Below, piece by piece: positions 1 through 64,000 of a stretch of 64,000 bases of DNA. Under the pieces are notes generated by a model. That model ran no database searches and was not told the origin of the DNA. It saw only the letters and a program-made list of their open reading frames with translations. This DNA comes from Siphonodentalium dalli (Eukaryota; Mollusca; Scaphopoda; Gadilida; Siphonodentaliidae), in NCBI GenBank assembly GCA_032622095.1, contig CP136065.1, positions 156,927,577 to 156,991,576 on the forward strand, read 5' to 3'. The position numbers and the translations under genes were made by a program. How positions within the stretch are numbered: the first letter of the stretch is position 1; each line of letters begins with the position of its first letter.

Positions 1-1032
1 TACCATAGTATTGTCCGGTGAATGGATTATTGTTGTATGATAAACCACAATAGAGATGCAAGTAAAATTAATTTTCAACTGCTTTTCTATCGATATCAAA
101 AGTCGTTCAACCCGCAAGTGTCGAAACACAATAATTAATGTTGCAGAAGACGATACTATCAGAGATAGCATTTGGCAAATGCTAATATAATTTGGCAAAA
201 AATATTTTCATTTAGCAAATTATTTGGCAAAAGTAAATTTCCATCCAGCGCAGACCCTGCTAATATGGTAGTGTGGGGGGAGCATTGCTATGCTTGACTT
301 ATATGTGCTGTGGCACTCAGGCGTATCATGTCACTGAAAGTCAAATAGCTACCAGTAGATATATTGGTACATACTTCAGCATTTTCTGTTCAGCTTCTCT
401 GGATGACAAAGCCTTATTATTTTGTGATATTATCGAAGCAGTCTTTTTAATCGACTCATTCTGTTTACTGAAAGGTAAAAAACATATATAATGTCATATA
501 AAACATCTATATTTATAAAAACGCATGGTCTGTTTGTGTGTGTATCTGTGTGTGTGTAACTTGGTTATGCTTTTGGCGCATCTATAACTTTTCACTCTAA
601 CGTCAATTTTAGCACAAATTTAGAACATATGATGTGACACATCATAGAATACGACATGCAAATTTTCAGGCTGATTGGTTAAAAATAGCACATTTCCCAA
701 GGGTCACGATCACGAGTGATTTGGCATACAAAAGTACGGGCGCGGCTGAGAGCACTAAGAGAACTCAATAGCGATCTAAGTCCAGTATAAAGATAAAGTT
801 ATGCCGCGTCCATAAGTAAACCTACGAAAACTCTAAAAAGACCCGTCATTTTTGACGGGCAAACACCTAGTTTTCAAATATTCATAGAACGTACTAATTA
901 AATGTTGGATGATGAATTGATTCATTTTATAAAAAGGTTTTCATCTGCACATGTATTAATAGCTATAAACCCATGGAATGTACTCAGAGTATTCAAACTC
1001 AACAGGGTACACATATCAACTAAATATATTAC
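1..1032. other. RAD50 intron 19 sequence (incomplete)
   Basis: No exon was recognised. A stretch rich in TTTGGCAAA/TTAGCAAA at 170-252, ending near CCAGCGCAGACC, looks like a decayed relative of the hAT-type MITE at 11984-12956. A short GT-rich tract lies at 533-557. Confidence 0.5.
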
Positions 1033-1119
1033 CTGATATATTCATCAAGGACTCCCCTCACATTATCTGTAGGCATATGTCCAAGAATGTAGCTCAGAGT
1101 ATCTTCATGCTTAGCTTTA
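1033..1119 (-). CDS. RAD50: RAD50 exon 19 (last exon in window)
   Basis: This 87-bp exon reads [20 protein letters not shown], then RGVLDEYI plus two bases. It corresponds to the vertebrate RHSDELTSLLGYFP segment, roughly 100 residues before the zinc hook. The acceptor is TTTTTCAG and the donor GTAATATA. The gene continues beyond position 1. Confidence 0.93.
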
Positions 1120-4100
1120 CTGAAAAAACAAAGTAAATAGAATAATTTCTGAGATTTCTCAAGGATTTCAACCAAGAAATTATGAGAGATTGTTAGAAAC
1201 ATTCTCAACACAGGTGGGTTGATACAATTGGCCCAACAAATAAGGGTAACTTCGTTTGGTCTCTTTTCATCCTAAGAAATGAACATAATTACTGTTACAC
1301 AAGCTTGGATATAATGTGAATTTAATGACACTATCGAGCCAGGATAATTAAATTCATCCTCTGGGGACCTCATTCTGCTTAGGCCTCATCTTCTGGGAAG
1401 TATCTGTAGTCTCAAATTAACATTGTTTTGATTTACTTTTTGCCTTCTGTTCAGTTTCTCGAAATTTGCAGAAGATATTCTACATAATCAATGTGACTAA
1501 TAGGTGAACATCACCAACTTCAGCTCGAGAGGGTGAATTTGGTGATACTAGCCCATCATGCAGGATAGTGTTACTAAATTCACCTTCAGAAGACCTCATT
1601 TTGTCAGACACACTATATCCAGGCTTGCTGTTACAGGTATCACAACAAAAATGGATTTGCCTGCTGGAAGCTTTATCTTTGGAGAGAAGATATCTGATTG
1701 ACATAATCCACCATGTTATGTTATGTTCCTTTATAGTGTGGTTCACTTTGTGGAATAATATATAACATAAAACACCAATGTTTGAACACAATACACATTT
1801 ATTTAGTAAAGGTTAAAATTGTATCACAAATCATGTTGGAGCATTGAAGAGAAATAAGCCAAGTGAGCACTCAGAATAAGTAAAACAATTGAGTTTTGAT
1901 AAAGTTTCAGTAATGCCCAAAGTAATCGACTCCTTAACCATTGTAGAATTATGGGTAACTTTTCAGGATTTAGTCGGAAATATGGCTTGTTGCCATTCAT
2001 CGGAAAGCTTTCCCCGAGGAGAGCTTCCGATGAATGGCAACAAGCCATATTTCCGACTAAGTCCTGAAAAGTTACCCATAATTCTGCTGTGGTTAAGGAG
2101 TCGATTACTTAGGGCATTACTGTATGTTTATATTGAGATACAGAGCATGAATCTTACATTCTTCGAATTGACTCTTCTTTCTGAGATTTTTGTTTCTTTA
2201 AGTTGTCTAGCTCTGACTGCACTTCAGACTGTAGATGCAGAACCTTCATCTCTGAGCTAGAAGCAAAAACAGACAATATGTTAACCCTTTCATCACTGGA
2301 GCTTCCTGAAATTCTGTGAAAACCCTGTGCCAATGCATATATAAGAGAATGCATTGGCCTAACAATATTTAGCTTGACCTTGCAAGCCAGTGCATTCTCT
2401 TATATATGCGAGGCTCATAAAATATCCCATTGGACGCTCTTGAGACCATTCTGGTGCTGAACATCCACATCAAATTGGATTGATATCTGATAACCCATGG
2501 ATGATATATCTGCACTAACAGACAGCCACTTCTGTATGCCACCCCAATTTCTTTGAAACAAGGGGTATAATAACCAGTTTTCACTCCAGAGCAGTCAGGG
2601 GTGGTATTGTAAAACAACAAGCTGCAGTATTGATATCATTCAAAACATGTATCATTTTAATATGACATCATTAGATACACATTGTTGAGAAATAGTACAG
2701 ATGGTGTCAAATATGTTCCAGGCTACACAATTATTGGGAGAACAGTTGCAGTGTCTTGGAATATGTATGTGGAAAAATGTTCGTCACATCATAAAAAAAG
2801 TTCATGTATATTGACTATAGTCAGTTTGGAACTGAAATACAATATTGAAACAGTACGTAAAATAAACAAATCAATATATCGCAACAGCGATTTTATCATC
2901 TTAGTCAGGGAGCCAAACTCGAGAATGTTACTTTCGTTAAACTTGGAGGGTAGAAGCTGACAACAGGCTAATTTCTAGTCACATAGACCCAATAAACACC
3001 CTCAGCCCTGTTGTCACCCTCTACATCGCATATTTTACGAATTTTAGACGTTTTAAAAGTGTCGTTTTCTAGCTAAAATATTGACAACGAACGTTATGAT
3101 GTCGGCGTTCCGTAGACGTTATAGTGACGTCATGAATCGATCGTAGGATAATTGATCACTTACCTGGATAATTTTGACTTAGAAATGCACCGTTAATTCG
3201 ACCAAACCACAATTTGTGTAAGTGTGAGCAAATAATCAAATAATTTGTTGATGCATGAAATGAAATTATGGCCCAAAACAAAGTTTATTTTTCAATATCG
3301 TGTCCGTACGCATCATTTGTTGGTGTCAAAAAGTCAAATATCAGACGACACAGCGTTCACGAGTCTGTGTGTTTATATGATTATATGTCACATATTGTAT
3401 CAAGAGAAACACATATAAGTGTCATGTACGACATATATTTTATAAATATGTCAATAAATAAAGTGATTTGCACAGGTAGTAAGCATGTTCTCTAATTTCG
3501 TGCAATTTTTCAAATTCACCCCAAGGTCCTCGCCGATTTTTTTTGTAAAACTACGGAACGCCGATTCATTCATAATTATAAGCCAGCAAATGGCTGAAGA
3601 TGCGATTTCGACCGCTGTTTATACATGCGGGTGTTGCGTTGTCTTAAGTATATCTTTATTGCCTCCTTCTATGGAGATATTGAATATATTACACTATTAA
3701 ATATGTACAGTAGATATAATTATATGGTTTCTTAGAGAAAGAACATGAATATTGAAGATATTTAAAGTATTTTAGCTCTGAATGCTTGCCTATGCGTCAG
3801 AGTGTATAAGGAAATACTCACGATGGCATACCATACCCCGTACTAATTAAAAACTGCCATGAAATAGGTTGTTTTTTCATGTTGATGGGAAATGTGAACT
3901 TAAGCTTAATTTTGGCTGGACATAGTCAATAGTTCAATTTAAGCCACTTGTTCAGCGTAGAGTGTCTGATGAGATTTTCACTTTTTTGTTGAACATTGTT
4001 TTGTTTTTGTTTTGCGTTATCTTTGACAATTTTGTTTTGTTTTGTTTTGTTACACAAGATTTTGATGAAAACAACTGCATAACGTGGAAGAATTTACAGA

Positions 4101-7100
4101 AAAATGGTGGGACAAATACAGTGAGTATACATTTAATTCCATTCAGTTTTCGTTAATATTTTTTCCTGTTCATGTTCGGTATATTTTGCCACTTTTTTAT
4201 TACTATTCCTTAAATAATTAAATCCTTAATAATATGAATTTGTTTACTTTACAGATTAATCATGGAGCCCGATGCAATTCTCCCTTCTAAACGTCGAAGA
4301 ATAGAAGATGACCTGTTATGTGATCGATGCTTCATATGTCAGGACTCCCGAAACATTCAGAGCTTATCGCTTGCTACGCCGGATGGTCTTGAGAAATTTG
4401 CAGGGTGTGTTACAGAAAGGAAGAAATATGTTAACGAAGATAATAAATTCTTCGACGTGATCACCCGATTTGAAGCTACGTGTTTTACCATCAATGTTAA
4501 CAGAAATGTATATTGGCATCGATCATGCTACGCGAGTTTCACGAGCCGCACAAATATCGATCGATTGAAAGCACGGTCTTCTAGGAATTTGACACACACT
4601 TTAGCAAATGATGAAAATAACCCTATCAACGAAATTAGAACATCTCGAACTTCAATTACGCCTACTGACTGGGACAGGTGTCTGTTTTGCCAAGTTTTGG
4701 AAAAGACAACAAAGTTGCATAACATTGAGACCACAGAAGCTTCAGACTTCATCATGCGACACTCCAGTAAGGATCAGACGCTTAGATATCGACTTGCAGG
4801 TGTCGTCGACCTTATAGCAGCAGAAGCCAAATATCATCTGCGATGTTACAATGGTTTTAAAAAACGGAGTTTGAAAGAATCACCTCCCGCAAATATTCAA
4901 CACGATGAAATTATCTTCGCCGAAGTCATGCAGGAACTTTGGCTGGGCATCAAAAGAGGTGAAATGTACTCACTCATTACAGTTTGGACACGATATAGCG
5001 AAATTCTCATGTCACGCCATAACAAAGATGCTGGTCTCTTCAGAAGCAACCGGTTCAAAGAGAAAATTAGAAAACATCTGGGAGACGCTGTCGGATTTAT
5101 TCGGCCTATGCATATGACTGAATCTCTTCTCATATATTTCAACTCATCAGCTGAAGATGCCCTGAGGGAGATTGCTGAAACTTCGCTCATTGATGATGGC
5201 GATATTCTACTTCCTCGTGCAGAATACGATATGGATGCTGAAGTTATAAGCTGGCTCTATCGTGTAGGTGTAAAGCTTCACAGCGATTGCGAGGATGTGA
5301 AAGGACTGGACGATATAAGCCTGATAACATCTGATGCAGCTGAAAAGATCGTGCCTGAAAGTTTGTATTTGCTGCTGTATGTAATATGTAAGGGGGATGT
5401 TCCACAAGATGAAGGTGACAAATTATCTGAAAAGGATGCTGCATTCCGAACCAAGCTACTCAGCATAGCACAAGATATTGTGTTCGTACAATCAGGAAGC
5501 AGAAAGCACACACCAAAGCACATTGGACTCGGAATGGCGATTCACCAGGCTACACGGTCCAAACACCTAGTGGAGCTCCTACATGCCGCCGGCCATTCCA
5601 TAAGTTACGACACAGTTCTTCGTGTCGATACAGCGATTGCCAACGATGCTCTTCAGCGTTACAGTGATAATGACAATATTGCAATTCCGCGGAACTTTGT
5701 TGACATAAAATTGCCTGGCTATATCAGATATGCCAATGACAATATAGATATAAACGAAGAAACAATAGACGGAAAGGACACGTTCCATGCCTCACAAAGT
5801 GTGGCATATGCACGTTACGAATGTGGTACCACCGCAACCCAACATAATCCGATACAAATTGGACGCTCACGGTCGTTTGATATTCCTTCAGACTATAATA
5901 ATATAATTGATTCAAACCTATATACAGGACAAAAGCCGGATCCAGTTTTCTTAGGTGACACTAGTAATCTCAAAATCCGATGCCTAAATGACGAAGAGGT
6001 GACGAAAGAGGCAAACAAAAAAGATCTCCTGTGGATTCTGTGTCGTGCACACCAGGAAGCACATCAGCATGTTCCCAGCTGGACAGGGTTTAACCAGAAG
6101 ACAGAAGGAGAAGGATGTGATAAAACTGTTATTGGACACCTTCCACTTATCAACGAGCCTGCACATGACTTCGACACATTGTGGACTGTTTTGTGTCGAT
6201 CTGCTGCCATGACATTGAAACTAGGACAGAAATATACAGTCATCACGTTTGATGAGGCGCTCTATTCTAAGGCCAAGATGCTCCAGTGGCACTACTCGGA
6301 TGCTCTGAAGGACACAGTCATCATGCTTGGTGGATTTCACATACAGATGAATTTTTCGAAGGTTAGTAAGTATTCATTGGAAATAATGTTCAATGGGTTG
6401 ACTTGTAAACATATAAATGTAGAGTACACAACAACTGTAGTTTTCAATGAATTGTATAGTTGTTACCAAAATGTGGTCATATGTCGTTATGTAAGCTGTG
6501 TTCGCGTGACCAAACATCATACAATGTTCCATGCATATATTACATATAACGATAAAATCAAGGGAGGTTTTCTCAGAGACAATATAGACCAATGGTGTTA
6601 TCTATCTTCAATCGTGTTCCGAAAAAAATACGTCGACAATTCAGTGGACGATTTGTACATTCGCATGCAGCTGTCGAATTTACACAATAACTTTTCATTT
6701 TGTTCTGATTAATTATGGCATCAAGTATTAGACAATTTTTTTCATGTGTTATGATGTAGAATGTAGATTTCCAATAAAATCAGCGTGAACATTGGCAGTT
6801 TAAATATGGCCAACATATAATATCTATCTACATTTTTCAGGTCATTGGCGAGTTCATGGAGAACTCCGGTCTCAAAGAAATCTGGACAGAGTCTGGCGTG
6901 TATGGTGAGAATACCGCAGGTAACATCATGAATGGGAAGTTGTGGAACAGGGTGATTCGTGCACACAAGATGACGTATGAGGCATTGTGGCGGTTCAGAT
7001 TACCATCATTCCTGACTTGGGTGCGAGAAGATCCGAAGCGGGACTGCACATCAGAAATAGCAGCCTACACAACGACCATCTGCGACGGGTTTGCCGAAAA

Positions 7101-10100
7101 CGATAAGTCCAAAATCATGAAGACAATTGAAGAATCTCTTCCTGATGTTGGTAACCTGCTAGACATGTTGAAGGAATACGAAGCGAAGCGTAACACCGAA
7201 GATCCCACTTTCGCATATTGGAGTAAATATGGGCAGTTAGTCGAGATTCTCATCCGTTTTACAAGAGCTGCCAGAGAGGGAAGTTGGCAGCTGTATATGA
7301 GCTCGTTTACAGATATGATGCCATGGTTTGCTGCCTTCGACCACGTGCATTATACTCGATGGGGCACGGTATTCCTGTCAGACATGGTCGCCCTTCAACA
7401 CACAGCGCCCAGTGTGTACAAGGGATTTCTTGATGGGGATTTCGTGGTGAAGGAGACTACCAACCGATTTAACCAGTTGCCAGACGACCAGGCATTGGAA
7501 CACATCAACAGATCGGGGAAGGTTGCAGGCGGGCTTGTTGGTATTACACAGAACGATCCCGCTCGTGAGCGATGGGGTATTTCGTACAACGAGAGAGCTG
7601 ATCTGGCTCAGGCGACGAATGCCATGCTTGGTGTGAATACCGATGACTACGAAGACAACGACGACATACAGACAAAAGAGATGGGACAGAAGAGAGTGCA
7701 GCGAGACAATGAAGATGTCCTGAAAATCAAAACCCAATTTGAAAGGTAAATAAAAATAATAACAAATAAAAATAATAATAAAGCGAACAGACTGAAATCG
7801 CCTGCATTCTATTATTATAGTTATTGCGTTGAACATTTGTTTTCCTTAAATACTTCTGAATACTTTGCCCAAATTTAACCCTTTCAGTTCCAAGTCCGAT
7901 TTTTGTACAACCCATATTTCTTTAATCATTTTTCAAATTTATTGATTATAATAATGTGATACATTGATGGAAAGAGCTCTAACAGCTCTTTCCATCAATA
8001 TATCACATTATTATAATCCATAAATTTGAAAAATGATCAAGGAAATATGGGTTGATACAAAAATCGGACTTGGCACTGAAAGGGTTAAGGAAACATGCAT
8101 ATATAATTTTGGAAAATATTTTGAGATTATGAAAAACAACCAAGCCTTACTTAAATTTAATATGTTTTTATGATGTGTAAGTCATATGTATATATTATAG
8201 TATTGGCTGTAAGTGTCAATATGCGGCGTGCATCTTTAAAATCATTGTCGACCTTTGAAATGTACATGTAAGTACTACACGTACATGTATTACATTGTCA
8301 GAATATATATTGTCTGAAGAAGTGAATAAAATAAATCCTGTGAAATACGGCTGGTAAGTATATATGTTGCCTCTTTCTTAAATTTCAGATTCAGTCATAG
8401 TGCTCAAGATCTGATATCACTAACGACGGGTGATATCGCAACAGCGGATATCAGAAAGGACCTTCTGGGTGCCGAAGCTACTGGTATAAAAGTAATCGAT
8501 GACATAGTTTCGAACAGGATAGTTACCAAAAACAGTACTATTCACGATACCATCAAACAAAACAAGCTGAAAACATTCGCATCTCTCTACATTATGCCAG
8601 TGGCCAACGCCAAACAGAAGGGCGCAGTCGTAAAATCTGACCGTGATCTCTTCCAACGTATGATTGTCGCAGCGGATGCTGGACGAAATATTGATGTCGA
8701 GGAAATAATATCTCATGAATTGTCCAGGTACCCACTCTCAATTGCCACCACGGATGGCAAGTTACGAACAGCTACCAAGTCGGACCTGGTACCCATTCTC
8801 ACCGACGGAATAACATGCAAGGAATTCCCGACATCAGACAACAAGATGTGTTTAATCATAGATGCCATGATGTTAGTGCAGTCAATAGGCAAACCATCTA
8901 AAGCGCACAATTTCGGTGACCTGGCTGATTGCTTCATCAAGACTGTCGACTCTTATTTTTCCAAAGAATGCGACAGGGTAGATGTTGTATTTGATCGGTA
9001 TCAGCCTCTATCTATAAAGGGTTCCACTCGAGACAAACGGCAAGGGTCCACACATGGGATTCGTACTATAATTGAAAACCGGCTAATTCATCTTCCAAAG
9101 AAATGGAGCTCCTTCATAGTGCTCGAAGAAAACAAGTCGAATTTATGCGAATTCCTGTGTGAGCAAATGAAGCAGTATGGTAAGTTCACGGGAGAGGTGA
9201 TAGTTAGTGGTGGCTTCAAACAGATTGATAGCGTCTATTCTTCAGCTGGAAATGACACAACATCCTTGTCCGGAAACCACGAAGAAGCAGACACTAGAAT
9301 AATACTCCATGCTATACACGCAGGTTCAATTGGGTATCAGCGCATAGTTGTCAGCTGTCAGGACACCGACGTCCTTCTGCTGTTGATTCATTTTTCGTCT
9401 AAACTACCAGAAGTCTGGATGAAATGCGGCACAAAATCCAAGCGTAGATATATTCCCGTTGACAAAATTGACTGTCCTGCTTCTGATGAGCTACTAGCTT
9501 TCCATGCAGTTACTGGATGTGACAGCACCAGCCAGTTTTCATCTATCGGCAAGAAGACCGGCTGGAATGTGTTTTGCGATAATAGTAGTTCAGATCTTCT
9601 GAAAGGGTTTGGGGTGTCACCGATGCCATCTGATGATACACTGAGCAGTGCTGAGTCGTTCGTTTGTCAGCTGTATTGTCCAGGAACCACACTCAGTTGT
9701 ATCAACGACATCAGATGCCAATCCTTCAGAACTATGAAGAGAAGTGTCGACCAACTTCCACCAACAAAGGATGTACTGTTACACCACCTGAAGCGTGCAA
9801 ATTATCAAACGTACATCTGGCGACATTCTGATGTTTCGAAAGTGGAACTTCCGTCACCTTCCGATTGTGGATGGGAGATAAGTGGAGAGGTTTTGAGACC
9901 AGTCTTCACAACAGTTCCATCTGTGTTGCCCGGTTGTGTGGAGTTACTCCACTGTTCTTGCAAACAATCCAGTCGTTCATGCAGTACCAAACATTGTGGT
10001 TGCAGAAAGAGGGGACTGAAATGCACGGTCGCGTGCAAATGTTTGGGATTTTGTTTAAATCCGAACAATTAATTTATGCTAAATCCTACTCTTATGTATA

Positions 10101-13100
10101 CATGTAATATGTTACATGTCCGAACAACCTACAGTATATACTATAGTATACACTTTACTATATACTATAGCTCTGGAAAGTATTCATGACTTTTACATTG
10201 TCTAAAATTAATCTAATTTAAATGATGCAGTATAAGTTAAAGGTACTCAATCCGATCAGAGGGTCTCCATATCATCAAGACACAACAACAACATTTCTTC
10301 AAAATACGCTTCAGTTATCAGAATCGATTAATTGCAACAAAATAATGCTAACCATTGTCAACTATATATATCAAATTTCCAAAAACGTGCATTTTATTCA
10401 ATGAAATATGGCCGTATTATCACTTGATTATTCATGATATTTAGCCGTATTACCACATGTTTTTTAGAGTTATCCATCTTCATCCGTAATTTTGAACGAG
10501 ACCATCCATTTGACGGCGTGTTTCTGGGCCACAAAGAATAGAAATAACAAACTTCAAAAATCGATATCTGATCACTCTGAGTTTTAATGGGTAGGTTCCT
10601 CGACTCGATTCAAATATTTGTTATCCCCGAAGCCAAAGAAATAGTAATTTAGGGGTGTTTAATCGGATTGAGTACCTTTAAGTTGGTGATTTTGATTTGT
10701 TATGAAAAATGTTCTTATAATTGAATGGGGTCTTTTCAGTTATGACTATAAACGTATGCTCATTTTGAAATCAAAACGGTCATGTATACTTCACAATTAT
10801 TATTTATAGTAGACTCTGGACTAAAATACAAATGCTGATCAGCCTTTCCTTCAAAACACATTGTTAACTACTTGGGTTTCTCTATGCGTATGTGTACAGC
10901 TCAGCTCATAATGTCTTGCCTTAATGTGGCCTTCGTTAAGTTCGCTTGGCATTTTTCTTGCCCTCTTCATGAGAGGGCAATCCGTATTTTGAGCCCCATT
11001 AACTGCAATGACATATAATTTGAACTGTATTCCTGAAAACGGAGACACATAAGCAGTTAACTGTCTGCGTTGGTTTTAAGTACCAGGTGAATGATTTTAT
11101 GCGACACCTGATCAACATTGACATGCCAATTCACAGGACCTTGTAACGTGCTCCGCTATACCCACCCACCCTTATACCGTGAGGTGTGTGGGTACGCTAT
11201 AGCGGAGCGCATTACCAGCTCCTGTGGCCAATTGCAGCTAATATTGATATATTCCAATTAATAATACCATCACACAACCTACTAGTGTGTAAATTTTGCA
11301 TACATACCATTTTTTCTGCCAAAAAAAACTGCAAAAATAGCTTTAAATAGGCAGATACTGTGAGGTTTATGGGTATAGCAGAGCGCATTACAAGCTCCTG
11401 TGGCCAATTCCAGATGGTATTGATCTATTCCAATTGATAATACCATCACACAACCTACTAGTGTGTAAATTTTGCATACATACCAATTTTTCGGCCAAAA
11501 AACTGAGAAAATAGCTTAAAATAGGCAGATTTTTTGTAATGACCTTGAAATGACCTTGAAATGACCTTTTAAGGTCACCCCAACAGTGACAACAGGCCTG
11601 GTGTTGAAGCATGTCATATGCACTCTCAGTTGAAACCAGTTGTTTGCTTCTACCCCAAAAGTTTAACGAACTCGATTTTAAGGGCCTTTGGTGGAGTTGG
11701 CTCCCTGACTATCTCATAAGACAGTTACAATCCAATAGTTGAATACTTCAGTGGACTGCTGATTGAAAGCAGTCTTTCTCGGTCTCTCCGATTCCTTCTA
11801 GTACCATTCTCTTATCTTATTGTTACCAATGACCACAGAGTGACAGCGACGGTTGTATTTTGGACTGAATTTAGTCAAATAAACTCACGAAATGTCACAT
11901 GGACCATCGTACATATATGCATTACATAAATATTTTTGTGCACAGCCAAGAGGACATTCTATTTGCAGAAGTAACACTATGGGCAGTGTTCGCGCTGGAC
12001 CGAAAAAAACTTTAGCCAAAAGTTTAGCCAAATGAAAATTTTATTAGCCAAATGAAAAAAACTTTAGCCAAATGTTTTTAGCCAAATTAATAAAAACTAT
12101 GGCCAAGTTAAATCATCGTTTTCTGGTCGGTTCACAATAAATGACTAAAACGTCAAATCTAACAGACACAGGTAAAATACACAATAATTTAACTAATTTT
12201 GATGAACTAGAAATATTTTTATATATATCATTTATTAAAAATTAATATTCTTTATGTGAAAGAGTGATTTGGGGGGGGGGGTAACCACCCGGGATTGTCC
12301 TTCTTAATGTCATTAATATTTTAATATCAATATGTTTTATATTAATATCTTTATAAAAATCATTAAACATTAATTATCCTTGCGAAAATATTTAAGTGAC
12401 ATCTGGAAACTAATAACGAATATTGTTACGCCATTATCACATTACAATCTGTCATAAAAGCATGCATATTATTTTGAATGTATCGGTATTGACGACAAAT
12501 AGCCCCAAAATATCTGTCGTGATTCACATTTGGCTGATTAAGCTATTGTCTTACACTTGGTGCTCATAAACCTTGACCATCATAAATACAATGCCATCAT
12601 AAACATGCATTGTGCAGGAGTCCCGTGAGTGACCAGACAGACAATGGGGGATTAGCGGATTAAATGTAAAATAATTTTTTTTTGCTGTTTTGTGCAGAGT
12701 GACGGGTTTCACTTTGTACTGTTCGCGATCGAGTTCCCTTTGTACAGTCGGCGATATATTCACACTTACGATGTTTTCGGACTAGATCGTTCACATCACA
12801 GAATTGAAAACCCACTTGCCAAAAATTCATGCTTTCAGTCTCCATTTGGGGTCAAAAAAAAATTTAGCCAAAAGTTTAGCCAAATGAAATTTTTATTAGC
12901 CAAATTCGAAAAATATTAGCCATTGGCTAATTTGGCTACCGACAGCGCGAACACTGACTATGGGTGATTGTTGACTGCTCATGGTCAATATTAATTATGA
13001 TTCTCTTATTCACGTGTTCAATAGTTCACTAAAAATGTTCTGTAATTTTTTTTGTGTCATAAACCACAGACAGCCCAGAATCATCCATCTCATCCCAATT

Positions 13101-16100
13101 CTACTACCAGGTCCTCCATTATACTATGGGCATATAATTAGCTATGATGTAACAAGAATATGCAGAGCTTGCTGATGTACACATGCTGGTGTCTCCATAA
13201 GTAAACAAGGAAGTAATCAGGACAGTGTAAGCCTGTAATTTGCTCAATGTTGTTGCGAACTTAGGAAGACATGAACTTTATAATAGAATGGACACATGCC
13301 ATTCTAAGAATAGTTTACTTATCTACTGCCTGGTGATAGTGTTTTACATCCCTTATAACGAAAACCCGAGGTGTTATATCTCTCAGTTTAAAATGTGATT
13401 TCATGTTGTATATTTCAAAAGAAAAATAGTATTGAACAAGACAGTCAATGACTGTGGGATCGCTCACCAGACTGTAAAGACGGAGAAGACTGGGACTCTG
13501 AAGACTACAATAGTCAGAGCAGACTGGTGTTACTGTAAGAGATAATATTCTAGCATATGCACAGGGCATATTGCATTGTGACTGTGAAATATATTTAAAA
13601 CAAGTGTTTGATAACAGGAATGCTAGAAGCACCAATGGGCAAGGGTGAGGGGGTTCTTTAATATTTGTGTCTTTAATAATTAACTTTAAAAAAAAATATT
13701 ATTGAAATAAATAAAAAAAATATTTAATTAAAAATATTTTTATTTTTTTTTGAATTGATCAAGGAGTTCGGGGAAAGAGAGATCGCCAGTGGGTTACTGA
13801 ACATCGACACTGCCTCCAGGGCGAAGAGAACAAAAATAAAACCCACACTACCTTAAGAGAGTCACGGTTAGTCCCGCCGTTTACCCGCGCCTGGTCGAAA
13901 ATTGGTAATGTTGGCTTCCAAGGTGAAATTTTTTTTTTTTAGTTATGTCCCTGGCTCCGCCCACATTTGACCCAGTGACCTCATTTGAACAAATCTGAAG
14001 CCCAGTCACCCAAGGACCCTTCATACCAAATATGAACCCATTCGACCCGATGGTACAAGAGAAGAATTCATTTTAAGAAATACTATGGAGGGAAAGAGTT
14101 ATGGGCCTGTCTTGGCAACTATTTGACCCAGTAACCTCATTTGAACAAATCTGAATGTTAGTCAACTAGGGAACATCCACACCAAATATAAACCCATTCG
14201 GTCTTATGGATCGGGCGAAGAAGATGTTTAAAGAATTGTTGACGTATGAAGGACAGACAGATGGACGGACAGGCAGACGACAGACGAGGAGTGATGACTA
14301 TAGCTCCACCAGAGACTTCATCTCAGGTGAGCTAATAAAACCATATATTGCAGTGTTATTTTGGAAAAATGATATTTTTAAAAATATAATATATATTTCC
14401 TTAAAGAAAGCCTGAACACTGAACTATATGGATATATGTCCTGCGTTTGTAAACCATAGTAGAAAGGGGTTAACTTTTTGTGGTCGCCTACCATTGGCTT
14501 GCTCGGAATCAGTCATGCATGCGCAGTCCCAATATAACGCACTTTACAGATTGAATTAGTCAGTTTATTTTCAACTCAATCAGAAGATTGGCGAGTTGCG
14601 GGGTTGGGAATGGCACCGCCATGGGAGGGCCCTATGATAGTTCAGTGTTCAGGCTTTCTTTAAGGAAATATATATTATATTTTTTTAAATATCATATTTC
14701 CGCTAAAGGAAGCCGTTCACACTGAACTATATGGATTAGAATGCAAGCCCAGGAGGAGGCACGAGCAATAAAGTTAATAGCCAAATTTTTTTAGGGAATG
14801 CACTCTTCTAAAACAGATTGTACCTAAATATGAACTCTTTAATGGATCTGTTATGATTAGTTACGTGAAATAACTCATATAATTAGAGTGCTATATTGCT
14901 CAAACATGTACCCCCCCCCCCCTTGTTTTTGGAAGCAACATCCCAGGTAGTGCCATTCAATTCAGAATTGCGAGCGAACCAAGCAATTCTCTTTTCTTTA
15001 TCCGTCAGTTCTAAGAATCCAGCCGATTTGAGATGCGAGGAGACCAACTCCCTCTCCGCCTTAGCGACATAACGACCTGCACTGGAGGAGGCCCACTCCG
15101 AAGATGGCAAGACAACCAACATTAAGAGTTAACTAACTGCTGTTCGCCAATGCAAATGGCAGATAACCTGATGCCCAATCTGTGGCACAGGGATCAAATG
15201 GAGAGCCCATTAGCCCAAATGGGTTGGACAACTATAAGCGAGTCAAGCCATCGGATCAGAGGGAGCCCATTCCATCGCATGCTGCAGATGGTCATGCCCA
15301 AGCTAATATCCTGGCCAAGCTGGAGGGTGAGGAGAGGTCATTTTTCTCTGATCCCTTCACGGAGGAGTGGCAGGCAAGGCCGTGTCGTTAAGACGAGCGT
15401 GACCAGGGGGACTCGGCGCTTTACCTCATGGGTATGGCCCCTGCCCTACGCTTAAGCTGCCAAAGGCCATCCAGCCGGTGTCGATACGTGCGCACACGAC
15501 TTTTGGCAGCTTTAGCGCCCAGAACCGCTAGCGTCTGGTGGGGGCCAAATGGCCTGGAGGTCCCAAGTACCCTTACAGCTCCACCAGACGTATCCCCACG
15601 AATTGGTTGAACCGTTGAGACGTAACCGGAGGAGCGTGAACTGGTCCTGCCCTTAGAACAGTTATCACACGTTCACATGTCTCTGAGGTACCTATGTATC
15701 ACAATATACACATTGCGTATATATATATATATAAAATGATATAATATATATATCCGGGGGATATATATATTAAGTTTTCCTCATGAGACCATGTCAGAAG
15801 GCCCTTCAAAAGCTGCGCCCATCAATCCAATGGTCGGAGCCAGATCACAGCTCCCTGTCATGATCCAACGTATCACTAAATATAGATATATAACCCCACA
15901 GAGAACATGTCGCATGTCTCTGAGGTACCTATGTATCACAAGATATCATTGCAGAAATACGGTGATACAAATCTTTCGCATATATAGATATATAAAATGA
16001 TATAATAGATATATCATGGTGATATATAAGTCATCATGAGATCATGTCATAAGACCCTACCAAAGCTGCGCCCAACAATCCAATGGTCGGAGCCAGAGCA

Positions 16101-19100
16101 GAGATCCCTGGCACAATCTAATGTATCATTAAAGATATATATATAGCCCCTCAGAGAACATGACTAACAGCCATGAGCATCGGGAGCGCATGGCCGAACA
16201 CCGCAGGTGACCAGAGCATCAAATGAGAAAGCAAACTTCTACTCTCAGGTGCCAAATAATAATGTCGGTACAATTATTAATTTTGGAGAAATTTCCCAAC
16301 GATTACCATCCGTTGGAATGGAGATAGACAGCAAAATATGCAATCACAAGTATTATGTTCAGCCTAAAACCACACACATTACTATTATTAGGCCATTACT
16401 ACCACTAGGCACCTGAGAGAAGTCCACATTCCCAGCGGAATACCCACCGCAATCCGATTCTAAGAAATGAAGGTGCGCCTTCTACAACCGAAATCAGTTC
16501 AAATGATGTACAATGTAGTCAGATGATAAACACAGGTAAATTTTCACGGTCACCATACGGAATATTCAGGTCTGAGCCTCTGCCCCCCCCCAAACATGCA
16601 GCAGAACGACCTAGGTGTGTGATAGGTCGGTTAGTGTGAAGCATGCAGCAAACTAGGGGAAGACCTGCTCTAAAAATGGCTCCCCTAGGAAGCAAACGAA
16701 TGAAATTATCATCCTCCTAGTAAAGGATACACATCCCTTTTATAATGTTGTTTTATTTTAATTTGAAGAGCCAAGATAGAGAGGAACTCCCCCTACCTAA
16801 GTAGTCCTGCTTAAGGCATGTTTAAGGAAGAGAGGACAAATCCAGCATAGACCGAAATGCGCAGAGTTGGCAGCATGGTTTCAGGCCCTTACGATCTGGC
16901 ATCTGGTGCCATGGGGATGGGATCCACTCGTACGGGGTGGTCCCCTGCCTGCGTCTTAGGAAAGGTCGGTAATGCTGGTCAATGAGCTTCCTCGAAAGTT
17001 TAGCTGGACAGCGCAAACATCTTTGCCTGTTTTATTGTCTATGTGCCAGATAATCAAATTGATATGGGCAATAGAAGTATGAAGAGCCATGCTGATGGAC
17101 TCTTGTCGGAAAGGCTATTGGCAGTGGTCGTGGGACACGTGACAATATAAATGCTTTCCATGTAAATATGCTTCATTCGTGTATTCGCCATATCAACGGT
17201 ATGAAAGGTCAGGACACGTATATATTTTAAAATTCATTGAGACTCCAGCTAGTCCATGAATACCTTCAAAACACCTACCATGCCCTTTATGAACAATGCA
17301 TGCTGTATTGGATGGACAGCCTGTTCTTGTACCAAGCTCACATTTGATATGGTTACTTGCCATAAATAATGTCTCCCCCCACCTTCCTTGTCTTGGAATA
17401 CCACTGCTATTATATCGTTATTCATTGGGGAACGTCATCCAGGCCACGGTCGCCAGTTATTGACAGTGGGCCAGTTAACTGGAGGGGTCAAGTCACCACG
17501 ATTCTAAATACTCGTCAGACTGGGATCATTCTCATAATTGAAACAAGAAGGGGAAAGTTTTTGATCCAAAGTATCTTCAAATATATTTGTAGATAGTGAA
17601 ACCGTGATTAAACACCGTCAGAGTGACGATAAGCTTCTTCCCTTACTCCAGAGAATGCAAACCGTAGCACCCATGATTTGTAATTTTGTGTCCCAATTTT
17701 GAGCCATATCCAGAATCGTAGTAACCCAACCCCCACCGCTTCTTTTCTGTAAACCTGAACAGGAAGGATAGCAATTATGTTTTTATTCCAGAAGGAGACA
17801 CCATTTAGTCGAGAAACAACCCATCAATTTTGAAAGGATGGGTTAATTTTGGATACAATTCACAATAATAACTAAAATCTGGAATTGAGACAATAGTGAA
17901 ACTGTCATCACGATTAATTTTAGTGTCATGCTTGCAATCATTAAATGCTAGCAGTTCAAAATTCGACAGTGAAGTTGAAGCACTGTACAAGAATCGAATC
18001 ATGTACTCAACAGAATTCTGACTCTTGTCAGATGTCAATCCCTGTCTGAAATTAATGACACTAACGAATCTTAGTACCACGACGGTCGTTATTTTTCTGA
18101 TATTGATAAACTGTAGTCAACTTCAAGCGTCGACAAACACATCTAGATCATAGGAGACCTGTGTGACAGTATTGAAACAGAAAACACAAAGTATTTTGTG
18201 AAAGCATGTTGTTTTGATGAGTTCTAGTGACTCCAGTAGTGTTCTTTAACATGCACACACCTAGGTGTGTACATGGGTCAGCCATTAAGTTTTAATTGTC
18301 CACACCCGATCGCACAGCGTAGTGCACCCACGACAACATACCTGAACAAGTGTTGTAATGGGGAAAGTCGGCATTTGCATTCGGATTTTATTCAGTAATC
18401 TCGAATGGGACTTTTTAGCCTGACAAACATGGTATCGGGCCGAGTTCTGATTTCTGTCAGAATACCCTGACCAGGGTGCGATCCCCGGTCTGCTAGCACA
18501 TGCCTGAGATTGTTACATTGAAGTTGATGCTCCGTTACGAGAATCAAACCATGAACAGAATTATAACACTTGTCAAATATCAATCTCTGTCAATTTATTA
18601 AAGTAATAATGACACTACTGTTATTCTTAGGTACCTGTTTTGACATTGATAAACCAAGATGTAATCAACTTTAAGTTCAAATGTGACCAACACATCTGGA
18701 TCAGTTGTATTGAACCATAAAACAACAAAGTATTATGTGAAAGAATGTTGTTCATAACATTATGATAGATAGCGTCAGTAGCGATGTAATTATTGCTAAA
18801 TAAATGTCCACGCGTAAATAAATTCCCACGAAATTAGGTGACTTCCGGTAGCGAATCACGTGGCATTTTTTATATCTGACAAATTCTACCATACCTTATA
18901 GATGCTATAATAATTACATAGATGTATTGCTCACAATAATCTATGCACCTCGTAAGGCCTTGAAATGGCGGCTGATTATGGCGAAATGTCGATTTTCATA
19001 TTCGATAAATTTTTTAAGTTCGCCGCCTGTTCGAAAACACGGACAATTGTATGTTTGAAGCGAAACGGTCCGTGAATTAGAAACAATAATTTTAAAAACG

Positions 19101-22100
19101 AACGCGTAGGCGACCAGTAATTATTGTATCGATAAATTGAATTTGTTGTCTAGTTGTTAAACGACAAATTCAGAACAATACTCCGTTCGGTTTCGTAGCA
19201 GAAAATAAACTGACTAATTCAATCTGTAAAGTGCGTTATATTGGGACTGCGCATGCGTGACTGATTCCGAGCAAGCCAATGGTAGGCGACCACAAAAAGT
19301 TAACCCCTTTCTACTATGGTTTACAAACGCAGGACATATATCCATATAGTTCAGTGTGAACGGCTTCCTTTAGCGGAAATATCGCAGTTTTAAAACATGT
19401 AAATACCGCCCAGCCCTAGCAGAGTGACTGATACAACTCTAGCTATGACTCAACAGTCCTCAAAATAGGGTGCTGGACATTTGCAGAATTAGGTCCCCAG
19501 AGGGTGAATTTAGTGACTCTACCCTGCAAAGCGAGCTAGCATCACTAAATTCACCCTCTGGGGATCTAACTCTGCTTAGGCCTCTTCTTCTCTGGAATAT
19601 ACCTTTATTATCAAATTAACAATTTTTTTAGTTTCTTCAGAGACTTCTTTAGAAAGTATCATCTGTATCTAGCTCTCCGATAGCAGATGAAGCTATGCGT
19701 GGGGTAACGTCACTAAATTCACCCTCTGGGAACCTCATTCTGCAAATGTCTAGCACCATATTTTTAGGCCGGACTGTCAGAACTCTGGCACTCACACAAT
19801 TGAGGAATGTTATTAACATACTTCAGGTCATTTGATCTGCTATCCATCGATGTTTTTTCCTTCGATAACCTCTCAATATCCTTCTTCAATTTATCAACAT
19901 CAACAGTTGGTTCTATTTCTCCTAAATTTCTCTCCTGGAATGATTCAATATCACCATTTATAGCAGATTCAAATGCAAGTTCATTTCTAGGTCCCTGTGT
20001 CCTGGATAGTCAGGAACACAATCAAATCTCAAATCCGAAGCAAATCAGGACCAGCACAGGTTCATAGCTGAACATCAGAAATCCTTCAAGTAATTCTCGG
20101 GGGCCTCGGTGGCTCAATCGGTTAGGGGTACCACTCCAAGCCGTTTCCCCCTCCAGCGCTGGCGATAAGGGTTCAAATCCACATGTTTCCATCGTGGACT
20201 TTGTAACTCGAAATCGTTATCTGGTGGAGTTGCCAGTTACTCGCCGATGGTCGGTGGTTTGCCGCACATGGTTGAAGAGTTTATCAGCCATTGAAATCAC
20301 TGTTAGATTAGTCGCAAGTGTGCGGATTTCCTCCACCACTAAAACTGGCAATGTCGTGATATGGCCTTAGTGGCTAAAGCGACAATAAACCCCAATCAAT
20401 CAATCAATCAATCAATCAAGTAATTCTCCACAAATTTGGCAGAAAATTTCACTGCTGCGTGCAGTTTGATATATGTATGTAAGCGCTTGAGTGGAAGCAA
20501 CAAACAACAGGTATAAATATTTCTATGGTATTGTTTGGCAAAAATATTGTGACATATTTTGGTGCACATTTTCAGCCTCAAATAAAATTGTATTACAACG
20601 ACTGGACCATTTTGTGTCGGATAATGTCCACTGTCAGTTTGTTAAATCCAGATATGAGAAAGCATAGAACGAATTTGATAATTAAATTAGTATTGATACC
20701 GAATATCTCCCAAAGGATATAGAAGTCGCTAACCAATAAATTAATGTGTATATCCATGGAAATATTGTATTATTCCCAAAAATTGTGCTCTGCCTGCTAA
20801 AGTGGGCTGCCGGGATGAACGTAAATTACATCGTGCCGGCTTTAGTGGGCTGCCGGATTGAAAGAGTTAGTTGTACTCTATGTTGCCATGATAGTATTTG
20901 TTAGCAATGTCACTGACAGCGAAATATGGTGACATAACGGCTTCGCGCTTGACATTTAACTGTCAAATGAGATCAGTCTTGGGGCTCATTGTTGGACAAA
21001 TGGAAAAGATATAATGACAGTGATTGATTAAGCATATTACTCATTGTAACAAGTGCAACGCTAAGCATGGCATATGACCCCGACACTCAGTTTTAGAGAG
21101 TGGGCAATAGTTAATATTTGTATGGATGTAACAGGGATATCTAAATGAATAATGTGAATAAATGGTGTGGAGTCAATACAGTAATGCCCTAAATAATCTA
21201 CTCCTTAACCACAGCAGAATTATGGTTAATTTTTCAGGATTTAGTCGGAAATATGGCTTGTTGCCATTCAACAGAAAGCTCTCAGTGAGGGCATTACTGT
21301 ATGTGTGAGTGGAATTCCATAGTTTTCTTAAAAATAATTGATGAAATCTCACATAATCACGATGACTGGTTTGTCGAGCATATATAAATAGAATACTGGT
21401 GGTTCTTGAGTGAATACTGGAAGTACCTCATTCATGGCTACATCAGCTACATTGGAATATAAATATTCCCACTTTAGCTATGAATGAGGTATTTCAGTAT
21501 TCACTTGAGAACTGCAGGTATCCTCTATATATCAAATGTACATACGGTTTTCTTGAGATCTATATTGAGTTGATCGAGCCTGCCAGCAGATGCCTCAACT
21601 TCACTCAACTTCCTGTTCAACTCCCTCATCTCTCTTGTATTCTCTTTCTATCATGGTCGAAAGAAGAGAAAGACAAAATGATCATTTCTGTAGTGTATAC
21701 TAAATACTTAAAGAGTGTATCGTGTTGCTGTTATTCTGTATAGAATTACAGATTAACCCTTCAATGTCTGGAGCATCCTGAAATTTTGCGAAAACCCTGT
21801 GCCAATGCATTCTCTTATATATCAGAGTCTCACATAGGGAGCCTCGCATATATATAAGAGAATACATTGGCCTATCAATATTTACCTCAACCTTTTAGGC
21901 GAGTGCATGTTCTTATATATGCGAGGCTCCCTATGGGAGACTCCATGCAAGTCATGAAAGGGTTAAGGACTTTCCATGCATGTTAAAATGACAAATAAAT
22001 TCCAGGCTTCAAATTAGACTTAGCAATTTCTCACTACTGTCACATTACAGGAACCAAAATAGGTCAATAAAAATAATGCTAACTTCACATGTATCATACT

Positions 22101-25100
22101 AGTGCTGTATGGTATTTTGATTAATCGTCAACCCCGCGTCAAACACGGTCTTACACCGCTCACAGTATTTTCTTCACAGTATATCGGCAGTTCACTAATA
22201 TTGTGACAGATACGACTGATAACCAATCAAAAATTTGTACGCAAACACTTTGTCTCAGTTTGAGTACAATATAGCTGTTTTGACATTGTGTTTATCGAAG
22301 CGCATCTACCAAATAAGTCATAGGACACGATGTTCTAGCATTGGGCAGGATTAATGATGTAACGTTTTCAGTGCGTTATTTAGCATGGTAGTCCATGTGT
22401 CCTTGTCTGTGCACAGAATGCTTGGGACTACATACTGTAGTCTAGGGCACACAATGAGGTCCTGTACATTTATTCTCTCACCTCTTGTATGTGGGGCTTT
22501 CTACCTGTCATTTTTAATTCCCGTCCAGTTTAACAATGACATGTGAAAGAACCATGTGCACACACTGCTGGAATATCCCATTGCAATAATACAGTTGGAG
22601 ACTTTCTGAGAAGAACAATTTCCTTTCGTTTAGATGAAAATTAACTATTTATGGTTCATTGATTTCGTAACAAACTTAATAGTAAGTGGAATAGTTTAAC
22701 TGAAATATTTATTGTATTTTGAGACCAATTTGTTAACACACGGTGGTTCAATATTTATCTCATGGAAGTCAACAACCCTTGCTGAAAATGGAAGGCCAGC
22801 AAAATGTACTTGTGATACTCACCTGCAAATCCAGACTGTTGCATGCACGGGGTTAACAAATAGGAATTACTTGATGGAAAATATATGTTTTAATGGGGTT
22901 TATCATACAAACTTTTCATGGTGGCAACGAACAAGTTACATGTTAATATAGCAAAATTCAGCATAGAATAACTACTTTTTGTACAAACAGCCTGTGCAGG
23001 ATATACCAGGATATTGCAATATTTTAAATTGGGAATAAAGTACAATACTATATCATACCATTTTGTTCTGCTTCATTTTCATATTTGTCTCCAACTCAGT
23101 TTTTGTTTTCTTCAGACTGTCGATTTTTTCTTGTATTTTCTGTTCATCCGCTTCAAATTGGTTCTGGAAAAAATTAGACTTAAGAGTAAAATGGCCACAT
23201 AGAATCTGGTTATAACAATTTAAATCGTAGACTTTTGACACAGTCAATATACAAAATATTTCACAATTGATTCACACAGAGTCTTTCAATGATCATTCGA
23301 CAACTCATTCAGTCTAATTTAATATGCGTGTTGCCAGTTGTGAAGTTCTGTTTGCTGCATTGACATCACAATAAAGTTGTTTCGCCTTAGGTGTCATCGG
23401 CAACAGCAAGATTATTGCGATCCAGGTAAAACATCCAACTTTGTTGTTATGACATGCTTCCTGGTGTCATGTGATTTTGCCATATGCACGAAGTTGTCAA
23501 TTATCTTTGTAATGATGATTATGTATTACTTGATAATTTGATATTTGAACATTATCATGTTTGAAACATTGCATCTTCCGTAGTTTCTTTATCAAAACTT
23601 AACCAGAATATAATCAATTTGATAGAGCCCATATGAAATGAAGATCAGTTGCTCACTGAAATTTCCTTGCAATGTACCAATTTAATAATTCAACTGGAAC
23701 AGTGTCTGCAAAGAACATTGTTCAACGGATGTTGCTGTACATTGCTATCTGATTCGAGATTTAATTCAATGTCAATGTCCTTATTCGATAACGAATTTCA
23801 AATCAACGGAAAATTGCAGAATTGCAGGACCCTATCTCTGCATTCTTCATGATCCTGGACGTATCTCCTTTCAAACCTTTCCGCGGCAGTATCATATTTT
23901 TTTTCACATGGTACCCAGAGCATAAATCATGAAATTATGCATGTGAGACCAAAGTTATTGGACATCATAGCAGAAATAGCAGTTGAGACATTTGTAGTTG
24001 TCTGCAATTATATCGAATAATAGATGTTATATTCCAGACAGATTTTCTCTATCGCTATGTTTGAAGAGATGTCCAGTAAGATTGGTGACATGTTTGCACG
24101 CAAGTGAGTCAACTGGAGCACCCAAAGCAAAGCCAACTGAAAATAAGTCGCAGTCACTCGCTAATTGCAAAGATGGTGCTTGACATATATTTAAACAACA
24201 ATAGCAAGGACCACAGCCGACCATGCACAGACTTCAATGGAACAGAATTTTAGTCCACATGTTATGCAATATAATTGAGTACTGAGGGTATCTGTTTTGG
24301 CAGGAAAATGTGAACATATGTGTCGGTGTTTACACTTTTGTGCTGGGGGGCTCCAGGCAGAATAATGAAACTGTTAATTACTCTACTTTATGTCGATATT
24401 TATGGGATATATTTTGCATTTATCTTCAATGCCAGTCTGATAAATATCCATCTCATTTCTATCAGTTGATTAAAATGAGACTTGGTGTGATTTGAATGAG
24501 ACTGCCTCAATGCTTGGTATGGCTGCAATGACTTGTGTTAATGTCACTATTAATTCCCATTATACAGACTTAGTTGGGACTGTTCCATATTATTGTGAAA
24601 TAAATCTCTGATTCCTCATTCAAGTTTTCTGGCTGCACGTTTCCATGTCAAAAGAATCTGCTTATTTGTAGTGACCCACGGGCCTCCTAGGTTTTCAATT
24701 TCCTTTTATAATAACCTTTCCTTTTACTCACCTTGTACCATGACAGTTAACAAAACGAACCGCAGAATGTGAAATCGGCAGATAGATGCATTAACTATGA
24801 AATATACGGTAGCACGGGATCTCAGTGCGATTGACTTTAGGTACATGTATGTCTCAAACAGATAATCACCGGCAATGGGATTGAGGTCGCTCTATGGGCG
24901 CTGAGCCATACTAGCAGATTCCCTGAATTAACAAACCTTAGTTTTCTTCACATTCTCCATCATAGATTCCAGCTTGGATTTCATACTCTCAAAAAATTCT
25001 CTGTATTTATCTTCTGTAATAGTGTCGATCTCAAAACCTGACAATAAGATGAAGTTACACAAGTTGTTTCTTTCTTTTTTAAACAGAAGGTTATTACAAT

Positions 25101-28100
25101 AGGAGAAATTGTTCACAGCTACAGTCAGACTTGCATAAACAACACTTTGCCATTTCTCATCTACACCTTGGGGCTAAATAGCAGTTTTCATGATAGAGTC
25201 AACGTCATCAAATGTGGGAGGAGCTAATTTAGCATCAAAATGTAAACAGAGTTGGACATTCATGGGAGCCAGTATTCATATCTCTATAATCTATATAGAA
25301 ACAATGCCCGGTCATCTTTTTTTTAACGTTAAATTTGAAATAGGGTGAAGTACCAGGTGCTATATTTCAACATACAATGAAACACAAAATGACCATTATA
25401 TAAATTGTATCCACAATAAGAATAATTACATGTAGGTATAACAGAGGTTAAGTATTATCGTACAACAGAAAGCCTGTTACTGGGGTCAGGTTGCACCTGG
25501 AGACAATGGCTCATGCTCTCTACGGAAGCATAAAACATGTAATTGGCTCCCCCATTGGTATATTGAGATTTCAACATTTACAGTAATAAATGTCCTGGTG
25601 CGAGCTTAATTCAACCATTATGTGGACGTACGAATGTAAACAGTACAATCTGTTAGTCTGTCAGACATGTGACAGGTTGCAAAATTCAATGGGTATATAC
25701 ATTAGTTTATTTTATGTTCATTTTAACAACAATGAAAGTGTCAATGACACTGTAGCTCAACGTGAAAAGGGAATAATTTAATGTGTTACTGTCGATGGAG
25801 TGATTAGGAATGTGGAAAGTTGAATGTCTAATACTAGTTTATCAACATGAAGAGATATATATGTATGTATATAAAAGTAAAATCTAGGATGGTTGCTGCG
25901 GCTATGTTTTCCAACAATTCAAAAACATTTTGATAGCTTTAGTCATGTTTTAATGCCAAATAACCCCAAAATGACTCGTTCCCATCTACATGTCAATTTC
26001 AACAGCCAAGACAAATTTTATGATGATCAGACTAAAGGTACGACCTGTAGCCCATGCTAAAGGATTTAGTCATACAAAGAGTAAAATCTAAGATGGCTGC
26101 CGGTGGCCATGTTTTTTGGCCGAATGACCCCAAAATAACTCGTTCCCATCTACAAGTCAATATTAACACCCACGACAAATGTCATGATGATCAGATGAAC
26201 AGTACGACCTGTAGCCCGTGCTAATGGATTGAATTATGAAATCCAAGATGGCCGCTGGCAGCCATGTTTTTTTTCCGAATGACCCCAAAATGACTCGTTC
26301 CCATCTACATTCCAATTTCAACAGCCATGACAAATTTTATGATGATCAGACTATAGGTACGACCTGTAGCCCGTGCTAAAGGATTTAGTCATACAAAGAG
26401 TAATATCCAAGATGGCTGCTGCGGCCATGTTTTTTGCCTGAATGACCCCAAAATGAATCGTTCCCATCTACATGTCAATATTAACATCCATGACAAATTT
26501 CATGATGATCAGACTAAAGGTACGACCTGTAGCCTGTGCTAAAGAATTTAGTCATACAAAGAGTAAAATCCAAGATGGCTGCTGGTGGCCATGTTTTTTG
26601 GCCAAATGACCCCAAAATTACTCGTTCCCATCTACATGTCAATATTAACATCCATGACAAATATCATGATGATCAGGTGAAGCGTACGACCTGTGGCCCG
26701 TGCTAATGGATTAAATTTTTAAATCAAAGATGGTCGCTGGTGGCCATGTTTTTTGTCCTAATGACCCCAAAATAACTCGTTCCCATCTACATTCCAATTT
26801 CAACAGCCATGAAAAATTTCATGATGATCAGACTCAAGGTACGACCTGTAGTCCGTGCTAAAGGATTTAGTCATACAAAGAGTAAAATCCAAGATGGCTG
26901 CTGGTGGCCATGTTTTTTGGCCAAATGACCCCAAAATGACTCGTTCCCATCTACATGTCATTATTAACATCCATGACAAATTTTATGATGATCAGACTAA
27001 AGGTACGACCTGTAGCCCGTGCTAAAGAATTTAGTCATACAAAGAGTAAAATCCAAGATGGCTGCTGGCGGCCATGTTTTTTTGCCGAATGACCCCAAAA
27101 TTACTCGTTCCCATCTACATGTCAATATTAACATCCATGACAAATTTCATGATGATTAGGCGAAGAGTACGACCTGTGGCCCGTGCTAATGGATTAAATT
27201 TTGAAATCAAAGATGGCCGCTGGCAGCCATGTTTTTTGTCCTAATGACCCCAAAATGACTCGTTCCCATCTACATTCCAATTTCAACAGCCATGACAAAT
27301 TTTATGATGATCAGACAAAAGGTACGACCTGTAGCCCGTGCTAAAGGATTTAGTCATACAAAGAGTAAAATCCAAGATGGCAGCTGACGGTCATGTTTTT
27401 TGGCCGAATGACCCAAAAATGACTCGTTTCCCATCTACATGTCATTGTTAACATCCATGACAAATTTTATGATGATCCGACCAAAGGTACGACCTGTAGC
27501 CCGTGTCAAAGGATTTAGTCATGCAAAGAGTAAAATCTAAGATGGCTGCCGGCGGCCATGTTTTTTGGCCGAATGACCCCAAAATTACTCGTTCCCATCT
27601 ACATTTCAATATTAACATCCATGACAAATTTCATGACAATAAGACGAACAGTACGGCCTATAGCCCGTGCTAATGGATTGAATTTTAAAATCCAAGATGG
27701 CCACTGGCAGACATGTTTTTTTTCCGAATGACCCCAAAATGACTCGTTCCCATCTACATGTCAATGTCAACATCCATGACAAATTTCATAATAATCGGAA
27801 CAAAGGTACGAACTGTAGCCCGTGCTAAAGGAAATTGTTGACGAATCACGCACACACACACGCACGACGGATACCAAGCCATGGCAATAGCTCAAACTTT
27901 ACAAAGTAAAGTTGAGCTAACAACGTAACAAAATATACACATTGCTGAAACATTTGTAAACATCATGATCCACTTATGATCTACATGTGTATGTCTGATC
28001 CTGAATCTTTACATTAACTGACTTGGTTTTATCAAAATCAAATAGGTATTGCACAAGTTGTATAAATGAAAAACTGAAAATTCTTGGGAATTTGTGTTGT

Positions 28101-31100
28101 TTACAAATCATTCACATTTTAAAAATGCCCCAGTTGTTTTCGTTTTGTCCGACGTCCATAGCAAAATTTCCTAATTTGCTTGGGAGTAAAGGTAGCTGGA
28201 ATTGGGTGCGAAAGCTCTATAGTGGGCCATGGAGATAAATTCCAGTACATCTTATTATTGAATAATCTTGTTAATTTCTTACCATCAAAATCAAAATTTT
28301 TAGCCAATGCTTTGATCTTTTCATCTCTTTTTCGCATGTTCTCTTCATTTGTCTGCAAAAAATCAAAAAATTATCTGCAACAGTGAGACTCGAAAATGAA
28401 AACATTAATTTCTTGTAACCAAATGTAAAGCAATCGAACAAAGCAAGATCACATGTGATGTGTATGTCATGTGAAATTCAAATGGAAGTGTCAATGACAC
28501 TGTAGCTCAAATAGGAGAGGGAATAATGTGGAAACTGTTATGCACTGCAGTCAATGGGAGGATTAAGAACACTGGTAAGGGAAGTATAATAGAAACTTAT
28601 AGTAAGGGATTTAATTGATGATGTAAAAACAATGATCCCAATCATGGCTGTTAAATATCAATGAGATCCAACCATAAATGTAAGCTATAGGATGTGCCAA
28701 AAAAAATAATATGAAATTCAAGATGGAGACTATGATCTTAAACAAAATTAAGAGAAATTTAATAGCTGCAACCAAGAGGTCAAATCCATAATGGAGTTTT
28801 CGATCAATGGGATGAAAAATGCAGGCTGTACAGCATCCAAAGATTTAGTGATGCAAATAGTAAAATATAAGATGGTTGCCAGCAGCCATTTTTTCAATCG
28901 GAAATTGTTCAAATTCAATAGGACCCATCTAGATGTGATCCTAAAGATGCCTGTCAATTTTCAAAACATTTCTCTAATAAATGTGGGTGCAGGATGTCTG
29001 GATGGAATCAAATGAGAAATCCAAGATAGCTGCTGTGGCCATAGTTTTTAAAAGAAATTTGTAGAAAAAAATAAATAGCTCCCATCCAGAGGTCACCCAG
29101 AAGATCAATATGATGTTTGGAAACAATCGGATGAGTGATGTATATTATAATTTACGAGATGCTTAGTGGTCGGATATGGTGTCATGTGAGGCAAAGTGAG
29201 ATCAATATTAGGCAGCGCCGTAGGCCGAGCCTAATATTCATCTCGCTGAGCCTCACATGACACCATATCCCGACTGCTAAGCGTCCCGTAACATATTTAT
29301 TATATCAGTGGACAAAATCCAACATATCCATTTAATAAATAGTCGCTGTAATTTTATTTTAATTTGTAAGTTAAATGTGTTGTCTATGGCCATTAACTTA
29401 TGTAACGTCACAGTGACACATCATGGGCGTTCAACGTCAACGCATTGAGTCAATGGCTAATTGTCAGAAGTGGGACAACTTGTTGAGTTTGATAGTTAAT
29501 TTATTAGTCTTTAGAATTCCTCAAATATATCGCATGCAGGATTTGATACATGGTACTATGTCTTTAAATTCGCAGAAAATGATTTCCGACAGATACCACC
29601 TTTCTTGGCGCAAAAATACACCAAAAATATCCCCGAGGCGACTGGAGGCGACAGAGTTTTCTGAGAAACAAGATGGTGGATAAGCACCTAAAATAAATTT
29701 CATATGGGGCCACTGACCTAATATGGGTTCATATGCCATCACTATTTATCAACGGTGATTGGCTAATCGCAAGAGCTGACAAAATAAATGTATGTATCCA
29801 TGTTCACCATTAAATTTCAGTTTTGACAATTAAAGCATAGCATAGCATGTGGCCTGTAGGGTGTGCCAAATGGTATTCTAGATAGAAGACGTATGCCAAC
29901 CCATGGCAATAGCTCAAATTTTGCTTTGTCAAATTGAGCTAAAAACACAATGATGGCATTATAAACTGTCAATTCATAGCATAAGTGCAATGACATGAAG
30001 AGCACAATGGGGTGAAAGGGGGCCACAAATGTTATACTATCACGAGTGCCACAAATTATTGACCAGTAGCTGACAGATGTACAGTTCTGTATTTATTACA
30101 CGGCTGATGAAGATCCCATGTGTTATGTTTGTTTGTTTTCATAATTTTATTATGTTTTCATTCTGGCATATTTGGCATATTTTGAAGTGCCAGTTAATTA
30201 TTTAGTTCCAGCCGTTTATGTCACCCTTCAAAAATATAATCAAATACAGCTTAATGTTATGGAATGGACCATGTTGTAGGATCAAATGGGATGTTTACAA
30301 TGGCATTTGTGTAATGAGAACAAGTCCGTAAATGGGCAAGGAGTTCAAATCTGAAGTTTATTAAATTTTTTCTTTTTAAATCAAAATGTCTAATTGAAGG
30401 AAATTTGCGCGAAGAGCACAAAAGGACTGCTGCAATGTCAAAGATCTAACAAAGGGGATGCAGCTTTGTGCACGGCCAGGTACCCCCCTCCAATGCTGAA
30501 TAAGTTTCAGCTAGTTTTAATATAAATGCATAGAATTTAAATTTGCACATGGATAATGTCACATGGTATTTATGTGCACACACTGCCTATCTTCAGTAAC
30601 CAATTAAGGCCCTGCACATGTTCTTTCCAACAACAGTAAAACCTCTAAAAACTGAACACTCTTCGGACCGGCCCTTCTGTTTGGTTTAGAGAAGTATTTG
30701 GCTCATAGAAAATCGCACTACGATCGGAATGTAATGACATCGTTACTATGAGTTTTCGAAGTACAACCGATCATTGTTGCTTAGTTTTACTTTATTCAAT
30801 AAAGTACCAAATAAAATATAAATAACAAAGGTAACACATGGCTAAAATAAAATGCACCTAAATTATACCTGCATGTGTTTACTAATTAATCAACTCTTCC
30901 CTAAATGAGCCCTTAATAGTGTACATTGAAAACTGGAGGCAGGAAAATTACCTAAGTGATGTCCATTGACAACGTAATGGGAATGTCTGTTGGTGCCTGC
31001 AAGTAAACAATTGGATTAACTGCTATCTTTGCATTGATCATTGTGCCCATAATTATGTCACAAAAGATCTCCATTAGTCCTAAAAGTTGGTCACTAGTGT

Positions 31101-34100
31101 CAGCCCAACTCATGGCAAAGTGTGATAAAAGGTTCACACCAACTGCGCAACTTTGGAATTAACGCCACATTGTGTTGATCGGTACTGTAGATACAATACG
31201 GAAATCAAGCAGAGTGTGACATGTCCTCGTGACGTAACACTGCATAGTTACTGCTAGTGATAAGATAAACTGAGCGGCGATTCCTTTGAGGCTGTACTGG
31301 CTAAGTGAAGAGTGAATACAGTACTGATGAATAGAGTTTAATGTCACTTTTAATAGTGGTTGCTAATTATCAAATAAAATCACTTGAGTTTGAATTCAGC
31401 TGCTAATTAGTGAACAATGGGAATGTTGTCAAAACATTGAGATAAACAATGTGTCTGAGCCGGTTATTTTGCATATTAAATCATAAAGTATTATACTTAA
31501 TTCGAAATGCAGTTTTCTTATTTATTGTTATTAGGCTGTCCATCATTGGTTCAGTCACATGGTTTGTATTGTCACCAAAACAGTTTTAATTCACCCGACA
31601 TCTAAACTTATAAAAGATCCCTAGTATATACCAGCAAGAGCTCAGCATCAAGTATGTCAATCTACCGCATGTGCATTCGTTCAGTTGGTATCGCTTTCCG
31701 CGTTCGGATTTCGGAGGTAAAAATTAATGTATTCGTTCACATGTGGACTGTGGACTAGAAAAGCCATCCGATGTTCGGATTACAGAGGTTTCGGATTACA
31801 GAGGTAATCATTAATGACAATGCACATGGGTAAATTCGGGACGAACAATTCGTTCGGAATGGAGAGGGATTCAGATTGTAGAGGGTCTGGTTTGGAGGGG
31901 TTTCACTGTATTAACAAAAGTTACAATAGTAAACAAAACAAAACCACTGACCTCCCTTTCTTGATCCAGCTTGCCTATTTCCATGAGCAGAGTGGACTTC
32001 TGTTTCCCGATTTTGTCATGTTCCCCAGATATCTTTGAGTGCTTCAACTCGACCTAGAAGTTAAAACCAATACTAAGGTTGACTGGAAATTTAGGGCGAC
32101 ACAACAAATTAATCAACAACTGAAACATCAAAAGCCGTTTATCCACTTTTAGGTAGATTAGTTGTATAATATACAATTTCTGATGCACTTGATAAATAAG
32201 CCATCAGAGCTGCCATTTTGTGTCCAATGAACACTTCACAGGTTTTGCAATCTTGGGTTGGAACCTTCCCCAACAGCACATTTAACCCATTCTTTAATAA
32301 ATACTCATTGACAAGTAGTTATCCCTCAGGAAATGTTCAGATAATGAGTTCAATATATGACAATAGTTCAATAAGTTATTTGTTGAACTTATTATCTAAA
32401 CATTTCCCACCAATGAATGGGACTCTTTCTGCACTTTTCTTATCTGTTATCTGCATATTTTTCCTGAAATCCCCACCAGATGAATAATTGACCATTCCAA
32501 AGTATAATTTAGTAGGAGAATCATGTACTCGTTCATCAATATGGAGTCTCATTCAAACCAATCTGTGGGCAACATTGCTGAATGGATTTGACCATAATTT
32601 TTTTTTATTTTTAAAGTTATGTGAAAGACTACAGTAGGGTGATCAAATATAAATTGAGAATAATCTTGCTCAAAGTAGTTATTTTTTACCAATAAATTTA
32701 TCCAAATTGACAGCACACACCGTCACTCTTATATATTAATTAAATGCAATGACGCTTGATGGTGAAATCATTTGTCTCAGTGTATCGCCGATAGTTGCGC
32801 CCCGAATCGAGATGTAAATATTTACAATTGAGCATAGTTCAGACGATGTTTTCTATGGAGTGGTATGGTCGATTTCTTTGACATTTTCGTCAGTGTTAGC
32901 AGAATGCTACATTCTCCCAGTCGGCATATCGCCTGAGTACTAACTTATCGATTTCATGCACCTGAACAAGTCCATAGCATGCCTTTAAATATACTTCAAG
33001 ATGGCAAGTTCTTATTTACAGAGGACAAACTCAGGATGGAGCAGAAAAAGTGTAATAAACAAATTCAACCAATTTATAGTATAATCGCTATTTTGTTATC
33101 AAAAGTTTGTGTCCTGCGAAAAACACTCACATTGTCTATCATGTATGGATTTGAAGATACAGTAATTAATACTTATGTTTTCTTTTATTTTAACCATTTT
33201 ATAATCAGGACATTGGTGTGTTTTGTCAAATTTCCAGTTTCACGAGCACCATATTCTTTATTTCTAATGACTTTAAGATACTATAAGGAGATTGTAGGAT
33301 CAGAAACACTGAGAACTCATTTAACATCCAAACTTATAAGTTGAAAATCCCCTATGAATAAAACAATGGGAATCAAAATAACTAATCATCGGCATGTACC
33401 GGTATTCAATAATCAAAAGATAAAATGACTATAGCATTCTATATTAATTTGAATAATTTACTGGAAAACACATTTGCTGAAAACTCAAAAGATGAGAAAA
33501 CGATGCAACTATCATAGAGGAACTGATGTCCTTTGTCTCTCATATATTTGAAATGTCATCCCATGAGGGCAATTCTCTATCATATAAAAATGATGTTTAT
33601 AAATTTGTAACAATGTTTCGCATTTGATTAGAATACCATAACCACTTTTGCAGACAGTAGACTCCAACTCATAGCTGCTGCATTGCATGATATCCAAGGC
33701 TTTAATCAATATCCAAATCATAGCTGAATGAATCAAATTAATGAACAAACCTGTCGAAGTTTGGCTCTCTTCTCTCGCACTTTGCCCTCAAATTCATCAA
33801 GAATCACCTTTAGCTCATCTTTGGTACCTAAGGAAGAAAACCTACTACTTCTTGACTATGTCAGTAATGATGCATATTACAGAAGCTAATAGCAAGTATT
33901 TCCCAGCATTGCAGGGGGGGGGGATTTTTTTTCCAGGCACGTATGCCGGGGTGGGTGGGTGTTTGGTTCATGGGATCAACAAACAATATTTTCCGCAACT
34001 ATAAAAAAATTTCCTGCAAGTTTTTTTGACTGTTTTTGCAATGAGTTTGGCTTAAAATACCTTAGAATGTCAATATTAACATAAATGAAAAATTTCATGA

Positions 34101-37100
34101 TGATCAGACAAACAGTATAGCCTGTAGCCCATGCTAATGGAAAAGAATTTTGAAATCCAAGATGGCCACTGGCAGCCATGTTTTTTTGGCCAAATGACCC
34201 CAAAATGACTCGTTCCTATTTACATGTCAATGTTAACATCCATGTCCAATAGAATGGATAGAAATTCACATACAGCTGTTTACAGTGGGTGTCCAAAAAT
34301 GGTCGGGGAAAAAACTGCCGAAAACGGAAAAAAATTTGGAAGCGAGGGTGGGTGGGTCCTAGCTAAGGGGGGGGGGGGTCCGAAAAAAAATTCTGGCACG
34401 TATGCTGATTTTTTCCTTTCAACCCTTAGGGTTGAAAGGAAAAAATCAGCATACGTGCCAGAAACTTTTTTCCGACCCCCCCCCCCCCCCAAGCATCGAG
34501 TTATTTTTCCCCCAAATTAGACAGATGGAAGATTAGTCAGTGAAACAGCTCCCCCCCCCCCCCCCCACAAATTTTGTGGAATTTATGCCTTCTCCCAATT
34601 ATTTAACACCTGAAAAGACCCATGAAATGCCTGACAAATCTAATAACTATGAATAACATTTACCTTGGAATTCATTTTCAATACTTCCTTTCAACTCTGC
34701 TATACTTCGGTCAACCTGCTTCTTCTCACTTGAAATTTTCTCTGAAAAATCAATAATGAATTTGAGAGGGAGTTCATATAGGATCTTCAAGCATTATGCT
34801 ATTCCCAGGAATTGCTTACTTTTGTTAACAATCCTGAGATAAAATAATTTAAAGATAGCTTATTTTTCAACACAATTCAAGAGATTTTACAAATGTTATT
34901 TATATATATATGCAAGTATAGTAAATTAATAACACCCTGTCCATTTGCATATAGTTATGTACAGTAATGCTCTAAAAAATTGACTCCTTAACCACAGAAG
35001 AATTATGGGTAACTTTTCAGGATTTAGTCGGAAATATGGCTTGTTGCCATTCATCGGAAAGCTCTCAAACCTATATTCAAACTTGGGCTGTAGTTGTAGC
35101 TGGGAAATGCACATACCAGCTTTGGTTCAGATCAAATAATCAAAATGAGTTATCAGTCGGAAACCGAAATGTTATGAAATCGTTCAAATAAAAGTGGCTT
35201 CATTGGGGGCATCAGCTTTTCTGAAAAAAATAACAAGGACCCTAAATCCGAAGCAACCAGACAAAAATGGGTGGATCGTACCCATATTCGAACTTGATCT
35301 GTATTTCGAGCTGATAAACTCATATACCAAATTTGATTCAGATATGATCACACAAACTAAAGTTATCATCCGGAAACCCGAAATTGACAGGATTCTAAGT
35401 CGTAAAAGGACAATAACTCTCCCAAAAAAGGGCAGAGCAAACCCATATTCGAACCTGACCTGTATTTTGGGCTGATAAACTATCATACTAAATTTGATTC
35501 AGATATGATCACACAAACTAAAGTTATCATCCGGAAACCAGAAATTGACAGGATTCTAAGTCGAAAAAGGGCCATAACTCTAGCAAAAATGGGCGGATTG
35601 TACCCATATTCGAACTTGATCTGTATATAGGGCTGATAAACTCACATACTAAATTTGGTTCAGATATGATCACACAAACTGAAATTATCATCTGGAAACC
35701 AGAAAATTACAAGATTCTAAGTAAAAACGAGAGGCCGATCACGAGAGGCAGATGTTAACCCATCCCTTGGCGATAGTAAATTACTATGATCGGAATCATA
35801 AATGAGAGTTTTGATGTTGAATTAGAGTATACTGTTATGTACTATTATAGACAAATGTACATAACACAAATTATTGGAATTTATGAGTCACTCGCATGTA
35901 TATAAGAGAATGCACTGGTACAGGATCTGTAATGCTGCACCACCACAGCCTTGGGTTAAATGTGAAAAAGGTGACCTGGACATGGAATATTTGGGTTAAG
36001 AGAGTCAAATTTAAGTTTACAAGGATAGTGTATCAAATTCTACCAACACCCATCAAGATAAAGACACCTCACTGCTGACCCATTAATATCAATTATATAG
36101 CAGAGCTGTCAACAAATCAGACATTGTTTATATTGATGCTGGCATCTCTGTTAAACCAATAACATTTATAATGACCTCAGGCCATCTGTCGATTGATATA
36201 CTCAGTGATATACATAGCTTTCTTTATTTGCACATTGGCATAAAAGACGTCAGAAAATAAAATCGCCTTATCAATAGCTAAGTAGTCCAAAGGCATGGGA
36301 TGGAATTGTTGAATTGGATTTAAAGTCGCTCCAAACAAATTTACCAATACATAACACAAGATTATGGACCGATTTAAACCAAATTTGGTGTGGTAACTCG
36401 GGGTACCCTTGGCAGAGTTATAATGGTGTTAGTTTTTCAAATTTTGTTAACTTAAATTATTTATTTTTTTAATTATTCAAACAAAAAATATTTTATTATA
36501 TTTTTTTATTTATTTATTAATTCAAATCATTTTTTGTTTGTTAAATTGAGCGAGGAATTCAATCTAAAAAAAAAAAATTGTTTTGTTTTGTTTTTTTGAG
36601 TGAATATATTTTTTCGAAAAAGGGCCATAACTCAGTTAAATATATTCGGATCAATCCCATAATCGAACTCGATCTGTCTTTTATGCTGAGAAATTCATAA
36701 ACAAAATTTGGTTCCGATCAGATAGAAAATGTTCGAGTTATCGCACCATGCGTAAAGTGTCTACAGACAGACAGACAGACGGACGGACGGACTAACGAGT
36801 GGTCAATCCGGTCAATACGACAATATGTTTACCATACTATGGTATGGGTAAACATAAAAAGGGCCATAACTCTAGCAAAAATGGGCAGAGCAAACCCATA
36901 TTCGAACTTGACCTGTATTTTATAGTCTGATAAACTCCCCTATGAAATTTGCTTTTGATCTAATAACCGAAACTAAAGTTATCATCAGGAAACCATTTCC
37001 GGACGCACGCATGGACGGACACCGGCTATTTTAATAGTCCCCCCGAAAAAAAATAATTTGGGGAACAAAAAGGGCTGTACCTCATGTAAAAATAATTGGA

Positions 37101-40100
37101 CGGAACCCATATTCGAACTTGGCCTGTACCTTTAGCTGGAAAATAACCATACAACTTTGGTTCAGATCAAATAATCCAAACTGGAGTTATCAGTCAGAAA
37201 GCAAAAATGTTAACAGACGGTAAAATTCTAAGTTGAAAAAGAGCCCTAATTCATGTAGATATAATTGGACGAAACCTATATTCGAACTTGGCCTGTATCT
37301 TTAGCTGGGAAATACACATACCAACTTTGGTTGAGATCAAATAATCCAAACTGGAGTTATCGATCAGAAACCAAAAATGTTAATGATTGGACAGATAGAC
37401 GGACGGCAGACACATGGACAGACTGATTACTGATTTCTCAAAAGGGCGTATAAAAACTCAATGTATTAGGCCAACCAAAATTAATTGTTTCTCAGGCAAT
37501 TTTTACTTCAGATCAGCGAGGGAGGTAGGATTGATTTTTTACTCCCAATCGCAGTACTACAATCATGCATAAGGAGCCTAAATTGAAATATTAGAGATAT
37601 ATAATGTAAAGGCTAACTCCCCGCTGAGTATTTTGTTGGCCATTTGGCCCAGTATCAGACCATCTATCAGGGAATCCACTGATCATGTTCTTAATTTTTT
37701 ATTTTTGTACGAAATATTGACAGAAAGCAACATGTTTTCCTCACCGATATTCTGAATGTTCATATGCATTAATTAATGTTGTTGGAAGCGAGGCCCATTA
37801 AGTTTAAAACTGTTACCTCAATCCCATGCATTAACTTAGGTGCAAATAGATGTCTACATAAACGAATGGATGTAATGTAATCCAAATGCAAATGCTACAT
37901 GTCTGGTGTGTCAAGAAATCAGGAAACAGGTGGCCATTTGTTATTCAAAAACATGTGCGAAATAGTTTGTTATGAGAAGGGAAGGTCCTCAGGAATTTCA
38001 TATGGAGCTCTGAACACATGCACAATGTACAGTAATGCCCTAAATAATCGACTCCTTAGCCACAGCAGAATTATGGTTAATTTTTCAGGATTTAGTCAGA
38101 AATATGGCTTGTTGCCATTCATCGGAAAGCTCTCTGTATTTCCGACTAAATCCTGAAAAATTACCCATAATTCTGCCTTGGTTGAGGAGTCGATTATTTA
38201 GGGCATTACTGTATGGGGATTTTATTTAGCATAGAAGAAGCCCAATATGTCACATGGTGCAACATAGCATGCCATTAGTTGAGATAATCTTTGGATATAA
38301 TTCTGCATTATACCTATGTTTGTTTTCAAGCGGAAGATGTCTGAAGCCTTCTTCTCTATTTCATGCAATCTGTCCTACAATGGAAAAACATACGTTGAAA
38401 ACAGGATTGTAATTCAAGTTGAACCAAGCCTGATTATAGTGTGTGTCATTTGCAGAATGAGGTCCCCAAAGGGTGAATATAGTGACACTATCGCACAAAG
38501 GGAGCCTAGCATATATAAGGGAATGCACAGGCTTACAATATCAAGGTAAATATTGTCAGGCCAATGTATTCTCTTATATATATGAGGCTCCCTATGGGAG
38601 ACTCGCATATAAGAGAGTGCATTGGTATAGGGTTTTCACAAAATTTCAGAAAGCTCCAGTCATGGAATATTTGTTACATTTGAGGACCCATCTCCAAAAT
38701 ACTGTTAGAATATTTATATACATTTTTTTATACTAGAAATAGCTGAAATGTTTTAGAGGGAAAATAATAAATTATCTGATATATAACACAAAATACAAGA
38801 AAAATTCTGAAGCAATTTTTCAGTGTTTGAAAATTGTTTTCATATGCATTGGCATCCAGAAATTAGTCAGACATAGTGGTGGAGTAAATTCTGTTAAAGT
38901 GTTGTTGTTGTTGTTGTTGAATTCTTGGGTTTGGAAACATGAAAGCATATTTAACAAAATGAAAACAAAAGTATATCCATCAGTGATTTTTCAAAGATCG
39001 CGGGTATGGATTTTGGAGAAATTGTCACGTGACTTCTGGTTAGCAACTGTGTGGAGATTACCAAAGCGCGGAATCGGGAATGGACCATAGAGATGAAAAT
39101 TTAATTAGCTACTTCACAACTTACGAAGAATTCCTAAGTGATTTAGGCCTATAAGTTTCATTTAGACCGATTTCGTTGGTTAGCTTAATGAAAACCAGTG
39201 AAGACGTCATGACAAGGTTTCTGACATCATTTTGGATTTTGGGCCAGAATCCAGACAAGATTGCAAAATCCACGACAAGTCTTGTCTTGTCGTCTCCGTC
39301 GGGACCACTGCCTGATGTTACATACAATATTCTTAGCGTTATGTCGCCGATAAAAGGAAAATTTGAGGCACAGCATTTGTGGTTGCTCCACTTCGTGTCA
39401 TTCATATTACCTGAATTGGTTGTAGTTTCTCTTTGATTTTCTCCATAGTTTCTTTTGAGCTGGCATATTTAGCCTCGATTTCATTGAGATCCCCTTCAAG
39501 CTGCAACAAGTAAAATAGACGAAACAGTTAAACGGTTACCAAAATATTTCTATACTTAAAGATGCATTATCCGAATTAACGCTCCTAAATTACTATTTCT
39601 TTGGCTTCGGAGGTAAAAAATATTTAATTCGAATCGAGAAACCCACCCATAAAACCTCAGAGTGATCAGATATCGATTTTTAAAGTTTGTTATTTCTTGA
39701 GATGTGCAATTGTTTGTGACCCAGAAAAACGTGGTCAAATGGATGGTCTCAGACAAAATTGCGGATTAAAATGGGCTAAAATAAAGTGGTAATACGGCCA
39801 AAACAAATTATACTTAACTGATAATACGGCCATATTTTGTTGAACGAAATGTTGATAAATAGCATGCTCTGAGAAATTTGATACCATAGTTGACAGTGGT
39901 TAGCATTATTTTGTTGCAATAAATCGATTCTGATAACTAAAGCTTATTTTGAAGAAATGTTGTTGTATCTTGATGATATGGGGACTGCCTGATCGGATTG
40001 AGTACCTTTAAATGTAAACTTTGACAGTAACAAGAAAACATCTCTACCTTTATAGTTTGTTTAAATGTATGGAAGGTATTTGCGATGTGTACAACAGAAA

Positions 40101-43100
40101 AATTTTAGAAAAATATTTCTATGTTTGCCAAAGCATTATTAACAAGAAGAACATCGAAAAATAGAAGGAATATTTCTTATTTTCATTATCAATAGTCCTC
40201 CAGTAACAAGATTCCGTGTATTGAAAGCATTGTTGGTAAATACGAGCTATAAAAGTAAGGTATGTTATCCTATACAACAAAGAACAATAACTCTAAAATA
40301 CAGATAATGCTGATTTTGGTAAGTTGCGGTGTGTTGCTTATTTCCTCATTAAATTATTTGCACCAGGATGGCAGCTCTCAACTTGCCTTAAATTATTTAC
40401 TTGGTATTGACAACAGAAAACATTAGTTGTCACACTTTGCACAAATGTTGTGGCAATCATCGAAATGACATCTCGAGAAGCAGACATGTTGTTAGGTTAT
40501 ATGCTGGTGTGGTTATCATTCGCACAAGTTCGTTATTTGTTACTTGATCTCGAATTATCAACTACTTTCTGTTCACATTTCAAACACCTTCAGGGCCTTT
40601 AAGCATGGGATTATTTCCACAATATTTCTATACTCAAGTGTCAAGTTTGACAATAAAAAGAATATATTTCAACCTAACATTTAAAGTTTACTTAAAGGGT
40701 GGAAGATGAAACCAGATACAGTGGTGTGCTACATCTATTGAAATCTGAGTCGTCAATTTTGTTTGAAGTCACTTGGTTTTTTGTTAATTAAAAATAAACT
40801 AAATTGGTTTGTCAGATCTGCGAATATTTAGGTTATCTGTTTATTTTCTCCAGTTAAACACAGCCATAATTTAATCACATTTAAAGACATATTATGGACA
40901 TGTTCGGGTGCATGAAACTGATAAGTTAGTACTCAGGCGCTGTGCCAACTGGGGGAATGTAGAATTCTACTAGCATCGCTGAAAATCTCAAAGAAATCGA
41001 CCACACCACTCCATAGAAAACATCGCCTGAAAAACGCGCAATTGTAAATATTTACATCTCAATTCGGGACGCAACAAACGGCGATAAACCAGCGCAAATG
41101 ATTTCATCATCGAGAGTCATTGAATTTAATTGATATACAAGAATGACATGTGTGATGTAAATTTGGATTTATATTCGTAAAAATAACTACTTTGAGCAAG
41201 ATTATTCTATTTTCTATTTAATTACCCAACCGGAGTGTTTCACATCACTTTAAACACCACAAGCAAGGAATTTAAACAAAAGAAAGATGAGGAAATCATG
41301 AACAATTTCCTACAGTTAATTTGATGTATGTTGAAAATAATTAACATTTCACAGAAATACTCCACATCAAAGATTATAGCTATTGAAAATTATTATGCTT
41401 ATCTGAACATACATCAGATATGTAATGAATGTGACAAACAAAAAAAGTCCAAATAACCCTAGATCAACTGTTTTAGGAGTGAAATAGAATAGCTAACCTG
41501 AACAGCTTTATCTTTATGATCCTTCAGGTATCTGACATCTGTCTTGTAAAGCTTTATCTGTGTATCCTATATGTAAAATTTCATCATATTATAAATATTA
41601 AAGATATTATGATTATGAAGACCATATTTTGACTAAAGTTTTGAACTGCCATGGTTCACTCTGTCATAGGCCAGATTGGCCAAGTCAAATTTTTTTTTTT
41701 TAAATGGCCAAAATCGGAAATCTAATTCACAAACACAAATTGATTTTGTAACAGGTGCGACATGACAATCAAATTTATGGTATGATCATCTGCTAATTGA
41801 TTAGGGGAGACAGCTTAATGGGTAACAAAAGGCACTAATGGAAGTGCACTATCAAACAATGGGCCACCAAACAGCACCATATGCAATAAAACAGTAATGA
41901 TGATTAACACTAATGAATCCTTTGTCTGTCATAATGCTGAATGGTAGGTAGTGGTATACTGTCAAGTAACAATGGTGGGATTAAAGAAGTCTAGACATGG
42001 TATTTGAAGGTACAGACATAATTATACAGAATGTTGGATGTTAAATAAAACGGAAATATTCATTAATTATGAGACCACAAAATGAGGATTTAATTTGGCC
42101 AAAGTGATCACTGATTCTAGCAGAAACATATATCTACATACGTGTCAAAATTCTTCATTTCAGATAAAATATCCCCCAAAGGAGCTTATCAGATATATAT
42201 TTATATACATTCTAAGACTTTAGCATACCTGGAAGACTCAGAACTACTTGCTTATATGATATATAAATACCTTATACATTTTAACATATTCGTGTCTCAT
42301 GACTACTTACTTGTTCTAACTTAGTTTTCCTTATACATTCTAAAGCTTTAACATACCTCGCAGACTGATGACTACGTACTTGCTCTAACTTAGTTTTCCT
42401 TATACATTCTAAAGCTTTAACATATCTCGCAGATTGATGACTACTTGTTCTAACTTAGTTTTCCTTATACATTCTAAAACTTTAACATACATCGCAGGCT
42501 GATGACTACTTACTTGTTCTAACTTAGTTTTCCTTATACATTCTAAAGCTTTAACATACCACGCAGACTGATGACTACTTACTTGTTCTAACTTTATATA
42601 TAATAGTTTTCCTTATACATTCTAAAGCTTTAACATACCTCGCAGACTGATGACTACTTACTTGTTCTAACTTAGTTCTCCTTATACATTCTAAAACTAT
42701 AACATACCTCGCAGAATGATGACTACTTACTTGTTCTAACTTAGTTTTCCTTATACATTCTGAAGCTTTAACATACCTCGCAGACTGATGACTACTTACT
42801 TGTTCTAACTTAGTTTTCCTTATACATTCTGAAGCTTTAACATACCTAACAGACAGACTGATGACTACTTACTTGTTCTAGTTTAGATTTCCGTATACAC
42901 TCTAAAGCTTTAACATATCTGGTAGAAGCAAAGATTGCATCAAACTTCTCCTTGAGTGTCTTCCCTTCACTCAAAGGCCTGAAAGAAAAATTTAGAATAA
43001 AAACATGATTATAATATGATGATAAACAATTGGCATATGCATGATATCACCCTAATAATGATTGTTAAGCTTAAAAATCGGAGGAGTAAGGATTGGGGCA

Positions 43101-46100
43101 CTGACTGCCAATAAATTATACAAGCATCATGAAGCATGTTAGTCACATCGAGTAGATTAGTTAATGGAATAAATGTTTTAAACAAGCAATGAAATCTCTT
43201 TCCCAGTTTTATCTGTTATGTTACATCTTCAACAGGAAATCTATCTATATTTATAATTGTGAAAAATGGGAGAGTCCCCGAGAGTCTAGGAAATTTCTGG
43301 ATGAACCTGCAAGTGAAACATTTTGATGACGGCCTCAACAAGAAGAATGAATTGAAGACTGCAAATTTTATTTCTGAGTTCACGGACCTGATTAATAAAT
43401 ATGACAGATACCAACGTCAGCTCATCATGCTGGGGTACTTCATTTTACACTATGATTCTATCACTAACACAGACGTTGTCACTCTAAAGTTTATACGACA
43501 TGATTCGGACATGACACAACTTGTGTCTTCATGGACACAAAACTCTGGGTTATCAACTGGATTAATAAAACAGGGTTATCACATGTGATAGTGATCTGCC
43601 CATCCAGGATCACACCATCAGTGATGTTGTTTCCCTGATCATCACTTTATATATCTTAAAATGAACATCACTTGCCCACCACATGCAAAGAGAACGATTT
43701 CTACATGTAATTTCAAATCTATTGAAAAGAGCTGGAAACATTGTTAGTAGTATTTACAGCACCCCCAGTAAAACTCTACTGGAATGTTCCTGAATCTCCG
43801 CTGCATTCTGGACGAACATACACCATTCGTTATATGAACTGTATCCAGTCGCCCCTCCATCCTGTGGTTCTCAAACGCAATCAGATGTGAAAGTAGAGTG
43901 TAGTCAGGCTGAGCGAAGATGGTGTAAATCAAGGCTCACCATTCACCACATAATGTTCTTTGAAAAGTCAAATCAAGTATACACACTAACCAATGAAAGT
44001 TTCAATGGCACTGTAGCTCAACTTGGGAAGGAGTTAATCTTTTGCTGAGCAATGAATTGATAAAGAAGAAAGAAAGTAAACTAGATGTCACCCCGAAGAT
44101 CCATATGAAGTTTGGTGATGATCGGATTAGGGATGTGATCTGTAGGGTGCGCCAAAGGATTTAGTCATGTTTTTCAACGAATTTCGGTCAAAATGGGAGG
44201 CTCCCATCTATAGGTAATCCCGAAGATCCATATAAAGTTAGGTGATCATCAGATGAGGGATGTGGTCTGTAGAGTGTGCCAAAGGATTTAGTCATGCAAA
44301 GAGTAAAATCCAAGATGGCTGCCAGAGGCCATGTTTTTCATAGCTCCCATCTAGAGCTGATTCTAAACATGCCTGTAAATTTTCAAATCAATTCTGCAAT
44401 AAATGCTGGTTGCGGCATGTGCCGATGGATTCAAATTTGAAATACAAGATGGCTGCTGGCAGTCATGTTTTTTAACAAATTTCGGTCAAAATAGGAGGCT
44501 CCCATCTAGAGGTCACCCCGAAGATCCATATGAAGTTTGGTGACGATCGGATGAGAGTTGTGGCCTGTAGGGTGTGCCAAAGGATTTAGTCATACAAAGA
44601 GTAAATTCCAAGATGGCCGCTGGCGGCAATGTTTTTCAAATTTTTTTGGACAAGATAGGAGGCTCACATCTAGAGGTCACCCCAGGCTCACATTTAGAGG
44701 TCACCCCGAAGATCCATATGATGTTTGGTGATGATCAAATGAGGGATGTGGTCTGTAGGGTGTGCCAAACAGTAAGTCATGCAAAGAGTAAAATTCAAGA
44801 TGGCTGCCGCAGGCCATGTTTTTCATCGAAAATCGTTCAAATTTGATGGCTCCCATCTAGAGTTGATGCTAAGCAAGCCTGAAAACTTTCAAAACAATTC
44901 TCCTATAAATGCGGACTGCAGGATGTGTCAATGGATTCAAATTTGAAATCCAAAATGGCTGCCAGCGGCCATGTTTATTAACAAAGTTTGGAAAAAATTG
45001 ATGGCTCCCATCTAGATGTCACCCCGAAGAACAATATGAAGTTTGGTGATGATTGGATGAGGGATGCGGCGTGTAGGGTGAGCCAAAGACGGACAGATGT
45101 TAAAATGGACACATAGACGACAGATGCTAACCCATGGCGACAGCTCAAACTTTACAAAGTAAAATTGAGCTAATAATAAAAACTGATTGTCCACAAATCC
45201 ATAGATTATTTTTTCATTTGCATTTATGTTGTGTATAATATGTAAAGTACGGTGGCTGGATGAGGACATGGGAAATTTTATTTTTATCTCGTTTAAACGA
45301 GATAGCAGATGGGAAATTTTATTTTTATCTCGTTTAAACGAGATAACTTATCTCGTTTAAACAAGATAAGAGATGGGAAATTTTATTTTTATCTCGTTTA
45401 AACGAGATAAATTATCTCGCTTAAACGAGATAGCAGAAGGGAAATTTTATTTTTATCTCGTTTAAACGAGATAGTTATAATACAACAGTTACTAGTGGCC
45501 AGTCCAGACGGTTGCGCTCGTATATAGGTGGTACCCAAACACCACCCCATCCCATCACCCATAGTATATTGTAGTTACCCACCCACCACCACATCACGCC
45601 ACGCATTGTATCTTATGCGCCGCAAGCGCTCGTATATAGGTAGTTACCCACCCTTCACCCACAGTATATTGTGCGCCGCAGGCGCTCGTATATAGGTATA
45701 GTTACCCACACACCACCCCATACCATCACCCATAGTATCCAATGCGCCGCAGGCGCTCGTATATAGGTTGTACCCACCCACCAACCCATCACGTCACCCA
45801 TAGTGATGGGATGGGGTGGTGGGTGGGTAACTACCTATATACGAGCGCCTGCGGCGCATAAGATAATATGGGTGGCGGGAAGGGATGGTGGGTGGGTAAC
45901 TACCTATATACGAGCGCCTGCGGCGCACAATATACTATGAGTGATGGGATGGGGTGGTGTTTGGGTACCACCTATATACGAGCACCTGCGGTGCATAAGA
46001 TACTATGGGTGGTGGGATGGGGTGGTGGGTGGGTACTACCTATATACGAGCGCCTGCAGCGCATAAAATACTATGGGTGACGGGATGGGGTGGTGGGTGG

Positions 46101-49100
46101 GTACAAGTTATTCCCTATCCATTCCCGGTGCAACCGTCTGGACTGGCCACTAGTAACTGTTGTATTATAACTATCTTGTTTAAACGAGATAAGTTATCTC
46201 GTTTAAACGAGATAAAAATAAAATTTCCCATCTGCTATCTCGTTTAAATGAGATAAGTTATCTCGTTTAAACGAGATAAAAATAAAATTTCCCATCTCCC
46301 TAAACGAGATAAGTTATCTCGTTTAAACGAGATAAAAATAAAATTTCCCATCTCTTATCTAGTTTAAACGAGATAAGTTATCTCGTTTAAACGAGATAAA
46401 AATAAAATTTCCCATGTCCTCATCCAGCCGTAGTAAAGCACCATATGGGTACTATTATTATTATGAGGGAGAAACTTAATTTTTATCTATTTGGTCTGAC
46501 ATTCCCCACAAGTTACCCAGCATGAAAGTAGCCTACCATGAACTGTAATTTTTTTTATTAAAAAGAGAACATATTTGAAAGGTAATATTTACATGTTATA
46601 TTAAAGATGCATTATCTGAAATAACGCTCCTAAATTACTATTTCTTTGGCTTCGGGGGTAAAGAATATTTTATTCAAGTCAAGGAACCCGCCCATCAAAG
46701 CTCAGAGTGATTAGATATCAATTTTTGATGTTTGTTATTTCTCGAGATGTGCAATTATTTGTGGCCCAGAAAAATGGTGTCAAACGGACGGTCTCAGACA
46801 AAATTGCATATGAACATGGATAACTCTAAAATCAAGTGGTAATATGACAAAATTTTGTGATACTCAAGTGATAATATGGCCATATTTCGTTGAACAAAAT
46901 GTTGATAAATAACACGTTTTTGGGAAATTTGATACCACGGTTGACAGTGGTTAGCATTATTTTGTTGCAATTAATCAATTTTGATAACTAAAGCGTATTT
47001 TAAAGCAATGTTGTTGTTGTATCTTCATGATATGGGGACCATCTGATCGGATTGAGTACCTTTAATCAGCTATATAATCATTGTTGAACTGTAATTGAGT
47101 CCAACTCAAATGCACAAAATCTCTTACCAGTTTGAGTCTTCTTGGTGGCAGAATATGACATTCTGTAAAACAGCTTTAGAGACTCCTAATGAAGTTATCA
47201 TCTGTAAAGCAAAATTCTGATTGTATAACAGCTCTAATTATGAAAGCTGCTTATGGACATCAGGTCAATCTGAACTCATGAGACATGCCAAATGATCTAG
47301 GGCTTAGGAAAAAAGTAACATATACATCATATACTGGGGCTCAGAAAAAAAGTAACATATACATCATATACTGGGGCTTAGAAAAAAGGTAACATATACA
47401 TCATATACTGGGGCTTAGAAAAAAGGTAACATATACATCATATACTGGGGCTTAGAAAAAAGTAACATATACATCATATACTGGGGCTTAGAAAAAAGGT
47501 AACATATACATCATCCATATGCAGAGATTTGTTGGTCTAGACAGGATCCACAAAGTGGTAGAAATTCAAATATTACCTCAATTTCTAGATTTGGAAGCAA
47601 TTAGCATCTCATATTACATTGATAACAAGATGAAACAAGAATCATCTCCACCCTAACAACAGCGTGTGAGCCTATTTCAAAGCCAAATCAAAAGTTTCAC
47701 ACTTAAAAGTATGGTAAATTAAAACTCACAAAATATTTTTCGGCAATATATTGACAGCATCTATTGAAATCTGGAAGATCAGTTTTGGTAATCTCTTAAT
47801 ATGATTGGATATAGTTTCTCGTTATCCGACCATGTATATGAGAATACAATGAGTGAAAAAATAAGATTTTGAAGTGATACCTCATTATTTATTTCAGCAC
47901 ATTTTGAAGTGATACTCCTCTTTTCACCGTCTGGACCTCGCCTCGTTATTACACCATCCAGTGTTTTCATCTCAATTTTCTTCAACTGAATTGGATTAAA
48001 CATGGATTATAACAAAGAATGAAACTGTAGATATGCAGTATTTTGGTAAAATTTGTTTTTACATTAACCCTTTCATGACGGGAGCTGCACTGGTGCAACA
48101 TTAAAGACCCTGTACCAGTGCACTCTCTTATATATGCGAGTCTCCCATAGGAAGCCTCACATATATAAGAGAATGCACTGGCTTACAAGATAAATGTTGT
48201 TAGGCCAATGTATTCTCTAATATATGCAAGGCTCCCTATGGGAGATGCATATATAAGAGAATGCATTGGCACAGGGTGTTCGCAAAATGTCAGGAAGCCC
48301 CTGTCATGGAAGGGTTAATAGTTCAATAAGGAGGATCTTGAATAAAAACAGTCAACACACTCATTGTTTAATAGCTCGCAAACATGGGAGCCTCGGATAC
48401 GTAAGAAAATGCATTGGCACAGTGTTTACGAAAAAATGTCAGGAAGCCCCATTCATGGAAAGGTTAATGGATCGGATCAACAAGCCTTGAAATAGTGTGT
48501 CTGTCATTTGCAGAATCAGGTTCCCAGAGGGTGAATTTAGTGATGCTACCCTGCATAGCGGGCTAGCATCACCAAATTCACCCTCTGGGAACCTCATTCT
48601 GCTGAGGTGTAAGCAGAATGAGGTCCCCAGAGGGTGAATTTAGTGATGCTACCTCGCTATGCGGGGTAGCATCACTAAATTCACCCTCTGGGAACCTCAT
48701 TCTGCAAATGACAGACACACTATTTCAAGGCTTGTGGATCAATAAGGAGGAGCAAGCAGAAACAAGAATCTTCCAAATAATTAAGCTCTTGTTTTCTTCA
48801 GAACAGAGTAAGAACCTACTAGCTTTACAAATAATTTTAATATAAGTTTTCTCTTTTTTGTGCTGCTCCAGTGGCTATTTTTTGGTATATATTCATTGTA
48901 TCTGTGGAGAGCACAACTTGAATGTCAAACAAACACATATCATGACTGTTGATAGTCCAAACCATGCTCGCCATCTGTAACTATAGGTCAACATATCTCA
49001 ACATTAGCTTCTGTAGATGTTTAGATGTCAGAAAGAGATGTTTCAATGGAATAACAGTGTCATTTGTGATTGCCATTAGTTAAAATACAATATTTTTCAA

Positions 49101-52100
49101 AATAAGTAAAATATATATCTCCTAGAAGTATCTTGCCCACTGAACTATATGGTATATTCCCATTTATCTAGGAATGGTCAATGGAAAACGGTACGGAAAT
49201 TCTATGGTACATTTTATCATGGTTTATGACCTACCAGAGGGCCCAAACGAAACAAATAGTCATGACTTGAAGATCCTGCAAATAAAGTAGATAGTTTCAG
49301 AAAGATGTAGATGGAGATTACCTCCCCTTCGGAGCTTAGAGCTATCATTGCATCAGCTGAGTACTTGTTGAATAAGAAATGTACAACACCCCACCCCTCC
49401 CCCCCTCCGGAAGGGAAGAAATATCTATTTCCTGATGGAATAGAAAAAGAAAAATACTGTGTGATTACGAAATAATGCATTTAACGGGCTAATCCCTGTG
49501 CAGACAAAGACAATAAGGAAAAAACAGTGTTATAAGGGACAATAAGAAACAACCAGAGGCAAAGGCCTCAAATTATGAAGGAGATCCCTACAAAAACAAT
49601 AGAACCAATCCCAAAATCAATTATTGAAGGGGACAGTGTCCTAGTACGAGATCTACATGTAGTCTGAAGAAAAAACAGCTACAAGATCAAAAAGGGCCCA
49701 GTCACCCACTAATCCATGAGATGCCCTTGTCTATAAAGGATTTTGATATCGTTTGACCGATAATCTTTACTAGAGACCGGGAACAGATTCTCGGCAAAAT
49801 AGTTGATTGCACAAACCCTGTAAGATAGCCAGAAGAAAGTCGAATGGATAGTAGCCTGTCACACTTCTGACATATAGGGAACCATACATGTAATTTGGAA
49901 CAAAAAGAATATTTTGTAGGAAATCTAAAGTCCCTTTGATGACAGAGCACCCTGCAATGCTGCTTTCGTAAAGCACCAGAAGAATCAAATGTGCCAAGAT
50001 GACCCACTAATGGAGATTTAAATAGGGCCGTGAAGTATTAGCGTTTACTATAAAAGGAAACTGTGATTTTGTCCCAAATAACATTGCGATATATGGTTGT
50101 TACTGAAAACTATTTTCCTTTCGAAAAAGAGAACGTAAAATCACATGTTAAATGAGAGATAGAAAATGTAGCGTTTACTGTATAACCAGGAAGTAAAGGA
50201 GTAATCTATTCGTGGAATGACTCATTGGCATGTGTCCCGTCGATTAAGTTCCTGCCTTCCTGAGTTTGCCATAACATTGAGCGAATTACAGGCTGATGAT
50301 ATCCAGATTACTGCCATGATTACCAAAGGAGACACCAGCACGTGGACACGAGCTCGCCCATACAAACAATTACAGAACATTTGTAATGAACCATGGAATA
50401 CGCGAACAAGAGTATCCTAATGCATCATTGAACATTAAGGACCATGAGCCGTCATTCAACAATTTATTGGTTTAAATGAAACCCCAAAATACCACCGTCG
50501 CTGTCAATGTGTCTCGTGTCATTGATAAGAGAATGGTACGAGAAAAAATCAGAGTAACCGAGAAAGGCTACTTCTAATCAGCTGTCCGCTAAAGTATTCA
50601 ACTAATCAGCTGTCCGCTAAAGTATTCAACAAGTGGCTGCAAGCCTTAAGATTCAATGAGCATCACCAAAACAATTCTCATAATGATTCTCGCGAAACTT
50701 TTCAAACTACAGTGCTGTATGACTAACTTGATGCAACAGTCGATTCTCACATAAGTAAACGTATTTTGGAGCCTGGCATTGAGATATAATTTACTCATGG
50801 TTCCAATAAGGCTTTGCAGTTCCAACATGATGATATTCAATATGTTGACAGGTCGATGGTTCAAGGTACCCCTTCTGGGACGGATGGGGTGCCCCTCCGA
50901 TTGCACCTTGTTCTTGAGCCAACCATCGCCCGAAGTGCTAATCTAGTTGGCGGATCATATGATCTGGAATCCTACACCCAATGCTAGTGAATAGCTTGCA
51001 CGAGGGGAAGCATCCGGAAAGGATCTTCTTCTGTCTGTATGAAGTGCGCACACAATTATTAATATATTAACCATTGTGTACCGACAACAGTGCCAATAAG
51101 AAGAATTATGTATTAGACCCAAAGGCCGATGTCACCGAAGTCTGACCCGCTGTGTCGCCAATTAAGCCCGAGCGGGATGGCTGGTATAGACCTCACTTGA
51201 ACCGCCGAGACCATGTCACAAAATCAAGTAAATAAATCCAATAGTCGTCCCAACGGACTGATCAAAGAGAACTTCCTGATTATGAGAATGTGTATTGCAT
51301 TGAGTAATGTGAATCGTGATGAGAGAAAATCAGCTGCTTTCTGAAGATGAGCATCTGTCCAGTATGTATACTGGACTCATATAGTTACTATTAACTACTA
51401 AACAGAATTGTAGTTAGAATTGAATGCAACATGCAGATAAAATTATGCGGATGCACCCTTGTAAAATATATAACTCACATGTACCATATTTACAAGATAT
51501 TCTTGATACCTAAATATGGGTATTTGTCAACCAGAGGTGGTATTAAAGTCAAGAATGTTAACGGTCGCGATTCATATAGTGACCCAGTGTATCATTACCG
51601 CCCTTAATGATATGACTGACCAATCATCCAAAGATTATTCATGAAGACTAGCGACACAGGCGACACTCTATTCCAGCAATGACCATGACCTCGCAGGAGC
51701 CGGATGGCACATCGAAAGAAACAACAACTTATAAAGCAAGGAGTTGAACTCTGCACAATACGAGAATAATGGCTGCATCAGAGAACCCCGAACAACTATC
51801 TGACCTCCCTCGTGAGCATATGTATGGGTGACCCCAAAGGAATGTCCAAAGCCTTTTCCCCTCTGGTGGAGCTACAGCTCGTACCGATCCCAATCTCCAT
51901 CCGTCCGAACTAACGATGGGTTGTTATGAGGGGCAGTATCCGAAGCATGCCTCCTACTCGAACAGCATCGGGGAACAAATTCTTGTGCATTAGTATTCAA
52001 ACCCGAAGGTACTGGTTGCTGTTGATCAGAAGGCGGCCAGTAACTGGACATGGAGTTGGCCAACAAGGAAGAAGCATGCTTGGGAATTTCGGCCCCAGCC

Positions 52101-55100
52101 CAAGCCCAGCAGGGACCAAAGGCATATAGGATGATAATAGGGACAGGGTATCGAACCCCCAGCAGTGCTAACACTGAGATGGTGACTTGTAGCGATGGAC
52201 GGCGTGGTTCAAATGTTAGATGAGAAACCACGGCCGTACCTGGGCACGCCAATGGTCGACACGAGGGAGCAGATTGACATCCCGTACGATAGTCCAATGA
52301 GCCCACTATTGGTGGATGGATGGGGTGCCCCTCCAGATCCTTGTTTGAGGTAATTATCACCCCGAGTTGCTAAGCCAAAGAGGGGACCACTATTCTCTAG
52401 TATCCTGGTCTCAGAGGCAGCATGACCCTCGAAACGAGGAGAAAAGCATCTCTAGGGGAGCTACAGGGAAGGGATCTTCTGTACCTGGTATTACATCGTG
52501 TAGCAGTCCTTGTCCTGAGAAGGTATAGTGTGATTGCACTGTCAACACCCGTCATGTCTGTTTCACAATTGCTATCAATCAAAAATACACCTGTTATTTT
52601 GTGTTATGTTGATAAGCACCTTGGCTGTGGCGACTAACGACAATACGCTAAACGATTGTGACTGTCGAATAACCTTGGACAGGCTTGGTTTGCACGATAT
52701 CAATTTTTAACACAATGGCAATATTAAATGACAATATTATTAAAGGAATATTATTCTGAAAAATGTTTAGTACCTTGTTTCAATATACCAATATTATGTC
52801 CAATTTGCCCAAATAATCTTGTGTTTGATCGCTCATTTTGTTTTTATAACGAAAAAAAAAAACATTCCGAAGAATGCCGAAGATCTTATGTTGCAGACGA
52901 AGTCACGTGATTGAAGTCACTTGATCACCGGTCGGTGCGGTCACATTATATAACATGTAACAATGACGTAGCGATAAGGGAATTCTCGTTACCATCAAAA
53001 CAAAGCAACCTTACTGTTTGCCAGCTTATCTATGTATATATGACTTTGTGCATATATTAACGACATTTTTGTGTCAATTATGCATAACAATATAGCATGA
53101 TAAAAGCGTTCGAATATCCAATTATGACACTGTTCGAAGGAGGGATAACATTTCCAAATACATGTAAACGAACTTTCGATACATATGCTTTATATACCAG
53201 TCAAAGTCATGGCAATTTCCGGTTTAAGAAAGTAATCACATATAAAAACGCTCTTTAGTCGCACCATATTCAGGAATACGATTAACAGGGAACGCTCTTT
53301 ATTGAGTCATGGTGAAGGAAAGTGGGGACACGTTTTAGAATAGTTGTCATCGTGAATATTTACTAATTACATCAACACATGTTAATACATGTACATGAAC
53401 TTTCGATAAACATGCATTATATACCCGTCAAAGTCATAGCAATTTCTGATTTATTATACGCTCTTTATTCGCACCATATTAGGAATACGCTTGACAGGGA
53501 ACGCTCTTTATTGAGTCATGGTGATACCCACGACTGGGCGCTACAGCAAATTTATATTCTTGACAGGAGTTGTTTTTCTTGGCATTCTTGACGGTGGTCG
53601 GTTTGTTTAATGTGGGTATGCACGTTGTGCTCAAAACACCTTTTTTTCGAAGTGGACGGAATAAATTCTGGACCATTTCGTCGGCGACCACTTTAATAGT
53701 TTATGATTTTGCACAACGTGTTTTCCCACAGAAATCCCGCCAAATGTCACCCAAATTGAGTGTCACTATACCGGCCACAGCCGAATAGAGTTCACATGTC
53801 GGCTCGTGTTTTATTATTTTTGACACAGTGTTATCTACACCGCTCAATCGGCCTTTACACCGCGACTCAGATGACGTCATATAGGTAAACACAATTAACT
53901 CCGACTCCGATTCCGTGTTTTTAATTAGACTACTCATTTAACGTCATATGAGGATTTGCGACGCAGATAACTGACAACCGGTGGGGGTATTATTGATTTA
54001 TTTCTCGGCTTATTTATTACGCGATTGTTATGCGACTTGGATCATTGTGATCATAACAGGGGTGGCTTTCCGATAGTGTTTTGTTGTATTCATCAGGATA
54101 GCAATCTTTTAAGTTGAAAAAATTTAACAAGTGCAATTTTACATTCAGGATGTATGCATATTTCAATCCTATTTCACAAGCCTCTCCTCTAGTTAAATAC
54201 TGCTTCCGTCAGTTGTGCACTGGACGACGACTCTCATAGTATAAATAAACATTGTAGCGACAAAGCCGTCAGACAGCCGAAAGTAAGTCACCTAATTTCG
54301 TGATACCGTTATCGCACAGGCCTGAGCACGTGGCGCCTTCGCTTGGACCATAGAATGTATGCAATAGATTCTTGATAAAGATGAGCGTCTTTAGTCATAT
54401 CCCAATGTGCATCTATTATTCTGCCTTTCGGAGACAAATATTATGCCAATATATGGACAGATGCCATTATGGTGTATCGGCTGATTAAAAATATGGAAAA
54501 CAAAATTTATTTAAAACGAAAAGAGTGTCCACACAAAGCCGAATGACGATAATATAAAAACGCTATAAAAAATGTGAGTCCGCTCACGTAGCCTTGTGAC
54601 AACTGCACAAAATCAATAATAATCAAAGGAAAAAATGTTTTTTTTGTATAACACAAAAAACTGTTAACACTTAGCTTCATGTCCCTCCAATAGTCAACTA
54701 GGGGAAAAAAAGTGGGAGAATATTGCCTTGTCATCGAGTTTATATCGTTTGGAGATCACGTGGTCAGATTACAGGAGGTCATGAACCATGATAAAATGTA
54801 CCATAGAATTTTCATACCGTTTTCAACTCAGGGGTTTGTTAACCCTTCCTAGTTAATTGGGGAATATACCATATAGTTCAGTGGGCAAGATAACTTTGAC
54901 GGAGATAATGTATTTTCCGACATTCAGTGGTCTGACGTGCAATCTCACCGCAGCGGATGTCTCACCTTTTGAGTGGCTGTCATGGATCTCTGTACAATAC
55001 AATGTTGGCCGGACACATCCTGAAACTGTAAACGAACTTGTCCCTTCACTTCTCTTTCATGAGCAACCTTCAAAGAAGAGTTGGTACAACATACTTTCAT

Positions 55101-56518
55101 TCAACAATTAAACTATAAAGTGAAGAAGAGACATACAAATTCAAAGAAATTTAAAAATTGGCAACATAATTAGTTCATTCACTTGCCCGGTCGCCAAATG
55201 TTCCATTATATCTGATTCACTTTTATAATATTTACTCTCATCGAATCTGGCAGCAGCATTGAGATTTCACACCTTCGTGTGTGCCTTCTGACCCCTTACG
55301 AAGGTTATAATTATTTATAATTATAATGAAAATGAATTTATGACTCCAGCCATTTATTCATTTTCATTATAATTACCATGTTTTTTGCATCATTCATAGA
55401 GCACATGAGTGTATTTTGCACTAATCCATGGCTCAAATTCATTCATTTGTTGTATATATTCTGTTGAGTATAAAAGGAGATGCTCCCATAAATGGCCGAA
55501 TGTAGTGTACAGTACCCATTTGAATTGCTGTTGCCTGAGGATCATATAACCTTATTATATATTAACAAACAAACCTTAGGATCATGAATGAAGGCTCCGC
55601 CCTTGCTCCCAGGAGGCATGTCGCCAGTTGTCAGGTAATTCAGGCATTCTATCACAGTCTGTTAATGGCAATAAGCAGTATTATTAGATGTACAGTAATG
55701 CCCTAAATAATCGACTGCTTAACCACAGCAGTATTATGGGTAATTTTTCAGGATTTAGTTGGAAATATGGCTTGTTGCCATTCATCGCAAAGCCCCAATA
55801 CCCCTAACCCCATTCCACATGCGGACTAATGGATGAAAATCTAGAGCGGTCGTCGCTATGCATCTTTATTAACACTATATAACTTTGAGGATTAAAATTA
55901 AGAGAAAGCAGTGCGTGAAGTTAAAATAATTTCCAGTTAAGATAACGCAATATACCTTTTCCAGACAGTCGTGCATTACTTTGTTTCCGATTTCCGGAAC
56001 TTCAATGAATACAAATGCATAAGAAGTGTTTGAACCCCAAACATTGTATTCGAGGTGGTAATTGCTATGACTTCAATGAGTCTTTGTGGAACATGTAACG
56101 TTTGTAGAAAGGTATTTCAGGTATTTATCGACTTATTTCGATGCTGGGAAAAATTTAAAAGCGAATAGTATTAGGTGTATTTTGAAGCGCAAATTGTCAT
56201 GTGGCTTTAAGTAACCAGAGATCACATATTTATTATATGTAAATAGCAATGATATTGAGTTTTTAATTATTATTCATATATTTCAGCTTTCCTGCAAACA
56301 TATCAGCGAACATATTGTGATTTTTGTACATGTAGAATATCAACAAAGCCTTAACATGAGATGAGCTGAACAAAATACAATTAACTCACAGTTTTTCCTG
56401 TACCATTTGGTCCCAATATCAAAGTGAGTGGATTGAAGAATGTGATAATTTGACGATCTTTATCATCTGGACCAAAGCTCCGCAGCCCCTGGATGCTCAT
56501 TTTCTGTATCGTTGACAT
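1033..56518 (-). CDS. RAD50: RAD50 DNA double-strand-break repair ATPase, N-terminal part (19 exons, 3' part off window)
   Basis: RAD50 is the ABC/SMC-type ATPase of the nuclear MRE11-RAD50-NBS1 complex, which binds and tethers DNA ends and activates ATM. I joined 19 minus-strand exons by reading frame and GT-AG sites: 56390-56518, 55575-55658, 54966-55067, 47881-47985, 47128-47201, 42873-42978, 41498-41566, 39411-39500, 38314-38374, 34664-34741, 33751-33827, 31952-32053, 28283-28352, 24937-25037, 23059-23163, 21546-21647, 19822-19934, 2158-2256, 1033-1119. They total 1754 nt with no internal stop. Visible hallmarks are the N-terminus [10 protein letters not shown], Walker A GPNGTGKT (residues 36-43, completed by T44) and the Q-loop FCHQEDSNW (Gln160). 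About 400 residues of Lys/Glu-rich coiled coil follow, collinear with vertebrate RAD50 as I remember it. The CxxC zinc hook, signature motif, Walker B and stop are missing only because the window ends. The gene exceeds 55 kb because its introns are full of transposons. Assignment is very firm; exact splice points are inferred. Confidence 0.97.
1337..1625. repeat. Decayed GGTGAATTTAGTGA foldback MITE
   Basis: The segments ATTCATCCTCTGGGGACCTC (1352-1371) and GAGGGTGAATTTGGTGATAC, with their inverted partner near 1574-1600, match the palindromic family best preserved at 48474-48741. This copy is diverged and sits in RAD50 intron 18. Confidence 0.6.
1908..2122. mobile_element. Palindromic CAGTAATGCCC MITE, full copy
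   Basis: The ends are CAGTAATGCCC and GGGCATTACTG. The two arms are nearly perfect inverted copies of one another and meet near 2017, at the repeated CGGAAAGCT/AGCTTCCG segment. Copies of the family elsewhere in the window are flanked by TA, which suggests a Tc1/mariner- or pogo-type origin. Confidence 0.8.
2158..2256 (-). CDS. RAD50: RAD50 exon 18
   Basis: This 99-bp exon completes a split codon and reads [20 protein letters not shown], then [12 protein letters not shown] plus two bases. It matches the vertebrate DKADKDEQIRKI region. The acceptor is GCTTCTAG and the donor GTAAGATT. Confidence 0.92.
2285..2430. mobile_element. Partial TTAA-flanked CCCTTTCAT MITE
   Basis: It starts at TTAA-CCCTTTCATCACTGGAG and shares the internal GCATTCTCTTATATATGCGAGGCT segment with copies at 21757-21962 and 48068-48314. 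The right end is not recognisable. Confidence 0.6.
2968..4261 (+). promoter_or_regulatory. 5' leader region of the transposon gene
   Basis: About 1.3 kb lies between the left terminal repeat and the start codon, with no convincing coding sequence. A TTTACTTTACAG acceptor lies 7 nt before ATG at 4262, and a good donor (GTGAGTATAC) occurs at 4121, so a 5' intron is likely. If 4121 joins 4255, an in-frame ATG at 4104 would add eight residues. No clear TATA box was identified. Confidence 0.5.
4262..6361 (+). CDS. Transposon gene exon 1 (zinc modules and central region)
   Basis: This exon has 700 codons from ATG at 4262, ending at FSK before donor GTTAGTAAG. The open frame reads on to 6712, but the tail after 6361 is AT-rich, lacks the character of the rest and is intronic. 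The homologous sequence resumes at 6841. Confidence 0.88.
4262..10072 (+). CDS. Composite transposon protein: zinc modules, candidate nuclease core, FEN1/XPG-like domain, CXC domain
   Basis: Three exons (4262-6361, 6841-7745, 8389-10072) join in frame into 1562 codons plus TAA with no disruption. Two CxxC...HxxC zinc modules are visible (C23, C26, H86, C89 and C140, C143, H192, C195). A central region follows with NDNID (D493, D496), TFDE (D664) and LGGFH (H693), which could be part of an RNase H-like catalytic core. Residues about 1155-1400 carry a FEN1/XPG pattern: IIDAMM (D1160), VFDRY (D1204), EEADTR (E1300-D1303), QDTDVLLL (D1327, D1329) and TGCDST (D1380), then a GKK helix-turn region. 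Nine cysteines at 1524-1557 resemble a tesmin/TSO1 CXC DNA-binding domain. From memory, similar multi-copy proteins are common but uncharacterised in cnidarian, molluscan and fish genomes. It is probably the mobility protein of the surrounding element; the domain functions are inference. Confidence 0.85.
6841..7745 (+). CDS. Transposon gene exon 2
   Basis: It begins [15 protein letters not shown] after acceptor CATTTTTCAG and ends in FE plus AG, before donor GTAAATAA. It has 301 codons plus two bases. Conserved-looking stretches include [19 protein letters not shown] and [14 protein letters not shown]. The acidic tail near the end (DDYEDNDD) suggests a flexible linker. Confidence 0.87.
7879..8084. 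mobile_element. Foldback MITE with TTAA duplication, nested in transposon intron 2
   Basis: It is 206 bp with ends CCCTTTCAG and CTGAAAGGG. The arms are nearly perfect inverted repeats meeting near 7985 (AGAGCTCTAACAGCTCTTTC). TTAA lies on both sides (7875-7878 and 8085-8088). TTAA plus CCCTTT ends fits a piggyBac-type origin. Insertion in an intron left the host transposon gene readable. Confidence 0.85.
8389..10072 (+). CDS. Transposon gene exon 3 (FEN1/XPG-like nuclease and CXC domain)
   Basis: It starts after acceptor AAATTTCAG, completing an Arg codon and continuing [17 protein letters not shown]. The in-frame ATG at 8594 is internal. It carries the FEN1/XPG-like acidic residues and the C-terminal cysteine cluster (C1524, C1526, C1533, C1538, C1540, C1547, C1551, C1553, C1557), ending NPNN-stop. 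No canonical AATAAA was seen immediately after the stop. Confidence 0.88.
10241..10677. mobile_element. TTAA-flanked AGGTACTCAATCCGAT MITE, copy 1
   Basis: It is 437 bp with ends AGGTACTCAATCCGAT and its inverse, flanked by TTAA on both sides. TTAA duplication with AGG ends fits a Kolobok-type or piggyBac-related origin. It is nested inside the 8.8-kb element, 170 bp past its gene's stop. Sister copies lie at 39560, 46605 and 56699. Confidence 0.85.
11143..11532. repeat. Subterminal palindrome and tandem duplication in the 8.8-kb element
   Basis: A palindrome around GCTCCGCTATACCC / GGGTACGCTATAGCGGAGC (11150-11200) is followed by two copies of an approximately 173-bp unit (from about 11190 and 11362). 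Each unit contains CACAACCTACTAGTGTGTAA and a CTCCTGTGGCCAATT box. Repeats of this kind near an end often act as transposase binding sites; that role is inferred here. Confidence 0.7.
11733..11865. repeat. Fragment homologous (inverted) to 50470-50622
   Basis: GTTGAATACTTCAGTGGAC and onward matches the reverse complement of the interior of the 5.8-kb TA-flanked element over about 130 bp. Conserved blocks include TACCATTCTCTTATC and GACAGCGACGGT. The DNA next to the 8.8-kb element is therefore itself derived from a dispersed repeat. Confidence 0.7.
11984..12956. mobile_element. hAT-type MITE with perfect 8-bp target duplication
   Basis: It is 973 bp with ends CAGTGTTCGCGCTGG and an imperfect inverse ending AGCGCGAACACTG. 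ACTATGGG is duplicated exactly at 11976-11983 and 12957-12964. An 8-bp duplication with CAGTG ends is diagnostic of the hAT superfamily. Both subterminal parts are packed with TTTAGCCAAA-type repeats, and there is no transposase. A poly-G run occurs at 12270-12280. Confidence 0.92.
12965..13925. other. RAD50 intron 17 sequence without recognised genes
   Basis: No convincing coding frame was seen. An A/T-rich low-complexity tract lies at 13685-13755, and unassigned sequence fills the rest. Confidence 0.5.
13926..14340. repeat. Two-unit dispersed repeat with terminal hairpin
   Basis: ACCTCATTTGAACAAATCTGAA occurs twice (13980 and 14133), each followed by a CAAATAT(G/A)AACCCATTCG block. A GACAGACAGATGGACGGAC tract and the inverted pair TAGCTCCACCAGAGACTT / CTCAGGTGAGCTAATAA follow. 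The layout (tandem units, GAC-rich tract, terminal hairpin ending GAGCTAA) resembles the Helitron-like non-autonomous elements elsewhere in this window. Confidence 0.6.
14396..14668. mobile_element. 273-bp TA-flanked MITE related to the 4.7-kb element
   Basis: There are 32-bp perfect inverted ends starting TTTCCTTAAAGAAAGCC, flanked by TA. The left interior (14423-14580) is nearly identical to the inverted right end of the 4.7-kb element (19200-19355). AT-rich inverted flanks extend the symmetry outward to about 14370 and 14694. It is probably a deletion derivative. Confidence 0.82.
14697..19379. mobile_element. 4.7-kb TA-flanked element with 40-bp perfect TIRs
   Basis: The ends begin TTTCCGCTAAAGGAAGCCGT, and the two 40-bp ends are exact inverted copies with TA on both sides. 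The interior has no recognisable transposase. It contains two tandem copies of an approximately 245-bp unit (15669-16160), a diverged direct duplication (17965-18215 and 18517-18752), and short open frames I cannot assign, for example 15182-15391, which reads [20 protein letters not shown]. It shares the subterminal box ACTGAACTATATGG with the 5.8-kb element at 49131. The class is not recognised. Confidence 0.82.
15669..16160. repeat. Tandem duplication, approximately 245 bp x 2
   Basis: CATGTCTCTGAGGTACCTATG starts both units (about 15676 and 15913). Each contains AT dinucleotide runs and a CCAATGGTCGGAGCCAGA block. Confidence 0.75.
19380..19483. other. Short intron 17 remnant
   Basis: Unassigned sequence lies between the 4.7-kb element and the next MITE. 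Confidence 0.4.
19484..19756. mobile_element. GGTGAATTTAGTGA foldback MITE, second copy
   Basis: AATTAGGTCCCCAGAGGGTG and inverted CACCCTCTGGGGATCT flank a CCCTGCAAAGCGAGCTAGC loop (19490-19570). A further arm, CACCCTCTGGGAACCTCATT, lies at 19720-19740. It belongs to the family at 48474-48741. Confidence 0.7.
19822..19934 (-). CDS. RAD50: RAD50 exon 17
   Basis: This 113-bp exon begins [20 protein letters not shown] and ends SNDL plus two bases. The open frame continues further upstream, so the start is inferred. The ATTCCAG acceptor gives a gap-free alignment with vertebrate RAD50 across the 16/17 junction. The donor GTATGTTAA opens the 17.6-kb intron 17. Confidence 0.88.
20099..20415 (+). 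mobile_element. tRNA-derived SINE with 13-bp target duplication
   Basis: An internal polymerase III promoter is visible: A box TGGCTCAATCGGTTAGG (20109-20125) and B box GGTTCAAATCC (20169-20179). The tail is CAATC/AATC repeats. TCAAGTAATTCTC flanks it exactly at 20086-20098 and 20416-20428. It lies in RAD50 intron 16. Confidence 0.92.
20429..21178. other. Intron 16 sequence without recognised genes
   Basis: No exon was seen. A GTGGGCTGCCGGGATGAACG / GTGGGCTGCCGGATTGAAAG direct repeat lies at 20803 and 20847. Confidence 0.4.
21179..21299. mobile_element. Deleted CAGTAATGCCC MITE, TA-flanked
   Basis: It is 121 bp with CAGTAATGCCCT and GGGCATTACTG ends and TA on both sides. It keeps only one arm of the palindrome found in the full copies. 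Confidence 0.78.
21546..21647 (-). CDS. RAD50: RAD50 exon 16
   Basis: This exon has 34 codons (residues 452-485): [20 protein letters not shown], then [15 protein letters not shown] pyrimidine-rich tract precedes the ATAG acceptor, and the donor is GTATGTAC. It aligns without gaps to the vertebrate segment around SSDRILELDQEL. Confidence 0.92.
21757..21962. mobile_element. TTAA-flanked CCCTTCAATG MITE
   Basis: It is 206 bp between TTAA sites, with right end TCATGAAAGGG-TTAA. It contains repeated, inverted TTCTTATATATGCGAGGCTC / GAGCCTCGCATATATAAGAG segments. It belongs with the copies at 2285 and 48068. Confidence 0.78.
21967..23058. other. RAD50 intron 15, left part, without recognised genes
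   Basis: No repeat family or coding sequence was recognised. The region is AT-rich. Confidence 0.4.
23059..23163 (-). CDS. RAD50: RAD50 exon 15
   Basis: This exon has 35 codons (residues 417-451): [20 protein letters not shown] and on to KMKQNKM, strongly coiled-coil. The acceptor is TTTTCCAG and the donor GTATGATA. Confidence 0.92.
23164..24936. other. RAD50 intron 14, without recognised genes
   Basis: Several short open frames exist on both strands, but none shows conserved motifs or splice structure that I can support. Confidence 0.4.
24937..25037 (-). CDS. RAD50: RAD50 exon 14
   Basis: This 101-bp exon completes the split Gly (DG|F). It reads [20 protein letters not shown] and then [13 protein letters not shown]. 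The acceptor is TTGTCAG and the donor GTTTGTTAA. Confidence 0.93.
25731..27920. mobile_element. Helitron-like (pearl-type) element with approximately 160-bp tandem array, copy 1
   Basis: It starts AATGAAAGTGTCAATGACAC (GTGTC-AAT-GACAC palindrome) followed by TGTAGCTCAAC. It ends with the hairpin AGCTCAAACTTTACAAAGTAAAGTTGAGCT-AA. Between these lie about 12 monomers of approximately 160 bp (25879-27835), each with an AAGATGGCTGCT...GCCATG segment and CGTTCCCATCTACATGTCA. Monomers alternate between an AAAGAGTAAAATCCAAG type and a GGATTGAATTTTGAAATCC type. The structure matches bivalve pearl / HINE elements as I know them. It has no coding capacity and lies in RAD50 intron 13. Confidence 0.82.
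28283..28352 (-). CDS. RAD50: RAD50 exon 13
   Basis: This 70-bp exon encodes 23 codons plus one base: [20 protein letters not shown] and then DFD. It matches the vertebrate segment ending LELDG. The acceptor is TTTTGCAG and the donor GTAAGAAA. Confidence 0.94.
28481..29942. mobile_element. Helitron-like element, copy 2, interrupted
   Basis: The same 5' end (AATGGAAGTGTCAATGACAC) and 3' hairpin (AGCTCAAATTTTG...CAAATTGAGCT-AA) as copy 1. The core has only a few diverged units (28680-29110). About 750 bp of other DNA, including a foldback at 29141-29307, interrupts it. Confidence 0.7.
29141..29307. repeat. Foldback inverted repeat, approximately 75-bp arms
   Basis: GGTGTCATGTGAGG...GATCAATATTAGGC is mirrored by GCCTAATATTCATCTCGC...CCTCACATGACACC, with a short GCGCCGTA loop. 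It is nested in the second Helitron-like element. Confidence 0.8.
30634..31908. mobile_element. pogo/Tigger-like non-autonomous element
   Basis: The left end CAGTAAAACCTCTAAAAACT and right end GGAGGGGTTTCACTG are imperfect inverted copies of the CAGT-AAACC type used by pogo elements. Right-hand subterminal repeats include TTCGGATTACAGAGG twice. TA follows the right end, but the left flank is CAA, so the target duplication is not confirmed. There is no transposase. Confidence 0.55.
31952..32053 (-). CDS. RAD50: RAD50 exon 12
   Basis: This exon has 34 codons (residues 326-359). Its coiled-coil sequence ends [29 protein letters not shown]. The acceptor is CTTCTAG and the donor GTCAGTGG. Confidence 0.93.
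32640..32975. repeat. Dispersed repeat, inverted relative to 40889-41222
   Basis: TGTAAATATTTACAATTGAG, TTTTCTATGGAGTGGTATGGTC and GCCTGAGTACTAACTTATCG recur in reverse complement at 40889-41222, with moderate divergence over about 330 bp. Confidence 0.75.
33751..33827 (-). CDS. RAD50: RAD50 exon 11
   Basis: This 77-bp exon completes the split Gly and reads [20 protein letters not shown] and then RAKLRQ. The junction with exon 10 restores a QGT motif like that of vertebrate RAD50. The acceptor is TCCTTAG and the donor GTTTGTTC. Confidence 0.93.
34056..34260. repeat. Isolated monomers of the approximately 160-bp repeat
   Basis: TGAAATCCAAGATGGCCACT and ATGACCCCAAAATGACTCGT identify roughly one and a half monomers of the pearl-type repeat, without the element ends. 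Confidence 0.75.
34356..34492. repeat. Palindrome with poly-G/poly-C ends
   Basis: GGGGGGGGGTCCGAAAAAAAATTCTGGCACGTATGCTGA is mirrored about TTAGGG near 34430. The same GGCACGTATGC segment also occurs at 33936-33948. Open frames on both strands here are artefacts of the symmetry. Confidence 0.8.
34664..34741 (-). CDS. RAD50: RAD50 exon 10
   Basis: This 78-bp exon spans a split Glu to a split Gly. It contains [20 protein letters not shown] followed by IENEFQ. The acceptor is TTTTTCAG and the donor GTAAATG. The phase matches both neighbours. Confidence 0.92.
34972..35072. repeat. Truncated CAGTAATGC MITE
   Basis: The left arm only (CAGTAATGCTCTAAAAAATT to CATCGGAAAGCTCT). It abuts the next repeat array. 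Confidence 0.7.
35073..35720. repeat. Tandem approximately 163-bp repeat (CCATATTCGAACTTGA type), array 1
   Basis: CCCATATTCGAAC(T/C)TGA recurs at 35279, 35440 and 35603. Each is followed by GATAAACTCA-AAATTTG and AAAGTTATCATC blocks. At the right end the array meets AACGAGAGGCCGATCACGAG, which also occurs at 56587. Confidence 0.8.
35721..36600. other. Intron 9 sequence, low complexity at the right
   Basis: A fragment of the GAATGCACTGG MITE lies near 35900-35930, and an A/T-homopolymer-rich tract at 36430-36600. No gene was recognised. Confidence 0.45.
36601..37470. repeat. CCATATTCGAACTTGA repeat units, array 2, with hairpin
   Basis: AGGGCCATAACTC units recur (36624, 36859). CAGACAGACAGACGGACGG at 36767-36790 is followed by the hairpin GTTTACCATACTATGGTATGGGTAAAC (36828-36854). 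Two further units lie at 37100-37400. A similar hairpin end is at 61740-61768. Confidence 0.72.
38030..38211. mobile_element. Palindromic CAGTAATGCCC MITE, TA-flanked
   Basis: It is 182 bp with CAGTAATGCCCTAAATAATC ends in inverted orientation and TA on both sides (GTA...TAT). It lies about 100 bp from RAD50 exon 9. Confidence 0.85.
38314..38374 (-). CDS. RAD50: RAD50 exon 9
   Basis: This 61-bp exon encodes residues 254-273 plus one base: [20 protein letters not shown]. The acceptor is ATTGTAG and the donor GTATAATG. It corresponds to the NRLKEIEHNL region of the vertebrate coil. Confidence 0.92.
38440..38660. repeat. Composite of two MITE fragments
   Basis: GTGTGTCATTTGCAGAATGA with GGTGAATATAGTGACACT (38440-38490) belongs to the GGTGAATTTAGTGA family. 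It runs directly into GCATATATAAGGGAATGCA and TCTTATATATATGAGGCTCC segments of the CCCTTTCATGA family. Confidence 0.65.
39411..39500 (-). CDS. RAD50: RAD50 exon 8
   Basis: This exon has 30 codons (residues 224-253). It carries coiled-coil sequence beginning [20 protein letters not shown]. The acceptor is GTTGCAG and the donor GTAATATG. It aligns without gaps to the vertebrate segment containing the SSKE motif. Confidence 0.94.
39560..40007. mobile_element. TTAA-flanked AGGTACTCAATCCGAT MITE, copy 2
   Basis: It is 448 bp between TTAA at 39556-39559 and 40008-40011. It shares CTAAATTACTATTTCTTTGG and GATATGGGGAC with the other copies. It begins 59 bp upstream of RAD50 exon 8. Confidence 0.85.
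40889..41222. repeat. Dispersed repeat, inverse of 32640-32975
   Basis: Shares TAAGTTAGTACTCAGGC, GACCACACCACTCCATAGAA and CAATTGTAAATATTTACA with the other copy in reverse complement. Confidence 0.75.
41498..41566 (-). CDS. RAD50: RAD50 exon 7
   Basis: This exon has 23 codons (residues 201-223), phase 0: [20 protein letters not shown] and then AVQ. It forms the start of the first coiled-coil arm. The acceptor is CATATAG and the donor GTTAGCT. Confidence 0.93.
42205..42872 (-). repeat. 69-bp minisatellite derived from RAD50 exon 6 and its splice donor
   Basis: About nine units directly follow exon 6 in intron 6. On the minus strand each unit is 48 bp of the exon 3' end (reading [16 protein letters not shown]) plus 21 bp of intron (GTAAGTAGTCATCAGTCTGCG). 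The period is 69 bp, an exact 23 codons, and most units keep the GTAAGTAG donor. One unit lacks 4 bp, one carries an approximately 8-bp insertion, and the leftmost is diverged. The first junction (GTCTGTTAG) has extra bases and a stop, so it is not a simple continuation of the exon. Confidence 0.93.
42873..42978 (-). CDS. RAD50: RAD50 exon 6
   Basis: This 106-bp exon completes Trp165 and encodes residues up to 200. It contains [20 protein letters not shown] and then [15 protein letters not shown] at the base of the coiled coil. The acceptor is TCTTTCAG and the donor GTAAGTAG. Its last 48 bp and the first bases of the following intron have been copied many times into a minisatellite directly downstream (42205-42872). 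Confidence 0.97.
43208..43588 (+). CDS. Unassigned plus-strand open frame in RAD50 intron 5
   Basis: The frame is open from about 43208 to the stop and reads [20 protein letters not shown], then [20 protein letters not shown]. Amino-acid composition looks protein-like, and an AACAG acceptor-like site lies at 43231-43235. There is no ATG at the start and I recognise no family. It could be an exon or remnant of a transposon or viral-type gene, or chance. Confidence 0.25.
   Translation, partial: FICYVTSSTGNLSIFIIVKNGRVPESLGNFWMNLQVKHFDDGLNKKNELKTANFISEFTDLINKYDRYQRQLIMLGYFILHYDSITNTDVVTLKFIRHDSDMTQLVSSWTQNSGLSTGLIKQGYHM
43992..45173. mobile_element. Helitron-like element, copy 3, with a different core
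   Basis: It starts AATGAAAGTTTCAATGGCAC-TGTAGCTCAAC and ends AGCTCAAACTTTACAAAGTAAAATTGAGCT-AA. The core carries units of a second type: AGGTCACCCCGAAGATCCATATGA, GTGTGCCAAAGGATTTAGTC and AAGATGGCTGCC recur at approximately 150-200-bp spacing. It lies in RAD50 intron 5. Confidence 0.8.
45249..46431. mobile_element. 1.2-kb foldback element built of nested palindromes
   Basis: The outer arms (GGCTGGATGAGGACATGGGA) are exact inverted copies. Each arm carries several TATCTCGTTTAAACGAGATA palindromes separated by GGGAAATTTTATTTTTATCTCG. Inside, ACAGTTACTAGTGGCCAGTC is inverted. It brackets about eight units (four or so in each direction) of a GCGCCGCAGGCGCTCGTATA-TAGG / CCCACCACCCCATCC repeat. 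There is no coding sequence, and open frames here arise from the symmetry. Confidence 0.9.
46605..47061. mobile_element. TTAA-flanked AGGTACTCAATCCGAT MITE, copy 3
   Basis: It is 457 bp with TTAA at 46601-46604 and 47062-47065. It ends about 66 bp from RAD50 exon 5. Confidence 0.85.
47128..47201 (-). CDS. RAD50: RAD50 exon 5: Q-loop
   Basis: This 74-bp exon encodes residues 141-164 plus two bases of Trp165. It reads [20 protein letters not shown] and then EDSN. Gln160 is the expected Q-loop glutamine that contacts Mg/ATP. The acceptor is TTTACAG and the donor GTAAGAG. Confidence 0.97.
47290..47513. repeat. 37-bp minisatellite, six units
   Basis: GGGGCTTAGAAAAAAGGTAA-CATATACATCATATACT is repeated head to tail with few changes in RAD50 intron 4. 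There is no spacer, so this is a plain tandem repeat. Confidence 0.9.
47881..47985 (-). CDS. RAD50: RAD50 exon 4
   Basis: This exon has 35 codons (residues 106-140). It contains [12 protein letters not shown] and SKCAEINNE, which are characteristic RAD50 segments before the Q-loop. The acceptor is CCAATTCAG and the donor GTATCAC. An in-frame ATG lies in the intron just upstream (48003), but homology begins at the acceptor. Confidence 0.96.
48068..48314. mobile_element. TTAA-flanked CCCTTTCATGA MITE
   Basis: It is 247 bp between TTAA sites, with ends CCCTTTCATGACGGGAGC and TCATGGAAGGG. The internal, repeatedly inverted TCTTATATATGCGAG segments are the same as at 21757 and 2285. A second broken copy ends at 48464. 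Confidence 0.82.
48474..48741. mobile_element. Double palindrome MITE (GGTGAATTTAGTGA family), best copy
   Basis: The outer ends CAAGCCTTGAAATAGTGTGT...GCAGAAT are exact inverted copies. Inside are two consecutive smaller palindromes, each CAGAGGGTGAATTTAGTGATG-CTACC...GGTAGCATCACTAAATTCACC. The nested symmetry suggests that one MITE inserted in, or duplicated within, another. Confidence 0.85.
49131..54890. mobile_element. 5.8-kb TA-flanked element in RAD50 intron 3
   Basis: The ends start TCTTGCCCACTGAACTATAT and are exact inverted copies for about 31 bp. A diverged continuation runs to about 100 bp (GAAAACGGTA, TTCTATGGTACATTTTATCA in both). TA flanks both ends. The interior (GC-richer at 51800-52450) has only short open frames and no transposase that I recognise. 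It contains a direct repeat of about 140 bp (53168-53318 and 53398-53528) and a short tandem duplication at 50573-50630. It shares the subterminal ACTGAACTATATGG box and a GTCACCTAATTTCGTG box with the 4.7-kb element. Confidence 0.8.
53168..53528. repeat. Direct repeat inside the 5.8-kb element
   Basis: GAACGCTCTTTATTGAGTCATGGTGA and GTCAAAGTCAT(G/A)GCAATTTC occur in both copies, about 220 bp apart. Confidence 0.8.
54966..55067 (-). CDS. RAD50: RAD50 exon 3
   Basis: This exon has 34 codons (residues 72-105). It contains [13 protein letters not shown] and VQRSM, matching the beta-strands of RAD50 lobe I. The acceptor is TTTGAAG and the donor GTGAGAC. The donor lies only about 75 bp from the right end of a 5.8-kb TA-flanked element that fills most of intron 3. 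Confidence 0.95.
55575..55658 (-). CDS. RAD50: RAD50 exon 2
   Basis: This exon has 28 codons (residues 44-71), phase 0 on both sides. It reads [20 protein letters not shown] and onward, directly completing Walker A (GKT|T). The acceptor is TTAACAG and the donor GTTTGTTTG. It corresponds to the helix after Walker A in the first ATPase lobe. Confidence 0.96.
55693..55795. repeat. Truncated CAGTAATGCCC MITE
   Basis: One arm (CAGTAATGCCCTAAATAATC to TTGCCATTCATCGCAAAGC) in RAD50 intron 1. The right half is missing. Confidence 0.7.
56390..56518 (-). CDS. RAD50: RAD50 exon 1: start codon and Walker A
   Basis: This exon has 43 codons from ATG at 56518. It encodes residues 1-43, including [10 protein letters not shown] and ending in the Walker A loop GPNGTGKT. 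The donor is GTGAGTTAA. The context GCCATGT fits animal initiation, and the protein start lines up with vertebrate RAD50. A TATATCAG acceptor-like site 9-10 nt before the ATG (56528-56530) hints at a 5' UTR intron, so the first transcribed exon may lie further right. Confidence 0.96.
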
Positions 56519-56698
56519 GGCGACTTACTGATATAAAGTGTAGTAGTTGTGTGAATGTGATGTACAATATTAGTTGACAATTGTAACGAGAGGCCGATCA
56601 CGATCGGCAGATGTTTAACCCATACCTTGGCGATAACGATTAGCTATTTTCATAAATCCTTACACCAACCTTTTCAACAATTCAAACCTTACTATTAA
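56519..56698 (-). promoter_or_regulatory. Sequence immediately upstream of the RAD50 start codon
   Basis: The 5' UTR should begin here, but no TATA box or CpG-rich promoter is apparent. Within 70 bp the sequence turns into AACGAGAGGCCGATCACGAT, shared with 35726, then a MITE. Repeats this close, together with the TATATCAG acceptor-like site at 56528-56530, suggest that the true promoter lies further right. Confidence 0.4.
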
Positions 56699-57099
56699 AG
56701 CTACTCGATCCGATTAAGCACCCCTCAGTTACTATTTATTTGGCTTCGGGGTAACAAATATTTTATTCAAATCGAGGAACCCATTCATCAAATTCAGAGT
56801 AAGCAGATATCAATTTTTTTAATCCATTATCTTTAACCACCTGGAATATTTAGTGGCCGTATGAAAGTCGATGAAGATGGATAACTCTAAAATCAAGTGG
56901 CTTTTTTGTGTCAGATATATGACAAAGCAGCAAACTTTCATTGTACAAAATGTTGATAAATAACAGGTTTTGGGCAATTTTATACTATAGTGGACTGTGG
57001 TTAGCATTATTTTTGGGCAATTAATCGATTCTGATAACTGAAGCGGAATTGTTGTTGGAATCTGATGATATGGGGACCATCAAATCGGATTGAGTACCT
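56699..57099. mobile_element. TTAA-flanked AGGTACTCAATCCGAT MITE, copy 4
   Basis: It is 401 bp with TTAA at 56695-56698 and 57100-57103. It is slightly shorter and more diverged internally than the other three. Confidence 0.82.
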
Positions 57100-57103
57100 T
57101 TAA

Positions 57104-57647
57104 GTTCACAAGTGGCATAAGCCTTATTGGGCACCTTCCATATGAACATGGATATGGCATTTGATTCCAACCTATAAAGTCAGTTTAAAATAGATATATA
57201 GTCTAGTCAGATTGAAAATAGATTCATTACATTGGATAGCATACTGTATGACCATGGAATGGGTAGGGTTAATTTTCTTCTAAGCTAAACATTGGAAAGA
57301 TATAATGTATGTAAACAGTGGAAATATAATTAAAGTTATGGTTAATATCTTCAAACCAATCGATACCAAAATCTATACAGGTGAAGAATGTATCAGCATT
57401 AACATGGATGCAATTATATATATAGTGATCATGTGAAAAATATCTAGTTATCACATTGTGTCAACAGGATTGGTGGAGGATGTTAATATTTTTAAGCAAA
57501 TAAACCAAATGACCCTCACTATGCAGGTTAGGGGTGTGTTATCATAAACTATGCCAAGAACTATAAACATAATCAATGGAAATATTTGAGTTATGAAATC
57601 GGATAGAATGGGGTTAATCTTACCTAAACTAATGAACTGATAAACAC
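57104..57647. other. Intergenic sequence without recognised genes
   Basis: AT-rich. Fragments such as GATACCAAAATCTATACAGG resemble the repeat at 61260-61600. Nothing coding was recognised. Confidence 0.4.
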
Positions 57648-60600
57648 AATGAAAGTGTCAATGACACTGTAGCTCAACTTAGGTAGGGGAATAATTTAAT
57701 GGTTGACAGTAAATGGAGGAATAGGAAAGGTGCTAATTGAAATGTCTAACATGCGCCAAAGGATTTAGTGATGCAAAGAGTAAAATACAAGATGGCTGCT
57801 GGTGGCCATTTTTTTTGGCCAATTGACCCCAAAAGAACTCGTTCCCATCTACGTATAATTGTTAACATCCATGACAAATTTTATGAAGATCTGACCAAAG
57901 CTACAACATACAAATTTCATGATGATCAGACGAACAGTACGACCTGTAGACCGCGCCAATGGATTGAATTTTGAAATCCAAGATGGCCGCTGGCAGCCAT
58001 GTTTTTTGGCCGAATGACCCCACAATGATTCGTTCCCATCTACATGTCAATGTCAACATTCATGACAAATTTAATAAAGATCAGACCAAAGGTATGACCT
58101 GTAGCCCACGCCAAAGGATTTAGTCATGCAAAGAGTAAAATCCAAGATGGCTGCTGGCGGCCATGTTTTTTGACCAAATGACCCCAAAACGACTCGATCC
58201 CATCTACATGTCATTGTTATCATTCATGACAAATTTCATGATGATCAGACGAACAGTACGACCTGTAGCCCGCACCAATGGATTGAATTTTGAAATCCAA
58301 GATGGCCACCAGCAGCCATGTTTTTTGGCCGAATGACCCGACAATGATTCGTTCCCATCTACATGTCAATGTCAACGTTCATGACAAATTTTATAAAGAT
58401 TAGACCAAAGGCAACCTATAGCCCGCGCCAAAGGATTTAGTCATGCAAAGAGTAAAATCCAAGATGGCTGCTGGCGGCCATGTTTTTTGGCCGAACGACT
58501 CCAAAATCACTCGTTCCCATCTACATGTCAGTGTTAACATCCATGACAAATTTCATAAACTTCCGACCAACACAACGACCTGTAGCCCGCGCCAAAGGAT
58601 TTAGTCATGCAAAGAGTAAAATACAAGATGGCTGCTGGCAGCCATGTTTTTTGGCCGAACGACACCAAAATCACTCGTTCCCATCTACATGTCATTATTA
58701 ACATCAATGACAAATTTCATGATGATCAGACGAACAGTACGATCTGTAGCCCGCGCCAATGGATTGAATCTTGAAATCCAAGATGGCTGCCAGCGGCTAT
58801 GTTTTTAGGCCGAATGACCCCAAAATGACTCGTTCCCATCTACATGTCAATGTCAACATTCATGACAAATTTCATAAAGATCAGACCAAAGGTACGACCT
58901 GTAGCCCACGCCAAAGGATTTAGTCATGCAAAGAGTAAAATCCAAGATGGCTGCTGGCGGCCATGTTTTTCGGCCGAACAACTCCAAAATCACTCGTTCC
59001 CATCTACATGTCATTGTTAACATCCATGACAAATTTCATGATGTTCCGATCAAAGCTACGACCTGTAGCCCGCGCCAAAGGATTTAGTCATGCAAAGAGT
59101 AAAATCCAAGATGGCTGCTGGCGGCCATGTTTATTGGCCAAACGACCCCAAAATGACTCGTTCCCATCTACATGTCAATATTAACATCCATGACAAATTT
59201 CATGATGATCAGATGAACAGTACGACCTGTAGCCCGCGCCAATGGATTGAATTTTGAAATCTAAGATGGCCACCAGCGGCCATATTTTTTGGCCGAATGA
59301 CCCCACAATGATTCATTCCCATCTACATGTCAATGTCAACATTCATGACAAATTTCATAAAGATTAGACCAAAGGTACAACCTGTAGCCCGCGCCAAAGG
59401 ATTTAGTCATGCAAAGAGTAAAATCCAAGATGGCTGCTGGCGGCCATGTTTTTTGGCCGAACGACACCAAAATCACTCGTTGCCATCTACATATCATTAT
59501 TAACATCAATGACAAATTTCATGATGATCAGGCGAACAGTACGATCTGTAGCCCGCGCCAATGGATTGAATCTTGAAATCCAAGATGGCTGCCAGCGGCC
59601 ATGTTTTTAGGCCGAATGACCCCAAAATGACTCGTTCCCATCTACATGTCAATGTCAACATTCATGACAAATTTCATAAAGATCAGACCAAAGGTACGAC
59701 CTGTAGCCCGGGCCAAAGGATTTAGTCATACAAAGAGTAAAATCCAAGATGGCTGCTGGCGGCCATGTTTTTCGGCCGAACGACCCCAAAATCACTCGTT
59801 CCCATCTACATGTCATTGTTAACATCCATGACCAATTTCATGATGTTCCGATCGAAGCTACGACCTGTAGCCCGCGCCAAAGGATTTAGTCATGCAAAGA
59901 GTAAAATCCAAGATGGCTGCTGGTGGCCATGTTTATTGGCCGAACAACCCCAAAATGACTCGTTCCCATCTACATGTCAATATTAACATCCATGACAAAT
60001 TTCATGATGATCAGACGAACAGTACGACCTGTAGCCCGCGCCAATGGATTGAATTTTGAAATCTAAGATGGCCGCCAGCGGCCATGTTTTTTGGCCGAAT
60101 GACCCCACATTGATTCGTTCCCATCTACATGTCAATGTCAACATTCATGACAAATTTCATAAAGATTAGACCAAAGGTACAACCTGTAGCCCGCGCCAAA
60201 GGATTTAGTCATGCAAAGAGTAAAATCCAAGATGGCTGCTGGCGGCCATGTTTTTTGGCCGAACAACTTCAAAATCACTCGTTCCCATCTACATGACAGT
60301 GTTAACATCCATGACAAATTTCATAAACTTCCGACCAAAACAACGACCTGTAGCCCGCGCCAAAGGATTTAGTCATGCAAAGAGTAAAATCCAAGATGGC
60401 TGCTGGCAGCCATGTTTTTTGGCCGAACGACCCCAAAATCACTCGTTCCCATCTACATGTCATTATTAACATCAATGACAAATTTCATGATGATCAGATG
60501 AACAGTACGACCTGTAGGCCGCGCCAATGGATTGAATCTTGAAATCCAAGATGGCTGCCAGCGGCCATGTTTTTTGGCCGAATGACCCAAAAATGACTCG

Positions 60601-60800
60601 TTCCCATCTACATGTCAATGTAAACATTCATGACAAATTTCATGAAGATCAGACCAAAGGTACAACCTGTAGCCCGCGCCAAAGGAAATTGTTGACGGAC
60701 ACACGGACACACGGACACACGGACACACGCACACACGGACACACGGACGACGGACGCCAAACCATGGCAATAGCTCAAACTTACAAGTAAGTTGAGCTAA
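57648..60800. mobile_element. Helitron-like (pearl-type) element, copy 4, with higher-order tandem array
   Basis: It starts AATGAAAGTGTCAATGACAC-TGTAGCTCAAC. It ends after a GGACACACGGACACAC tract with hairpin AGCTCAAACTTACAAGTAAGTTGAGCT-AA. The core (57752-60690) has about 18 monomers of approximately 160 bp alternating between two types. Equivalent positions recur at 58480/59765 and 58963/60248, an offset of 1285 bp, showing a higher-order unit of about eight monomers. Four similar plus-strand open frames here are a by-product of the repetition. Confidence 0.85.
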
Positions 60801-61074
60801 AAAAGTCTATGAAAAGCATGTCATTGGATTTAGCAAAACCCATACAATAAGCCAGTCCCTAATGTCATGAACCTATTACAACAAAGGGGTTAACTCAATA
60901 TTGCACAGAAAATCAGAACTAGCCTGAGTGTAATCAATTAGCTTTGACAGGTTTTATCAACAGACTCCCCAGAGCAATGTTATTTATCTCTATGGTATGT
61001 AGTGTCCAGTTAAACATTGCCAATAATACACTCTGTGTTATGTGAGATCTTCTCTTCTCACAGTACAGGCTTAC
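60801..61074. other. Intergenic sequence
   Basis: No feature was recognised. Confidence 0.35.
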
Positions 61075-61770
61075 TTTATCAGTCACTTTAATTTTAAATG
61101 GCCATAACTCTGTTAAAATATACCGGATCAAACTCAAATTCGAACCTGATCTGTATTTCGGGATGAGGACCATATGTACCAAATTTGGTGCTGATCAGAT
61201 GAAAAATATTTAAGTCAACACAGCTTGGATGAATTCTATTTAAAAACAAGAGCAGAAAGGGTTAACTAAACGATACCAAAAACCATACAGATAAAGAACA
61301 TGCTAAGAAAACCCTAGGTAAGAAATATGAGGCACATCAGAATAAAATTATTTGACTTAGATGCATCAGATAGCATTTGTGTGCAGGGTTAATTATTTTC
61401 TAAACCGATCAACCAATCGATACCAAAAACTATACAGGTGAGGGGTGTGTCATTATAAACCTACATATCAAATATGAACACAATCGGACAAAAAATACTT
61501 AAGTTATGGCATCGGATAGAACATTACTATGTGCGGATGCAAAGTGTTAATAATTTCTAAACCGATCAACCGATCAATACCAAAAACTATACAGGTGAGA
61601 AGTGTGTCATCATAAGCATGCACATAAAATTTGAACACGATTCGATAAAAAATATTTGAGTAAATGAATCGGATAGCAAGTGTCTACGGACAGACGGACG
61701 GACAGACGACGGATGGTTGATCCGGACGTCGGCATTATGTGTACCATACATGGTATGGGTACACATAAAA
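61075..61770. repeat. CCATATTCGAACTTGA-related repeat with terminal hairpin
   Basis: GGCCATAACTCTGTTAAAATA and AATTCGAACCTGATCTGTAT (61098-61160) link it to the arrays at 35073 and 36601. ACCGATCAACC(A/G)ATC(G/A)ATACCAAAAAC recurs at 61403 and 61561. A GGACAGACGGACGGACAGACG tract and the hairpin GTACCATACATGGTATGGGTAC close it. Confidence 0.7.
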
Positions 61771-62062
61771 ACCATCACTGATGTGAATATACTTTTAACC
61801 CTTTGGTGGGGGGGTCATATTAATTGATATATAAATGATAATCTCAGAAATGTCATACATATATAGGTCTAAACCCTTTATCCATAAAGCGGATGGAGTA
61901 AGACCAATGGATGGAGTAAGACCAAATGATAGCCTTTGAGTTAATATACCTCCCCCTATGAATAGGCCTACGGTTCCGGTCTATTTTCTTTTAATTGTTG
62001 TTAGTTGTCTCTTTAAATTTCTATCAAAATTTACATTTCATAAATTAAACATATGAATAACC
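61771..62062. other. Intergenic sequence
   Basis: A short direct repeat, GGATGGAGTAAGACCAA, lies at 61893 and 61910. No gene was recognised. Confidence 0.45.
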
Positions 62063-62064
62063 TA

Positions 62065-62176
62065 CAGTTTTTGTTTGAATATTAGTACTGATATATCTCA
62101 TCAGTGTCTGAAAATAAATATTCGATATTTCTTTCCAGATATGAATGAGATGTTTATGGTATTCAAACAAAAACTG
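62065..62176. mobile_element. 112-bp TA-flanked MITE
   Basis: The ends CAGTTTTTGTTTGAATA and TATTCAAACAAAAACTG are inverted copies flanked by TA, as expected of Tc1/mariner-type derivatives. Confidence 0.75.
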
Positions 62177-64000
62177 TAGACCTGTGTTCTTTTTATTATG
62201 TGCACCTTATTAATGATTACAGTTGCTAAATTATGCAGCATTTTCACTAAGCACAACAAATTAAACAATACACGGAAAAGCAACACCTGGTTGACCTAAA
62301 TTTCTGACACAGATCAGCTGATATGTAGCAAACCACTTTCAAGTGATGATGTCATAATGTCGTTTGGCAAGCTACAGTGAAAATATTGACAAAAAGCTAC
62401 AATGAAATAACAAAATCGTATTTCACTGTAGCTTTACGTTTTATGTTTTGGTGATTTTCCGCTATTTTATAGGCAAAGCATATAATAAAGTATAATATTC
62501 ACATACATAATTGAATATCTGTGAAAAAAATTGGTTTAGAGAGATGATTTTACATTACCTATACACAGTTAGCATGATAAAACAATAGAACTACCACTGT
62601 GTAGGAACTGTTACATCGGAAGTCGTTCTATCGCCGGTATTGTGATGGTTCTTGCCTGATTTGTTACGGTTCCTGATGATTGAAAATAATTATTTTTGTG
62701 ACAAAATCACGCATAATTATAAATATCTTGAATATATTATACTTTCCTGAATGAACAGAGACTGGCAGAAGTGCCGTGTTATCGAAACCTGAACTCTAGA
62801 CCACAATTAACTCGGTATTAAGCGAGTTAATGTGTAAATATCAACATGTTATCACTGAAAATCAAGCCACGTGGACGCAATTTCTTTGTTTTTCGTGGCG
62901 TATAAAATATGAAACGCATTCTGAAGACAAACACTGACTATAAAGTATACCCGTGTTATTCTTCTGTAAAATAGCTGAGAAAGTATCCCGATAGGGGTTG
63001 ATAATTCGGAGCTGTGGCCTCGTAATCAACACGGGTGCGTGTTATGGTTCTATTTCAAACCAATCATGGCTGTGACGGTTCTGTACATGAGATTTATTCA
63101 AACTATTTCTGCACTTTGGTCCAAAAATTGTCTTGTGTATCTGACATTTTAAACCAGATAATGACTGTAGCTTATGTAATTTGCATAATAGAACAGGTAT
63201 ATTAAGAAATAACACAATACCTAATACGGGAGATTAAGTGACATTAATAGGCAGAAATAAAATATTGAAAGTCTTGATGAGTATAGTATCACAATCATGC
63301 CCGCCTATATAAATGACCAATGGTAATATAAATCTACTTTCAGGAGAATATGAGATGTTATATTCATTTACTTAATCTGGGCATTATTGAAAGATCCAGG
63401 TGTGACAATATTTCAATGCCAGCGCCATCATATTTCCTCCTCTGAAGTCCGCCTGAGGGACATTTACACATGTTTGTCACCCAGACATGAATATAACTTA
63501 TGAAATCACGTTCAACTGAATCATTGATAGATTATGACGTGATTGGGGTGGTGGGGGGGACTTGGGGGAGGGGTGTCTATCCCCAACTTTGGACAAATGT
63601 TCAACAGTTACAAATTTCTTATCTTACAATAGATTGGTTTGAAATTTAACACCAACAACATATTGAAATTGTTCTCTTAGTTTGATTTGACAACAATTTA
63701 ATAGTGGGGCTTTGTATTAAATAATGTATGCTCTTTTGCAAAAATAAATCATCTCTCTCTCTATCTCTCTCTCCATCTGTTGAGAACATTTCCAATCTTG
63801 TAGAGGTGGGGGCATCAGGTTGGAAACTTCCAACACTTGGGAATCTTGAAGCCAGTCTAGATGATTTTTGCAATTTTCAGGTTCAGATATCCACATTTTC
63901 TCACTGGGCCCATGTATCCTGAGTTTCTCCCCCGGTTTGCATGGTAGCCAATCAAAGGCTACTGATCACTTCACTTCAGAATGGCATACAATCAGGAGCT
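62177..64000. other. Right-end sequence without recognised genes
   Basis: An inverted pair, AAGCTACAGTGAAA / TTTCACTGTAGCTT, lies at 62370-62435. A GGGGTGGTGGGGGGGACTTG run lies at 63545 and a CTCT microsatellite at 63750-63778. The 63728-63922 open frame is not recognised. The RAD50 promoter or first non-coding exon could lie somewhere here. Confidence 0.4.

Follow-up and report, generated by a model that had tools for sequence, protein, structure and literature searches.

A probable full-length AcademX-type Academ transposon with a predicted FEN-like nuclease domain in the scaphopod Siphonodentalium dalli

A single gene on contig CP136065.1 of Siphonodentalium dalli appears to join a transposase-like core to a structure-specific nuclease, which raises the question of what kind of mobile element it belongs to and how such an element would move. 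The window analysed here is the whole stretch of 64,000 nucleotides from position 156,927,577 to 156,991,576 of the forward strand, and all coordinates below refer to this window. A sequence-only reading had described the locus as an apparently intact transposon whose layout departs from standard cut-and-paste elements and could not be assigned to a named superfamily. Here, we find that a full-length AcademX-type Academ transposon, flanked by a 3-bp TCT duplication and working through the one-protein mechanism proposed below, very probably accounts for the observations jointly.

The element spans 2902–11711 (approximately 8.8 kb) and its termini are TAGTCAGGGAGCC ends. The sequence TAGTCAGGGAGCCAA occupies 2902–2916 and its exact complement 11697–11711, giving a 15-bp inverted pair. 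When up to three mismatches were allowed, the terminal 15-mer matched three times in the window, namely at the two exact ends and at 20007 (three mismatches), while shuffled sequences gave a mean of 1.11 matches and reached three in 7 of 100 shuffles. Since, by our own arithmetic, approximately two exact 15-bp inverted pairs are expected in 64 kb, the exact pair alone says little about the boundaries. When the ends were aligned inwards, however, an imperfect inverted repeat with several gaps and a score of 43 was obtained, comprising 116 bp on the left (2902–3017, plus strand; the exact 15 bp followed by an imperfect, gapped part) and 126 bp on the right (11586–11711, minus strand). This score was equalled in none of 2000 dinucleotide shuffles, which had a maximum of 30. 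Among 1977 pairs of stretches drawn at random from the window, 6 equalled or beat it, these six presumably being dispersed repeats. The trinucleotide TCT adjoins both ends (2899–2901 on the left and 11712–11714 on the right) as an apparent 3-bp target site duplication, which has a chance of about 1 in 64 and is seen in a single copy of the element. Apart from the nested MITE described below, no second copy was found elsewhere in the 64-kb window at an E-value of 1e-4, and an Rfam search of the window gave no match at gathering scores. The matching inverted ends and the possible TCT duplication noticed earlier are borne out by these results, the latter from one copy.

Splicing of 4262–6361, 6841–7745 and 8389–10072 (plus strand) yields 4686 nt without internal stop, encoding a protein of 1562 amino acids with a single terminal stop. 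Exon 1 encodes residues 1–700, with the zinc modules as well as the first and second members of a candidate DDE triad, exon 2 encodes residues 701–1002, with codon 1002 being split, and exon 3 continues to the stop codon and carries a linker, the FEN/XPG-like nuclease and the CXC-like tail. Both introns are bounded by GT/AG: intron 1 (6362–6840) runs from GTTAGT to TTTTTCAG, and intron 2 (7746–8388) runs from GTAAAT to TTTCAG and holds a 214-bp palindromic MITE-like insertion. A further intron may lie in the 5′-UTR at 4121–4254 (plus strand), where GTGAGT and TTTACAG delimit a stretch just before the ATG, and many relatives open with a similar ME or MD ... KR. Across the join of exons 1 and 2, 18 aligned relatives are gapless, consistent with the proposed three exons forming one long frame. 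At the second junction, the same alignment shows the query to be a few residues short in a variable linker, and one of the missing residues is a Phe that nearly all relatives share. This may be a small point against the exact position of the junction or may reflect a short deletion.

A protein database search yielded 30 relatives. Of these, 17 (1514–1618 amino acids) span 94–100% of the query at 32–44% identity, and P0030 (1608 amino acids) matches just 61% of it. Three alignments were built from these 30 relatives (A1, n = 18; A2, n = 17; A3, n = 29, with P0027 omitted) and a fourth from 14 of the proteins collected up to that stage (A4), and residue conservation was counted in the 82 of 246 homologues that are 1400–1700 amino acids long, the others being dropped beforehand. 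Wider searches, in which only the approximately 8000 candidates sharing most words were scored, provided the best 120 of 176 and the best 120 of 214 homologues. Long homologues are numerous, and the protein family is not rare. Most relatives are unnamed, and the named ones among the matches listed come from the corals Porites, Acropora and Oculina, the anemone Actinostola and amphioxus, as well as from fireflies, sea urchins, sea spiders, a crab, a whelk and an icefish. One relative under a bacterial MAG label was taken for contamination. A prokaryote genome collection gave 24 pattern matches with one confirmed, a fragment; viral contigs gave 17 pattern matches with none confirmed by tblastn, and phage records searched with the exon 3 protein contained no relative. 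In profile searches, the A1 profile found only two PDB rows, both HAD hydrolases at E 1.5, NCBIfam gave five scattered rows (best E 0.052), and Pfam matched 19 families besides DUF6589 and CXC, each in one of 29 relatives (best Pox_D5, E 0.0038), which were taken for chance matches.

The N-terminal part of the protein contains the two CxxC..HxxC modules noticed in the earlier reading, and both are conserved. In the first (4328–4528, plus strand), C23, C26, H86 and C89 are kept in 74, 74, 78 and 78 of the 82 homologues, and in the second (4679–4846, plus strand), C140, C143, H192 and C195 are kept in 81, 82, 82 and 82, respectively. At the other end of the protein, a Cys-rich, Tesmin/TSO1-like CXC tail (9953–10054, plus strand; residues 1524–1557) contains nine cysteines that are kept in 73–75 of 82 homologues, the remainder being nearly all gaps. 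The Pfam CXC model scores 12.1 bits against the query (E 0.24), which is below its cut-off of 23.5 bits.

The FEN/XPG/EXO1-like nuclease domain (8774–9859, plus strand; residues 1131–1492) contains the full acidic set proposed earlier, D1160, D1204, E1301, D1303, D1327, D1329 and D1380, each kept in 81–82 of 82 homologues. We take these seven residues to be the counterparts of those of FEN1 according to their order and the neighbours VFD, EEAD, DTD and GCD, not according to a structural overlay. Structure prediction, which had been suggested as a check for a FEN-like fold, gave matches to EXO1/FEN1/XPG for both the query and relative P0008, and the closest folds include those of EXO1 and XRN-type exonucleases plus flap enzymes. 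Among the matches listed, the Foldseek TM-scores do not exceed 0.40 by query length and 0.58 by target length, which is modest, sequence identity to the FEN1/EXO1/XPG structures is approximately 8–16%, and a PDB sequence search with the exon 3 protein found nothing at E 1. By structure prediction, a FEN-like fold is well supported. While FEN1, EXO1 and XPG share this predicted fold and the seven acidic residues, the domain here belongs to one protein together with a CXC tail and a core resembling that of a transposase.

The candidate DDE core (5738–7500, plus strand) is split by intron 1 and overlaps the region that is matched by DUF6589 in relatives. The codons of its candidate triad lie at 5738–5740 (D493), 6251–6253 (D664) and 7498–7500 (E920), and these residues are kept in 82, 81 and 82 of 82 homologues, respectively. 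For comparison, the 208 Asp/Glu positions of the query have a median conservation of 16% among the 82 homologues, and 17 positions reach 95%. Since the remaining seven of these 17 (E1112, D916, D405, D989, D496, D1200 and D183) reach about the same conservation as the residues proposed for catalysis, conservation alone cannot single out D493, D664 and E920. In the predicted model of P0008, these three residues lie where they would be expected, the first on a strand, the second at a strand end and the third in a helix. With the same model, RAG1 made up 9 of the 50 Foldseek matches listed, all at E 0.87 or worse and ranking below unrelated SUMO E1 matches. No transposase appeared among the 50 VIA structure matches listed for the query and P0008; because the nuclease fills these lists, their content does not count against an RNase-H core. 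With an E-value limit of 1, Pfam recognised DUF6589 in 17 of 29 relatives, some of these matches being under the Pfam cut-off, and it gave no DUF6589 row for the query at E 5. The strand-transfer core proposed earlier is thus supported, at the level of a prediction, by conserved acidic residues and a fitting order of strand and helix, but not by a match to the RNase-H fold.

The description of the element as intact holds for the open frame and both ends, but two MITE-like insertions are situated inside the element, outside the coding frame. The first is a near-perfect palindrome of 214 bp in intron 2 (7875–8088), bounded on either side by TTAA and having CCCTTT termini, which is presumably a piggyBac-type MITE. 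The second, in the 3′ region (10234–10684), has 23-bp inverted ends and diverged copies at 39554–40011, 46623–47065 and, in pieces, 56695–57106, which are approximately 80–84% identical. These nested repeats, together with the unequal and internally diverged TIRs, suggest an ageing copy that is of the right kind and retains an open frame yet is no longer mobile, a reading to which we give not quite an even chance. Against it stands the frame itself. The arms of the palindrome show 99 identities, 5 mismatches and 1 gap (5/104, 4.8% apart), corresponding to approximately 2.4% substitution per arm since insertion if the palindrome was perfect at that time. When random substitutions, but no insertions or deletions, were simulated 2000 times per level in the 4686-nt frame, 270 frames stayed free of stops at 1%, 45 did so at 2% and 2 at 3.5%. 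Because so few simulated frames survive at 2–3.5%, selection acting through transposition probably preserved the frame once the palindrome had inserted, provided that the palindrome started out perfect.

The ends, the flanking TCT, the open frame and the conserved residues are observed and the nuclease fold is predicted, while we infer how catalysis proceeds, in which order the events take place and which parts bind DNA. Most likely, the terminal repeats would be bound by the zinc modules together with the CXC tail. Enzymes of the DDE type cleave 3′ ends and transfer them to target DNA, and the D493/D664/E920 core would accordingly nick the 3′ ends of the element and join them to target positions 3 bp apart, a stagger that would lead to the TCT duplication. 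The FEN/EXO1/XPG-like domain would then cut either the opposite (5′) strand or the flank that remains as a branch at the 5′ ends, and this second cut would free the element from the donor DNA. If the core cuts nothing but the 3′ ends, the 5′ ends of the element stay tied to the donor flanks as branches at the joint. Such a joint is the type of DNA cut by FEN-family enzymes, which favours second-strand cutting by the nuclease domain. Within one polypeptide, the FEN-type domain may read the branched joint left by strand transfer as if it were a 5′ flap. Tentatively, a division of labour like that of Tn7 could therefore operate in a single eukaryotic transposase, with the DDE core acting on 3′ ends only and the FEN domain on the second strand after joining. 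Tn7 differs in that TnsA belongs to the restriction-type nucleases and is a protein of its own; the likeness to TnsA plus TnsB is one of working only, a DDE enzyme with a second nuclease for the 5′ strand, and no homology is claimed.

The main rival to second-strand cutting is a role of the nuclease in trimming or repairing gaps and flaps once integration is complete, or a role on replication intermediates, with the donor 5′ strand left alone. We regard this as a substantial possibility, though one that we lean against, since EXO1 and XRN-type exonucleases are among the closest folds besides flap enzymes, while host FEN1 could fill a gap-repair role, which would leave less reason to keep the seven acidic residues. 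Among the papers listed in searches by the name Academ, which do not amount to a full review, no experimental test of the nuclease function was found.

The nuclease of AcademX elements is, we assume, of the XPG (FEN/XPG) type. The AcademX lineage is described as nuclease-encoding and has 3–4 bp TSDs, while AcademH of the same superfamily is helicase-encoding and has 9–10 bp duplications (PMC10045372). The nuclease, the 3-bp duplication and the inverted ends of the present element fit AcademX, the core is compatible with it, and no difference in kind is seen by this description, on which the placement rests. AcademH differs, since TCT is 3 bp long and no helicase was matched: the query has no Pfam helicase family, neither the query nor the 29 relatives have a DEAD/Helicase_C or RecQ-type match, and none is seen among the 120 listed of 214 homologues, nor any link to AcademH. 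KDZ/Zisupton elements are marked by a KDZ-type transposase or CxC domains; these families were considered and set aside, none occurring among the Pfam matches listed for the query or the 29 relatives, although a missing match does not exclude them. Academ is counted among the DDD/E superfamilies (PMC9587614), is credited to a 2010 Repbase report (PMC4455052), includes the named element Academ-1_NV (PMC9004415) and has been mentioned with a RecQ helicase (PMC3627910). Academ is also described as amplified in bivalves, where the curated elements have a mean length of 5565 bp (PMC10294476), so that the present element of 8.8 kb is longer. KolobokE, D and P likewise combine a DDD/E transposase with a nuclease, either joined to it or paired with it, but this is of the PD-(D/E)xK, DEDDh or His-Me finger type (PMC9587614), and Kolobok was set aside because the present nuclease is FEN-like. 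The earlier impression of a non-standard, unassigned layout is not supported, since a nuclease-bearing Academ branch with 3–4 bp duplications had already been described (PMC10045372) and long homologues are numerous; the element is a good specimen of a described kind, not a new class.

A separate, unnamed superfamily that gained a FEN nuclease independently of AcademX would agree with a match made by description and with a core that Pfam names merely DUF6589, a name not found in the literature searched, but it is improbable because the nuclease, the 3-bp duplication, the DDE-type core and the animal distribution jointly fit AcademX as described (PMC10045372, PMC10294476). A host gene or domesticated transposase lying by chance between inverted repeats, which the long open frame might suggest, is highly improbable and was set aside, given that the TIRs and TCT bracket the gene, that its many relatives are divergent and that, for some of these, the gene model runs together with an unrelated host gene (Nymphon Mpv17-like, WRAP73 and Sprouty-related).

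As an open-frame copy with both ends and a flanking duplication, this AcademX-type element is suitable for a transposition test at the bench. If its nuclease cuts the second strand, it would represent a little-known cut-and-paste route in animals.

Immediately inward of the right end of the transposon, which is formed by the inverted terminal repeat at 11586-11711, lies a tandem repeat at 11198-11530 with a 176-bp unit, 1.9 copies and 90% matches. This repeat also has inverted partners, which start at 11132, and it is possibly a subterminal binding region of the element.

The transposon additionally carries a nested MITE-like repeat with 23-bp inverted ends at 10234-10684. Further members of the same family were found in the window at 39554-40011, at 46623-47065 and, in pieces only, at 56695-57106, with identities to the nested copy of about 80-84%. 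Within intron 2 of the transposon gene (7746-8388), a TTAA-flanked palindrome of 214 bp with CCCTTT ends occupies 7875-8088, and it resembles a piggyBac-type MITE. The divergence between its two arms provides a rough clock for the transposon.

Elsewhere in the window, a minus-strand reading frame at 51872-52369 contains a PAM2 motif (Pfam PF07145), whose match, with an E-value of 0.0005, falls right at the 20-bit cut-off of the family; this frame may represent one exon from a host PABP-binding protein. The interval 45326-46401 contains a dense cluster of short palindromic repeats around TCTCGTTTAAACGAGA, with numerous inverted copies within approximately 1 kb. Several GC-rich, inverted segments lie at 57792-60554 and carry motifs that resemble GCCGCTGGCAGCCAT.

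On the 3.4-kb contig L001, whose database entry names a Bathymodiolus brooksi gill symbiont as its source, positions 1104-1968 code for the C-terminal portion of a protein related to that of the transposon, with 29% identity in the best segment and the coding split between two frames. This contig is most likely mussel DNA inside a bacterial assembly, and the homologues P0038, P0047 and P0172, labelled as Sedimenticola MAG proteins, may represent contamination of the same kind.
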